Origin: Peronospora farinosa | Lineage: Eukaryota > Oomycota > Peronosporomycetes > Peronosporales > Peronosporaceae | Direction of reading: 5' to 3' | Assembly: GCA_947646735.1 (NCBI GenBank) | Contig: CANTFK010000182.1 | Coordinates: 186,001 to 250,000, forward strand | Length of the DNA: 64,000 nt | In this document: positions 1 to 64,000 of the stretch, one piece after another | Layout of the letters: each line of letters starts with the position of its first letter | Numbering within the stretch: the first letter of the stretch is position 1 | The notes under the pieces: generated by a model | What the model saw: only the letters and a program-made list of their open reading frames with translations | Databases searched by the model: none | Told to the model about the DNA's origin: nothing | Position numbers and translations under genes: made by a program

Positions 1-8
1 CCGAGCGC

Positions 9-476
9 ATGCACAGGACGATCCTGAACATGGCGCGCAGCATGATCTTTGCCAGCCGACTGCCATTGACGTTTTGGGGCGATGCGGTTGAGTACGCGGC
101 GTACATCCTCAACCGCAGCCCAACGAGCGCGAATGCGAAGCGCGCGTCGCCGATTGAGGTAATGACGAAGCAAGTGCCGGATCTGCGCGACATCGTCGCC
201 TTTGGCTCTATCTGCTTGGTCTACCGTGACCCAGGCAAGAACTCGCTCGCGCAGCGCGCACAAGTCGGCGTGATCATTGGGCGGAGCGACGAGACTAAGG
301 GCTTTCGCGTCTTCCTCCAAATGGAGTACAAGATCACGATCACGCAGCATGTGCGCAACATCGAGACGCTCAGCGCAGAGAAGAATGGTCAGCTGCAGCG
401 CGCGCTCGAGTATGTATACTCATGCCGTGGAGACAGCGGCAACAACAACAAAAAACAAAGAGTCGCCGGCTGCTGA
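9..476 (+). pseudogene. pol: Copia integrase C-terminal fragment
   Basis: The translation opens with the HRTILNMARSM-type segment that follows the catalytic Glu of copia integrases, then FWGDAVEYAAYILNRSPT and the conserved IVAFGS and RNIETLS motifs. The same motifs occur in the intact copia polyprotein at 17333-21865. The frame closes in a Gln/Asn-rich linker. The linker continues in another frame (about 415-640, with the KKSKSWTR-type basic segment) before the reverse transcriptase frame begins. Confidence 0.85.
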
Positions 477-639
477 CGATGCCGCATCGCCGACGATACG
501 CATCGGCAAGAAGAAATCGAAGTCGTGGACACGCGCGGCTCACCGGACGCGCGGCGCTACCAAGGCGGCCGCCGATCAGGAGGAGCCAGCTGGCGACGAC
601 AGCGTGGTGGCTCATGTGTATGAGTGCGATCCCAAGGAA

Positions 640-2236
640 CTACGGAGAAGCGCTACGCAGCACTAAGCGTGAAGGCTGGGAAAAGGCCATGCGCGAAGAG
701 CTCCAAGCCCTAGAAGACAATGGCGTGTGGCGCTTGATCAAGCGACCTCCAGGCAGCAACACTCTGCACACGAAGTGGGTTTTCAAGACCAAGACCGACG
801 CGCACGGTGAGATAGAGCGCTTGAAGGCTCGACTGGTCGCCTGCGGCAACGAGCAAGTTTTTGGGGTCGACTACCAGCTTACATTTGCGGCTGTCATGGA
901 CATGTCGACCGTGAAGGTGATCTTGGTGGTTGCGGCGATATGGGGTGTCCCAGCAAAGCATGGCGACATCCCCAACGCGTATGTCAAGGCTGACAAGGAA
1001 GCGCACTTGGAAATACTACTCCAGGTGCCGCAGGCAATGACAATCGATCAAGACGCGCTCAAGATGGTAGGCGCAGCGACAAAGAAGGAAGTAGTGCTGC
1101 AGCTACGAAAGAGCCTGTACGGCCTCAAGCAGGCTGGCCGACTCTGGAGCCAGCTCCTGCACGCTCGACTGCTCGAAGCCGGCTTCCGGCAATGTATTTC
1201 CGACATGTGTCTATACTACCAAGTCGAGGGTGGACAGTTGGTCATCGTGGGCGTCTACGTCGACGATCTACTTGCTACCGGCACGGACGCTGCAGCCGTC
1301 GACCGATTCTTCGTCAAGCTCGGCAGCTTGTCGATCAAGGACCTCGGCACCGTTAGCAAGTTCCTCGGCATGCGTGTCACGATTGATAACAGTGGCGGCT
1401 ACGTGCTTGACCAGGCCGAGGCGATCGGCGAGCTCCTGCGTGAGCATGGGCTCGAGGATGCAAACCCGACGAAAGCACCAATTGGGGCTGACTGCTACGA
1501 CGTGCTACCAGATGACAGCGCGCTGCTCACCGAGACTAAGGTGCAGAAGGCGCCAACAATCAAGACGTTCCAGTCCCTCGTCGGCAGTCTTCTGTGGATC
1601 GCGCGTTGCACACGGCCGGAAATTGCGTTCGCCGTGCACAAGGCGACGCGTCAGACTCATCAGCCGCGAATCCACGATATGAAGCTTGCCAAACGCATCG
1701 CGCGGTACCTGAAGGGGACGCGGGACTACAAGCTTCGGATGAAACCAGCGAAGCACCTCGACGGCAAGATCCAGCTCGAGGCGTACTCGGACGCCGATTT
1801 TGCGGCGGAAAAGAGTGACAGAAAGTCCTTGACTGGCGGCATCATCCGCCTGAACGGCATGCCGGTCAGCTGGACGTCGAAGAAGCAAGGCGGCGTCTCG
1901 CTCTCGACGATGGAAGCGGAGTTCGTCGCTGCATCGGAGCAGGCGCGCGAGCTTCTTGGTATCAGGGAGATGCTAACCGAGATCGGTAAGCCGCCGGCGC
2001 TACCGATGGTACTCCACGTCGACAATCAGGCGGCACTGAAGCAGCTGGCAGGCGAGGCGTCATCTCTAAAGGCCAAGCACATCGATGTTCGCACGAAGTT
2101 CGTGTGCGACTTCGCTCGACGCGGGATCATCGTGTCGCAGTACGTCCGCTCGGAGCAACAACTAGCGGATCTTTTGACGAAGGCGCTAGATGCAGTCAAG
2201 CTCGCGGCGCTGTGTGAGATGATCAGCCTAGGTTAG
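640..2236 (+). CDS. pol: Copia reverse transcriptase / RNase H
   Basis: The frame is open from 422, but recognisable copia sequence starts near 640 (NYGEALRS). It contains the copia reverse transcriptase with KARLVACG, SLYGLKQAGRLW and the catalytic YVDD near 1257-1268. RNase H follows, with DADFAAEKSDRKS, the STMEAEF motif and the DNQAA motif. It ends in ADLLTKALDAV at a TAG just before the purine tract and the LTR. The domains are uninterrupted, but the enzyme would need two frame corrections upstream to join integrase. It replicates a retrotransposon and has no host role. Confidence 0.88.
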
Positions 2237-2262
2237 GACGGTAAGTCGTAGCCGAGGAGGAG

Positions 2263-2516
2263 TGTTAGAAAAAGGCACGGTTGAAGTTACAGTTGAGGAA
2301 ACGGCTGACGACTTAGGAAGGCGTTCGAGGATCAGTTGAGCGATTGATTGGACAGGTGCGTGGATGGGTGATTGATTGGACAAGAGTGATGGAGAACAAG
2401 AACAACTAGTCCATCATGCTAGCACGAAAAAGATAACACTAATAACAATGTCAGAATCCTTTTATCACAGTGCCGCCGACTTCCTCTCTACAGCTTGCAT
2501 CATGGCAAGCGAACAC
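2263..2516 (+). repeat. 3' LTR of copia F1
   Basis: It starts TGTTAG directly after the purine tract and ends CGAACA, giving the TG...CA ends of an LTR. The inverted copy at 30258-30510 has the same boundaries; homology stops at both ends, which fixes the length at about 254 bp. Confidence 0.85.
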
Positions 2517-3772
2517 CAGGCGATATTGAAGCTACGATGCACGCATACAAACATTACATATCAGCACGGATTACTAAGATCTATCAATGGTCACATTACT
2601 GCATCATTCTTAATCTAGTCTAGGAGCACAAGATGCAAAAAATAGCTAGTACTGCTCTGACACGTATGATTTAACACTTACACCAGCGTAGTTAAGTCCC
2701 TGACCAATATCCATGCTGATGTAATAAGTGCTTTTACACGGTATGGGATTAGACTGAAGACATAGAACTTGACAAACCAGCAAGTCGCTTTAAAGCTAAG
2801 AAACCTACGTCATCAATTACTTGTAGACTCTTTGGATACATTCACAAAGTCTGGTAGCTGTTCTACTCAGTGTGTGGAGATTAAATTTTTGGGTGAACCT
2901 AAGGCCAGAGATGTCAACATCGTTCAGGTTGTACATTAAGTACCTAGGGGCAAAACCACTACGCTCTCAACCAACGGCAACTTTAATGCACTCAGACCAA
3001 AAGTTTGAAAGAAAGATCACCCCCTTACAAATGAAGATGATTGTGACAAGAGTACAAGTGTATGAAAATATAGTATCCACCAACTTGATTGCTGCGCATT
3101 AACATCCCATTCAACAAGCATTCACGATATGGAGCACCTTCAAAACTTTACCAGAAGCAAATAACTGCATCTTCTCATTTCGTTCACTTACATCAAGCTA
3201 GGCGCTATCTCATCTTCGTCGAAGTTTGTACTGCATCACGTAATCGATCTATTGAAACTGATAAGCCAAACGCTTGAGAACTTGTGATGTAGTTTGTACT
3301 ATGAAAAAAATTTACGGACGCGTTTGATTGTCGCCTCACCATACAGTAGTGAGTAGTCATTCATTTTTAATTCAGAATCTCCGCGAACGAGATCAGCACG
3401 ACGTCAGTTTCAAAGTCATTGCTGATGCACTGTACTCTACTAAATCACTACGTTACTTGTTGCCACTGACACCGGTTCCAAATGAGCTTTATCGCCTTCG
3501 CTAACAAATTAATGACGACAGACTGGCATTCCAGAAGCTGCAGCATTATAGAGCTAGCATATTCACGACTCGTGCCGGAGGAGTAATATACATTTGCACT
3601 GCCGTGGCCATTCGGACTTCAAAGTTGCCATCATGAACATTTTGACTGCGCGGTGTTTTTCTTGTGCATGTCTAGATCAACTTATCAAGTTAAGCATACC
3701 CCGTTACACGCGTGAAGAGAATGTAATGCACAGCGATAGTCCTCAATGTAGCACTGCCGATCATTTCGCTCT
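2517..3772. other. Unassigned spacer, no gene recognised
   Basis: AT-rich sequence between copia F1 and copia G. Only short open frames without recognisable motifs occur on either strand. No terminal repeats or known coding remnant were seen. Confidence 0.6.
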
Positions 3773-3966
3773 TGTAGAGGATCACGAATTACGACAGTGA
3801 TGTGTGTGTCGTGAAAAGGGCAACTTGCACGGACAGTGTTCTTCGAATGATCTGGATTGTGTGATCAGTTTATGAAGGGTTTATACATTCACTTTAGTAG
3901 TAGATTAACTCTTAATAATACTTTTCATTTGGCAGCACAGAGAAGTAGTTGAGCTACCTCGTTACA
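3773..3966 (+). repeat. 5' LTR of copia G
   Basis: A 194-bp repeat with TGTAGAGG at the start and GTTACA at the end. It matches 8245-8436 with only a few differences and a short indel near the end. Confidence 0.93.
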
Positions 3967-3980
3967 GGTTATGAGCCCAA
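3967..3980 (+). promoter_or_regulatory. Primer-binding site of copia G (half-tRNA-iMet type)
   Basis: The 14 bases GGTTATGAGCCCAA abut the 5' LTR. Their complement contains GGGCTCATAACC, the anticodon stem-loop of eukaryotic initiator tRNA-Met, as in elements primed by a cleaved half-tRNA (Drosophila copia is the known case). The same 14 bases adjoin the 5' LTR of the unrelated copia E. The ATG of gag lies inside the site at 3971. Confidence 0.75.
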
Positions 3981-4740
3981 ATAGGTTGTCTCCTGATGAC
4001 ATCCTCACGGATGACAATTACTCCATGTGGGAATTTAATGCACGCATGACACTTGCGCTCAAGGATCTTTTGGATCACGTTTTGATTAAGCCAGAGTGGG
4101 CAGTGCTGCGGGAGAATCCCGGATGGAAGTCGCCGATATGAAGGCTCTGGCTGTACTGGTGAAGCTACTCCCTCCAAGCTATCAGTGCATGGTTCGGGAA
4201 TGTGAGTCTGCTTTTTTGAGGCTTGGGAGGTTCTGAAGACTTTTTGCGAAGACAAATCTTCACAAACGAGTGCAACTTCGGAAAGAATTACATGAATTTG
4301 TGATGGAGACTGGTACGAGTCTTATGGACCATCTACTAAAATTTGATGAGCTGTGTCTCAAGCTCAGAGCTAACGGTGACAGCATGGATGATGATGAAAA
4401 GCTAGTTTTGCTTTTGGGAAGTTTATCATCCGAATACGATGATATGGTGCGCACTATTGAGGCGCACAGCAACGTGACGCTGTTAGACGCAAAAAAGATG
4501 CTCCGCCGGGAGTATGACACTATTCAGAATCGAGACAAAAAGGAAACCGCTTTTACGGCACACGCTCAACGTAATGAACCTCGACGCTTTTAAAGTAACC
4601 GAGGACATCGTGGACAAGAAGAAAATCGAGATCGCTACCAATTTTGAGAAAAGGAAAAGATAATGCGAGTTTTCAAGGCAAATGCTTTGCGTGTGGCCGG
4701 CATGGACACAAGAGATCCCAGTGTCGTAACGTGAAACCAT
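3971..4740 (+). pseudogene. gag: Copia G gag remnant
   Basis: The start codon at 3971 gives MSPNRLSPDDILTDDNYSMW, the N-terminal pattern of copia capsid (UBN2-type) proteins. A stop and frame changes occur before 4270. From 4270 a long frame carries the rest of the capsid. A CCHC zinc knuckle (CFACGRHGHKRSQC) lies at about 4681-4722. The protein would form the particle and bind RNA; this copy cannot produce it in one piece. Confidence 0.8.
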
Positions 4741-4779
4741 CGAGACCTGGTGATGAATTCGTTTTTCGGCATTCCGTGA

Positions 4780-5900
4780 CGAACCAATTTCGAATTCAAC
4801 TTGGTTGCTGGATAGTGGGGCAAGTCGTCATATGACTGATGACAAGCGTAAATTTGTGGAATACGAAGATTTAAGTACCCCAATTTACATCACTGTGGCA
4901 AATGGACATCAGTTGAAGGCGCAAGGAACAGGCGCAGTTCGATTTATACTCGAGAATTGTCGTACAGTCAAACTTACGGAGGTGTTACATGTGCCTGGGC
5001 TAGACAAGAAACTTGTGTCTGTAGCAGCGTTGACGGCCCGAGGCGTGCTTGTTCAGTTCAAGCGCGATCAAGCAGTTTTGATAAGTGACGACGTGACTGT
5101 AGCAGTAATTAACGAGTGGGAAAGCTGGTTGTGTGGAATGTAAAACAACATATCACGTTAGAGGCACACAAGGCTGAGAGCAGTGGTGCGATAAATGACA
5201 CTAGTGGACTGTGGCACGCTCGCCTCGGTCATGTGTCTACGAAAAAAATTATGCAAGCGATGTAGTCTTGCGATGGTATTTCAAGAGTTGTCGCATCTGA
5301 TGGCGGTGTATGTGATGGATGTGCACGCGGAAAAATGACAAACAGCCCGTTCAGTCATACTTCAGGAAGTGAAGTTAAAACAAGTCGACCACAAGAGGTT
5401 GTACACACCAATCTAATGGGACCTATGAGCCCGAAGTCGAAAGGTGGGGCTCTATATGTACTCACATTTATCGACGACTACAGTCGTTTTGTCTACGTAT
5501 ACTTGCTAGCAGCAAAGTCCCAAGTTTTTGAACGATTTCAGGAATTTCGTGCTATGGTGGAGAAGCAAACGGATTGCAAAATTAAATGCATCCGTTGTGA
5601 CAATGGTGGAGATTATACGAATCATCGCTTCAACAAGTACTGTGCAGATCTAGGGATTATCCACTAGACGAGCGTGCCGTACAATCCTCAACAAAACGGC
5701 TTAGCATAAAGGATGAATCGAACTCTTGTCGAGATGGCCCGATCAATGATACATCACATGGAAGTTGATCTTTCTTGGTGGGGTGAGGCGATCATGGCGG
5801 CTGCTTACACCATCAATCGAATTTCGAATACCGCGCGACCCAACGCTAGTCCATTTGAAACTCTGTAAGGGTCGAAGCCAGACCTAAGTCATTTTCGTGT
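4780..5900 (+). pseudogene. pol: Copia G protease and integrase remnant
   Basis: The aspartic protease motif LDSGASRHM starts at 4808. The GAG-pre-integrase segment with LWHARLGHVS lies near 5209 and the integrase core follows (VVHTNLMGPM, FIDDYSRFVYVYL, CDNGGDY). In-frame stops near 5140, 5263, 5665, 5705 and 5866 break the frame. Downstream, 6013-6732 carries an acidic linker before reverse transcriptase. Confidence 0.85.
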
Positions 5901-6012
5901 CTTTTGGTCGACTGGGTATCTACGAGTCGCGGATTGCAAGCGCACTAAATGGAACAGCAAGGCCTACAAGTGTATTTTTCTCAGGTATTCGGAAAATTCA
6001 AACGCGTACCGA

Positions 6013-8237
6013 GTGTGGGATATTGCGAAAGGACAATTGGTTACGACTAGGTTCCTTACGCTAAATGAGAGTCCTCCTTCGCGGTACAAAGATGTTGTTG
6101 TTTTAGGTGAACCTTTAGCTCAATGCAATCATTATCATGATGATTTAGACGAAGTAAAGGTGGAAGTACCTGATTTGAACAAGAATAACGAGGATGACGA
6201 AATGGACGTTGATGAAACTGCTGACAATGATACTAGTTGGGAAGACATGGTTGTGGATGCGTCTGGAGATCTCAATCAGTCGCATAACTTAGATGTTGTT
6301 CCGATTGAGGGGGAGCGCACAGACATACAAGTCATTGACACAAACAATTCGATGATAAGTCGTACTTCACACGAATCGGTCGCTGGAAGTAGCAATAATG
6401 GTACACACATGCTCTCAGGAATACCTGATCAGTCGCGAGCTATTATAGTTTGTGATAATTCCCGTGCCCCAGATGATCGAATGGGGATATACTCAGGGTC
6501 GAACAAAAGACCTTGTAGTACATTCACGTCATCTCGTCTACTCACGAATGATGATTTTGACGATAAGAGGATTGATATACCGCTTTTATCTGATGGATCA
6601 CCTGTCGATGGCGAACATGATGAGCCGGACCCTAAATGTCAATGTGTTGACGACTACGAAATATCGCTTTCTGCTACTGATGTACCAATGAATTTACGAG
6701 AGGCATTACAGTCGATGGACGCAGAAAAATGAAAGGCAGCAATTCAAGTAGAAATTAATGCTCATCTTAAGAACCACACATGGGATGCTGTCTATCGTCC
6801 TCCAGGTGTCAAGGTCATTGGTCACAAGTGGGTATTTGGGTACAAGTACGATGAAAACGGTAAAATTGTTCGTTACAAAGCACGCTTGGTTGCCCTCGGA
6901 TATCTGCAAACGCATGGTTTGATTGCTTTGATACAAATTCACCGGTGGCATGCTCAAACACGATTCGTGTATTTTTGACTGTTTGTTGCAGTATGCAATA
7001 TGTAATTCGGCAATTTGACGTGGAAACGGCGTTTTTGAATGGTGATTTGGAAGAAGACGTTTACATGGAGGCACCATATGGAATTGAAATTGCACCTGGA
7101 ATGGTGTGCAAACTACGACGCAGTTTATATGGGTTGAAACAAGCGGCTGCGGTTTGGCACAAGAAAATATGCTCTGTGTTTTCGGCCATGGGCTTCGAAC
7201 AATGTCGAGCAGAACCATGTCTTTTGTTCGACGCAATAATGCAAGCAATAAGTCACCCACATACATAGTCTTGTATGTGGACGACCTCCTTATTGGATGC
7301 AAGTCAGATGCAGAGGCGGACACGATTTATAAGGAATTGTCAGAACATTTTACTGTCAAGTCACTTGAAGCTGCGCGGTTTATTTTGGGCATGGAAGTTA
7401 ACTATTCACAAGAAAAGGGGGAGTTGGTGTTGAAACAGTCCCTATTTATTATGAAGTTGGTCTCGAAGTTTGAGCAAAACGAAGCTTATGCACTTCGCAA
7501 CCCTGTCTGCGCAGGACAGGACCTAACTCCGGATGAAACACACCCAGTGGTTTAAAACATTACTTCGTATCGCAGATTGGTCGTCTCTCTGCTGTATATT
7601 GCGAATGCAACGCGACCGGACATAAGCTTTCGCGATGTCAGTATTATCGCAGTACTTGGACCAACCACGACAGATGCACTGGCGAGCGGCTTTACGCGTT
7701 TTACACTATCTCATGGGAACAAAATAGCACGGAATTAAGTATAAGGAATCAGACGGCAAAAAGATGATGCTTTGGGCATACTCGCGAAGTGGGGAAATGA
7801 TAAGAAAACTCGTCGATCTACGTCTGGAGTGTTGATTTACTCGGAGGTGCAGCTTCGTATACAAAAGCAAACGCCAAAGTTCGGTGGCTTTATCCTCTGC
7901 GGAAGCGGAATATATGGCACTGGCACTAGATACGCAAGAAGTTATGTGGATTCGTTATTTGCTGAAAGAGATGGGTGTCACATGTAAGACTGCGACTACA
8001 GTGCACATGGACAACAAGTCGGCTATAAGTATTGCGACGAATCAGGGATATACTCCAAGAGCTAAGCCCATTGACCTTAGGATGCATTTTGTTCGAGACC
8101 ACATTGAGCAAGGTGATATCCAGCTCAAACATGTTCCGTCAGCTATGCAACTTGCGGATTACCTGACGAAGCCACTTGGTGCTCCGCAATTGATGAGACT
8201 ACGCGATGAAACTGGAATTCGCGAGAGTGCAAGTTGA
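6013..8237 (+). pseudogene. pol: Copia G linker, reverse transcriptase and RNase H remnant
   Basis: After the acidic linker a reverse transcriptase begins near 6706. FDVETAFLNGDLEEDVYMEAP and RRSLYGLKQA are present, and the catalytic YVDDLL lies at about 7274. The frame shifts near 7250 and again after 7555. The RNase H part ends with ALSSAEAEYMAL, the DNKSAI motif and ADYLTKPL near 8160-8180, just before the purine tract. It is non-functional as it stands. Confidence 0.88.
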
Positions 8238-8244
8238 AGGGAAG

Positions 8245-8436
8245 TGTAGAGGATCACGAATTACGACAGTGATGTGTGTGTCGTGAAAAGGGCAACTTGC
8301 ACGGACAGTGTTCTTCGAATGATCTGGATTGTGTGATCAGTTTATGAAGGGTTTATACATTCACTTTAGTAGTAGATTAACTCTTAATACTACTTTTCAT
8401 TTGACAGCACAGAGAAGTAGTTGAGCTATCGTTACA
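8245..8436 (+). repeat. 3' LTR of copia G
   Basis: Starts TGTAGAGG after a purine-rich tract (8232-8244) and ends GTTACA. It is followed by the second copy of the GCTCT duplication. Confidence 0.93.
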
Positions 8437-9050
8437 GCTCTTGCCTTGATAAGTCAAAAAACATGCACTGGAATGGTCGAGGAAGTGCGCTGTACATTCA
8501 ATGCGATTGGACTGACATGTCGCAACGACTGACATTGTAAACTGCAAAAGGTAGCATTCTTTATAGCCGGTGGAATGTGAGTTGGTAAACCTGACGGATC
8601 GAGCTAGTCGAGGCAAACGTGATTGCAAGGCTCTGGCGGTGTACAAGGTTTAATGATTGTGAGAGTTGCCACTCGGCATTATCGGTGTAGACGCGAAGAT
8701 GGGACACGACCTATAGAGTAGAAACTTTGCAAGACAAAGGCGCAATTTGTAACGTAGTGTAGACCATGACAAAGTGTTCTTACGAACACAAAGCTTTACA
8801 AATATGTGAAGATATGCAGTTGATCTTTGCGTCGCACCACATTGCAGAGTCCAGGTACCCGTGTTTCGTTTGCAATGCTACAAATTGTGCGTGACTAGGG
8901 TGCTCAACAACTCATGCAGTATGTCTCGATCTGCATTAGAGATGGTATCCCCACCACAAAGCTCTATTTATTTTCTGTACCCGGTTACCACACGTTCCAA
9001 TGTCAGCATGCTGAGATCACAGCTTTCGCGCTGACTGGTGGAAGGCAAAA
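8437..9050. other. Unassigned spacer between copia G and gypsy C
   Basis: About 610 bp without recognisable coding sequence or repeats. Its right end is the TSD of gypsy C. The short frame starting near 8914 runs into the LTR and is not a gene. Confidence 0.6.
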
Positions 9051-9689
9051 TGTAGCGGAGCTGCACAGCTCTTTAGCCAGAGGAAGACTTTCGGCTGGAA
9101 GCCTCTTAGTTCTAGAGAACTATATAGAGTTAAGGCTAAAAGCCACTTAGTTCTAAGGAACTAATTAAACGACTTAAAGTCACCCTGTTTCAAGGAAGTA
9201 GGAGAGACTTTTAGTCAGCAAGCAATAAGCTTAAAGTTCAGAGAACCACCGCACAGAGTGCAAGAACAAGCTAGAAGCTTAGGGGTTCAGAGAACCAACG
9301 CACGAAGTGCACAAGAGAAAAAGTCAGAACGACTTGTGATCTTAAACCCAAAAGGAGAACTGATTTTATTTATGCATTAAGATTTTATGAATAGTTCTAC
9401 TCTAAGTACCCTACACTAGATTAATTATTATAAGAGTAATTATTATATGCAGACTTTGCTATTGGACGACGTATCGTCTAAACATCTGTGTATGATGTAC
9501 TTAATACAGCGTTAGTGATTTATCGAATCCCAATCGATAAGATACGGTATTACCGAATACCGTATCTTTAACGCTCATAATTAATACCTCTCTAAAGAGA
9601 AGTATAATAATGCATTATATGCAACACAAAGAGGAGTTCAACCGTAAACTCTCGGAAAGACGCTACAACCGTCGTGTAACCCCGTTACA
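9051..9689 (-). repeat. 3' LTR of gypsy C
   Basis: On the plus strand it runs from TGTAGCGG to GTTACA. The adjacent CCCTCCCCCACC is the purine tract (PPT) read on the minus strand. The LTR holds several perfect short palindromes, such as TTAGTTCTAGAGAAC-type units. Confidence 0.93.
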
Positions 9690-9800
9690 CCCTCCCCCAC
9701 CAGACTGACGTTCCCATACAATGTCACTCGACATCTTTCCTTGTAGAGGTAGTGCTTTAGCGAACGTTTAAAACCTCATGGTTTGTTCACGGCACATAAC

Positions 9801-11089
9801 ATGACGCCTCCTGGCAGTGAGTCACAGACTTCGGGACCTCATTGAAGACAATTTTGACGAAGCGGTTGATTGCGTAGGTGACACCGTCTTTGTGGGACCC
9901 GATGGGTCCCCTTTAGCCACCCTCACGAGTGAAGATGACACTATTCATGCACCGAATCCGTTCCCTGACCGTGGTGCTGCAGATGCGCTAACAGCGTTAC
10001 GTGACCCGCCTGACGTATCATCAACGGTGACGGTTACCAACCCACTCGACGAGCAGCAACAGCAGACCATCGACCAAAAGGAAGGTGCCAAGCGCCGGAC
10101 GAAGAATATGGCGAGACTTCAGGACCACCGACAGTACAGGTTCAAGCCACCTACGGTGGAAGAACGCCTATAGGAAGCATCTGGGCATTCCCTTTCTGGC
10201 TGGACCATTGGGCCTGAGGATGTTGCCACGCGCACGGCACTCCGACAACAATATCTGAAACCAAACATTACTACACAAAGCCAATACTTGGCACGCCTTA
10301 ACAGGCAAGTGCGCGGTGCGCCAGTTCCTCCCATAAAGAATGTTCCCATCCTTCTGTTCGCGGGGTAAACCGAGGACGAAAAAGACACGGCTTTTAGCCG
10401 CTGGGAGCATTATGCGCGACGTTTAAGCAGCATGTGGGCCCTACGGGCAAGTGCCGATGTGGTAGATGTTCGATTTGAACGGAAAATGCGTTACGATTAC
10501 GCTAAATTGAAGGCCCGGGGAAAGTTGAAATCCCAACGAACGCATTATGCGTCTACCCCAATGTTTCAGCTACACCTGTAGCCGCGAGTCCACGACAGGC
10601 TGAGGCCGCTAACCCGCCCACGCCCACCATTACTGGTGAGAAGCGTCAGCGCCAACAGGCTGACCCTGAGCACGACGCTCAAAAACGTCCACGCGTACGG
10701 GCAGTCCTACCGAAGGGGAGTCTCAAACTCCCATGAGTTCCACGATTCGGGATAACCCCGCCACTTTACCAGATACTGTCTTTGACCATGGCGGCGACGC
10801 TTCTGCAGTAGACGCTCCACATGGAACTGTAGGTTCCCCTGCGCATCGAGAAAAGCCGGAGGAGGCCGGTGTATCGGTACAAGCTCATGCCGAGCTTGTT
10901 CAGGAGGTGCGTACCCTTCGTGAGGAGAGGCAGACGATGAACTCCCGGCTTGAGTCCCTGGAAGAGAGTCGGACCCGAATGCAGGGTCAGCTTGACCTGT
11001 TGGCGCAGATGCTTCGTCCCGCGACAATGCCGATGAGCTCGGCGCGAGCGCCTCAACGTTTACTTGGGACGGATCCCGATATGGTTTGA
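9801..11089 (+). pseudogene. Antisense accessory ORF remnant of gypsy C
   Basis: Between the 3' LTR and the end of pol the plus strand holds a coding-like remnant broken by stops near 10171, 10366 and 10578. The N-terminal part is acidic and low in complexity. A middle part contains RWEHYARRLSSMW (about 10400-10437). The last part (10733-11089) has a coiled coil, QEVRTLREERQTMNSRLESL. The order (disordered acidic region, helical Trp-rich part, coiled coil) matches the antisense ORFs of gypsy A/B and D. The final part overlaps the pol chromodomain (10707-11201, minus). No known family was recognised. Confidence 0.6.
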
Positions 11090-12282
11090 GCATGCCGACA
11101 TAGAACACAGGATGTGTACGCAATCTGCGCGGCAAGTTAAGTGTATACGCTGTGCCTTTCTTGGCAATGACCGTAAAGGGTCCGATAAAGCGCGGACGCA
11201 ACTTCGTCTTAAAAGACAGCAGATACTACATTGGTAGGCAGATTTTTAGCGTTTAGTAATACTTGGTCTCCAACCTCATAATCATTAATACAACTTCTGT
11301 CTTTAGCATCTGCATATTCTTTTTGTTTATCTTGACTATCAGCCATTGCATCTTGCACATGTCGTAAGACATTTAGTCGCGTTGCGAGAAACGCATTTAC
11401 CTGTTTCTTAACAGTATTCTGCTGACATCAGCAAGCCGATCGGCAACCTCTCCCCCACCAAGCCCTGAACCACTAGGTGGCATCGTTAACGGAACGCGTG
11501 GGTGTGTGAGACCATTGACATAGAACGGAGTGTAGCCGGTAGAGGCGTGCACGGAATTATTGAGTGCAAGCTCAACTACAGGGAGCATAGCGCTCCATCG
11601 CTTAGGTGTTTCAGCACAAACGCGCGTAGGATATCTTCCACAACGCGATTCACGCGTTCGGTTTGACCATCGGTCTGCGGATGATCCGCTTTGGACATGT
11701 CCAAACGGGTGCCCAGCACCTAAAAGACGGACTTCCAAAATTTACTCGTAAAACGAGGATCACGATCAGAAACAATTGCCACTGGCAAGCCATGTTGGCG
11801 AAACACACGATCGATAAACAGCTCCGCTGTACCCACACCATCGATCGAATCTGGCACAGCCGCTAAGTGAGCCATCTTGCTCAAGCGGTCAACAAAGACC
11901 ACAATACCTGTATTGCCATGCGAATCTTTCGGTAGGCCAAATACAAAGTCCATACTAATGGACTCCCAGCACCCAGTGGGAATAGGCAAACTAGCCAGCG
12001 GCGCTGCCGAATGGGGTGAGTTTTCACCCGTTGACACGTTTCACACGTACGCACATATGTGCTCACCCATTTATATAATTTGGGCCACCAATAACTTTGG
12101 CATACTGCCCCATAGGTCTTTTCACGACCCAAATGACCCCCGATGGCGGTGTCATGTACCTCATAGAGGATACGATACTTCAGGTCCTCGTCGTGAGGAA
12201 CCACAATACGCGGAGGATCCGCCACATCTGTACGATAGTACAACAGCCTCTTTATCGATAGAATATCGATGGAGGCTCGCAC
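10707..12282 (-). pseudogene. pol: Gypsy C integrase and chromodomain remnant
   Basis: On the minus strand the HHCC zinc domain (about 12040-12200, ending CETCQRVK) is followed by the core with SMDFVFGLPKDSHG, VSDRDPRFTSKFW and the VELALNNSVHAS segment. The SH3-like part (RFIGPFTVIAKKG) and a chromodomain (YLVKWRGYPESWNSWE, about 10720-10770) complete it. Several frames are needed, so the protein is broken. The chromodomain marks the element as a chromovirus. Confidence 0.88.
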
Positions 12283-12299
12283 GTAATCGTGCCGACAAT

Positions 12300-14096
12300 T
12301 TAATGTCCAAGTCTTTTAAACTCATCACTGCCAAGAGCATGTAGCAGCGCTATACAATGATCATCTTTAGCATACTCCGATCGGACGAGATCAATGATAG
12401 AAGACGACAACGTCGTCACATGAGCAAGCTCATAGTCAGGTCTTCGTGACAACGCATCAGCCAAAGCATTTTGCTTACCCGGCTTATATTTCACCTCAAA
12501 ATTATATTCGGCAAAGAATGACAGCCATCTGGCCATTCTCTGCGAGAGATGCGGCGACTGAGTCGCAGTGCGTAACGACGCATGATCGGTATAGATCACA
12601 AAAGGCTTTGAGCTTAGCAGATGAACTCTGAATTTGACCAGGGCATACTTCATCGCAAGTAGCTCTTTGTCATGAACTGGATAGTTCTTCTCTGCAGCTT
12701 TCAGCTGTCGAGACTCAAAAGCGACTACACGCTCACGGCCTTCATCATCTGTTTGTAACAGAGCACTACCAATTCAAAATCCGATGCGTCACAGACGACA
12801 CGAAACGGTCGATCAGGGTCTGGCAAAGCCAAAATAGGAGCATGTAGAAGGCTCGCCTTCACCGCTTGAATAGCATCTTCGTGTTCATGCCAACACCATT
12901 CCACATCCTTTTTAAGGAGATTGGATAACGGCCGAGCCATATCAGCGTAATTCTCGCTGTACTTGTGTAAGTAATTGGCAAGGCCAAGCCATTTTTCGAA
13001 AGTCCTTCTGAGACTGTGGAACAGGCCAATCGACTATGGCTTTGACCTTGGCGGGATCCGCTCGGAGGCCTCGCTTCCCAATGAAGCACCCTAGAAAGGG
13101 AATTTATTCGTCCCCAAAGATGCACTTAGATGCATTAGCATATAGTTTATCAGTGCGCATGCACTCGAGCACAGCTCGTAAATGAACAATATGGTTCTCA
13201 ATATCTGACCGCCCATGTTCAGCTCGACTAGGGACAAAAATGTCATCAAAGTACGTCTGTGCATAACTTCGATGGGGTCGAAACAATTGCTTCACCAACC
13301 GGTTAAACGTAGCCGGAGCATTAGATATCCCCTGGGGCATCACTAACCACTCCCAGAGCATACCGCTCGGAGTACTAACAGCAGTAAGCGGAATATCACT
13401 AGCTCGCATGAGCAATTGGTAATAACAATCGACTAAGTCGAGCGCACTGTACATGGTACAACCGACCATATTGTTCTGAAGAACATCCTTTCTAGGTATT
13501 GGCGTCTGTGCAGGTATAGTGGCTTCATTGAGCTTATTATAAGCATGAACGATACGCCATTTACCATTCGGTTTCTTAACACAAAAAGTGGGTGTCGAGT
13601 GCGGAAATTTGCTCTCGCGCACCATACCCGCTGCGTGCTTTGCACGAAAGAACTCGTCAATGACGTCACACTGTTCTTTCGGAAAAGGCCACTGCCGTGT
13701 TACGCAGTATTTGGTTTCAGGAACCAAGTCAATCTCATGACGTACACCACTATCAGGAGGTAGAAAAGAAGGTGGATCGTGACACACCACGTACTGAAAT
13801 ATCTTAACTAAAGGATAGTAGGGATCTGAAGGTATCTTCACGATAGATGATCCACTACGTGCACTTAGTGCCGCTTTTGTATCTTCAAGGACTGTCTCAT
13901 CGACAAGCGAGGATGAGTTCAGCTCGAGGTTAGGTCGAATGACCACCATATCGGATAGAGCACCTGCCTTCAAGGCCTGATGAAATTCATCCACAGACAT
14001 TTCGTCTAGCTCTAAAAGAGCATTTAATGATGGGAGGGCCTCAAGGTCAACCTCACCATCTACATCACCTGTCACTCCGTTGACCAGGGTGTACAA
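12300..14096 (-). pseudogene. pol: Gypsy C reverse transcriptase and RNase H remnant
   Basis: The frame at 13104-14096 holds the reverse transcriptase from [13 protein letters not shown] through [13 protein letters not shown] and the catalytic YFDDIFVPS (about 13230-13256). RNase H follows at 12300-12940 with VVCDASDF and the chromovirus end ADALSRRPDYE (about 12430-12470). Frameshifts near 13105, 12860 and 12770 separate the parts. Confidence 0.9.
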
Positions 14097-14117
14097 CTAG
14101 TCACTGACATTACTATG

Positions 14118-15116
14118 CTATAAAACAGACGCTTTGCGTCTCGCAGCCGTTATCTGGCGACGCTGCCGTCTCATTGACGAGACCGTACTCTTCGAAGCAC
14201 TTGGGATATTATCATTCCCAAGTTCAACAAACCCCTTTTCATTTACCTGCCCTATACGAGAGCCGATGCCATTACCGACATCCAGTAAATCGCATTTACA
14301 GCCAATATCACTAACAAGGTCATCGACCTTAACTTGCTCTATACGAGAGCCGATGTCATTACCGACATCCAGTAAATCGCATTTACAGCCAATATTACTA
14401 ACAAGGTCATCGACCTTAATTTGCTCTATACGAGAGCCGATGTCATTACCGACATCCAGTGTCTCAATATTACTATGAGTATCACTCAACGGAGTACGTG
14501 CCGTTCCACTAAGTGTCACTGAGCTCTGCTCGACACTATTATTGTTGACATTGGAGTTTAATAACTCAGACACTCCAATGTCCAGCACACTAACTGAATC
14601 AGTTAATGGCTCGCGCCAATAGCACTTTTGTTTTCTAGCGAAGGTGGGTTCATGACTCTCCAAAGCTTCGCTAGGAACATTGCGCGTTGCGCCTAAGGTA
14701 TTGGATCTCCAATTGATCCAAGGCTCATGGCGTTCCAGCCAGGTCATATCAAAAATGAGATCATATCTCGAGTCCAAATCTAGGACAAAACAGCGTCCAA
14801 CGCTATTGAAGTCTAAGAACTTCACACCTAAGTTCAACGGAACTTTAGGAACGGTGACACGTACACCTGTTGCGAGACGCACGGTTATACTGTCACCCTC
14901 TTGCGCTTCTAGCGCCTCAGCATACAGCTGACTCCCTTCAAGGGAACGACGTCGGACATAATTCCCTGACGCCCCTGAGTCAATAAAAATTGACCATGGT
15001 TTCTCAAAACCCTTAACGGTTGCCGACACAACCAACAAGCCTGGCTTGTAATCTTGTTCCATGGAAGCATCCACAGAACCACCTGGGGCTAAGCTCTGTT
15101 TACCTTTACCTCCCAA
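14118..15116 (-). pseudogene. pol: Gypsy C protease-region remnant with 87-bp repeats
   Basis: An aspartic protease signature IDSGASGNYVRRRSL lies near 14935-14990. Its C-terminal part carries about two and a half tandem copies of an 87-bp unit (about 14251-14460), encoding a 29-residue repeat that begins LDVGNDIGSRIEQ. The frame is closed on both sides, so it is detached from gag and from reverse transcriptase. Confidence 0.8.
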
Positions 15117-15160
15117 AGATCCAACAGAACTTAGTTCTTTCCCAGTAGGCGCGGGGCGCC

Positions 15161-16170
15161 CTACTGGGAGTTGACGTTTTCCCCTGCGGTGCTCACCTTT
15201 TGGCTAGGAGAAGGGTTTCGGCGTTGCCGATTTGAACGTTGCTTTCGCAACGGACAGCTAGGGCGGAGATGCCTAGTGCTTCCGCACATATAACATCTAC
15301 GGATGTTACCTTGCTGCTCAGCAGCTTGACGCTCAGCTTCTTCAGCTTGACTGAGATCCATGGGTTCCGCCCTGTTAGAGGTATTTGATTGATACCAGGG
15401 CAGACCATATCGAGCAGATTCAAAATTAAACTCAGCGTTAAACGCTATGCTCACTGTCTCTTCGAAAGTCGAAGGCTGGACACGGAAAACTTCTGTCCTG
15501 GCGACCCCAGTACGAATTCTTTTCATTAAGAAATTATTACTCGGACAACCTCTGCCAGAGGTTCCTGCTGCATAGCAGCAATGAGAGTTCTCAACTCTAG
15601 GACAAAGTCCGACAATTCTTTCTTTCCATGTCGGGTAGCTAGGAAGCGTGAGCGCACACGATAAGCCTGATTAGGCGGTGCAAACACGCAAGAAAATTGC
15701 TTTTAAAGCATTTCCCATAAGGAAAATGCAGCATTTACAGAGACATCGCTCGTTAGAGCCCACTCTCTAGCTCTTCCACCGAGCTTCGAAATGGCCAAGC
15801 CAACTCGTTGCTTATCTGATACAAGCATGGCGGCATCCATTGCCATTTCAACTTCTCGGATCCAGAGAAGAAGATTTTCTCTCTCCTTCCCCTCGAAGGT
15901 CTTAACGTTTAAAACAAGTGGGCGAGCCTTTGGCTCTGCATCGGGCACAGGTACCGGGATGCACTGTGTAGGCGCAGTTGACGCTGTCTGGTCATGGACC
16001 TGCCCGAGGAGCGTTGCTTGATAACGCATAAAAGCCTCAAGACGAGCATTTAGAACCTCGGGGTCTTGGGCCAAAAAGACCTCGATTTGATCGGGCCCGA
16101 CGAACGCAGATAATTTATCTAAGGCGAGTCGTTGTGCCTCAAAAAAAAAATTTTGATTTTCCATCCTCAC
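15161..16170 (-). pseudogene. gag: Gypsy C gag remnant
   Basis: The upstream frame (15703-16170) contains a capsid-like segment with [20 protein letters not shown]. The downstream frame (15161-15526) contains the capsid end (VFRVQPSTFEETVSIAFNAE) and a CCHC knuckle, CYMCGSTRHLRPSC. About 180 bp between the two frames are out of frame. Confidence 0.8.
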
Positions 16171-16210
16171 AGAGGGTCAGTCTTTAAAGACTCAGGTGTA
16201 GGATTGACTA

Positions 16211-16222
16211 CAAGTGCTACCA
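16211..16222 (-). promoter_or_regulatory. Primer-binding site of gypsy C
   Basis: Read on the minus strand, TGGTAGCACTTG begins two bases after the 5' LTR. The same site at the same spacing occurs in gypsy A and gypsy B. It would pair with a tRNA ending GUGCUACCA; the U at position 72 before A73 is typical of eukaryotic initiator tRNA-Met, so that tRNA is the likely primer. Confidence 0.7.
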
Positions 16223-16224
16223 AG

Positions 16225-16863
16225 TGTAGCGGAGCTGCACAGCTCTTTAGCCAGAGGAAGACTTTCGGCTGGAAGCCTCTTAGTTCTAGAGAACTAAATA
16301 GAGTAAAGGCTAAAAGCCACTTAGTTCTAAGGAACTAATTAAACGACTTAAAGTCACCCTCTTCTAAGGAAGTAGGAGAGACTTTTAGTCAGCAAGCAAT
16401 AAGCTTAAAGTTCAGAGAACCACCGCACAGAGTGCAAGAACAAGCTAGAAGCTTAGAGGTTCAGAGAACCAACGCACGAAGTGCACAAGAGAGCAAGTCA
16501 GAACGACTTGCGATCTTAAACTTAAAAGGAGAACTGGTTTTATTTATGCATTAAGATTTTATGAATAGTTCTACTCTAAGTACACTACACTAGATTAATT
16601 ATTATAAGAGTAATTATTATATGCAAACTTTGCTATTGGACGACGTATCGTCTAAACATCTGTGTATGATGTACTTAATACAGCGTTAGTGATTTATCGA
16701 ATCCCAATAGATAAGATACGGTATTACCGAATACCGTATCTTTAACGCTCATAATTAATACCTCTCTAAAGAGAAGTACAATAATGCATTATATGCAATA
16801 CAAAGAGGAGTTCAACCGTAAACTCTCGGAAAGACGCTACAACCGTCGTGTAACCTCGTTACA
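16225..16863 (-). repeat. 5' LTR of gypsy C
   Basis: Pairs with 9051-9689 at the same length with a modest number of differences, so the insertion is not the youngest here. Confidence 0.93.
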
Positions 16864-16907
16864 CAAAATGCCAACCTTCACCGAAAGGCACGAGTGTTGA
16901 CACCGAA

Positions 16908-16943
16908 AAGTGCTTTCTGTAATTCGAAATACAGAAAGCACTT
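16908..16943. repeat. Perfect stem-loop between gypsy C and copia E
   Basis: Arms AAGTGCTTTCTGTA (16908-16921) and TACAGAAAGCACTT (16930-16943) are perfect reverse complements around an 8-base loop. It lies in the 99 bp of host sequence between the two elements. Its function is unknown. Confidence 0.7.
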
Positions 16944-16962
16944 GACGTCGTTTGCGTCTTGT

Positions 16963-17338
16963 TGTTAGATTGAAGTGAAGTAGTGGTGCACTTGTGCACG
17001 TAGAGGTAGGAGTAAAAGTAAAATATATTAAGCATTAACTTTCCTCGTTCGTTAATACCTACACATGCATGCGAAACCGACTGCAACTATACCATCTATA
17101 GTTCACGTCTATCCCGCTCCGTCCCATCTGTTACGACATCGACAAGACGATGTGGTAATCTCGTCGCCTCGTCCCATATGTCGCAACATCCTGATGGTCC
17201 GACGTGATGATATCGTCGCCTCGTCCCATCTGTCAGCACGTCAAATCTGTTTAGTCAATCAGGTACGGTTGTTACTTACCGCGTAACAGGGTATTGCCCT
17301 TGACTTTCACGGCCTATCAACAACAATAGCTTCTAACA
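16963..17338 (-). repeat. 3' LTR of copia E
   Basis: Plus-strand ends TGTTAGAT and TTCTAACA. The adjoining CTCCTCCTCAACCGC is the purine tract read on the minus strand. Confidence 0.95.
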
Positions 17339-20300
17339 CTCCTCCTCAACCGCATCCTGGATGGACTTCAACTTGAACATCGCTCGCAGGTCTTCCATTC
17401 TTGGTGCCGGTAACGTCTTGGTCAATATGTCCGCCATCATGTCCTCAGACTTGATAAATTTTGGTTGCACGACACCTTCACGCACATGATGGAGTATAAA
17501 CTTGAATCGAATGTCCACATGCTTCGCGCTTGAGGTACTCTTCTCGGACTCGAGTTGCTTGATTGCCGCTTGGTTGTCAACCCACATCGGCATGGGCTCG
17601 CTTATCTTCAGCTTCAATTCGCCGAGTAGTTCCCGTAGGCCCAGCAATTCACGTCCCGCTTGTGACGCAGAGATGAATTCCGCTTCCATCGTGCTCAACG
17701 ACACACCGGACTGCTTCTTGCACGTCCACATCACGACGGCTCCATCCAAAGTGAGGACACACCCGGAGACTGACTTGCGATCAGACTTGTCGGCAGCGAA
17801 ATCGGCATCGCTCCAACATTCGACCTGGACATCATTGGATGTAGGTCCGACACCATTGAGGTGCAACTTCAAGCCCTTCGACATCTTCAAGTATCTTGCA
17901 ATACGTTTTGCGATCTTCCAGTCCTTTGTCGTTGGCTTGTGTGTCTGCCTAGTTGCCTTGTGAACAGCAAAGCAGATATCAGGACGCGTGCACCTTGCTA
18001 TCCACAACAGGCTCCCAACCAGCGACTGGAACGACTTCACACTTGGTTCACCCTTTGCACCCTTCGCAGATAGGTATTCCACAGTGTCCTCGTCTTCTGC
18101 ATTGCACTCGTCCCCGATTGGGGTCCTCACCCCATTAGCTGAATCCAGTCCGAACTCCTTTAACAGTAAGTCGATCATGACTTCTTGGTCCAGAACGTAT
18201 CCTGTCTCGTCGTTCAAATTGATTCGTAAACCAAGAAACTTGATGACGACGCCTAGGTCCTTGATGGACAGCGAGCTCATCTCCATGAAAAATTCATCCA
18301 CGGCCCCTTGCTCAGTCCCTGTGACCAATAGGTCGTCCACGTAGACGCCAACCACCGTGCACGTCTCACCCTTGTACTTGTAGTACAAGCACATATCCGT
18401 GGTGCATTGTTGGAAACCACCTTGACGTAGCTTTAAATCAAGTAATTTACTCCAAAGCCTTCCAGCTTGCTTGAGGCCGTACAGTGACTTCTTCAACAGG
18501 AGGACCAGGTCACTTGATGTTTCCACGCCATGCAACTTAAGCTCTTGGTCACTCAAAACCATGCCCTTGGGCACCTTCATATAGATGTTAAGGTGCTCCT
18601 CCTTTTCAGCCTTGACGTAGGCATTGGGAACGTCACCATGTCGGGCAGGCACGTTCCAACGCCTGGAGAGCACCAAAATCAACTTTACCGTTGCCAAATC
18701 CATGACGGCAGCAAACGTTAGGGTATAATCGACACCAAACACTTGCTCGTTCCCACAGACCACCAGGCGAGCCTTGTACCTCTCCACGTTCCCGTTTGCA
18801 TCAGTCTTGGTCTTATAGACCCACTTGTTGTGCAAGACGTGTGCACCTTTCGGTGGTAGTACAATCTTCCACACGCCGTTTGACTTCAGAGCATCCAACT
18901 CTTCAGTCATAGCCGTGGTCCATTTCTGGCGATCACCACTTCGCATGGCTTCCCCATAGTGCTTTGGATCTTGAGCGATGACTGCATTCACGACATCCTG
19001 TCGTTCAGCAGGGCCTTCACCAACAACTTTCTTAGCACGTCTGCTCGTTGACCTTGTGCCGTGTCGTTCCCTAGTCCATCCGGGCTTACGGCCACTTCGA
19101 GCTTTCGCCGCCCGTTTCTTGACACTTGAAGGTACTTGAACCTTCTGTTGATCATCGGTTGATATCTCCTCCTGATGTTCAATCCTTTCGGTGTACGAGT
19201 AGTCTTGACCGTTACGCCCATCCGACAGTGTTTCGATGTTGCGTACGTGCTGCGTTACCACGACCACCTTGTCCTTGGGGATGTACACTTTGTACCCCTT
19301 AGTCTCATCACTCTTTCCAATTATGATGGCCGCCTTCCCTCGCTCTCCAAGTGATTTGTTCCTTGCATCCACGTGCACCGTGCACGTGGAGCCGAACGCC
19401 ACGATGTCGTTCAGGTTTGGCACCTTCGTGGTCAAAAACTCCATCGGAGACACCCCACCTGGATTCGACTTGGTCCTGCTTCTGTTGAGAATGTAAGTTG
19501 CATACTCAGCAGCGTCGCCCCAGAAATGCAAAGGCAGGTTTGAAGCAAACACCATGCTTCGGACCATATTCATAATTGTCCGATGCATCCGTTCAGCTTT
19601 GCCGTTACTTGCCTGATTTCTGGCTTCACTGACTTGACGCGAGACTCCATACGTCTTACAAAACACGTCCAAGGTCTTGTATTCGCCACCTCCGTCCGTG
19701 CGTAGTACGTGGATATTGCAATTGAACTCTCGTTCAAAGCTCATCAGGAAGTGCTTGAACTTGAGGGCAGCAACATCCTTGGATCTGGCCAAGAATACAC
19801 GGCAATAATTTGACCTGTGGTCAATGAAATTGACCAGGTAACGGTTACCCAGACGATCCCTTGGAGTCATTGGGCCCTTGAGGTCGGAGCAAATTACTCC
19901 ACCGATCACATCGATGGGAGAATTTTGGCCTGAGTCTTTTCGTGACTGTGATGCTTTGGTTTGCTTGCCTTGTGCACAGGCCAAGCAATTCATGCGCCTC
20001 GTGTCAGTCAGCCTGATACCAGATGCCGGGTCTTTGGCCATCTTGATGATCGTTTCGTAACACAGGTGACCCAAGCGACGATGGAATTGCATCAAGGTAC
20101 CACTTTGAACATCCGAATCGGAGTTATATTCAGGTGAATTGATCGCAGCCGTCATCTCCCTTGGTGGTAAATGTGAGGTCTTGTTGCATGGTCCTGTCAC
20201 TGCAACAACTAGCACATTGTTATTGTACTCCACATCCATAACCGGTGCACCTCCAAAACCAGAGGTTAACACACGTCTCTCTCCTCGGTACTCAAGTACA

Positions 20301-21865
20301 CATCCCTTAGCCTCGAGCTTACCATACGAGATGATGTTTCGCTCGAGATTCGCGGCGTACTGTACATCGAGAAGTTGGATGGAATTCACAACCCCGAGTG
20401 CAATAACTTCAATGTTGACACTCCCTTGCTTGGTAATCCGGAGCACACCTCCATCTGTTGCAGCTGTCAAGCATTCGTTTCGACAGTCGCTCGGGTTGAC
20501 GAGCAGAGACAAGTCGTTGACAAGGTGTCTGCTCGACCCACTGTCGAGGATCCAGTGATTGTCTTGGAGACGATCACCATTGTCGATCGCAAATGTGAAA
20601 CTTGGTCTTGGGACTTTGGACATCTGTCTCTTGGGGCACATCGACTTGATATGTCCCACCTCGCCGCATCTGTAGCACGTTCGTTGGTCATTGTCATTTG
20701 ATTCTTTCAGTACCTTGTGCTTGACCTTGTCTCTTGACTCCTTTCTTGGTTCAACAGCATTGACCACGTCACGTCCGAGATGCTTCGCGTGGTTGTCAAT
20801 CTCCGTTGACTGGTCGAACTGTGCCAATTCCTCGGCTTGGCGCAAGCAGTCGGTTCGATGAATGTCCAGCCTGGACATCATGGTCATTCGCATATGCGGG
20901 TCTGCATAATGGACGATGTTATCCAACACCAGGGTATCTGCCCCTCCGCAAGCATCACTGACTGCCGTCAGGTACAGGAAATGGTCCGTCCAACTTCTGT
21001 GAGGTGCCTTGGGAGCCGTAAACAATTTCATGCTTTGGGCAGGCGTGATTTTAGTGCTGAAGGTCTGAAGCAGCCTTTGCATAGCATGCTCCAGGGTTTG
21101 ACTTTCACACCACCAAGTCTCCACTTGACGACGATAGTACGTCTGTGCCTTACCGGCCAGGTGTTGTCCTAAGACATCCACCTTGATGTCTTCCGGCCAC
21201 GTGAATCCACACGCACGCTCGGCAAAACCAACTTGACGCAAAAATTCCTTGCCCCATCCGAGGAAACCACTACCAAGGCCATGGTAGAGTTCCTTCCCAT
21301 CAAAAGCTTGTAGTGCAAGCTTCCGATGTTGCGCGTTTGGCATCCCCACAACCTGTTGTCTTAGGTTGGCATGCATCACGTTCGGCATACCCGCGCCGGG
21401 GTAATAGCCTGGTACCCCTGCCATAAAATGTGCAGGTTCCGGCGCTTGTCCCATGTTGCGGTCTGCTTCAACATGGCCTGCTCGATAATTTGCATCATCA
21501 GCTTCGTAGTGTCGTCTGGCTCCAAAGTACGTAGCCGGCGACACGTCGTTCGGTGACCTCTTCCGGGGAGGGGTAAGTTCCAAAGCCTGGATGTTCATCC
21601 CTCCACCCGCTCCCAGAGCCGAACCAAAAACGCTTGACTCCGCAGAGTCCTTCCGGTGTCCACCGGCATGCTCCTTCTGGGAGACCTCCATCCGATTCAG
21701 CCGATCAGATAGGTCTCCGAGCATGGCAAGCACCTTGCCCAGTGCCGCATCAGGCACTGCCGACTTTTCTTCGAGGTGGTCGTCGTTAACCCGATTAGGG
21801 TCGCCGACTGCCACGTTAGGCATAGCCTGTTTGGGCTTGCCCACAACACGTTTCGTTGGGCTCAT
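17333..21865 (-). CDS. gag-pol: Copia E Gag-Pol polyprotein, 1510 residues
   Basis: One uninterrupted frame. A capsid occupies about residues 180-360 and a CCHC knuckle (CYRCGEVGHIKSMC) lies near 397-410. The protease motif WILDSGSSRHLV follows near 439. The GAG-pre-integrase domain (HRRLGH) is near 605, then the integrase core (DLKGPMTPRDRLGNRYLVNF, LRTDGGGEY). Reverse transcriptase has SLYGLKQAGRLW and YVDDLL (near 1172). RNase H has DADFAADKSDRKS and STMEAEF, ending near 1500. The start codon (21863-21865) lies inside the primer-binding site four bases from the LTR, so there is essentially no leader. The stop lies at the 3' LTR edge, after which the purine tract is read. All catalytic residues I can check are present, so the product is probably active. 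Confidence 0.96.
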   Translation of the reverse strand: MSPTKRVVGKPKQAMPNVAVGDPNRVNDDHLEEKSAVPDAALGKVLAMLGDLSDRLNRMEVSQKEHAGGHRKDSAESSVFGSALGAGGGMNIQALELTPPRKRSPNDVSPATYFGARRHYEADDANYRAGHVEADRNMGQAPEPAHFMAGVPGYYPGAGMPNVMHANLRQQVVGMPNAQHRKLALQAFDGKELYHGLGSGFLGWGKEFLRQVGFAERACGFTWPEDIKVDVLGQHLAGKAQTYYRRQVETWWCESQTLEHAMQRLLQTFSTKITPAQSMKLFTAPKAPHRSWTDHFLYLTAVSDACGGADTLVLDNIVHYADPHMRMTMMSRLDIHRTDCLRQAEELAQFDQSTEIDNHAKHLGRDVVNAVEPRKESRDKVKHKVLKESNDNDQRTCYRCGEVGHIKSMCPKRQMSKVPRPSFTFAIDNGDRLQDNHWILDSGSSRHLVNDLSLLVNPSDCRNECLTAATDGGVLRITKQGSVNIEVIALGVVNSIQLLDVQYAANLERNIISYGKLEAKGCVLEYRGERRVLTSGFGGAPVMDVEYNNNVLVVAVTGPCNKTSHLPPREMTAAINSPEYNSDSDVQSGTLMQFHRRLGHLCYETIIKMAKDPASGIRLTDTRRMNCLACAQGKQTKASQSRKDSGQNSPIDVIGGVICSDLKGPMTPRDRLGNRYLVNFIDHRSNYCRVFLARSKDVAALKFKHFLMSFEREFNCNIHVLRTDGGGEYKTLDVFCKTYGVSRQVSEARNQASNGKAERMHRTIMNMVRSMVFASNLPLHFWGDAAEYATYILNRSRTKSNPGGVSPMEFLTTKVPNLNDIVAFGSTCTVHVDARNKSLGERGKAAIIIGKSDETKGYKVYIPKDKVVVVTQHVRNIETLSDGRNGQDYSYTERIEHQEEISTDDQQKVQVPSSVKKRAAKARSGRKPGWTRERHGTRSTSRRAKKVVGEGPAERQDVVNAVIAQDPKHYGEAMRSGDRQKWTTAMTEELDALKSNGVWKIVLPPKGAHVLHNKWVYKTKTDANGNVERYKARLVVCGNEQVFGVDYTLTFAAVMDLATVKLILVLSRRWNVPARHGDVPNAYVKAEKEEHLNIYMKVPKGMVLSDQELKLHGVETSSDLVLLLKKSLYGLKQAGRLWSKLLDLKLRQGGFQQCTTDMCLYYKYKGETCTVVGVYVDDLLVTGTEQGAVDEFFMEMSSLSIKDLGVVIKFLGLRINLNDETGYVLDQEVMIDLLLKEFGLDSANGVRTPIGDECNAEDEDTVEYLSAKGAKGEPSVKSFQSLVGSLLWIARCTRPDICFAVHKATRQTHKPTTKDWKIAKRIARYLKMSKGLKLHLNGVGPTSNDVQVECWSDADFAADKSDRKSVSGCVLTLDGAVVMWTCKKQSGVSLSTMEAEFISASQAGRELLGLRELLGELKLKISEPMPMWVDNQAAIKQLESEKSTSSAKHVDIRFKFILHHVREGVVQPKFIKSEDMMADILTKTLPAPRMEDLRAMFKLKSIQDAVEEEC

Positions 21866-21869
21866 AACC
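21856..21869 (-). promoter_or_regulatory. Primer-binding site of copia E (half-tRNA-iMet type)
   Basis: Read on the minus strand, GGTTATGAGCCCAA begins directly at the LTR edge. It is complementary to the anticodon loop of initiator tRNA-Met rather than to a tRNA 3' end. It is identical over 14 bases to the site in copia G. The ATG of the polyprotein is bases 5-7 of the site. Confidence 0.75.
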
Positions 21870-22245
21870 TGTTAGATTGAAGTGAAGTAGTGGTGCACTT
21901 GTGCACGTAGAGGTAGAAGTAAAAGTAAAATATATTAAGCATTAACTTTCCTCGTTCGTTAATACCTACACATGCATGCGAAACCGACTGCAACTATACC
22001 ATCTATAGTTCACGTCTATCCCGCTCCGTCCCATCTGTTACGACATCGACAAGACGATGTGGTAATCTCGTCGCCTCGTCCCATATGTCGCAACATCCTG
22101 ATGGTCCGACGTGATGATATCGTCGCCTCGTCCCATCTGTCAGCACGTCAAATCTGTTTAGTCAATCAGGTACGATTGTTACTTACCGCGTAACAGGGTA
22201 TTGCCCTTGACCTTCACGGCCTATCAACAACAATAGCTTCTAACA
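21870..22245 (-). repeat. 5' LTR of copia E
   Basis: Same length and ends as 16963-17338, with about three single-base differences seen on direct comparison. Confidence 0.95.
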
Positions 22246-22302
22246 CTTGTGGTGCATTGCAATACATTGTAATTTGCAATCCCAGATGAGATGCGAACGA
22301 CG

Positions 22303-22780
22303 TCAGTATCTTAGCTTGTATGCAACATTAGACACAGCAATGAGGTTGGCATTAAATCCACTTAATAGCATAAGCTTCCGATTATGCTGCCAAAGCTCGT
22401 AGAATCTTTCTCCCTCTCGGATGCAATACTTCACAGTATGTCCTTGGTCCTCGACTTGTGTGTGAGAAATTAAATTCATACAGTCAGGAACGTATAATAC
22501 GTCATAAAGTGTTATATGCTTATGACGTGTACGTTGTCGGTCTTTACCAATGTGGCATGCTTCGCAATCAATAAATTGTTTTGGGCTTAGTGACATTCCG
22601 TCTACTAGCTTGCGATCTGCCATGAGCTTCACGTACTGTGGATTAAGATGGCCCAGCCTTTCGTGCCACCGTTGGATATCAGCGTGCCCTTGTGCGCGCG
22701 TATGATTTACCTGAGGACGGAAGCACTTATCTGTGATCAGCAGTTCACCCCTGTCACTCGTTTGCGATAGAAAATCATTG
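22303..22780 (-). pseudogene. Scrambled copia protease / pre-integrase fragment
   Basis: On the minus strand a GAG-pre-integrase segment with QRWHERLGHLNPQYVKLM (about 22620-22690) is followed by LYDVLYVPDCMNLISH and GERFYELWQHNRKL (about 22390-22510). The second part normally lies upstream of the first in copia polyproteins, so the two pieces are in swapped order. The fragment meets the plus-strand RNase H piece head to head near 22790. Confidence 0.7.
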
Positions 22781-22797
22781 ATGGCATTAAATGTGAA

Positions 22798-23419
22798 AAA
22801 ACACTGCGGAGCCGTCAAGCGAGTATTGCGATACCTATCTGGTACACTACAAACCGGCATAAGATACACACGAGATATGGGAGCAAACGAAGATGTTGTC
22901 ATTACTGGATATTGTGATGCTGATTGGGGCAACGATCCCGACTCAAGAAAAAGTGTCACCGGATTTGTGCTTATGATGGAATCTGGAGCTGTCGCATGGG
23001 CTGCCAGACGTCAAACAATAGTCGCACAATCAACCGCAGAAGCCGAATATGTGGCAGCATGCGAAGCGTCCATGGAGGGTCGCGGAATTGCAAATATGCT
23101 CAATGAGATTTTACACTGTATACAGGCACATGCTGTACTAACGATGGGCATTGACAATGCGGCAGCTATTTCGTTGGCATACAAACCCACACATAGCAGC
23201 AAAACAAGACACATTGAGCTAAGATGGCATTATGTGCGCGAACAAATTAAGGCTGGGCATATTTTGGTAAAGAAAGTGTCCGGAACAGAGAATCCTGCTG
23301 ATAAGTTCACAAAGGCTCTACCGAAGCGCAGCCTAGCGAAGTATCGAGCCGACATTGGCATGAGGATTTCACAAGAGCAAAGATGTTCCGACACAAGCGT
23401 CGGAGGGGGCGTGTTGTGA
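22798..23419 (+). pseudogene. Copia RNase H fragment with purine tract
   Basis: A plus-strand frame begins at HCGAVKRVLRYLSGTL and carries YCDADWGNDPDSRKSVTGFV, AQSTAEAEYVAAC, the IDNAAAISLA motif and NPADKFTKALP. It ends at a purine run (23402-23410) followed by TGTTGTGATATG, which looks like the start of a 3' LTR at 23412. The rest of that LTR could not be delimited. This is a 3' fragment of a copia family different from E, F and G. Confidence 0.8.
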
Positions 23420-24380
23420 TATGTTCCTAGTTCGTAATCTCAACATTCATAGGGCATGAACTATCAATCGGCGTCATGATCATTCCTTGTACGCCAGCAC
23501 GCCTGTGTCATATTAGTGCTTGCAACTCTCACGTCAAGTACCGCACTGCATACAAGTCTACGTGTTTAAAGTGACGGTATGCTGGACAATCCGTAAATTG
23601 GTTGCATCTCTAGTAAAATCGAGACCCGCTTTATCAACTTCAAGAAGTTTTGTGCATCAGTCATCCCACCCAGGCGACGAGTGTTGATAGTGGCGATCTC
23701 GCCTTGGTCTTTGATTTTAACCCCCATCTTTCGTTCCTGGGACGTTTTCTGATGGCGAAGAGAAGAAAAGCTCTCGCTTGCCTGGATATGCTGGCCGACG
23801 CATACATATGCTCCAGTCAGTTTCGGTCGGAATTTTGCCAGCTCCTCCAACGCAGTGCTTCATTTCCCATAACTAGTTGTTTTAGAGGTAACCCAATGTT
23901 TACAGTAACTTCAGCTCAACGTATAAAACACAATGTGTTAATTTCCGTAGGCTACACTACCCTACGGATAGATTATAAGTCAATTTCGCACTCTTAATCT
24001 GCAGTTGCTAGTCATACAGTAAGCCTCACACGGATGACCGACACGGTTAACCTATATGGAAGTTTGTCCTATAGTAGAGACAGCCACAATCGAGTGGCGG
24101 CCATGAAATTGGCTAGACATGCAGTGCTTAGGAAGTAAGCCCAAAAACCACTCTGGGGGTGACAAGTTCAATAGCATTGAGAGAATAACAAACGTTGTTC
24201 TCGTTGAAGAAATCATACTACCCCATGACAGCATTACCTGCCATGGTGCACACGTGGGACAATGAACTGACTATGCAGAGCTATTGTACCCGTAGACGAA
24301 GCAATGCAGTCTATGACCGGCCCAAGAAAAAGACACAAGTTTGTGTGCATCTCTCGCGAAAATGTCCATCCTACTCTATA
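23420..24380. other. Unassigned spacer before block 1
   Basis: It may contain the end of the copia LTR that starts at 23412. A minus-strand frame at 23566-23850 (94 codons) shows no motif I recognise. Nothing else supportable was seen. Confidence 0.5.
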
Positions 24381-24899
24381 AAGACCACTACTTCGGTGTT
24401 CTTGCGGCTTAATTACCCACATGCAATGGGGTCACCCGGGAGTTAATTGTCTACGCTTCACGATCACTCGAATCGTGCAGACCATCGTAAAGAATATGAT
24501 CTTCAACTTTCCGCTGGTTCGTTGTCCTTAAGCTTGAAGCTCGAAGGTGCTCTACTCGCAGGATCGTTGCAGCTTACACAGTCAGCTCACGAAAGCTTGA
24601 AGTAGTTCTACGTCCGTAAAACAGACCAGTCTCGATTCGCTGCATTCTATCTTAGTTGCGAGCACCATTTCGCCAGATGAAATCATTCTTAGACACGAGA
24701 TCGCAGCGCAGAACACACACATGGACAGCTTTATCTACAGCTTGTTCTTCAACACGCTGCGTGCGTTAGGCATGCAGGTATCCCGCAACGTTTTTTCGGC
24801 TTCGTAAACGTGTAGATCACACATCATGGAATAAGCACGTGTGTGACAAAATCTCGCCTTTGCATGTTGCCACCCTTGCGTACTTGCTGGTTGAGCGTA

Positions 24900-26120
24900 A
24901 CGTTTTATTCTTGACCAGCGACAATTGTCTTCTCTTTCTCCTCTTCCCGTGCTTCTTCCTTTTTCATCTTGTCTTCATTATTATGTCCGTAAAACAGAAT
25001 ATGTCTCGAATTTTTCTTCCTCGCTCTCATCCACTTCCTCATTATCGTCTCCATCCTCGGCGTCTCCCTCCACCTTTTCTTCTTCGTCATCGATAGCGAA
25101 ACGATTTTCAACCGCGTAGACATCAGCTAGATCGTTTGGTAGCGGTGTCACGATACGCTGCGAGTTTGTCCTTTTTTGCTTTCTTCTTACCCTTCTGCCT
25201 CTTGTGCTTTCCTGGTCGTCGCTTTCAATGTCATTAGCATCAGCCCTGTGCATACGCAAAACACGTACCTTTTCAAGTTAAACAAGACGGTCACGTTCCT
25301 TCGCAGCAGTCTCCTCCGGCGACATTCGTCGCTCCGTTGCCTTGGCCTCAAAGACAAATTCCCGCTTCATTTTGTCAACGTCGTCTATCAGCTCATGGTA
25401 TCACTCCCTTGCCATTAGCACGCGTAGGACAGAACTCGAGCAGTCCACACAGATCCGCAAGCCCTTCAGCTCATTTGTTCTGTTTCCCCTTCGTGCAAGT
25501 TTCATTTCCTTTTGCCGCTCCGCTTTGTACAGTTTGCCTTCATCATAACCTTTGCATCACATCTTTGTATATCTTCCTCTTCTCATTTTTTCTTAGTTGC
25601 TGGTGCATCGGCGGTCTCCCGTCCCACCTCCGATGTAAAGTTTGCAGACAATATCTGTCCACCTTCTTCCGAGTTGTCCTCCTCGTCCGATAATCCGGTC
25701 ACATCGAGAATACCGTATTCATCGTCCGTAATTTTTGCCCCTTTGTGCATTAAGACTGGCGCATCATCGTGTTCTTCTTGCTCCCAGTCTAAGTCGTGTA
25801 GTGCAAACATCGACGCGTTGCGCATCTTGCGCTTACGTTCCGTCTAAAGCAAGCCATCATCGTATCCTTCATGGACCACGTAGGGTCCTATTTACCGAGA
25901 CGCTTGTCCTTAGACACGTTGTTCTTGTTGCGGGACTTAAACGCAGCGCTGAGCGAGCGTCTTGTAGCGCTTGCGTTCGACTTCAGCACGCACGGCCGGC
26001 CTGTACCTTTTTCACCGGACGACCAATGACCTCGTGCTTGGCGTTGTTGTGCGTGTCAATAGATTATCGTAAGCTCTAGAGCGCACGAAGCTGTACTTCT
26101 GCTTCTTCCGTCTAGACATT
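24900..26120 (-). pseudogene. NOP14: NOP14-like nucleolar protein pseudogene
   Basis: The minus strand from about 26120 down carries pieces in the order expected for NOP14, a nucleolar factor for small-subunit rRNA processing. First comes NAKHEVIGRPVKK, then FKSRNKNNVSKDKRLGK, DPTWSMKDTMMA and ERKRKMRNASMFALHDLD. Then follow an acidic stretch, a VLMHKGAKITDDEYG segment, and MKREFVFEAKATERRMSPEE with RDRLV and a Lys/Glu-rich acidic tail. Stops and frameshifts separate the pieces and only the N-terminal half of the usual protein is present. The assignment rests on several family motifs in order, recognised from memory rather than by search. Confidence 0.7.
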
Positions 26121-26299
26121 TTCTACCGCCGCCCTTTTTGATCACTTGACAAGGAGTGTGTGTGAGAGAGAAGACACAGACGTAGATGTGCAGACGTAAG
26201 TCCAGACTTTCACACATCGGGTGAAGAGATGTGCAGGCCTGCGCACAAGTTCAACGGCTAATACCAATCTAACGGGAATGGTATCACGTCCATGATTCG

Positions 26300-26800
26300 G
26301 CAGGTAAAATTAGTACTAGTATACATCATTGGAGAAGGCTACAAACGCCCGGAGGCCGATCATAAACAGGATGGGAGTGATCTTTCTGACGGTATCGGCC
26401 ACTTTATGCCTGTATAGTACGTGCAGAAAAAAAGACAAATACTGTGTATTGCTGAGACTACCTTTACACTTGGACTGCCAATTCCACTCGACAAGTTTAC
26501 ATGTTATATGCGGAGACACATCATTTCTGTCATATATAAATGAGGCGCCAATTCGTCTTTTTTCTTTAGAGGACGTTTCTGTTGGCTGTGTTGTGTCGAC
26601 AAGATTGGATAGACAGGGTACTAAGGTGAGACGTTCTCCCTATACAACGGACATGCAGATTCACGAAAGCCAGTTGCGCCATGCCTCTGACATAGGCATT
26701 TCGTTGATTGTCGTCCCTGGCTCATCCATGCGTGATGATAAATTGTCCATAGCGGATAGTTGCTGTGAATCTAGATGACATATGATTCCAGGCGACCCAG
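26300..26800. other. Unassigned paralogous segment in block 1
   Basis: Matches about 56570-57010 in block 2. Open frames exist (for example 26329-26778) but none has a recognised domain, and the block 2 copy does not keep the same long frame. Bases from about 26757 match part of the stem-loop repeat at 37163-37203 and 60670-60710. Confidence 0.5.
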
Positions 26801-27483
26801 CCCCCACTCTTAAAAAAGCTAATCTATTATTGCAATGATACGTTTTAAAGGCTACGTAAATTTGAGACTATTTGTTGTAGTGTTTAATCACTACGCGCCA
26901 TCAGTGTGCCTCAAGGAGGTGACAACAAATGCAAATTGCAGGACGGCTTCCTATCTTCTCGGAACAAACTGGTAGTCACTTTTGCTTTTTTATAAAATAG
27001 TATAAGTGTAAGTATAAGATTAGCAGACAGTATATAGAAGAACAAGTGCTTCTTGCCCATCCGTAAACTGACTTCATGCAAACGTACGACAGATATCGAG
27101 CCGTATACCTGACGATTCGAGAGATTCGTTCCCTCTGACGTCACTTCCATCTTCCTCGATCAGCTCAAGAACTTCACAATTCACTTTTACAACTATGCAC
27201 CTTCACTTCACGACGCTATGTGTGGCTATGGCTACCTGTCGAGTCGCTAGCTCACATGCAGCGTCATCCTGGAGCAACCCTAAGCCACCTCATTCTCTGC
27301 CTGGAGTCCCTAACAAGAGAAATTTGAGGTCGGACAAGCTTGCGCTCGACGAAGGAGAAAGAACATCACCCATTAACGCGGAATCTTCGAGCAGTCTGAT
27401 CAGTACTTTTCAGTCTTGGGAAGACCTTTTTTTGGGCTAAAAGAAACAGATAACGCTCAGTTGCTGCATGACTACCAACAACT

Positions 27484-28152
27484 TTCTCAATCGTCCTCAC
27501 TTCCCAATTTGAGCCTTCGAGCAACAACGGCCAAGAGACGAAGACCTTCAAAGAGCCGGTCAACCGGCCCCGTCCGACCAGGGCGGGAAGTCCCTCCAAC
27601 GGGAGGCCCAGGATAAGAGGGGGGAGGTTTTCCCTCTGCTGCGTGCGCTATGGGGGGCAAGCGCAGCGTGCGCTATGGGGGGCAAGCGCAGCGTGCGAAC
27701 CGTAAGGGGAGCACCAACCCTGTTACCCCCGGAAGGAGAGGATCGATGACCGCGGTTATCATTCCCTCTTTCCCCAATAGTTCCTGCTATTCTACGTCAG
27801 CCTTCAAGCCGCCGATTCGATCGCCGAGCGCGAATCTCGGTCCCACGAAGTGAACTTGCCAAGAACGTGAATTGATCGGCCCCGTCCAGGTGCATCAGCG
27901 GTCGATCGGGACTGATCGGTGTGGTGCCCGGCGCTTGTTGCGATCATTGAGCCACTGTTTACACCTCGGGCTGGATACCCGATTCCACGTGCCCTTTTCG
28001 GAGTGTCCCCCGTGACGCCCGACGTCTCGAGCCAGCAGATTGAGCCAGCGAGGCGAAGAATGACGAAGTCCTGGTAGAAGCACTCCAGACATCTTACCAA
28101 TCCTTAATGTTTGAAATAGACGGTCTGTTCTTCTCTCTCTTCTCAATCGTCC
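27484..28152. mobile_element. 656-bp insertion in effector gene 1 with 13-bp duplication
   Basis: The 13 bases TTCTCAATCGTCC occur at 27484-27496 and again at 28140-28152. The GC-rich sequence between them has no counterpart in block 2. It contains an imperfect tandem repeat (about 27640-27690, GCGTGCGCTATGGGGGGCAA units). No LTR, terminal inverted repeat or poly(A) tail was seen. A 13-bp duplication is longer than the 5 bp made by the LTR elements here, so another mechanism, such as target-primed retroposition, is plausible. Confidence 0.65.
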
Positions 28153-28927
28153 GCACATGAGGTCAAAACTGTGGATTCCGAGAAATTGCTGATTGGCCAG
28201 ACAAATAAACCAGATCAGTTGACGAACAAGGAATTGCCGAATAACTGGGAATTGACAGACGAGGCATCCAGTAGTGTGTTGAAATCCAGCACTGAACGCC
28301 TTCAAGCTTGGCGTAAGAGTGGCGAATTACCAGACAAATTATTTACGGTGCTGGGAATTGACAAAGCAATGAACAAAGAGGCGAACAGTCTTTTGATAAC
28401 CGCGAATTTGGTTAGATGGAATTTCTATATGGAATTGTTTAACGACGGAACGGGCCGCTACAATTTTGAAGATAAGCTTAAAGAGGTCGTCACGGCGGTT
28501 TGCAAAGATGTTGATCAGGCTAATCTCATTTCGGATCACCTCGTTTGGTTATTACAGACAAGAGATCATAAAAAATTGCAATGGCTGCATGAAATGAAAG
28601 AACCAAGGGATGTTTACAATGAAATGGGAGTTGGCAAAAAAATATTTCTGTTTAGCGATCCCGAATTGGTAAACTGGGTTACTTACGTGGACGCCTACAA
28701 CGACTTGTACCCACAGCGTCAAACAACTTTGAGTGCCTGTTTTGATTCAGAAGAAGAGTTGATGATGAATATTTTACTTCGACAAATAAAATATCCTAAC
28801 AGGGGTATTAGAAAGCGAATGCTAGACGAGATCATCAAGTCTTGGGCTGATGCAAAGCCTTCCCTTTCTCCTGGTGATGTTTTCGATCGTTTTAAGAAAG
28901 CACTCAAGGAGGGAGAAAAACTTTTAA

Positions 28928-28990
28928 CAGGAGAGAAGGGTAAAGAGCTTTCAACTGTGGAGAAGGGTAAAGAGCTTTCAACTGTGGAGG
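28928..28990 (+). repeat. 27-bp coding repeat in effector gene 1
   Basis: Units of the form GGTAAAGAGCTTTCAACTGT encode GKELSTVEK-like nonapeptides. About two full units are present here, against about five in gene 2. Confidence 0.8.
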
Positions 28991-29950
28991 AGAGTGAAGA
29001 TCTTATAACAATGCCTTTGAAAGGATTGGAAAACTACATGACAGTACTAAATGTCGGAAAACAGGAGAATGAAAAGTCTAAGGACGTGGTTGCGCTGGAG
29101 AAACTAATTCGAAAATTCCACAAAGTAAAAAAGCGGAAAGACCCTATTTCGATTGATAAACTCGGTAAACTCCTGAATGCTCTTGAGCCGAAGAACCCAT
29201 CACAATGGAAGTCGGAGTCTCCCTTTGAAAATGCACGTGACCGGCAACGTCGACGTGGTGAATAATGCCTGTCGAGGCATCAGTGCGAAAAGAATCTCCT
29301 TTAACCTACTGGAAGCTCTGGGTGATTGACAATAAGCTTTGTTGGATGGTATACAAACAGTATCGATAAAAACGGTAAGAAAAAGAGAATTTGATGAGGG
29401 TGCCGAGAACAGGCATGTATACTGCAAGTTTAGGGTTGATGATATCATTCTACTACTTTTGATAGCAACGACTTTATCGTTTGCTATGCATTAGCGTGGT
29501 TATCATCGAAACAAGACACTTCTTTCTATTATTATATTAAGCAAGCATGTTGTATATTTTTCCAATAAGCGGTCCTTTGCAATCCTCTCACTCGGCGGTG
29601 CGGTCGGGCTGGACAACGCATTTACAAGCGGAAGATCCTCCTGCCTGGTGTACTGTCGAAGTCCTGTCGCTCTTATGCGTTGACCGCTAGATAACGCAAA
29701 TGCTTGAAGCCTAGAAACTCGTGTTCAAAGCATATTCATGATCGTATGGAGTTTTGCTATGGTGGCAGCGGGTGTCCGGCAGAGGCAAGCCACCTCCTGC
29801 TTTCCAGCTTGACTCTGGGCGGGATCGTCAGTCCGTTCTTCGCACTTGCCGATGGGACTAGCTCTCAGAGTTGGCCGAAAATGTTTGAGTACTGTAGGGC
29901 GACGTCAGAGCAAAGTAACATTTAATTTTTTCCTGTACCATTCGCGTTGT

Positions 29951-30257
29951 TGACCAAAATGCTGTCCAAAACAGTCGCACAGAATGAGCAAGCTAATTTT
30001 TAATAGCACTTGTCGTTTTGACATCGCCAGATCCTCTATTGCTCAATGACCACGAGCAAAAATTTACAAAACGCTTACTTGTCACCACGCAGTTTTTGCA
30101 CAGCAGCAACAAGGTCATCTAGCCACACTGTTTTGGATCACCAGCAGGCTTGACTTGAGTGAGTGAGTGAGAAGGTGAGGTGTATTTGAGTACGCGTGCG
30201 ACCCATTATATCCTGTCGACAGGTAACAGAGTTACCGTGGCCGAATTAAAGGTAACC
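29951..30257. other. Short unassigned spacer next to copia F2
   Basis: About 300 bp with a GTGAGTGAGTGAGA run near 30160 and the small palindrome GGTAACAGAGTTACC near 30221. Nothing coding was recognised. Confidence 0.55.
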
Positions 30258-30510
30258 TGTTCGCTTGCCATGATGCAAGCTGTAGAGAGGAAGTCGGCGG
30301 CACTGTGATAAAAGGATTCTGACATTGTTTTTAGTGTTATCTTTTTCGTGCTAGCATGATGGACTGGTTGTTCTTGTTCTCCATCACTCTTGTCCAATCA
30401 ATCACCCATCCACGCACCTGTCCAATCAATCACTCAACTGATCCTCAAACGCCTTTCTAAGTCGTCAGCCGTTTCCTCAACTGTAACTTCAACCGTGTCT
30501 TTTTCTAACA
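30258..30510 (-). repeat. 3' LTR of copia F2
   Basis: 253 bp, plus-strand ends TGTTCGC and TTCTAACA. It matches 2263-2516 in reverse orientation. Flanking bases differ between the two copies. Confidence 0.88.
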
Positions 30511-30743
30511 CTCCTCCTCGGCTACGACTTACCGTCCTAACCGAGGCTGATCATCTCACACAGCGCCGCGAGCTTGACTGCATCCAGCGCCTTCGTCAAA
30601 GGATCCGCGAGTTGTTGCTCCGAGCGGACGTACTGCGACACGATGATCCCGCGTCGAGCGAAGTCGCACACGAACTTCGTGTGAACATCGATGTGCTTGG
30701 CCTTGAGAGATGACGCCTCGCCTGCCAGCTGCTTCAGTGCCGC

Positions 30744-32350
30744 CTAATTGTCGACGTGGAGTACCATCGGTAGTGCCGGCGGCTTACCGATCTCGGTTAG
30801 CATCTCACTGATACCAAGAAGCTCGCGCGCCTGCTCCGATGCAGCGACGAACACCGCTTCCATCGTCGAGAGCGAGACGCCGCCTTGCTTCTTCGACGTC
30901 CAGCTGACCGGCATGCCGTTCAGGCGGATGATGCCGCCAGTCAAGGACTTTCTGTCACTCTTTTCCGCCGCAAAATCGGCGTCCGAGTACGCCTCGAGCT
31001 GGATCTTGCCGTCGAGGTGCTTCGCTGGTTCCATATGAAGCTTGTAGTCACGCGTCCCCTTCAGGTACCGCGCGATGCGTTTGGCAAGCTTCATATCGTG
31101 GAGTCGCGGCTGATGAGTCTGACGCGTCGCCTTGTGCACGGCGAACGCAATTTCCGGTCGTGTGCAACGCGCGATCCACAGAAGCCTGCCGACGAGGGGC
31201 TGGAACCTCTTGATTGTTGGCGCCTTCTGCACCTTAGTCTCGGTGAGCAGCGCGCTGTCATCTGGTAGCACGTCGTAGCGGTCAGCCCCAATTGGTGCTT
31301 TCGTCGGGTTTGCATCCTCGAGCCATGCTCACGCAGGAGCTCGACGATCGCCTCGGCCTGGTCGAGCACGTAGCCGCCACTGTTATCAATCGTGACTCGC
31401 ATGCCGAGGAACTTGCTAACGGTACCGAGGTCCTTGATCGACAAGCTGCCGAGCTTGACGGAGAATCGGTCGACGGCTGCAGCGTCCGTGCCGGTAGCAA
31501 GTAGATCGTCGACGTAGACGCCCACGATGACCAACTGTCCACCCTCGACTTGGTAGTATAGACACATGTCGGAAATACATTGCCGGAAGCCGGCTTCGAG
31601 CAGCCGAGCGTGCAGAAGCTGGGTCCAGAGTCGGCCAGCCTGCTTGAGGCCGTACAGGCTCTTTCGTAGCTGCAGCACTACTTCCTTCTTTGTCGCTGCG
31701 CCTACCATCTTGAGCGCGTCTTGATCGATTGTCATTGCCTGCGGCACCTGGAGTAGTATTTCCAAGTGCGCTTCCTTGTCAGCCTTGACATACGCGTTGG
31801 GGATGTCGCCATGCTTTGCTGGGACACCCCATATCGCCGCAAGCGCCAAGATCACCTTCACGGTCGACATGTCCATGACAGCCGCAAATGTAAGCTGGTA
31901 GTCGACCCCAAAAACTTGCTCGTTGCCGCAGGCGACCAGTCGAGCCTTCAAGCGCTCTATCTCACCGTGCGCGTCGGTCTTGGTCTTGAAAACCCACTTC
32001 GTGTGCAGAGTGTTGCTGCCCGGAGGTCGCTTGATCAAGCGCCACACGCCATTGTCTTCTAGGGCTTGGAGCTCTTCGCGCATGGCCTTTTCCCAGCCTT
32101 CACGCTTAGTGCTGCGTAGCGCTTCTCCGTAGTTCCTTGGCATCGCACTCATACACATGAGCCACCACGCTGTCGTCGCCAGCTGGCTCCTCCTGATCGG
32201 CGGCCGCCTTGGTAGCGCCGCGCGTCCGGTGAGCCGCGCGTGTCCACGACTTCGATTTCTTCTTGCCGATGCGTATCGTCGGCGATGCGGCATCGTCAGC
32301 AGCCGGCGACTCTTTGCTTGTTGTTGTTGTTGCCGCTGTCTCCACGGCAT
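30744..32350 (-). pseudogene. pol: Copia F2 reverse transcriptase / RNase H, broken
   Basis: The upstream frame (31091-32350) contains SLYGLKQAGRLW and YVDDLLATG. It loses phase near 31300, where the downstream frame (30744-31271) takes over with RNase H motifs DADFAAEKSDRKS and STMEAVF (Glu of the EAEF motif replaced by Val). It ends early at a stop after LHVDN. Relative to F1 this copy has therefore lost a conserved RNase H residue and the C-terminus. Confidence 0.88.
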
Positions 32351-33530
32351 GAGTATACATACTCGAGCGCGCGCTGCAGCTGACCATTCTTCTCTGCGCT
32401 GAGCGTCTCGATGTTGCGCACATGCTGCGTGATCGTGATCTTGTACTCCATTTGGAGGAAGACGCGAAAGCCCTTAGTCTCGTCGCTCCGCCCAATGATC
32501 ACGCCGACTTGTGCGCGCTGCGCGAGCGAGTTCTTGCCTGGGTCACGGTAGACCGAGCAGATAGAGCCAAAGGCGACGATGTCGCGCAGATCCGGCACTT
32601 GCTTCGTCATTACCTCAATCGGCGACGCGCGCTTCGCATTCGCGCTCGTTGGGCTGCGGTTGAGGATGTACGCCGCGTACTCAACCGCATCGCCCCAAAA
32701 CGTCAATGGAAGTCGGCTGGCAAAGATCATGTTGCGCGCCATGTTCAGGATCGTCCTGTGCATGAGCTCGGCCTTGCCGTTTGACGTCTGATTCCTCGCC
32801 TCGCTGATCTGCCGCGCGACGCCCGGTCGCTTGCAGAAGAGGTCGACATTCGCGTATTCGCCGCCGCCATCAGTGCGTAGAACGTGAATCCGGCAGTCGA
32901 ACTGGCGCTCAAAGAGCGCGAGGAAGTGCTCAAACTTCTTGGCCGCCTTTTCCTTTGTAGGCGCCAGGAAGACGCGACAGTAGTTCGACTTGTGATCGAC
33001 AAATTTGACAAGGTAACGATTGTGCAATCGATCCTTCGGGGTCATCGGACCCTTGAGGTCTGAGCAGATCACCCCGCCAACTCTGTCGTTCGGCGAGTTT
33101 GATCCAGTGTCCTTCTTCGACTGCACGTTCCTTGTTTGCTTGCCCTGTGCGCAAGAGATGCACGTCGGGCGCTTGCGATCCGTTAGCACGATGCCGGACG
33201 CGGGGTCTCTCGCCATACGCTCGACGGTGTCGTACGCGAGATGCCCAAGCCTTTGGTGGAAGTGCAGCAGCGAGCCGCTTTGCGTGTCCGACTCGGGTTC
33301 TTCCGGAGCTGCCTGGCTCGTCAGGATCGCCATGAGCACGTCGCTAGGCGCTCGTCGCTCGCAAGCCGCTGCGACTGTCTGGACGTAGAGCACATTGTGG
33401 TCCATCGCCACATCGAACGCGACTTGGCCATTGCTGCGTCGTGCCAACACGCGCGACTCGCCGTCGTAGACGAGCCCGAAACCCCTGTCTGCGTCCATCA
33501 ATGTGGGTCGATAATAGAACACATTAAGAT
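32296..33530 (-). pseudogene. pol: Copia F2 pre-integrase and integrase region
   Basis: The frame is open to 33558 but its first codons probably belong to the neighbouring gypsy. It holds LLHFHQRLGHLAYDTVERM, the CISCAQGKQ zinc part and the integrase core with VICSDLKGPMTPKDRLHN, LRTDGGGEYA and SNGKAELMHRTI (the usual EXXH/R region reads AELM). It closes in the Asn-rich linker at the same place as F1. Confidence 0.85.
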
Positions 33531-33537
33531 TCCTACC

Positions 33538-35508
33538 TTCATGAATGGAATACGGCATGGCCCATCGCGTCAGGCCTTTTTATAGAAAGGTTCCAGCGAC
33601 GATGGAAGAGGCAATCGATATTGCCTTAGTTAAGGAGCAATCCTACAACAGCGCCTCGACGACAGCCTATTACAGGCCGTCGTCCGAGAAGTCTGATGCC
33701 ACCGCTAGGGAGGTAGGCAATGCAGATGTGATCTTCTACAAATGCGGTAAGCCCCACCTATATCGGTGGGTGGCCAACTATATTCGCTCTTGCGAAGAGT
33801 GTCAGCGCATAAAGCCTGCACCTTCAAAAGCGCCACACCCCACACAAAGAGTGGAATTTCAAAAATTGTTGGAATTGTTTCTTTTTCCCCAAAGGCAGGA
33901 CGGGGCTCGTCGTCTTTGTAGACAGACTGAGAAAGATGGTGCACTTAGCACCATAAAGCACCAAGATCTCAGGAAAAGAGGCTGCCCTCTTGTATTTGGA
34001 TCATGTGTATCGACTACACGGGATGCCCGAGTCCATAGTATCGGACCGGGATCCGCGTTTTACGTCGGGTTTTTGGCGACATGTGCTAGAGCTGCTGGGT
34101 AGCAAGCTCCACATATCAACCGCTGATCATCCCCAGACCGATGGCCAAACTGAACGGACCAATCGAGTCGTGGCGGATGTGTTGCGTACAGTAGCGACTC
34201 CCAAAGAATGGAGCAAGCAATTGTCATTCGTGTAGTTCGCTATTAATTATAGTGTTCACGCCAGTACGGGTGAAACACCGTTTTACATTAACGGACTGCG
34301 TCATCCTCGAACGCCAGTCTCGTTTGTACGCAGCCCGAGTCTTAGTGGGGGAGGGTCCCTCACTTCGCTCGGTGCGAATGCCAAAGAGGGCCAAGGTTGC
34401 CCTAGTGACACTGCTAATTTAGCAGTGGTCACGTCACCTATAGGTGCCACAGAGGAGGCACAGCAAGAATTGCCTGTGCTCCTTAGACGATGACACTATC
34501 GTGTTATCAACAGCGTCGACCCATGAACGACCTCTTGGAGGCGTCATCGGCGAGCTGGATGCTAAAAGCGTGAGCGAAGCTCAGCGCTTTGTGGATGAGC
34601 GATAAGCCATCACACGTAAAGTCCGTGACGCGATGACAAGCGCACAGGACAAGCAAAAACAATATGCAGACCAGCATGGTCGCAAAAACAATGAACACTT
34701 TAGTGTTGGGGACAAAGTGTTATTAAGAGCTGCTACCCTACCTAAACATGCAATTTCTGTACTACCTGGTGGTACTACTAAGCTATTGCCCCGATTCATT
34801 GGGCCCTTTACAGTGGTTGAAGAAGTTGGAGACCTAAATTATAGGCTCACTCTCCCACCGTATATGAAGACGCACCCCGTATTTTACGTGGGTCGTCTGA
34901 AACGGTATGTGGATCCACAAGAGATCACATATCCACATCAGTCTAACGAGACCGATGGTGACGTCGAGCGTCGCGGCCGATCAGGCGACGAGGAAGCCGA
35001 TAGGCTCCCCGTATACGAACGAGGCGATAGAGGACTCGACGATAGAGGCGGACTCCGCTCTTGACGCGGGTCTCTCATCACCAGTCGCTCTAGGATGTCC
35101 AAACGGGTCTTCAGGCGGTCATACCCCTGACGTTCCCTCGTCCTCACATCGCGCATATCCGAAGTAAGTCGCGAGACTTGACTCTCGAGATCTGTCACCT
35201 GCCTCTTCAGCGCAGCGGACTCATCCTGCGACTGAACAGCAGCAGGGTAGGCAGCCGCAGTAGGTGGGCGTAATCGCCACTCCTATCGGGCTCCACCTTT
35301 CTTGGTGTACACGGAAGGGAATACGCGCTTCCTTGTTGGAAGGCTGTTGGCCCACCTGTTTGTGAAGCGAAAGCTCCAAATCCTTGTCCAGTGGAAGGGT
35401 TACCCAACGAGCTTTGACTCGTGGGAGACTGTGGACGCTTTGCGCGTCGACGTGCCTGGGCTGGTGACTGCTTATGTGAAGCAGCACCAGCTGTCGTCTT
35501 TCTGCTAG
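33538..35508 (+). pseudogene. Gypsy D gag-integrase-chromodomain remnant
   Basis: Gag, then integrase with VSDRDPRFTSGFW and STADHPQTDGQTERTNRV (about 34035-34165), interrupted by stops near 34233 and 34490. The integrase tail at 34633-35064 includes LLPRFIGPFTVVEEVG and TLPPYMKTHPVFYVGRLKRY. A chromodomain with LQILVQWKGYPTSFDSWE lies near 35370-35425. The gag-to-integrase jump reflects an internal deletion of roughly the protease-to-RNase H part. Confidence 0.85.
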
Positions 35509-36463
35509 GTCCGGATGGACTAGCAGAAGAAGCGTGGCGAGAATCAATTAGGGGTCGCTTACCACCCAAGATTTTATGCGCACGCTTCATGGCGAAGCTG
35601 ATTCGCTGCGACCGTTGTTTCGTTGCATCTACATCCAAGGTAACACGGCGCCGAAGTTCAGCTTCATATTCGTCGGCTGTTTCATTTGAACGCAGCAAGA
35701 CTGAAATTGGGAAATCACGACCAAGTGCTTTGCCCTGCTTTTTCCACAAAGGAAAGACGCTATAAAATTTATGAGCGTCTATAGTTGCATGCTGCAAAAG
35801 CGCTGCGCTAGACCCATCCGAGTGCATCCACTCAGATAGAGGTGGCATTGGTGGCAAGCCACCACTCACGTAGCCGCCCTCGCGACGGCGGGCTAGTGAG
35901 GCCGAAGGTGTGCTTGGTGGAGCTTTAAGCTCACACTCACCTGAGTCTGACTCTCCATTATGGATTGTCAAGACATCAGCTTGAGGAGTCACATCTGATT
36001 GAGTCGCGACTACTTCTTTCGAAGTAGCGCGCTCAGTCTTAGTCGCTGCGCTCGTAGGCGCAGACGACGAGGCTTTACCGTCGCTTGCAGGAAGCATAGA
36101 CGCTGCCTCAAGGACGGTTGCCTCAAATGATGGGGACATATTTCCCATCAATGCGCTTTGCTCATCTCCACTTTGGGGTGATGGCAGTGGTGTGGTCTCA
36201 TTGTAATCTAGAATGAGAGATGGATCTTCATCCACATTATCGTGAGATGGAAGATCCACCCCAGTGCCTGACGCACTTTGCGACGGCTGCGATAAATCGC
36301 GGCACGTACGCTTAGTGCTGGACTGCATGGGTGCCTTTGCAGGCGACCCATCAGCCTTACCACGTTTCTGTGGCATGAATACTGAGCAGACTAAAGCGGC
36401 GCGTTTATAAACGGCTCGCCAGTCTCTCTGTCTCTTAAGCGATGTTTTATAAAATGTAAACAT
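34938..36463 (-). CDS. Antisense accessory ORF of gypsy D
   Basis: An ATG at 36463, only 20 bp from the 3' LTR, opens a 418-residue frame ending at 35207. The N-terminal half is rich in Ser, Asp and Glu and looks disordered. Residues about 215-310 contain HKFYSVFPLWKKQGKALG and an Arg/Lys-rich helix-like stretch. A Pro/Gln/Ser tail follows. In the next frame (34938-35198) lies a coiled coil (LESQVSRLTSDMRDVRTRE). The organisation repeats that of the antisense ORFs in gypsy A/B and C, and it overlaps the chromodomain coding strand. No known family was recognised. A frameshift near 35205 probably detached the coiled coil in this copy. Confidence 0.6.
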
Positions 36464-36483
36464 CGTTCTAAAACGGGGGATGG

Positions 36484-37096
36484 TGTAACAGGGTACCTAG
36501 TTACACGTAAACATTAAGTAATATACTTAATGTTTGGTCTAAAATTATCCATGATTACTTTTGACCTATCAATTGGGTGCGATACACGAATGTGATTTAC
36601 CCTCGTGAATGTGATATCAATTGATGGATTCACATGAGAAGGGATGACGCTAGTTGAAGCTAGGCATCACGATGTCTCAGAAGGACGTCAGTTTCGATCT
36701 TAAATCTAGATTTAAGATCATGCGACAGGATACGCTTCTAAAGAGTCGCGTATCCGATCCTCTCTATATATATATATATATAGCCAATCAGTAGTTAAGT
36801 ATATATTTAGTTATAATTAATTAAATATAGCTCAGTCTTGAATTTGCTTAAACAAGCGCACCACGCACGAGAAGTTGAGAAACTTCTACGTGACGTCGGT
36901 GTTGTAAGTGTTAAGAAGTTCGTTGCACTCTCGCTCAAGCGAGAGACAACTGGTGGTACGACTGCTTAAGCAGTCGACCAACCTCCCAACCACCCTCGCA
37001 CGCGAAGGTAAGACGGTCTAACCGCTTCCTCGCTTGTGCATAAGGTGTGTGCTTGTAGTACGAGGCAACTTCGTAGAAGTGCCCGTCTACATTACA
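36484..37096 (+). repeat. 3' LTR of gypsy D
   Basis: Starts TGTAACAGGG after the purine tract and ends CTACATTACA. From 37097 the sequence matches the X' locus at 60.6-60.8 kb, which fixes the right boundary. It contains a (TA)n run at about 36766-36782 and many perfect palindromes, including one of 24 bp at 36696-36719. Confidence 0.8.
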
Positions 37097-37278
37097 AGCG
37101 AACAGTATCTCAGCCTCTTGACGAATTGAAGAAGGTCAGAATCGAAACCATACGTCATGTAGATTCACAGCAACTGTCCGATTCATGAGCAGTTGCTGTG
37201 AATATCTATGCAGACACGACACCTTTGCTCACCGTAATAGTCTTCAATATTCAAAGTAAAGGTGGTTCAGACCAGACT
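37097..37278 (+). repeat. Left flank of the A/B nest (copy of X' locus)
   Basis: These 182 bp match the reverse complement of about 60604-60785 with few differences. They contain a stem-loop with 14-bp perfect arms (37163-37176 and 37190-37203). The last five bases, AGACT (37274-37278), are the TSD of gypsy A. Confidence 0.9.
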
Positions 37279-37738
37279 TGTAATGGGGCACCCTCCGACT
37301 ATACTGATTACAGTATAGTCTACTTTCACTGATTACAGTGAAAGCAGGTGCCTCAATTACCTCTCTTACACAAGAGGCAGAGGAAGCTTTACTTCTAAAC
37401 AACCGCTTAGAAATAGAGGAAAAGAAAACTGTATTTAATATAGTTAACTATCTTAATAAAACTAATCTGTTATAACCTATGTTAACTATATTAAACTACA
37501 ACTATGTATGTTGACGACTTGCCCTCCACTCATTGCGCGCGTCCATTGGTCATTGGTCAGCGCGTTGGTTGATATGATGGCCCATATCAACCAATGAGAG
37601 GGCATCTCCAACTTCAAGGAGATCTAGGAACAATATTATTAGAAAAGGTAATATTGTCAAAATATTATTAGTTATAATAATATTTTATTGACACTTCATA
37701 TAAGTGTCAATATTATGTAACGGGCTCACCCCGTTACA
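37279..37738 (-). repeat. 3' LTR of gypsy A
   Basis: 460 bp, plus-strand ends TGTAATGGGG and CCCGTTACA. The C-rich run just after it (about 37741-37749) is the purine tract in element orientation. Confidence 0.95.
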
Positions 37739-37785
37739 TCACCCCCCCCTCAACCAACAGTCACATTAGTGACTGTTTAGTGACT

Positions 37786-39552
37786 ATGGGAAAGGAGAAC
37801 TTGTTGAATTTTCTTTCATTCAACAATTACGCTATGACAAAGTCAATGCGCGTCGCTGCTAAGGCAGCCGAGAGCTCGGCTGCACGCCTGTGTGCAGCCG
37901 CTACTGAGGCTTCACAGCCTCAGCCAGCAGACACTAATGTGTCTGCTGGAAGTCAACATCAGCCTGCAACGCCTGTTGCAGGTTCACGTAGCGCTTCGCC
38001 ACGTGAAGATGTTGACCCAGAGTTAGTCGTTGACTACTCTGGCGAGTCGGATGACGCATCCGGCTCAAAGTCACCTATTCCACTCTCGGGCTCTCCCCGG
38101 GGTGATACCTCGTCGTCTAATGCTACGAAGAGGGATCGTGGTACATTGAGTGAATCAATGTACCGTGAAATGTTCGGGTCGTCTGATGAATCAGACGACT
38201 CGCCAAACGAGTCGAAGGATAGTGACTCGGGTGGGGACCGTAAGGGTGATGTCAGTGCTTCTACTGACATCAATGCTCATAGTGTCGGTACTTCTGTTGA
38301 CACTAATGCTCGTGGTGTCGGTACTTCTGTTGACACCACGCAGGAGGCTTTAGACCGCAACGTATTGCGTCTTGCTCCTGATCGCAAGCCATGGATGCTA
38401 CCTAAGCATCTGCTTTATCGTTGGTCTGGAAAGACTAACGAACGGTTACCCATACCGTTGTTTGATGCGTCAAAGCTTCATGGCCTTGACGCCAGTGCGA
38501 AGAACTTTCGCACTGAGAACGATTATTACATCGATGTGTTCCTTGTACATCGATGGTATGGCCCACACAAGAAGCGTGAGGCCGACGCGTTCCTCCAATC
38601 TTGGAACGCGTTTATCACCAACGTTTTAAGCGTTGGGAAAGAGGCTTGGTTTCAAAGACTTTTTGCTAGCCGCAATAAGTTTGAGAAACGAAGTACGTCC
38701 GGTGCATGCTATCGTTTGCACCGGTTATCTAGAGAGGCAGGCCTGTTATGCCTCTCTTGGGGCGACCCATGCCCGGGGTGCCTGAGCACCTCGTCAAGAG
38801 CGCCTAAGGAGGCGTACCTCCTTACTGAGCCCTGGTGGAGGGCTCGCATCTCTTCTGAGATGCGTGAAGGGATTGCTACTTTGCAATCCCTTTACGAGCG
38901 CGCTGGGCGCTCGTTTTCCGATGGTCCTTCACCATCGGGTGCCCCTTGTCGTACAGTTCGACAAGGCCGGGAACGTCGGCCATCAGTTGGGCCCGAGGTT
39001 CCCAGCTATCCGCCGAAGGCGGATAGCCACGCCACTGGACGAGATAACTCGTCCGACGTCCCTTCACCTCGCGGTGCTTTAGTAAGCGTTCCACGAGGAA
39101 GCGCTTCCTACCATGGGAGTCCACCAGCGGATGCGGTGGTGGAGGAAAAACCCTGTCCGATTCTTTCATCGGACTTGGCTGCTGAGTTAGACGGGTTTGC
39201 CCGTGTAACTCGTGAGCTCCGTTGTGATGTTGATCACGAACGGGATAAGCGTCGCCGCTTAGAGGACATTGTGCGACAGCTTGGGTTTGACCATGAGAAG
39301 TCTCGGGCAAACAATGCTGTCGCACTATTGGAGAATGAACGGCGGCTTCATTCTCTAAGTAACGAGCTGGCGACAGCTCGTCAGGAGATCGTCCAATATC
39401 ATGGGACGATCTCATCTCTACACGACCAGATATCGAATCTGGTTCGTGACAACAAGAATCTGAAGGGGATTCTTGAGAGTAATGGCTATCTTCGTCGTTC
39501 GAAGAAGCCGCGTACTGAACGTACGGACGAAGACGTCCCACGTAAAACGTAG
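37786..39552 (+). CDS. Antisense accessory ORF of gypsy A, 588 residues
   Basis: An uninterrupted frame on the strand opposite gag-pol, starting 47 bp inside the 3' LTR (an upstream GTG at 37780 is in frame). Residues about 15-200 are Ser/Asp/Thr-rich and look disordered. The middle (about 205-370) is folded-looking, with PWMLPKHLL, HRWYGPHKKREADAFLQSWN, SGACYRLHRLSREAG and a PWWRARI motif. Residues about 460-570 form a strong coiled coil (RDKRRRLEDIVRQLGFDHEK and following heptads), ending in a basic tail. It overlaps the chromodomain coding region of pol on the other strand. The copy in gypsy B has the same length and about nine substitutions. I recognise no known family; a nucleic-acid or Gag-like role is possible but is inference. 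Confidence 0.75.
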   Translation: MGKENLLNFLSFNNYAMTKSMRVAAKAAESSAARLCAAATEASQPQPADTNVSAGSQHQPATPVAGSRSASPREDVDPELVVDYSGESDDASGSKSPIPLSGSPRGDTSSSNATKRDRGTLSESMYREMFGSSDESDDSPNESKDSDSGGDRKGDVSASTDINAHSVGTSVDTNARGVGTSVDTTQEALDRNVLRLAPDRKPWMLPKHLLYRWSGKTNERLPIPLFDASKLHGLDASAKNFRTENDYYIDVFLVHRWYGPHKKREADAFLQSWNAFITNVLSVGKEAWFQRLFASRNKFEKRSTSGACYRLHRLSREAGLLCLSWGDPCPGCLSTSSRAPKEAYLLTEPWWRARISSEMREGIATLQSLYERAGRSFSDGPSPSGAPCRTVRQGRERRPSVGPEVPSYPPKADSHATGRDNSSDVPSPRGALVSVPRGSASYHGSPPADAVVEEKPCPILSSDLAAELDGFARVTRELRCDVDHERDKRRRLEDIVRQLGFDHEKSRANNAVALLENERRLHSLSNELATARQEIVQYHGTISSLHDQISNLVRDNKNLKGILESNGYLRRSKKPRTERTDEDVPRKT

Positions 39553-40050
39553 GATGCGTACGCATCCTGCGTGGCAACTCGATCATGTATGCGTTGCCTA
39601 GGCGGCGCAATACACGAAACGGCCGATGTACTTGGGCAACAATTTATTGCTGCCCACGTTAGTCACTACATGTTTAGGTAGGTTTACTGTTGACAGTAAA
39701 ACTAAATCACCTTCAATAAATGTCTGAGCATTTGCCCTTCCATTATTGTCTGCGTTTCGCTTTTGCTTATCCACCGCTTCCGCGATGGAATCTTGCACGA
39801 AACGGACTACCGCTTCACGAGTCAGCAGGAAATCCTCAGCTGACTCGTTGCTTTTGGCTGCAGTGCATTGTGAGTGCACTGCAGAGATATCGGTTACTAA
39901 TTCAGCGAGAACAATACTGTTCTCACTTGTGATACCTCGAACGATGCTGACATCTTCAGCATCGTTATCAGTAAGAGCGTCATCGCTCTTACTTTCTTCC
40001 TCTTCACCGAAGTCGAATGGTACGACTTCGGTTACTTTCGCGTCGACCAT
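38876..40050 (-). pseudogene. pol: Gypsy A pol C-terminal region with chromodomain
   Basis: The frame 39598-40050 starts MVDAKVTEVVPF and leads through an acidic part to LLPKYIG. One base is missing relative to gypsy B, and the frame changes near 39605. The second frame (38876-39610) continues with the SH3-like tail (RRMRTHPTFYVGRLRPYV) and a chromodomain (SYLVQWRGYPPSADSWEP, about 38990-39060). The indel lies just outside the antisense-ORF overlap. Confidence 0.85.
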
Positions 40051-43000
40051 AACGTCGACGCGTGATGAGCAAGAGCCAGATCGGTTCTCGCTCGAGCGAG
40101 TCCCTCCCCCCTTAAATTAGAGTCACCCTCTACTAAGGTGGGGACACGTGGATGGCGAAGGCCATTCACGTAGAACGGTGTATGCGTCGTGGAGGCATGC
40201 ACGGAGTTGTTGATGGCGAATTCGACCATCGACAAGAACTCACTCCAACTCGTAAACGAGTGGACGTACCCTCGAAGAATCTCTTCGAGGACGCGATTGG
40301 CGCGTTCAGTCTGACCATCAGTTTCTGGATGGTCAGAAGTAGACATTGTGAGCCGTGTTCCAAGTGTTTGGAACACGGAACGCCAAAACTCAGCCGTGAA
40401 CCGGGGGTCCCTATCGGACACAAGTTCACGGGGTAAACCGTGCAATCGAAAGATTGTATCGATAAACACTCGAGCACAGCCCTCTGCTGTGATCGACTCA
40501 GGTACAGCAACAAGATGTACCATCTTGCTGAACCTGTCCAAAAACACGAGAATACCATTATTCCCGTGAGCGTCTTTGGGAAACCCAAAGACGAAGTCCA
40601 TTGATACGGACTCCCAGCACTCTGCCGGAACAGTTAGAGGCTGCAATGGTGCACGGAGTGAAGGACTAGGCTTCACTCGTTGACACACCTCGCAAGCACG
40701 CACGTACTTGCGCACAAACTTATACTGGCGTGGCCAGTAAAAGTCGCGACTGACCGTGAGGTAGGTCTTCTCACGGCCGCGATGCCCACTTATTGGTGCA
40801 TCGTGACATTCAAACATGATCCGTAACCTGAGATCATGTTGTGGCGGTACAACGACACGAGGCGTGTCGTTGTTGACGGCTGTATAGTACAGTAAGCCGT
40901 TCCGCTGGGTGTATCGATCGAGAGAAGATCGATACATGGCAGGCAAGCGCTTCTTAGCTTGCGTGGATGGGTCCTTGAGATACTCCATCAGGCGTACAAG
41001 ATCATTATCTTGTGCGCATGCCCTTATAATGTCGTCGAGTAAGCTCGACGACAAGACGCTGGTACTCAGCGTGGCGAAAGTGGTGTTTACATCACTGTCG
41101 GATTGCACAGTCGGCTCAAGGTCAGGCCGACGTGAAAGAGCATCGGCGACGACGTTAAGTCGTCCCGGCTTATACCCCACGGAGAAGTTGTACTCCGCGA
41201 AGAACGACAACCATCTCGCCATTCGCTTCGAGAGGTGTGGACTATTTACAGCCGTGCGTAGTGACGCACGGTCTGCATATACAATGAACGGTCTATCTCC
41301 TAAGAGATAGACGCGAAACTTAGCCAGTGCATACTTCATGGCAAGGAGTTCCTTGTCATGCACCGGATAATTGCGCTCGTCCGGTTGCAGCTGACGCGAT
41401 TGATAACAGACGACACGCTCTGCGCCGTCTGTATCATATTGCATCAGTGCGCAGCCGATTACAAAATCACTGGCATCACAGACCACATGAAATGGTCTGT
41501 CTTGATCGGCAATCGCCAATACTGGCGATTGCATCAAGCTTTGCTTGATACGTTCAAAGGAACGCTGAAAATCAGCGTTCCAGTTCCACTTTACATTTTT
41601 CTTGAGTAAACAAGAAAGATGTACTGTCATTTTGGCGTAATTGCGCGAGTACTTGTGCAAGTACGCCGCTAGCCCAAGGAACATCCTTAGTCCCTTGACA
41701 TCGACTGGCACTGGCCAGTCGGTGATCGCCTTGATCTTCTCTGGATCAGGGCGTACGCCGTTCTTTCCGACGATGCACCCAAGAAGTGGTATTTCACTAG
41801 CTGCGAATATACACTTCTTGAGGTTGGCGTACAACTTATGCTCGCGCATAAGTGTAAGAACCTTACGGACGTGGAGTCTATGGACTTCCACGTCTGTTTT
41901 CCCGTCCATAGCTCGACTATGGACGAACACATCATCGAAGTAACTCGGTGCGAATTCGCGCACCGGTCTCAATAGATGTGAAACACATCTATTGAATGTG
42001 GCTGGTGCATTACTGAGCCCTTGCGGCATCACCAACCATTCCCAGAGCATACCACTGGGAGTGCTCACTGCTGTGTACGGGATGTACCGTTCACGCATTA
42101 GGATCTGATAGAAACCATCCATCAGATCCATGGACGAAAAGATGGTACTCTTAGACATACCATCTATGATTACGTCCTTTCTCGGTATCGGCGTTTGCGC
42201 CGGTATCGTTGCAGCGTTCAACTTATTGAACGCGTGCACTATCCGCCACCCTCCTGTGGCCTTGCGCACACAGAAGGTCGGAGAGCTGTGAGGTGAAGTT
42301 GACTCCCTCACATGGCCCACTGCTAGGCGATCGGCAAAGAACTTGTCGATCGCCTCGAATTGTTCCCGAGGCAGTGGCCACTGCTTCATGACACAATATT
42401 TTGTGCCAGGAACAAGGTCGATCTCGTGTCGAGTACCTTTGTCCTTAGGCAACTCGCACGGAACGGATTCAGGGAATACATCCTTGAATTCGACCAAATC
42501 CTTGTACAAAGGATTTGACTTCAGCGACTCCCAGGATTGCGATGTATATCGTTCAATCCGAGTCTTCTCATCAAGGACACTTTCGTCCATTGATGAGCTG
42601 CTGAGAACCCGTTCGTTCTCGGCAAAAACTGTTGCTGACCGAATGTCAGTCATGTACTCGTCTTCTGCGACGAGCACACAGATCTGCTTGACTTTGCCAC
42701 TACGCATATCACGCAAGAACCTTTTAGGTTCTAGCGTAGGCAACTGAGTTATCTCCGAAGTTAACTTCGGAGGCGCGATCAGATAAAGCGTATAAGCGCC
42801 TACGTTTGATCCGTCATTAACCAAGACGTTCAACGTCTTGGTTACTTCCTGGGGACTTATTCCCTCAGGGCACTGGGGACTTATTCCCTCAGTGATTATT
42901 TCCTGGGGACTTATTCCCGCAGGCTCGATGGAACCTGTTCCATCGACTTCCTCTAGCTGTGGTGGCGCAACCACAGCGAGATCCTCTACGATCAACTCTC

Positions 43001-43448
43001 CAGTTGATATAGGATTTCCGTGTTGCCGCTTCTGGGCAACCGGTTTACTCTTCGGTGAATGCTGCCCTCTAGGCGAGCATTCATGTCCCGGTCCGCTCGA
43101 CTTATTCGAGTGGTGGACCTTCGGCGCTGCCTGTGCTTGTGCACAGCTGCCGGCAGCTTGCTCCACAGCGTGACTGTCTGTCACGCTGAGTTCTTGTGCA
43201 GTCGTACTAACGACCGAACCACAAGTGAGGCCATCACACTCACTCGTAGTACATTCACACGCTTGTGAACGCTCCAAGACGTTCATCAGATGGCCATCTG
43301 ATGAACAAGCGGCAGGCATCTTCACGGTTCGATGCTGCCAGCTGACCCATGGCTCGTAATGTTCTGAGTCATGGAAATCCTTAGATGACATCAAATTTGT
43401 CATCCAGATCAAGTACGATGAAATCATCATCGTACTTTTTGCCTTCAA
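40032..43448 (-). CDS. pol: Gypsy A reverse transcriptase, RNase H and integrase
   Basis: A 1138-residue frame. It has reverse transcriptase with [34 protein letters not shown] and YFDDVFVHS, then RNase H (VVCDASDFVIGCALMQ, ADALSRRPDLE). Integrase follows with the HHCC finger (CEVCQRVK), SMDFVFGFPKDAHGNN, VSDRDPRFTAEFW and DHPETDGQTERANRV. It starts out of frame with the protease segment at 43381-43920 because of a change near 43390, so it is cut off from its gag and protease. The domains themselves are intact. It ends where the separate C-terminal frame begins. Confidence 0.9.
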   Translation of the reverse strand: MKAKSTMMISSYLIWMTNLMSSKDFHDSEHYEPWVSWQHRTVKMPAACSSDGHLMNVLERSQACECTTSECDGLTCGSVVSTTAQELSVTDSHAVEQAAGSCAQAQAAPKVHHSNKSSGPGHECSPRGQHSPKSKPVAQKRQHGNPISTGELIVEDLAVVAPPQLEEVDGTGSIEPAGISPQEIITEGISPQCPEGISPQEVTKTLNVLVNDGSNVGAYTLYLIAPPKLTSEITQLPTLEPKRFLRDMRSGKVKQICVLVAEDEYMTDIRSATVFAENERVLSSSSMDESVLDEKTRIERYTSQSWESLKSNPLYKDLVEFKDVFPESVPCELPKDKGTRHEIDLVPGTKYCVMKQWPLPREQFEAIDKFFADRLAVGHVRESTSPHSSPTFCVRKATGGWRIVHAFNKLNAATIPAQTPIPRKDVIIDGMSKSTIFSSMDLMDGFYQILMRERYIPYTAVSTPSGMLWEWLVMPQGLSNAPATFNRCVSHLLRPVREFAPSYFDDVFVHSRAMDGKTDVEVHRLHVRKVLTLMREHKLYANLKKCIFAASEIPLLGCIVGKNGVRPDPEKIKAITDWPVPVDVKGLRMFLGLAAYLHKYSRNYAKMTVHLSCLLKKNVKWNWNADFQRSFERIKQSLMQSPVLAIADQDRPFHVVCDASDFVIGCALMQYDTDGAERVVCYQSRQLQPDERNYPVHDKELLAMKYALAKFRVYLLGDRPFIVYADRASLRTAVNSPHLSKRMARWLSFFAEYNFSVGYKPGRLNVVADALSRRPDLEPTVQSDSDVNTTFATLSTSVLSSSLLDDIIRACAQDNDLVRLMEYLKDPSTQAKKRLPAMYRSSLDRYTQRNGLLYYTAVNNDTPRVVVPPQHDLRLRIMFECHDAPISGHRGREKTYLTVSRDFYWPRQYKFVRKYVRACEVCQRVKPSPSLRAPLQPLTVPAECWESVSMDFVFGFPKDAHGNNGILVFLDRFSKMVHLVAVPESITAEGCARVFIDTIFRLHGLPRELVSDRDPRFTAEFWRSVFQTLGTRLTMSTSDHPETDGQTERANRVLEEILRGYVHSFTSWSEFLSMVEFAINNSVHASTTHTPFYVNGLRHPRVPTLVEGDSNLRGEGLARARTDLALAHHASTLWSTRK

Positions 43449-43920
43449 GCGTGTAGTGAATTCCCACTACACGTTTCTTTGCTGTTACGGATGCGCCCGT
43501 TGCAAGGCGCACCGTCATCTTCGTTGGAGGGGTCTCGCGCTCAACATATTTGAGCATACGATCATCTAGCGATTGGCGTCGAACAAAGTTGTTCGAAGCC
43601 CCACAATCAACTAGGGCGCGAAGTGACATGTTCTTTGTCACTTCGATCTCCAATGTGATGAGGGATACCTCATCACTGGGAGCGGCAACACACAGTGACT
43701 GTGTGTTGGGAGCAACCTTCGTCAAGAGTCCCGCGAACTCTCTTGACGTTGCTGGATCAGTAGGGCGCTCCGCCCCTACTGACCCCGACCGTTTTTTATG
43801 GTCCACCACGTTGTTGCGATTTTGCAGCAGCGTGGGACCCACGTCTCTGGCCCTTCTTGGCAGACGGTCGATCGTCACTCCCAGTGTTACGAGACACTGG
43901 GCGTGTGGAACTTCACTCAT
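43381..43920 (-). pseudogene. Gypsy A gag-pol junction and protease segment
   Basis: The frame contains the post-frameshift linker (KKRSGSVGAERPTDP) and the protease with LRALVDCGASNNFVRRQSL. The catalytic motif reads Asp-Cys-Gly instead of the usual Asp-Ser/Thr-Gly; gypsy B has the same residue. The frame stops after LDLDDKFDVI, where gypsy B continues without a break. Confidence 0.85.
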
Positions 43921-44959
43921 AAGCGTAGTGGCCCAACTTCTGACAGCGATTGCACTTTTGCAATCGCTTGTACCCTGGAGAGCGAGGTCGCTCGCTCTCT
44001 ACATAGGAGAGGTCCATTGGTTCTGGACCTCCGCCCTCCTGTCGTCTCGGTGGACGATAGGATCCCGAGTGGACGTGAGCCTGTTGTAGGCTAAAGTCCT
44101 CCTGTTCCGCTGCAGAGATCGCTTGATCCAGCGATTCCAATTCCAAGCGGAACAGGTGGGTCTTGACAGGACCATCTGTCAGACCCTTGATGAACACAGT
44201 AACCTGCGTGTGTTCATCGATTGGGTTCAGTACGATACAACTAACGATGTATCGCACGTGTTGGGCGTAAGCTTGTATATCACGCTTACCCTGTTTCAAA
44301 TCCAGGAGCTCAGCCCGAGCCCTGAATTCGGCGCAAGGCGGTTCAAACGTGTGTTTGAGCCGCGCCTTGAAGACGTCATACGTTGGGAAAACGTATGGGT
44401 CGTGCAGTTTGAGCCCTAAGGCCCAAGCTTTGGCACGTCCTGCCAAGTTCGACATGGCGAACTTGACCTTCATCGCATCGTCATCGATGCGACGAGCCTC
44501 AATGGCATCGTCGAGCTCGACGAACCAGCTCAACAAGGAGTCGCTTTCGACTGCCTTGTACTTGGAGACATCAATCTTCAAGGACTCGGGTCGACGTGCA
44601 TACGCCGACCCGGCAGCAACAGCACTATCCTGCTGTTGTCTCAACAGTTCAGACTGTTGAGCACCCTGCTGCATCAACAAGTCAGCTTGTTGAGCGCCTT
44701 GTTCTCTCAACAGTTCAACCTGTTGAGAACCTTGATCCTCTAGCAAGGTGAGTTTCTTTACGACTTCGTCAAGTTCATGTTGTATGAACTTGGCGATGGT
44801 TGCATGTTGGTCGTCTTCGCTAAGAGAGAGCAACATGGCACCAACGGCAGGGTTGCCGATGGTTTCAGCCATACGCTGAACCGCATTCCATTCGAGGTCA
44901 CTCAAATGGCGGAAATCATCACGCGTTGCGTGATGACGTTCATCACCCGCTGATTCCAT
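43913..44959 (-). pseudogene. gag: Gypsy A gag, truncated in the zinc knuckle
   Basis: From the ATG at 44959 the frame encodes a matrix-like N-terminus and a Gln-rich heptad stretch (EQGAQQADLLMQQGAQQSEL). A capsid with KFAMSNLAGRAKAWALG and FEPPCAEFRARAELLDLKQG follows, then the first half of a CCHC knuckle (CNRCQKLGHYAYE). It ends at a TGA where gypsy B continues with the last Cys, so nucleocapsid function would be lost. Confidence 0.88.
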
Positions 44960-44992
44960 AGCGGGTGGTGCGGTGGTCGCTGAACGGACCAA

Positions 44993-45004
44993 CAAGTGCT
45001 ACCA
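44993..45004 (-). promoter_or_regulatory. Primer-binding site of gypsy A
   Basis: On the minus strand TGGTAGCACTTG starts two bases from the 5' LTR edge at 45007, as in gypsy B and gypsy C. Confidence 0.75.
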
Positions 45005-45006
45005 GG

Positions 45007-45205
45007 TGTAATGGGGCACCCTCCGACTATACTGATTACAGTATAGTCTACTTTCACTGATTACAGTATAGTCTACTTTCACTGATTACAGTGAAAGCAG
45101 GTGCCTCAATTACCTCTCTTACACAAGAGGCAGAGGAAGCTTTACTTCTAAACAAACGCTTAGAAGTAGAGGAAAAGAAAATTGTATTTAATATAGTTAA
45201 CTATT
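45007..45205 (-). repeat. Proximal part of the gypsy A 5' LTR
   Basis: Begins TGTAATGGGG and matches the first part of 37279-37738, with an extra tandem copy of about 26 bp (TCTACTTTCACTGATTACAG unit). It breaks off at GTTAACTAT, where gypsy B begins. The rest of this LTR is at 53397-53687. Confidence 0.93.
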
Positions 45206-45667
45206 TGTAACGGGGTGAGCCCGTTACATAATATTGACACTTATATGAAGTGTCAATAAAAATATTATTATAACTAATAATATTTTGACAATATTACCTT
45301 TTCTTATAATATTGTTCCTAGATCTCCTTGAAGTTGGAGATGCCCTCTCATTGGTTGATATGGGCCATCATATCAACCAACGCGCTGACCAATGACCGAT
45401 GGACGCGCGCAATGAGTGGAGGGCAAGTTGTCAACATACATAGTTGTAGTTTAATATAGTTAACATAGGTTATAACAGATTAGTTTTATTAAGATAGTTA
45501 ACTATATTAAATACAGTTTTCTTTTCCTCTACTTCTAAGCGTTTGTTTAGAAGTATAAGCTTCCTCTGCCTCTCGTGTACGTGAGGTATTTGAGGCACCT
45601 GCTTTCACTGTAATCAGTGAAAGTAGACTATACTGTAATCAGTATAGTCGGAGGGTGCCCCATTACA
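45206..45667 (+). repeat. 5' LTR of gypsy B
   Basis: 462 bp, TGTAACGGGG to CCATTACA. It differs from the 3' LTR by a small cluster of changes around one hairpin (about 45552-45590) and is otherwise almost identical. Confidence 0.95.
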
Positions 45668-45669
45668 CC

Positions 45670-45680
45670 TGGTAGCACTT
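45670..45680 (+). promoter_or_regulatory. Primer-binding site of gypsy B
   Basis: TGGTAGCACTT lies two bases after the 5' LTR and could pair with a tRNA ending AAGTGCTACCA, probably initiator tRNA-Met. Confidence 0.75.
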
Positions 45681-45714
45681 CGTGGTCCGTTCAGCGACCA
45701 CCGCACCATCCGCT

Positions 45715-46899
45715 ATGGAATCAGCGGGTGATGAACGTCATCACGCAACGCGTGATGATTTCCGCCATTTGAGTGACCTCGAATGGAATGCGGTTCAGCG
45801 TATGGCTGAAACCATCGGCAACCCTGCCGTTGGTGCCATGTTGCTCTCTCTTAGCGGAGACGACCAACATGCAACCATCGCCAAGTTCATACAACATGAA
45901 CTTGACGAAGTTGTAAAGAAACTCACCTTGCTAGAGGAGCAAGGTTCTCAACAGGTTGAACTGTTGAGAGAACAAGGCGCTCAACAAGCTGACTTGTTGA
46001 TGCAGCAGGGTGCTCAACAGTCTGAACTGTTGAGACAACAGCAGGCTAGTGCTGTTGCTGCCGGGTCGACGTATACACGTCGACCCGAGTCCTTGAAGAT
46101 TGATGTCTCCAAGTACAAGGCAGTCGAAAGCGACTCCTTGTTGAGATGGTTCGTCGAGCTCGACGATGCCATTGAGGCTCGTCGCATCGATGACGATGCG
46201 ATGAAGGTCAAGTTCGCCATGTCGAACTTGGCAGGACGTGCCAAAGCTTGGGCCTTAGGGCTCAAACTGCACGACCCATACGTTTTCCCAACGTATGACG
46301 TCTTCAAGGCGCGGCTCAAACACACGTTTGAACCGCCTCGCGCCGAATTCAGGGCTCGGGCTGAGCTCCTGGATTTGAAACAGGGTAAGCGTGATATACA
46401 CGCTTACGCCCAACACGTACGATACCTCGTTAGCTGTATCGTACTGAACCCAATCGATGAACACACGCAGGTTACTGTGTTCATCAAGGGTCTGACAGAT
46501 GGTCCTGTCAAGACCCACCTGTTCCGCTTGGAACTAGAATCGCTGGATCAAGCGATCTCTGCAGCGGAACAGGAGGACTTTAGCCTACAACAGGCTCACG
46601 TCCACTCGGGATCCTATCGTCCACCGAGACGACAGGAGGGCGGAGGTCCAGAACCAATGGACCTCTCCTATGTAGAGAGCGAGCGACCTCGCTCTCCAGG
46701 GTACAAGCGATTGCAAAAGTGCAATCGCTGTCAGAAGTTGGGCCACTACGCTTATGAGTGTAGTGCCCCACGCCCAGTGTCTCGTAACACTGGGAGTGAC
46801 GATCGACCGTCTGCCAAGAAGGGCCAGAGACGTGGGTCCCACGTTGCTGCGAAATCGCAACAACGTGGTGGACCATCAAAAAACGGTCGGGGTCAGTAG
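45715..46899 (+). CDS. gag: Gypsy B Gag, 394 residues
   Basis: I chose the ATG at 45715; the frame is open further up, but only from a GTG at 45682. The N-terminal part leads to a Gln/Leu heptad stretch (residues about 75-115), a capsid with KFAMSNLAGRAKAWALG and FEPPRAEFRARAELLDLKQG, then a basic linker and one CCHC knuckle (CNRCQKLGHYAYEC, 46721-46762). A Lys/Arg-rich tail follows. It would assemble the particle and package RNA. Close to its end lies an in-phase slippery heptamer that redirects some ribosomes into pol. Confidence 0.93.
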   Translation: MESAGDERHHATRDDFRHLSDLEWNAVQRMAETIGNPAVGAMLLSLSGDDQHATIAKFIQHELDEVVKKLTLLEEQGSQQVELLREQGAQQADLLMQQGAQQSELLRQQQASAVAAGSTYTRRPESLKIDVSKYKAVESDSLLRWFVELDDAIEARRIDDDAMKVKFAMSNLAGRAKAWALGLKLHDPYVFPTYDVFKARLKHTFEPPRAEFRARAELLDLKQGKRDIHAYAQHVRYLVSCIVLNPIDEHTQVTVFIKGLTDGPVKTHLFRLELESLDQAISAAEQEDFSLQQAHVHSGSYRPPRRQEGGGPEPMDLSYVESERPRSPGYKRLQKCNRCQKLGHYAYECSAPRPVSRNTGSDDRPSAKKGQRRGSHVAAKSQQRGGPSKNGRGQ

Positions 46900-46918
46900 G
46901 GGCGGAGCGCCCTACTGA
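46878..46918 (+). promoter_or_regulatory. -1 programmed ribosomal frameshift signal (gag-pol)
   Basis: The heptamer A-AAA-AAC (46878-46884) lies in the gag frame exactly as a -1 slippery site requires (codons AAA and AAC). Eight bases downstream is a strong stem: TCAGTAGGG (46893-46901) pairs with CCCTACTGA (46910-46918) around an 8-base loop. The gag stop (46897-46899) is inside the stem. A -1 shift enters the pol frame, which is open here. Gypsy A keeps both the heptamer and the stem. Confidence 0.85.
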
Positions 46919-49900
46919 TCCAGCAACGTCAAGAGAGTTCGCGGGACTCTTGACGAAGGTTGCTCCCAACACACAGTCACTGTGTGTTGCCGCTCCCAGT
47001 GATGAGGTATCCCTCATCACATTGAAGATCGAAGTGACAAAGAACATGTCACTTCGCGCCCTAGTTGATTGTGGGGCTTCGAACAACTTTGTTCGACGCC
47101 AATCGCTAGATGATCGTAGGCTCAAATATGTTGAGCGCGAGACCCCTCCAACGAGGATGACGGTGCGCCTTGCAACTGGCGCATCCGTAACAGTAAAGAA
47201 ACGTGTAGTGGGAATTCACTACACGCTTGAAGGCAAAAAGTACGATGATGATTTCATCGTACTTGATCTGGATGACAAATTTGATGTCATCCTAGGATTA
47301 CCATGGCTCAGAAGGTACGAGCCATGGGTCAGCTGGCAGCATCGAACCGTGAAGATGCCTGCCGCTTGTTCATCAGATGGCCATCTGATGAACGTCTTGG
47401 AGCGTTCACAAGCGTGTGAATGTACTACGAGTGAGTGTGATGGCCTCACTTGTGGTTCGGTCGTTAGTACGACTGCACAAGAACTCAGCGTGACAGACAG
47501 TCACGCTGTGGAGCAAGCTGCCGGCGGCTGTGCACAAGCACAGGCAGCGCCGAAGGTCCACCACTCGAATAAGTCGAGTGGACCGGGACATGAATGCTCG
47601 CCTAGAGGGCAGCATTCACCGAAGAGTAAACCGGTTGCCCAGAAGCGGCAACACGGTAATCCTAGATCAACTGGAGAGTTGATCGTAGAGGATCTCGCTG
47701 TGGTTGCGCCACCACAGCTAGAGGAAGTCGATGGAACAAGTTCCATCGAGCCTGCGGGAATAAGTCCCCAGGAAATAATCACTGAGGGAATAAGTCCCCA
47801 GTGCCCTGAGGGAATAAGTCCCCAGGAAGTAACCGAGACGTTGAACGTCTTGGTTAATGACGGATCAAACGTAGGCGCTTATACGCTTGATCTGATCGCG
47901 CCTCCGAAGTTAACTTCGGAGATAACTCAGTTGCCTACGCTAGAACCTAAAAGGTTCTTGCGTGATCTGCGTAGTGGCAAAGTCAAGCAGATCTGTGTGC
48001 TCGTCGCAGAGGACGAGTACATGACTGACATTCGGTCAGCAACAGTTTTTGCCGAGAACGAACGGGTTCTCAGCAGCTCATCAATGGACGAAAGTGTCCT
48101 TGATGAGAAGACTCGGATTGAGCGATATACATCGCAATCCTGGGAGTCGCTGAAGTCAAATCCTTTGTACAAGGATTTGGTCGAATTCAAGGATGTATTC
48201 CCTGAATCCGTTCCGTGCGAGTTGCCTAAGGATAAAGGTACTCGACACGAGATCGACCTTGTTCCTGGCACAAAATATTGTGTCATGAAGCAGTGGCCAC
48301 TGCCTCGGGAACAGGTCGAGGCGATCGACAAGTTCTTTGCCGATCGCCTAGCAGCGGGCCATGTGAGGGAGTCAACTTCACCTCACAGCTCTCCGACCTT
48401 CTGTGTGCGCAAGGCCACAGGAGGGTGGCGGATAGTGCACGCGTTCAATAAGTTGAACGCTGCAACGATACCGGCGCAAACGCCGATACCGAGAAAGGAC
48501 GTAATCATAGATGGTATGTCTAAGAGTACCATCTTTTCGTCCATGGATCTGATGGATGGTTTCTATCAGATCCTAATGCGTGAACGGGACATCCCGTACA
48601 CAGCAGTGAGCACTCCCAGTGGTATGCTCTGGGAATGGTTGGTGATGCCGCAAGGGCTTAGTAATGCACCAGCCACATTCAATAGATGTGTTTCACATCT
48701 ATTGAGACCGGTGCGCGAATTCGCACCGAGTTACTTCGATGATGTGTTCGTCCATAGTCGAGCTATGGACGGGAAAACAGACGTGGAAGTCCATAGACTC
48801 CACGTCCGTAAGGTTCTTACACTTATGCGCGAGCATAAGTTGTACGCCAACCTCAAGAAGTGTATATTCGCAGCTAGCGAAATACCACTTCTTGGGTGCA
48901 TCGTCGGAAAGAACGGCGTACGCCCTGATCCAGAGAAGATCAAGGCGATCACCGACTGGCCAGTGCCAGTCGATGTCAAGGGACTAAGGAAGTTCCTTGG
49001 GCTAGCGGCGTACTTGCACAAGTACTCGCGCAATTACGCCGAAATGACAGTACATCTTTCTTGTTTACTCAAGAAAAATGTAAAGTGGAACTGGAACGCT
49101 GATTGTCAGCGTTCCTTTGAACGTATCAAGCAAAGCTTGATGCAATCGCCAGTATTGGCGATTGCCGATCAAGACAGACCATTTCATGTGGTCTGTGACG
49201 CCAGTGATTTTGCAATCGGCTGCGCACTGATGCAATATGATACAGACGGCGCAGAGCGTGTCGTCTGTTATCAATCGCGTCAGCTGCAACCGGCCGAGCG
49301 CAATTACCCGGTGCATGACAAGGAACTCCTTGCCATGAAGTATGCACTGGCTAAGTTTCGCGTCTATCTCTTAGGAGATAGACCGTTCATTGTATATACA
49401 GACCATGCGTCACTACGCACGGCTGTAAATAGTCCACACCTCTCGCAACGAATGGCGAGATGGTTGTCGTTCTTCGCGGAGTACAACTTCTCCGTGGAGT
49501 ATAAACCGGGACGACTTAACGTCGTCGCCGATGCTCTTTCACGTCGGCCTGACCTAGAGCCGACTGTGCAATCCGACAGTGATGTGAACACCACTGTCGC
49601 CACGCTGAGTACCAGCGTCTTGTCGTCGAGCTTACTCGACGACATTAGAAGGGCATGCGCACAAGATAATGATCTTGTACGCCTGATGGAGTACCTCAAG
49701 GACCCATCCACGCAAGCTAAGAAGCGCTTGCCTGCCATGTATCGATCTTCTCTCGATCGATACACCCAGCGGAACGGCTTACTGTACTACACAGCCGTCA
49801 ACAACGACACGCCTCGTGTCGTTGTACCGCCACAACATGATCTCAGGTTACGGATCATGTTTGAATGTCACGATGCACCAATAAGTGGGCATCGCGGCCG

Positions 49901-50669
49901 TGAGAAGACTTACCTCACGGTCAGTCGCGACTTTTACTGGCCACGCCAGTATAAGTTTGTGCGCAAGTACGTGCGTGCTTGCGAGGTGTGTCAACGAGTG
50001 AAGCCTAGTCCTTCACTCCGTGCACCATTGCAGCCTCTACCTGTTCCGGCAGAGTGCTGGGAGTCCGTATCAATGGACTTCGTCTTTGGGTTTCCCAAAG
50101 ACGCTCACGGGAATAATGGTATTCTCGTGTTTGTAGACAGGTTCAGCAAGATGGTACATCTTGTTGCTGTACCTGAGTCGATCACAGCAGAGGGCTGTGC
50201 TCGAGTGTTTATCGATACAATCTTTCGATTGCACGGTTTACCCCGTGAACTTGTGTCCGATAGGGACCCCCGGTTCACGGCTGAGTTTTGGCGTTCCGTG
50301 TTCCAAACACTTGGAACACGGCTCACAATGTCTACTTCTGACCATCCAGAAACTGATGGTCAGACTGAACGCGCCAATCGCGTCCTCGAAGAGATTCTTC
50401 GAGGGTACGTCCACTCGTTTACGAGTTGGAGTGAGTTCTTGTCGATGGTCGAATTCGCCATCAACAACTCCGTGCATGCCTCCACGACGCATACACCGTT
50501 CTACGTGAATGGCCTTCGCCATCCACGTGTCCCCACCTTAGTAGAGGGTGACTCTAATTTAAGGGGGAGGGACTCGCTCGAGCGAGAACCAATCTGGCTC
50601 TTGCTCATCACGCGACGACGTTATGGTCGACGCGAAAGTAACCGAAGTCGTACCATTCGACTTCGGTGA
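46884..50669 (+). CDS. pol: Gypsy B Pol: protease, RT, RNase H, integrase
   Basis: Expressed by -1 frameshift from gag. The protease has LRALVDCGASNNFVRRQSL (Asp-Cys-Gly). A variable linker carries three GISPQE-type repeats (about 47757-47830). Reverse transcriptase has [34 protein letters not shown] and YFDDVFVHS (about 48735-48760). RNase H has VVCDASDFAIGCALMQ and YTDHASLRT, ending ADALSRRPDLE. Integrase has HHCC ending CEVCQRVK, SMDFVFGFPKDAHGNN, VSDRDPRFTAEFW and DHPETDGQTERANRV. After about 50565 the frame is out of phase with the related copy (five versus six G) and runs to a stop in unrelated residues. Confidence 0.93.
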   Translation, partial: RSGSVGAERPTDPATSREFAGLLTKVAPNTQSLCVAAPSDEVSLITLKIEVTKNMSLRALVDCGASNNFVRRQSLDDRRLKYVERETPPTRMTVRLATGASVTVKKRVVGIHYTLEGKKYDDDFIVLDLDDKFDVILGLPWLRRYEPWVSWQHRTVKMPAACSSDGHLMNVLERSQACECTTSECDGLTCGSVVSTTAQELSVTDSHAVEQAAGGCAQAQAAPKVHHSNKSSGPGHECSPRGQHSPKSKPVAQKRQHGNPRSTGELIVEDLAVVAPPQLEEVDGTSSIEPAGISPQEIITEGISPQCPEGISPQEVTETLNVLVNDGSNVGAYTLDLIAPPKLTSEITQLPTLEPKRFLRDLRSGKVKQICVLVAEDEYMTDIRSATVFAENERVLSSSSMDESVLDEKTRIERYTSQSWESLKSNPLYKDLVEFKDVFPESVPCELPKDKGTRHEIDLVPGTKYCVMKQWPLPREQVEAIDKFFADRLAAGHVRESTSPHSSPTFCVRKATGGWRIVHAFNKLNAATIPAQTPIPRKDVIIDGMSKSTIFSSMDLMDGFYQILMRERDIPYTAVSTPSGMLWEWLVMPQGLSNAPATFNRCVSHLLRPVREFAPSYFDDVFVHSRAMDGKTDVEVHRLHVRKVLTLMREHKLYANLKKCIFAASEIPLLGCIVGKNGVRPDPEKIKAITDWPVPVDVKGLRKFLGLAAYLHKYSRNYAEMTVHLSCLLKKNVKWNWNADCQRSFERIKQSLMQSPVLAIADQDRPFHVVCDASDFAIGCALMQYDTDGAERVVCYQSRQLQPAERNYPVHDKELLAMKYALAKFRVYLLGDRPFIVYTDHASLRTAVNSPHLSQRMARWLSFFAEYNFSVEYKPGRLNVVADALSRRPDLEPTVQSDSDVNTTVATLSTSVLSSSLLDDIRRACAQDNDLVRLMEYLKDPSTQAKKRLPAMYRSSLDRYTQRNGLLYYTAVNNDTPRVVVPPQHDLRLRIMFECHDAPISGHRGREKTYLTVSRDFYWPRQYKFVRKYVRACEVCQRVKPSPSLRAPLQPLPVPAECWESVSMDFVFGFPKDAHGNNGILVFVDRFSKMVHLVAVPESITAEGCARVFIDTIFRLHGLPRELVSDRDPRFTAEFWRSVFQTLGTRLTMSTSDHPETDGQTERANRVLEEILRGYVHSFTSWSEFLSMVEFAINNSVHASTTHTPFYVNGLRHPRVPTLVEGDSNLRGRDSLEREPIWLLLITRRRYGRRESNRSRTIRLR

Positions 50670-51798
50670 AGAGGAAGAAAGTAAGAGCGATGACGCTCTT
50701 ACTGATAACGATGCTGAAGATATCAGCATCGTTCGAGGTATCACAAGTGAGAACAGTAATGTTCTCGCTGAATTAGTAACCGATATCTCTGCAGTGCACT
50801 CACAATGCACTGCAGCCAAAAGCAACGAGTCAGCTGAGGATTTCCTGCTGACTCGTGAAGCGGTAGTCCGTTTCGTGCAAGACTCCATCGCAGAAGCGGT
50901 GGATAAGCAAAAGCGAAACGCAGACAATAATGGAAGGGCAAATGCTCAGACATTTATTGAAGGTGATTTAGTTTTACTGTCAACAGTAAACCTACCTAAA
51001 CATGTAGTGACTAACGTGGGCAGCAATAAATTGTTGCCCAAGTACATCGGCCCGTTTCGTGTATTGCGCCGCCTAGGCAACGCATACACGATCGAGTTGC
51101 CACGCAGGATGCGTACGCATCCTACGTTTTACGTGGGACGTCTTCGTCCGTACGTTCAGTACGCGGCTTCTTCGAACGACGAAGATAGCCATTACTCTCA
51201 AGAATCCCCTTCAGATTCTTGTTGTCACGAACCAGATTCGATACCTGGTCGTGTAGAGATGAGATCGTCCCATGATATTGGACGATCTCCTGACGAGCTG
51301 TCGCCAGCTCGTTACTTAGAGAATGAAGCCGCCGTTCATTCTCCAATAGTGCGACAGCATTGTTTGCCCGAGACTTCTCATGGTCAAACCCAAGCTGTCG
51401 CACAATGTCCTCTAAGCGGCGACGCTTATCCCGTTCGTGATCAACATCACAACGGAGCTCACGAGTTACACGGGCAAACCCGTCTAACTCAGCAGCCAAG
51501 TCCGATGAAAGAATCGGACAGGGTTTTTCCTCCACCACCGCATCCGCTGGTGGACTCCCATGGTGGGAAGCGCTTCCTCGTGGAACGCTTACTAAAGCAC
51601 CGCGAGGTGAAGGGACGTCGGACGAGTTATCTCGTCCGGTGGCGTGGCTATCCGCCTTCGGCGGATAGCTGGGAACCTCGGGCCCAACTGATGGCCGACG
51701 TTCCCGGCCTTGTCGAACAGTACGACAAGGGGCACCCGATGGTGAAGGACCATCGGAAAACGAGCGCCCAGCGCGCTCGTAAAGGGATTGCAAAGTAG
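50623..51798 (+). CDS. pol: Gypsy B Pol C-terminal ORF with chromodomain
   Basis: A 391-residue frame starting MVDAKVTEVVPFDFGEEEES, overlapping the end of the upstream frame. After an acidic part come EAVVRFVQDSIAEAVDKQKR, the SH3-like integrase tail LLPKYIGPFRVLRRLGN and RRMRTHPTFYVGRLRPYV. A Pro/Ser/His-rich linker and a chromodomain (KRFLVERLLKHREV to YLVRWRGYPPSADSWEP, about 51560-51680) follow. Chromodomains of such elements guide integration to marked chromatin. Both A and B hold this part in a frame different from the integrase. From 51122 to 51798 it overlaps the antisense ORF. Confidence 0.88.
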   Translation: MVDAKVTEVVPFDFGEEEESKSDDALTDNDAEDISIVRGITSENSNVLAELVTDISAVHSQCTAAKSNESAEDFLLTREAVVRFVQDSIAEAVDKQKRNADNNGRANAQTFIEGDLVLLSTVNLPKHVVTNVGSNKLLPKYIGPFRVLRRLGNAYTIELPRRMRTHPTFYVGRLRPYVQYAASSNDEDSHYSQESPSDSCCHEPDSIPGRVEMRSSHDIGRSPDELSPARYLENEAAVHSPIVRQHCLPETSHGQTQAVAQCPLSGDAYPVRDQHHNGAHELHGQTRLTQQPSPMKESDRVFPPPPHPLVDSHGGKRFLVERLLKHREVKGRRTSYLVRWRGYPPSADSWEPRAQLMADVPGLVEQYDKGHPMVKDHRKTSAQRARKGIAK

Positions 51799-52888
51799 CA
51801 ATCCCTTCACGCATCTCAGAAGAGATGCGAGCCCTCCACCAGGGCTCAGTAAGGAGGTACGCCTCCTTAGGCGCTCTTGACGAGGTGCTCAGGCACCCCG
51901 GGCATGGGTCGCCCCAAGAGAGGCATAACAGGCCTGCCTCTCTAGATAACCGGTGCAAACGATAGCATGCACCGGACGTACTTCGTTTCTCAAACTTATT
52001 GCGGCTAGCATAAAGTCTTTGAAACCAAGCCTCTTTCCCAACGTTTAAAACGTTGGTGATAAACGCGTTCCAAGATTGGAGGAACGCGTCAGCCTCACGC
52101 TTCTTGTGTGGGCCATACCATCGATGTTCAAGGAACACATCGATGTAATAATCGTTCTCAGTGCGAAAGTTCTTCGCACTGGCGTCAAGGCCATGAAGCT
52201 TTGACGCATCAAACAACGGTATGGGGAACCGTTCGTTGGTCTTTCCAGACCAACGATCAAGCAGATGCTTAGGTAGCATCCATGGCTTGCGATCAGGAGC
52301 AAGACGCAATACGTTGCGGTCTAAAGCCTCCTGCGTGGTGTCAACAGAAGTACCGACACCACGAGCATTAGTGTCAACAGAAGTACCGACACTATGAGCA
52401 TTGATGTCAGTAGAAGCACTGACATCACCCTTACGGTCCCCACCCGAGTCACTATCCTTCGACTCGTTTGGCGAGTCGTCTGATTCATCAGACGACCCGA
52501 ACATTTCACGGTACATTGATTCACTCAATGTACCACGATCCCTCTTCGTAGCATTAGACGACGAGGTATCACCCCGGGGAGAGCCCGGGAGTGGAATAGG
52601 TGACTTTGAGCCGGATGCGTCATCCGACTCACCAGAGTAGTCAACGACTAACTCTGGGTCAACATCTTCACGTGGCGAAGCGCTACGTGAACCTGCAACA
52701 GGCGTTGCAGGCTGATGTTGACTTCCAGCAGACACATTAGTGTCTGCTGGCTGAGGCTGTGAAGCCTCAGTAGCGGCTGCACACAGGCGTGCAGCCGAGC
52801 TCTTGGCTGCCTTAGCAGCGACGCGCATTGACTTTGTCATAGCGTAATTGTTGAATGAAAGAAAATTCAACAAGTTCTCCTTTCCCAT
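51122..52888 (-). CDS. Antisense accessory ORF of gypsy B, 588 residues
   Basis: Same length, start context (47 bp inside the 3' LTR at 52936) and domain order as the gypsy A copy: disordered Ser/Asp-rich N-terminus with SVGTSVDTN-type repeats, central Trp-rich region (HRWYGPHKKREADAFLQSWN), and a C-terminal coiled coil and basic tail. I count about nine substitutions between the copies and no indel or stop over 1767 bp, although the sense genes of A carry several disruptions. The last 677 bp of the frame lie opposite the pol C-terminal ORF. Transcription would have to start in or near the 3' LTR, reading leftward. Family unknown. Confidence 0.75.
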   Translation of the reverse strand: MGKENLLNFLSFNNYAMTKSMRVAAKAAKSSAARLCAAATEASQPQPADTNVSAGSQHQPATPVAGSRSASPREDVDPELVVDYSGESDDASGSKSPIPLPGSPRGDTSSSNATKRDRGTLSESMYREMFGSSDESDDSPNESKDSDSGGDRKGDVSASTDINAHSVGTSVDTNARGVGTSVDTTQEALDRNVLRLAPDRKPWMLPKHLLDRWSGKTNERFPIPLFDASKLHGLDASAKNFRTENDYYIDVFLEHRWYGPHKKREADAFLQSWNAFITNVLNVGKEAWFQRLYASRNKFEKRSTSGACYRLHRLSREAGLLCLSWGDPCPGCLSTSSRAPKEAYLLTEPWWRARISSEMREGIATLQSLYERAGRSFSDGPSPSGAPCRTVRQGRERRPSVGPEVPSYPPKADSHATGRDNSSDVPSPRGALVSVPRGSASHHGSPPADAVVEEKPCPILSSDLAAELDGFARVTRELRCDVDHERDKRRRLEDIVRQLGFDHEKSRANNAVALLENERRLHSLSNELATARQEIVQYHGTISSLHDQVSNLVRDNKNLKGILESNGYLRRSKKPRTERTDEDVPRKT

Positions 52889-52935
52889 AGTCACTAAACA
52901 GTCACTAATGTGACTGTTGGTTGAGGGGGGGGTGA

Positions 52936-53396
52936 TGTAACGGGGTGAGCCCGTTACATAATATTGACACTTATATGAAGTGTCAATAAAAATATTATTA
53001 TAACTAATAATATTTTGACAATATTACCTTTTCTTATAATATTGTTCCTAGATCTCCTTGAAGTTGGAGATGCCCTCTCATTGGTTGATATGGGCCATCA
53101 TATCAACCAACGCGCTGACCAATGACCGATGGACGCGCGCAATGAGTGGAGGGCAAGTTGTCAACATACATAGTTGTAGTTTAATATAGTTAACATAGGT
53201 TATAACAGATTAGTTTTATTAAGATAGTTAACTATATTAAATACAGTTTTCTTTTCCTCTACTTCTAAGCGTTTGTTTAGAAGTAAAGCTTCCTCTGCCT
53301 CTTGTGTAAGAGAGGTAATTGAGGCACCTGCTTTCACTGTAATCAGTGAAAGTAGACTATACTGTAATCAGTATAGTCGGAGGGTGCCCCATTACA
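52936..53396 (+). repeat. 3' LTR of gypsy B
   Basis: 461 bp, TGTAACGGGG to CCATTACA, directly after the purine tract 52923-52935 (a run of nine G within it). Confidence 0.95.
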
Positions 53397-53687
53397 CTAT
53401 CTTAATAAAACTTATCTGTTATAACCTATGTTAACTATATTAAACTACAACTATGTATGTTGACGACTTGCCCTCCACTCATTGCGCGCGTCCATCGGTC
53501 ATTGGTCAGCGCGTTGGTTGATATGATGGCCCATATCAACCAATGAGAGGGCATCTTCAACTTCAAGGAGATCTAGGAACAATATTATTAGAAAAGGTAA
53601 TATTGTCAAAATATTATTAGTCATAATAATATTTTATTGACACTTCATATAAGTGTCAATATTATGTAACGGGCTCACCCCGTTACA
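53397..53687 (-). repeat. Distal part of the gypsy A 5' LTR
   Basis: Begins at CTATCTTAATAAAAC, continuing where 45007-45205 breaks off (allowing for the short target duplication), and ends CCCGTTACA at 53687, followed by AGACT. Confidence 0.93.
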
Positions 53688-54436
53688 AGACTTGAGTTAT
53701 TCGTGGTGCTACGACAGAAGATCATCATCGAGTTTCGAGCTTTTGTGTCAACAAGCGTTCGGAACGGCCACACCATGGAAGATTTAGCGAGGCATGACGA
53801 ATCCGCCAGAACTCCTTTCCAACGCGGTGTTACTTCGAGATTCGACGCAGTCTAACTTAAGTACATCCCTGCCTAGAAGCAAGACGGTCATTATGATATT
53901 TGCCTCTGATAGCAGAGACAATACCAAGACCAGTGACCATCTCTAAGTTCCTGCCGCCTCTCCAAATTCCTCCGTTGGACCAAACACTGCTACGAAAGCT
54001 AGCGACGTCAATAGTCACGCACAACCTGGAGCAATACAACAACCTGTGCACCAATAAGGACGGCCACCCCGACAGTCGAGTCTGGAAACCAACTCGCACG
54101 GCCGACAACATTTGAATCCTTTGAGAACGTCCTAGCTCTGCTGACGAGTCTGCAGCAGAAATTCCGTCGCTGTCACTCTTGGGCTCAGTGGTCGGCAAGG
54201 TTGACGATATTATGTTTGCCGTAGTCACACCTACGGATGAGTCTCTGAAAATCAAGTCTGCCTTCTTCTGAGACGGAGTTGTTGATAGCAAAGTGCTCCA
54301 GGAACTTGTGTGCCCCACCGTGAACGAAAGAACATCAAGCTCGTCGCCATTCTTTATCAGATGATGATCCATATGCGTAGCATCATACGTTTCAAACTTG
54401 GTCTTGTCGGCGAACTTGCACAAGTAGTCGGAATGG
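53688..54436 (+). repeat. Segment X (right flank of the A/B nest)
   Basis: Reverse complement of 59843-60603 at near identity. I see only scattered differences and a 14-base insertion in X' near 59868. A minus-strand frame of 194 codons (53857-54441) is shared with the inverted copy, but it has no recognised domain and its start is not conserved. Confidence 0.9.
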
Positions 54437-55070
54437 CCCAAGACAAAGCTCTCCTAGTATCATCTTGTCTTCTTGCCCAGTCCCGTACTATCCGCAGCGT
54501 CACGACTGGCAGCATACATCACTCCACGAAGCACATTCACCATTGGCCCGAGCATCATTGACCCTTAGTTGCACACTCATGCTGACAATGGGATCGCTTA
54601 CGTTTCCTACAGCACACCAACAACAAGGGCGAGAGCTATACATCTATGTCTATAATCAGGTCAACGGACGCACTTTAGGACACCCAGCAGGGGTATGAGG
54701 TCCATGCTAATGGCGCCTGTGTAATCAGTGTGCAGCAGATGCATCCGGTCTACTTGTCGTCAAACAACTTTGGCAGTCACCCTCGCTTATCGCAAGCAAT
54801 GTCAGTACTCTTTCGCAAAAGGAACACCACGCATTAACCAATCAAGATGTCGACTTGAATTCTACCTGTCGGATGTCCAATACGAAGGAGTTCTCGGTGA
54901 CGCAACACGCGATACTGACACGGCAACGAAAAAGACGAGGCACTTACATTTCTACACGTGACGTCTTCTTTTTTCGCACAAATTCATGCGCTTCTCTGGC
55001 AAAATATTTCTAGAAGGACAGGAGCATTGCGTCGCCGATCATATCCAGATGCTCGCTCGTCTTCACCACG
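54437..55070. other. Unassigned spacer between X and block 2
   Basis: Several short frames on both strands, none with a recognised motif. The minus strand continues open, coding-like sequence for a short way beyond X, with two stops near 54450. Confidence 0.5.
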
Positions 55071-55659
55071 ACTCTGGTGCTCTTGCGGCTTAATTACCCG
55101 CACATGCAATGGGGTCACCCGGGAGTTAATTGTCTACGCTTCACGATCACTTGAACCGTGCGGACCATCGTATAGAACATGATCTTCAACTTTCCGCTGG
55201 TTCTTTGTCTTTAAGCTTGAAGCGTGAAGGTGTTCTACTCGCAGGATCGTTGCAGCTTACACAGTCAGCCCACGAAAGCTTGAAGTAGTTCTGCGTCCGT
55301 AAAACAGACCAATCTCGATTCGCTGCATTCTATCTTAGTTGCGAGCACCATTTCGCCAGATGAAATCATTCTTAGACACGAGATCGCAGCGCAGAACACA
55401 CACATGGACAGCTTTATCTACAGCTTGTTCTTCAACACGCTGCGTGCGTTAGGCATGCAGGTATCCCGCAACGTATTTTCAGCTTCGTAAACGTGTAGAT
55501 CACACATCATGGAATAAGCACGTGTGTGTGACAAACCCTCGAACAATGACAAAGTCTGCTAAAGGATCGACTCTTCTAATGGTAAGATAAGTATACTAGT
55601 GCCTGGAATACTGTGTATCCATTTATTCACACTTGGTATACACAGACATCGGGTCCATG

Positions 55660-56060
55660 CAGTACTCACCAGCAATGCTGTCGAAAACATCCTCCATCAG
55701 CACACCCTGTCGAACTATGTCGCGGTAGTCGTAGATGATACGGAATTCCATAGACTTGCGCATGCAGAAGAGTGAAGCAGTATACGGATTCCTTCGCAAC
55801 CATGTCGCGTATCCGATCTATCACTCTGGCACAGCGAGCGACACGATATACATTGCGGTGTTGAGGCACTTCATATTCATGCGGTGCTCGCTGTTACCAT
55901 TTATAGGTACCACAGGCTTAGATACGATATCCTTGTACTCGATGATAACGGAGCATGTGGCGTGTTTCTCAAATGACTCCCAACCGTTTCTGGCCGGCCA
56001 TTCGGACGCAACAATGACAAGATCATTGCTCCGTCGGATAATACGCCCAGTCATTGCCTG
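55660..56060 (-). pseudogene. Unrecognised coding-like remnant in block 2
   Basis: Two overlapping minus-strand frames (55821-56054 and 55666-55869) read as one continuous-looking protein with a frame change near 55850: RRSNDLVIVASEWPARNGW, then IEYKDIVSKPVVPINGNSEH, and RVIDRIRDMVAKESVYCF in the second frame. The residue composition suggests a former gene, but I do not recognise the family. The segment is absent from block 1. Confidence 0.35.
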
Positions 56061-56124
56061 GAATGCTATGTACGCGTCCGAAGGTTGCTCATGAGCTGAT
56101 CAACCAATTTGAGCATATGACCAT

Positions 56125-56355
56125 CCTTGCGCACAGTGCTAGTTGAGCGTAACGTTCTATTCTTCGATCAGCGACGAATGTCTTTCCTCCATCTTCTCTT
56201 TCTCCTCATGCTTAAATTCAGCACGTGCGGCGGGCCTGTACCTTCCACCGGACGACCAATGACCTTGTGCTTGGCGTTGCTGTGCGTGTCAATAGATTAT
56301 CGTGAGCTCTAGAGCGCACGAAGCTGTACTTCTGCTTCTTCGGAGTAGACATTTT
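56125..56355 (-). pseudogene. NOP14: NOP14 remnant in block 2
   Basis: Matches the two ends of the block 1 NOP14 pseudogene (about 24890-24960 and 25980-26120) with the middle of roughly 1 kb removed. On the minus strand the first part encodes NAKHEVIGRP-like residues. Clearly non-functional. Confidence 0.6.
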
Positions 56356-57471
56356 CTACCGCCGCTTTTTGATCACCATGACCAGAGAAGACGAGAGAAA
56401 GAAAGCACGGTAAAAAAGATACAGACGTAGATGCTGACGTAGGCCAGAATTTTACACGAGGGTGAAGAAAGATTTGCAGGCCTGCGCACAAGTTTAACGG
56501 CCAGCACCAATCTATATCACATCCAGCACCAATCTAACGGGAAAGGTATCACGTCCAGAATACAGGCGGGTAAAATTGGCACTAGGGCACATCATTGAAG
56601 AAGACTACAAACGCCCGGAGGCTGATCATAAACAGGATGGCAGTGATCTTTCTGGCAGAGTATCGGCCAATTTGAGCCTGTATAGTACGTGCAGAAATGG
56701 AAGATGAATATTTAGGAGTGCTGAGAATTGAACTGCCAATTCCACTCGACAAGTTTACATGTTATATGCGGAGACACATCATTTCTGTCATACATGGATG
56801 AGGTTCCAAGTTGTCTTTTTTCTTTAGAGGACGTTTCTGTTGGCTGTGTTGTGTCGACAAGATTGGATAGACAGGGTACTAAGCTAAGACATTCTCCTTT
56901 ATATACGGACATACCAATCCGTCAAAGCCAGTTGCGGCCATGCCTCTGACATAGACATTTCGTTGGTGTTGTATTTGGCTCATCCATGCGAATGATAAAT
57001 GGTCCATCGCGGGCTTTCAAAGTTTCCCACTACTTTTCAACAATGCATTCTTTCACGAACATCATACTCTTTTGTTTGGCTTTGAAGAGCGATTATTTGC
57101 CTCCGAATCTACATCAATTTGCGCATAGACACAGCGAGAATCAACTTGAGACTATTTGTTGAAGTGTTTAATCACTACGCGCCATTAGTGTGCCTCAAGG
57201 AGGTGAATACTAATGCAAATTGCAGGTATCTCCTCAGTAATCAGTGTTATAGTCTTTTTTACCCGTTCTTATATAATAAAAGTATAAGTATAAGATTAGC
57301 AGACAGTATATAGAAAAACAAGTGCTTCTTGCCCATCCGTAAACTGCCTTCATTCAAAGGTACGACAGATATCGAGCCGTATACCTGACGTTTCGAGAGA
57401 CTCATTCCCTCTGACGTCACTTTCCGATTACCTCGATTGGCGTAAGAACTCCACAATCCACGTTTACAACT

Positions 57472-59049
57472 ATGCACCTTCACTTCACCACGCTATGTGT
57501 GGCTATGGCTGCCAGTCGAGTCGCTAGCTCGCATGCAGCGCCATCCTGGAGCAACCCTAAGCTACCTCATTATCTGCCTGGAGTCCCAATCAAGAGACAT
57601 TTGAGGTCGGACAAGCAAGCAGCAGATGAAAGCGAAAGAGGCTCCACACCTAGTGACATACTGCAAACATCAAAAAAAATTTTGCAGCCGGAAACTAACT
57701 TTTGGAAACAAGTATACGACCTAGCCAATAAAGACGTAACACCCGAGTTGCTGAAGGAGCAGGAACAATTGGCCGAGTCAGTCGAAAGCGAGAAGGAGCC
57801 TATAATGGAATTACTTGAGTTGCTGAAGGAGCAGGAACCATTGACCAAGTCAATCACAAGCGAAGATAAACAGCTTGAGATGCTGAATGACTGGAACGAA
57901 ATATCTGCGTCGTTCACATCTCAACTGAAGACGCCCAAAGGTGAAGAATTTAAGAAATTGAAGGAAGGCGGGACGTATGAGGCAAAGGAGAATCTCGACA
58001 AATTGCTGGATGGCTGGAACCTGAAAAACGAGAATTCCAACAGCGAGTCGATGTCTAGTACTAAAGGCCTTCAGGCTTGGCTCAAATCTGAAAAATCACC
58101 AGTCGAATTATTAATGGTGCTAGGAATTCACAAAGCGGTGGACAGATTGGCGAACCGTCTTTTGATCAGCATGAATTTGGAAAAGTGGAATTTTGCCATG
58201 CAATTATCGGACGGAACGGGCCGTTACAACTTTGAAGATAAGCTCAAAGAAACCCTCAAGGCTTTTTGCGGCGATGATAATCTGGCTACACTTTTCTTGA
58301 AACGTCTCGTTGTCTTAAGAAAAAAATCAGATCCTACCCTATTGAAGTGGCTGCATACAATGAAAGAACCGACGAAAGCTTACAAAGAGATGATGGTTGT
58401 TAATAAGGATGATCAGTTTGTTAACCGGAAGTTGGCACAATGGAATATTTACGTGGACGCCTACAACGACTTGTACCCACAGCATCAAACAACTCTGAGT
58501 GCCTGTTTGCCTTATTCCAAAGAAAAGTTGATTGAGAAGATCTTACATGGAACAATAATATATCCTCACAGTGGGAAGGGTGATGCTAGACGAGATCCTC
58601 GAGTCATGGGCTAATGAAAAGCCCCCACTTTCTCTTTCTGATGTTTTCGATCATTTTGAGAAAGCGCTTAAGAAGGGTAAAGAGCGTTCAACAGTGGAGT
58701 TGGGTAAAGAGCTTTCAACTGTGGAGAAGGGTAAAGAGCTTTCAACTGTTGATAAGGGTAAAGAGCTATCAACTGTGGAGAAGGGTAAGAGCTTTCAACT
58801 GTGGAGTAGGGTAAACTGATTTCAACAGTGCCTTTAAGAGGATTGCAAACGTACATGAAGTTACTTAATAACGGAAAACAGGCGAAAGAAAAGTCTGAGG
58901 ACGAGGTTTACCTGGAGTGGCTGATAGATCATCTTCTTCGCAATAATAAAACGCGAGAAGATCGTTATTTGATCGAGACTTTCCGTGACTACCTGAATGC
59001 TTTTGAGCATAAGAACCCATTGAAACGGAAGTCGGAGTCTCCCTTTTGA
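57472..59049 (+). pseudogene. RXLR effector gene 2, with two late frameshifts
   Basis: The first frame (57472-58614, 380 codons) has a signal peptide (about 1-22), RHLR at 42-45 and DESER at 52-56. Two related Leu/Glu-rich segments (LLKEQEQLAESVESE, LLKEQEPLTKSITSE) follow, then a W-type motif (LQAWLKSEKSPVELLMVLGI, near 58063) and a WNIYVDAYNDLYP motif (58442). It stops because a few bases are missing near 58575 relative to gene 1. The rest continues in another frame (58571-58819), where a 2-base loss near 58785 in the 27-bp repeats closes it, and the homologous tail follows at 58828-59049. The 380-residue product keeps secretion, translocation and core motifs, so it may still be made; this cannot be decided from sequence alone. 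Confidence 0.85.
58676..58810 (+). repeat. 27-bp coding repeat array in effector gene 2
   Basis: Five units starting GGTAAAGAGC follow each other, encoding GKELSTVEK-like nonapeptides. The fifth lacks two bases. Gene 1 has about two units, so the array changes copy number. Confidence 0.85.
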
Positions 59050-59842
59050 AAATGCACGTGAACGGCAACGTCGACGTGGCGAATAATGCTAGTCGAGCCA
59101 TCAGTACGAATCTTCTCCAACCTGCTGGAAGCTCTGGGAGATTGACAAAGAGCTTTGTTGGATGGTATACAAACGGTATCGATCAAAACGGTAAAAAAGT
59201 GAGATTTTAATGAGGGTGTTGAGAACAGGCATGTATACTGCAAGGGTAGATAATATCATTTTACCACTTTTAATAACAATGACTGTATTGTTTGCCATGC
59301 ATTATCGTACATTGTCATCAAAACAAGACACTTCTTTATATTAACATAGTAAGCAAGCATGTTGTATATTTTTAGTAAGCGATCCTTTGCAATCCTCTCA
59401 CTCGGCGGTGCGGTCGAAGTCCTGTCGCTCTTATGCGTTGGCTGCTTGATAACGCAAATGCTTGGACCCTAGAAACTCGTGTTCAAAGCATATCCATGAG
59501 CGTATCGAGTTTTGCCATGGTGGCAGCAGGTGTCCGGCAGAGGTAAGCCGCCTATTGCTTTCCAGCTTGACTCTGAAGCGAAATCGTCAGTCCTTTTTCG
59601 CACTTGCCGATGGGACTAGCTCTCAAAGTTAGCCGAAAATGTTTGAGTAAATGTTGGGCGACGTCAGAGCAAAGTAACATTTAATTTTTTCCTGTACCAT
59701 TCGCGTTTAAGTGTGTCCTTGACGTTAATAGCATTAGTTTCTGCTGTCTGACAACATGATCATCAGGTACGTCGACGGCTTGCTGTTGAGTTTGACCGGC
59801 TTAGTGTCGACACCGAATAGCATCGAACACCCTATCCATTAG

Positions 59843-60790
59843 TTTACTACTTGTGCAAGTTCGCCGATCTTCGTCGAGATCAAGACCAAGTTTGAAACGT
59901 ATGATGCTACGCATATGGATCATCATCTGATAAAGAATGGCGACGAGCTTGATGTTCTTTCGTTCACGGTGGGGCACACAAGTTCCTGGAGCACTTTGCT
60001 ATCAACAACTCCGTCTCAGAAGAAGGCAGACTTGATTTTCAGAGACTCATCCGTAGGTGTGACTACGGCAAACATAATATCGTCAACCTTGCCGACCACT
60101 GAGCCCAAGAGTGACAGCGACGGAATTTCTGCTGCAGACTCGTCAGCAGAGCTAGGACGTTCTCAAAGGATTCAAATGTTGTCGGCCGTGCGAGTTGGTT
60201 TCCAGACTCGACTGTCGGGGTGGCCGTCCTTATTGGTGCACAGGTTGTTGTATTGCTCCAGGTTGTGCGTGACTATTGACGTCGCTAGCTTTCGTAGCAG
60301 TGTTTGGTCCAACGGAGGAATTTGGAGAGGCGGCAGGAACTTAGAGATGGTCACTGGTCTTGGTATTGTCTCTGCTATCAGAGGCAAATATCATAATGAC
60401 CGTCTTGCTTCTAGGCAGGGATGTACTTAAGTTAGACTGCGTCGAATCTCGAAGTAACACCGCGTTGGAAAGGAGTTCTGGCGGATTCGTCATGCCTCGC
60501 TAAATCTTCCATGGTGTGGCCGTTCCGAACGCTTGTTATCACAAAAGCTCGAAACTCGATGATGATCTTCTGTCGTAGCACCACGAATAACTCAAGTCTG
60601 GTCTGAACCACCTCTACTTTGAATATTGAAGACTATTACGGTGAGCGAAGGTGTCGTGTCTGCATAGATATTCACAGCAACTGCTCATGAATCGGACAGT
60701 TGCTGTGAATCTACATGACGTATGATTTCGATTCTGACCTTCTTCAATTCGTCAACAGGCTGAGATACTGTTCGCTTGTAAGCAAATAAC
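59843..60790 (-). repeat. Locus X' with the empty target site of the A/B nest
   Basis: Read on the minus strand it joins the left flank (37097-37278) and right flank (53688-54436) of the gypsy A/B nest with a single AGACT at the junction (about 60599-60603 as AGTCT). It therefore represents the locus before insertion. It holds the stem-loop with 14-bp arms at 60670-60683 and 60697-60710. Confidence 0.93.
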
Positions 60791-60869
60791 GATCAAGTCT
60801 ACTGGCCAGACTTGAAGGCGTCAGTGATATTGCACACGAGAGATCAAGGTGACCGAACACATTACTTGC

Positions 60870-62800
60870 TCCATCCTAAGCAAGCAGCGTAGGCTTGAAA
60901 GCAGAAATGACTGTCTCTGGTGCCGTACCAAATGTGCGATCCATCAATGCCGTCATGCAAGGGACGTTTTGTGGCACAGGGCGGCTTACGCTTGGCGCCT
61001 ATATCAATGTGTTCGCATACTTCGTAATCGGTCTCCCCTTTTGGCGTGTACCTCGCGTTTCGGATGGACATTGGGTGTGGAAGGCATGTGGCTCGGCCTC
61101 ACGGCAGGCATGTTCTTTGGCAGTATCGTGTCGTTCGTCAATATCTGTTAGATCAACTGGAAGGATATGGCTGACGCCGCACGCATGCGCACAAGCTAAG
61201 TGGCTGTACTTGCGGATCGTTCGATTAAACCGCTTGAAGCGGTTCTTCCTTTTTGCAAGGATAAGCCAACCTCTCTTCGAGCCGCTGGAATGACGACCGA
61301 TGTTTTGTCGATCAGCTCCTGATGACCGTGTTTTGTCGATCAGCTCCTATCGTTTGCATGTTTTTTTTTCGTCGCATCTGAGGAGTTGAACGCTTGTGCG
61401 TTTTGCAAATTCAATATGAATGCTGCTGTACCTTCAAAACATCGTTTGGTTTTCCCAGTCGTTCAGCCCTTCAATAGTATTGTGTTTGATATCTTTGATC
61501 AGCCGAATGAGCCGTTCACTTGAAGCTGTTACAGTTGTGAACGAGTGCATATCATTGTGCGGGTTCAGCCATTCCAACACATACTGCATCGTTGATACAA
61601 AAAGCTTCGGAATGAGATACCGTGTAGCAATCATGATGACAGCGATCACTGCCGACAATGACACAGATAGTATCATACCCACCGTTGAGACCATATTCGC
61701 GTGGTGTGGCTTGTTGCTGGCTGACTAGTTCCCACAAGGACGTTGGCTGCCACAGAGATCCCGAAGAAAAAGTTCAAAGCAAGCGTAGACACGTTCACTA
61801 ACACCGAATGCACGCTGATAGCGATGACAGGTTAGGCAACAAGCCCACACAAGTCGCCATGATCTCAAAGGACCACCACTCCAACAGCAGCATTGCGGCG
61901 CCCTGTAGACCAAGACGCAAAAAGTTGCTCAGGTAATGCACCACTTCTTTCGCTTGTCCACCGGGAGACCACTGCGCGGAATGCGAGATTCTGCTCCCAG
62001 GTATTCCCGCCACCTACGTCTACGAGATGGTTAAAAAGGTGATGCAAGCCCAGACTGTCGTGCTACCCATGGTACACATTGCTGTGATCAGCAATCTCGT
62101 AAACTTGATGATGAGTATCTACCTCACGTTCTTTACGTCTTTTGAATTTGACGGTGCAGCAATCGCGCGTTTGTTGTCCGTTGTGCTTACGTTGTGCTTC
62201 CGTTGTGCTTCCGTTGTGCTTCCGTTGTGCTTCCGTTGTGCTTGATCCCATATTTCATGCGCAACCGACTGAAGTGTCCGGCGAAGTTTGCGACTTGCGC
62301 AGGTTGGCCGATCATGACCAGGAAGGCCTTCGTATACCAGTTGATAATAAACACGAGGATCGTAGCGAGACTTAGTACATTTAAGCAACTCTGGAGATAG
62401 ATGCCAAGCTTTTCGGATTCCCAGCACCATACGCTTGAGAGCACATCGTGTCCATTGCTGTGGCTAAACCAAAATCGACTCCAATAGCAGTTAGATTCAT
62501 GCACATAGTCGAAAGTGCCACGCCATCCAAATACTGCTACGTCAATGGAGAATCCAAGTGGCCTATTAACGCCATACTCACCAATTGAGGGAAACCTCCA
62601 GCACGTAAGTGAATGATACCACCACGCCAACGAAAATAGCTCTCGCACTCCCGTCTTGATGGCAGGGTGCACATTGCTCTCGATCTCTGCTTTAGGTAGA
62701 AATCGCGACTCAAGATCAGTTTCCGAGCTTTGGATGTAGGATTGAAGCAGCGGAAGCTCCTCGCGCGCTTTGCGTGACATTTTGAGATTGCAAGCTGCAA
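60870..62800 (-). pseudogene. MATE-family transporter pseudogene with inverted segments
   Basis: Four pieces of a multidrug and toxin extrusion (MATE) transporter lie in protein order from high to low coordinate but on alternating strands. (a) Minus, about 62180-62780: cytosolic N-terminus (LLQSYIQSSETDLESRFLPK), ALSTMCMNLTAIGVDFGLATAMDTMCSQ-like sequence in a second frame, and TILVFIINWYTKAFLVMIGQ. (b) Plus, about 61988-62175: LLPGIPATYVYEMVKK and VISNLVNLMMSIYLTFF. (c) Minus, about 61434-61985: LGLQGAAMLLLEWWSFEI and VSTVGMILSVSLSAVIAVIM. (d) Plus, about 60895-61300: VMQGTFCGTGRLTLGAYINV and GVEGMWLGLTAGMFFGS, then the cytosolic end. The pieces span the family's 12-helix plan. Frameshifts add to the damage. 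The family call is from motifs recognised by eye. Confidence 0.78.
62181..62243. repeat. 11-bp minisatellite at the MATE inversion boundary
   Basis: About 5.7 tandem copies of TTGTGCTTCCG (first unit TTGTGCTTACG), lying where plus-strand segment b meets minus-strand segment a. Confidence 0.9.
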
Positions 62801-62990
62801 TTTCCATTGATTCGGAGCTGAAAACGATGAAGAGCGGATTGGGATTGCCATCGTGATCGTGGGACTGTCTAAGCTGCATGTAGAGTTGTACAAACTTTTG
62901 GACGTCTCCGAGTCGTTGCCGGACTCTTTCGATCCAAACGGCAAGTTCACCTTCAAGCGAAGGACAACTGATATGTGACTTCATCCTCAA

Positions 62991-64000
62991 AGCGTCGCAG
63001 AGACTCTAGCATTGCTGAGCTTCTTGATTTGATTTCTCTGCGTTCGATATCCACGACGTTGCACTGATGTTGTCACCCAGAGACTCCAGCCTAAAAGTAT
63101 TGTACTTAAAGAACTGGTTCGCCATAGCATCGTTTTTCTCCATGAGCTTGGCGTCCTGTATCGTTGGCCGTTGTAACTTGATCTGCTTGGAGTGTTTTGG
63201 AGCTGTGCTGGTCGCTTCAGTACTCGGTCGACAGTTTCGATGCTTAATTTGGGCTTTGGCTTGGGCTATAGGATACGGAACGGACGTTTTGCAGCTGTGG
63301 TTTCGTATAAAGCTGCGATTGTCACTACTACCACTGGAACTGTCACCACCAATGTCCCAGCACCGGATTTATCGTCCTCACCACAATTGACCACGGTCAT
63401 TCTTGGCTACTCGTGAGTTGAGCACTGGAATATGGTATGGGCGGTTGAAGTTCAAAACTTCGAGGTGCTTTACGGGTCTGAAATTGGTAAGTAGCTGCGT
63501 TCATATGGATTGAAATCTACACTTGGCTAAGCGATGGCGAGAAATGCACAAAGCACGACAAGATTAGTTTTAATTTGAGAACTATGTGTAGAATAGTGAT
63601 ACGGTGTAGGAAGAGTCGCGTCCTTGATTGATAGGGTACTTTTCGTTCCTGGAAGGACTAAAATGCATTCAAAAAAGTTCTGTTTTCTTATGTTCATCTC
63701 GATGTCTCGGTTGATGGTCAACTTTTGATACATTCACAACAATATGATCACTTTTTTCGATTAAAGACGTGTCCATCGAGAGCTATCATGATGACGTTGC
63801 GCCCAGCGAACCGCATTTGGAATAAAAAAATAGTCATGCCCGCAAAATAATAATACCGTTTTGTACTAAAAATATGCCTTGTAATGCCGATATATATACT
63901 GTACCACATAGTTCTGTTATGCCATATGTATAGTATACGCTTTTTCTTATTTTCTCATCTTTTGAGGTATTTTTTTTAGTCTGTGATGAAGTGGTCTATT
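62991..64000. other. Unassigned right end
   Basis: A plus-strand frame (63067-63390) is rich in hydrophobic residues but matches nothing I recognise. On the minus strand, coding-like sequence (NQFFKYNTFRLESLGDNISA, about 63070-63130) may belong to whatever lay upstream of the MATE remnant. The last 500 bp are AT-rich and appear empty. Confidence 0.45.

What the first reader, a model, noticed from the sequence alone, without database searches (positions are those of the whole stretch)
45206..53396. A whole gypsy retrotransposon written as a chain of short perfect hairpins
In gypsy B (and its sibling A) perfect inverted repeats with 7-11-bp arms and short loops follow one another with hardly a gap, through LTRs, gag, pol and the antisense ORF. 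In 48680-48840 six occur in 161 bp. By a rough count, a random 160-bp stretch should hold about 0.03 repeats with 8-bp arms and loops up to 12 bases. Gypsy D (24-bp palindrome at 36696-36719; CGACTGCTTAAGCAGTCG near 36960) and the gypsy C LTRs show the same tendency more weakly; copia E does not. Keeping this in coding DNA restricts both codon choice and protein sequence. Possible causes are repeated template switching that converts imperfect into perfect palindromes, or selection on RNA folding (packaging, or escape from or feeding of small-RNA silencing). I know of no named description of such a coding architecture.
Basis: seen in the sequence. Interest (0 to 1): 0.92.

Follow-up and report, generated by a model that had tools for sequence, protein, structure and literature searches.

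The report
Retrotransposon built of perfect hairpins
A jumping gene in a plant-parasitic water mould is packed from end to end with short perfect hairpins, some twenty times more than chance, even inside its protein-coding parts; the pattern is real and extreme, and why it exists is still open.

Summary
Gypsy A/B (family "F1") has 17.2 perfect inverted repeats per kb (arm >=7, loop <=15); shuffles give 0.8/kb and three other stretches of the window about 1/kb; with arm >=9 it is 151 against 0.9. Codon-preserving shuffles do not reproduce it. Folding energy is about 49% below dinucleotide shuffles on both strands; the highest whole-genome value in the virus paper whose passages I saw is 23.4%. 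All 68 loci read, 51 distinct elements with A and B, carry it. Hairpins lie in LTRs, gag, pol, the dual-coded stretch and the antisense ORF alike, and almost none is at a homologous place in the one sister-family copy aligned. Variants private to one copy ignore the hairpins; those in four or more sequences avoid the arms. Nine exact loop inversions point to strand switching between arms. I read this as an extreme genome-scale ordered structure in a retrotransposon, kept by constraint on copies that propagate and probably fed by template switching. Named relatives: GORS, and coding palindromes of hairworm mitochondria. Shielding from silencing is inferred only.

The parts
45206..53396 (+). gypsy B, complete F1 element; 143 perfect hairpins with arm >=7 and loop <=15
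45206..45667 (+). B 5' LTR, 9 hairpins with arm >=7, 19.5/kb
45682..46899 (+). gag ORF (Retrotrans_gag, Ty3_capsid), 23 hairpins vs 2.4 in codon shuffles
46950..50669 (+). pol ORF (protease, RT, RNase H, integrase), 56 hairpins vs 4.8
50623..51798 (+). C-terminal pol ORF with SH3_Tf2-1 and chromodomain, 19 hairpins vs 1.7
51122..52894 (-). antisense ORF of 590 aa, no Pfam family at E 0.001; 36 hairpins vs 3.1; overlaps the chromodomain ORF at 51122-51798, where density is 17.7/kb
52936..53396 (+). B 3' LTR
37303..45204 (-). gypsy A, second copy of F1 in opposite orientation; 87 of the 100 B hairpins (arm >=8) that it covers are perfect in A; B is inserted in A's 5' LTR
53396..53687 (-). remainder of A's 5' LTR beyond the B insertion
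48679..48840 (.). example stretch: five perfect hairpins with arms 12, 7, 9, 8, 8
35207..37302 (+). 3' part of gypsy D, folding energy 34% below shuffles (10 windows); repeats denser after about 36000

Best explanation
F1 is a chromodomain-type Ty3/gypsy LTR retrotransposon of a Peronospora-like downy mildew. Its whole sequence, on both strands, has been driven to a dense chain of short near-perfect hairpins: an extreme form of genome-scale ordered structure. SHOWN: the hairpins far exceed codon-preserving chance; they lie in all regions alike; almost none is at a homologous place in the one sister-family copy aligned; variants found in four or more sequences avoid the arms while private ones do not; loops are sometimes exactly inverted between intact arms. 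INFERRED: the inversions are template switching; the pressure acts during the element's own replication cycle, on its single-stranded RNA and/or cDNA, and asks for folding as such rather than for particular hairpins; template switching supplies or perfects arms, and selection keeps those the proteins can tolerate. The likeliest benefit is that sense and antisense strands lack open stretches, so they anneal poorly to each other and to small RNAs and escape silencing.
For: Density and codon-shuffle tests. Folding energy per 150 nt about 50% below codon shuffles for gag and pol on both strands, z about -15 and -26, and 48.5% / 49.5% below dinucleotide shuffles in 350-nt windows. Graded in other LTR elements: D 34%, C 12.7%, F2 11.5%, copia E 8.6%; other stretches 3.1% (includes copia sequence) and -0.1%. 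Constraint, 50 other elements placed on B, sites where B carries the commonest base: variants in one sequence arm 0.255, loop 0.286, spacer 0.267 (no difference); in >=4 sequences arm 13 of 1498, loop 14 of 475, spacer 69 of 3143 (p 0.002 and 0.001). Synonymous only, >=4: one, arm 4:62, spacer 28:154, loop 6:17 (p 0.017 arm vs loop, 0.056 arm vs spacer, 0.040 arm vs both). Imperfect stems are in excess too: in pol 23 one-mismatch stems vs 2.2 in codon shuffles, beside 39 perfect vs 1.1, the graded outcome expected when protein and pairing pull against each other. Hairpin stability is more uniform than arm length and composition imply (SD 3.07 vs 3.14-4.31 in 100 resamplings). In the RT region hairpins sit where the protein is variable. 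No unpaired run longer than 15 nt in the local fold of F1, against 27 in copia E and 41 in 56-64 kb.
Against: G-U pairs, which selection on sense RNA should tolerate, are not favoured: fixed one-mismatch stems G.T 8, A.C 17, other 17; outer mismatches G.T 21, A.C 24, other 73 of 118. No compensated pair is shared by four or more copies, one is shared by two, and double Watson-Crick changes (10 counted, in 7 places) do not exceed slid controls (0-16). No stable-tetraloop preference stands out in the 31 four-base loops printed. The stability result rests partly on the AT-rich LTRs: length vs GC has rho -0.12, p 0.26 without them. Variants in 2-3 sequences are not depleted in arms (p 0.33-0.38), and the synonymous arm-spacer contrast alone is p 0.056. 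Lower mutability of paired bases during reverse transcription could mimic selection. No small-RNA or probing data were available.
Confidence: 0.5

Rival explanations
1. Neutral mutational drive: template switching during reverse transcription or host replication converts imperfect into perfect inverted repeats again and again, and the element accumulates them because nothing removes them except protein constraint. The hairpins have no function.
For: Nine distinct exact loop inversions between intact arms among F1 copies, 0.85 expected (copies). Same footprint as spacer inversions in yeast genes (PMC8604942, passages) and template-switch footprints in RNA genes (PMC8794818, passages). Watson-Crick pairing with no G-U preference. 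Similar density in coding and non-coding parts. Same mechanism proposed for hairworm mitochondria (PMC6649704 Discussion).
Against: Conversion should turn about half of new arm mutations into compensated pairs (my reasoning); none is shared by >=4 copies and doubles do not exceed slid controls. One-mismatch stems are about ten times in excess, unlike the binary pattern reported for hairworms. Arms are depleted of propagated variants. Does not explain why F1 is so far above copia E and F2 in the same cell.
Confidence: 0.3
2. Protected arms: bases paired in the folded RNA or cDNA are damaged or miscopied less often, so arms simply mutate less in the replication phase. This preserves hairpins without selection, whatever created them.
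For: Variants in >=4 sequences are mostly transitions (91 of 107) and loops carry the highest share of them; variants in one sequence, many of them post-insertion, are uniform.
Against: Does not create hairpins. The spectrum in >=4 sequences is strand-symmetric (C>T 26, G>A 24, T>C 20, A>G 21), with no single-strand deamination signature.
Confidence: 0.12
3. A DNA-level role: hairpins act in single-stranded minus-strand cDNA or as cruciforms in the integrated element, for example in strand transfer or cDNA protection.
For: Pairing is Watson-Crick and folding nearly equal on both strands. A.C outnumbers G.T among fixed mismatches 17:8, which would be G.T wobble on the minus strand (not significant against 1:1). 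F2 outer mismatches show the same lean, 10:2.
Against: Arm variants in >=4 sequences show no such lean (G.T 7, A.C 5), nor do B's outer mismatches (21:24). Hairpins differ in sequence and I saw no common motif, though I ran no motif search.
Confidence: 0.07
4. Artefact of assembly or composition.
For: None found, beyond the possibility that single-copy loop inversions arose in library preparation.
Against: The hairpins recur in 51 distinct elements on many contigs, with their own variants. Composition is removed by the shuffles.
Confidence: 0.01

Closest known systems
[quoted passage not shown]
   Same: Hundreds of consecutive stem-loops through coding sequence, measured by folding energy against shuffles; pairings poorly conserved between relatives (PMC7642675 passages; here).
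   Different: Here an LTR retrotransposon, coding and LTR alike; mean 48.5% against 7.5-10.7% for HCV, about 15% for SARS-CoV-2 and 23.4% for the highest whole-genome value given there (one SARS-CoV-2 gene peaks above 50%); stems without G-U preference and folding equal on both strands.
Coding palindromes of Nematomorpha mitochondrial genes
   Same: Perfect inverted repeats inside protein genes, tolerated by the protein, scattered and gained or lost between species (PMC6649704 abstract, Discussion, Results part 1).
   Different: There 110 repeats of >=15 bp in four genomes of about 15 kb, mean 43 bp, without an excess of imperfect ones. Here denser and shorter (arms mostly 7-11 bp), imperfect stems also in excess, in a mobile element.
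Template-switch mutations at inverted repeats (quasi-palindrome correction, spacer inversion)
   Same: Loop replaced by its exact reverse complement between intact arms, as in yeast genes (PMC8604942 passages).
   Different: There ten such events in coding genes of yeast strains; here in an element already saturated with hairpins, and arm conversion itself is not seen in excess.
Ty3/gypsy chromodomain LTR retrotransposons (chromoviruses; class name recalled)
   Same: gag, protease, RT, RNase H, integrase, SH3 and chromodomain, two LTRs.
   Different: Antisense ORF of 590 aa without Pfam match, and the hairpin architecture.

Membership tests
Ty3/gypsy LTR retrotransposon with chromodomain | LTRs, gag, pol order protease-RT-RNase H-integrase, chromodomain | tested here: met
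Genome-scale ordered RNA structure | folding energy well below sequence-matched shuffles throughout the genome | tested here: met
   45 of 45 windows of 350 nt between 32.9% and 66.9% on the sense strand; codon shuffles
Genome-scale ordered RNA structure | individual pairings not conserved between relatives | tested here: met
   of 56 F1 pol hairpins 52 could be fully aligned; 14 of their 448 pairs, in two hairpins, are in an F2 hairpin; one F2 copy examined
Genome-scale ordered RNA structure | structure forms in the RNA in the cell and affects persistence | not testable with these tools
   no probing, expression or small-RNA data
Genome-scale ordered RNA structure | G-U pairs accepted as in RNA stems (expectation recalled, not a published criterion of GORS) | tested here: not met
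Coding palindromes (Nematomorpha type) | perfect inverted repeats inside intact coding sequence | tested here: met
Coding palindromes (Nematomorpha type) | binary: no excess of imperfect repeats | tested here: not met
   23 one-mismatch stems vs 2.2 in codon shuffles in pol
Template-switch maintained hairpins | loop inversions | tested here: met
   9 distinct, 0.85 expected
Template-switch maintained hairpins | excess of simultaneous compensatory changes in arms | tested here: not met
   10 double changes in 7 places; slid controls 0-16
Known structured RNA family | match in Rfam 15 | tested here: not met
   0 matches at gathering score in 37280-53700

The most novel reading that the evidence does not exclude
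A whole mobile element carries a second, element-wide code: every part of it, on both strands, is kept foldable into short perfect duplexes, so that neither its transcripts nor their antisense nor its cDNA ever presents an open stretch. That would be a sequence-independent counter-defence against silencing, built into coding DNA by template switching and held by selection, with weaker versions in the other LTR elements of the same genome.
Probability: 0.3. Interest if true: 0.92.

Novelty: new variant of a known kind. Interest (0 to 1): 0.8.

Why it matters
It would extend genome-scale ordered structure from RNA viruses to a retrotransposon, at about twice the strongest whole-genome value in the paper whose passages I saw, and makes an old question testable: do perfect stems arise by selection for folding or by template switching? 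Dozens of recent copies lie in one genome beside weaker relatives, so variant frequencies, loop inversions, small RNAs and probing can be compared under one cell's conditions. Such density may also affect sequencing and assembly of these genomes.

Tried and rejected
Sense-strand RNA selection with G-U tolerance: looked for in enclosed, outer and inner mismatches and in frequency classes; no consistent strand signal. Compensatory evolution: the 10 double changes looked like an excess over a rough chance figure I had worked out (about 1.6; it stands in a notebook entry); the slid-partner control removed that excess. Codon register: no clear depletion of third-to-third pairing. Conserved positions between F1 and F2: two hairpins. 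Old F1 copies as a window on deeper history: the four I could fetch are 1.5-9% from B, and 12 sites (2 in arms) looked like lineage changes, too few to use. Arm length against GC as proof of selection on stability: holds with LTRs, not without. Bending of the protein by hairpins: F1 departs from the majority residue in 3 of 15 arm columns against 6 of 121 others at 80-95% conservation, but in 1 of 13 against 17 of 45 at 60-80%, so no consistent sign. Which allele makes the longer arm at 139 shared sites: major 60, minor 37, equal 42, expected under decay as well as selection. Relatives in viral contigs: none confirmed. D-family comparison: one compensated pair, few informative pairs. Rfam: nothing.

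Mended on checking. The pileup behind and the p values had 66 rows, but 13 elements stood in it as two or three pieces, so some private variants were counted as shared. One search merges them (50 elements besides B) and its numbers replace the earlier ones; the contrast at >=4 sequences stays, the synonymous one is a little weaker.

Rows dropped before counts: B's own loci (L002, L010, L049) and L069, L070 were left out of the pileup; L071-L078 were not in it; columns with fewer than 12 sequences (8 gives the same picture), the LTRs, and sites where B lacks the commonest base were left out of the variant classes. The one-mismatch count needed at least 5 other copies (42 of 42 stems had them).
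Full report
What was checked. A and B together (37303-53687) hold 282, 17.2 per kb, against 13.5 in dinucleotide shuffles; with arm >=9 it is 151 against 0.9. Three other stretches (1-9 kb, 22-33 kb, 53.7-64 kb) lie at the chance level of about 1 per kb. Codon-preserving shuffles, which keep protein and codon use, give 2.4 for gag (23 seen), 4.8 for pol (56), 1.7 for the chromodomain ORF (19) and 3.1 for the antisense ORF (36). The density is similar in LTR (19.5/kb), gag (18.9), pol (15.0), dual-coded stretch (17.7) and antisense-only stretch (21.9). Small corrections: five, not six, repeats in 48679-48840 at these settings, and copia E has a slight tendency too.

What the element is. Pfam finds Retrotrans_gag, aspartyl protease, RT, RNase H, integrase, SH3_Tf2-1 and chromodomain: a chromodomain-type Ty3/gypsy element. 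A 590-aa antisense ORF without Pfam family has relatives in Peronospora matthiolae and Hyaloperonospora at 37-49% identity, besides closer P. effusa matches. B sits inside A's 5' LTR in opposite orientation, flanked by the repeat CTAT. In its genome (46.85 Mb, 274 contigs) the RT search listed 95 matches, 94 of 4331 candidates having been scored: 62 of family F1 (identity 82% or more) and 33 of a sister family F2 at 69-71%. These are lower bounds.

All copies read share it. The 68 loci fetched around the best DNA, RT and chromodomain matches (L001-L068; 51 distinct elements with A and B) carry 11.0-18.4 repeats per kb; the three lowest are loci partly outside F1 or the most diverged one. The most diverged copy read later (L076, 9% from B) has 5.8 per kb, so the feature decays after insertion and is not renewed in place.

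Folding. In 150-nt windows gag and pol fold about 50% more stably than codon shuffles on both strands, z about -15 for gag and -26 for pol. In the style used for viruses (350-nt windows, dinucleotide shuffles) F1 averages 48.5% sense and 49.5% antisense; all 45 sense windows exceed 32%. Gypsy D has 34.2%, gypsy C 12.7%, F2 11.5%, copia E 8.6%, and two other stretches 3.1% (with some copia sequence) and -0.1%. The virus paper gives 7.5-10.7% for HCV, about 15% for SARS-CoV-2 with one gene peaking above 50%, and 23.4% as the highest recorded for a whole genome (PMC7642675, passages); its shuffles and windows resemble mine but are not identical. Thus the LTR elements sampled here show a tendency, and F1 is far beyond it.

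Turnover. In the codon alignment of F1 and F2 pol (54% aa identity over 1217 positions), 52 of 56 F1 hairpins could be placed; 14 of their 448 pairs, in two hairpins, are also in an F2 hairpin. Folding as such, not particular hairpins, is what these relatives share. Only one F2 copy was read (L069).

Constraint or drive. I placed 50 other elements, mostly in part, on B (which corrects earlier counts). Variants in one sequence, many of them changes after insertion, fall evenly: arm 0.255, loop 0.286, spacer 0.267 per site. Variants in at least four sequences, which must have passed through transposition or duplication, are 13 of 1498 in arms (0.9%), 11 of 1092 in weak stems (1.0%), 14 of 475 in loops (2.9%) and 69 of 3143 in spacers (2.2%) at sites where B carries the commonest base (arm vs loop p 0.002, arm vs spacer p 0.001). 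Synonymous changes alone give >=4: one of 4:62 in arms, 28:154 in spacers, 6:17 in loops (p 0.017 arm vs loop, 0.056 arm vs spacer, 0.040 arm vs both). The class of 2-3 sequences shows no depletion. Copies are related, so these p values are rough. Conversion by template switching could also remove arm variants, but by my reasoning would leave about as many compensated pairs; none is shared by four or more copies, one by two, and double changes do not exceed slid controls. So constraint, or lower mutability of paired bases, acts now.

Footprints of template switching. Nine distinct loops in other copies are the exact reverse complement of B's loop between intact arms, 0.85 expected by a random-base control among 452 clusters. 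Six are in one copy each; one is in three copies on one contig and one in two copies on one contig (possibly local duplicates), and one in two copies on different contigs. Such spacer inversions are known from yeast genes (PMC8604942, passages). They point to strands switching between arms but do not say when: the host polymerase after insertion would do as well as the reverse transcriptase.

Pairing quality. Perfect stems are accompanied by an excess of one-mismatch stems (pol: 23 vs 2.2 by chance, beside 39 perfect vs 1.1); all 42 in B are imperfect in most other copies too. This graded pattern suits a pull between protein and pairing and differs from the binary pattern of hairworm mitochondria (PMC6649704). 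G.T mismatches are not favoured (8, against A.C 17 and others 17), and stems end without G.T preference (21 of 118, A.C 24). That weakens selection on sense RNA alone and suits pairing needed on both strands or at the DNA level; the A.C lean is not significant against 1:1.

Cost to the protein. In the RT region, aligned with 120 homologues, codons wholly inside arms lie in less conserved columns (mean 0.72 vs 0.82) and carry the majority residue less often (0.695 vs 0.831). In columns at least 95% conserved F1 does not deviate in arms (0 of 11). At 80-95% it deviates in 3 of 15 arm columns against 6 of 121 others, but at 60-80% in 1 of 13 against 17 of 45. So hairpins sit where the protein is free; that they bent it is not shown.

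Verdict. The best account is an extreme genome-scale ordered structure in a retrotransposon, with template switching as a source of perfect arms and constraint in the replicating lineage as the keeper. The benefit I think likeliest, escape from silencing by having no open stretch (none longer than 15 nt in the local fold), is inference. Neutral drive remains a serious rival.

Noticed in passing
window 51122-52894 (-): 590-aa antisense ORF without Pfam family, with relatives in Peronospora matthiolae and Hyaloperonospora at 37-49% identity; one source names a relative 'Core-binding (CB) domain-containing', another 'RxLR effector candidate'.
   Followed up: partly
window 45200-45206 and 53396-53401: B is inserted in A's 5' LTR in opposite orientation with a CTAT repeat at both ends; A plus B form a 16-kb inverted pair.
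   Followed up: yes
window 57472-58614 and 28171-29265: ORFs that look like secreted RxLR-type effectors (motif RHLR ... ESER in the first, recognised from memory), inside a roughly 5-kb duplicated stretch (blocks between 24418-29817 and 55101-59575, 74-96% identical).
   Followed up: no
window 9048-22169 and L069: The other LTR elements read (gypsy C, copia E, F2) also fold 8-13% better than shuffles while 53.7-64 kb does not, so a common weaker pressure on LTR elements in this genome is possible.
   Followed up: partly
L069:2278-2673: F2 carries tandem 66-bp units inside its long open frame.
   Followed up: no
L074:900-1500: Very high hairpin count (20 in one 300-bp bin) in the flank of a D-family copy, perhaps another dense element or simple TA repeats.
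   Followed up: no
G000:C189:149991-167671 and C25:97449-109696: Several F1 copies lie a few kb apart on the same contigs, in both orientations on C189: local duplication or nested insertion.
   Followed up: no
window 50746-50769 and 50789-50815: Alleles that lengthen B's hairpins occur in many other copies (22 and 21 pileup rows; rows, not elements), as if longer hairpins were spreading or B had lost them.
   Followed up: partly
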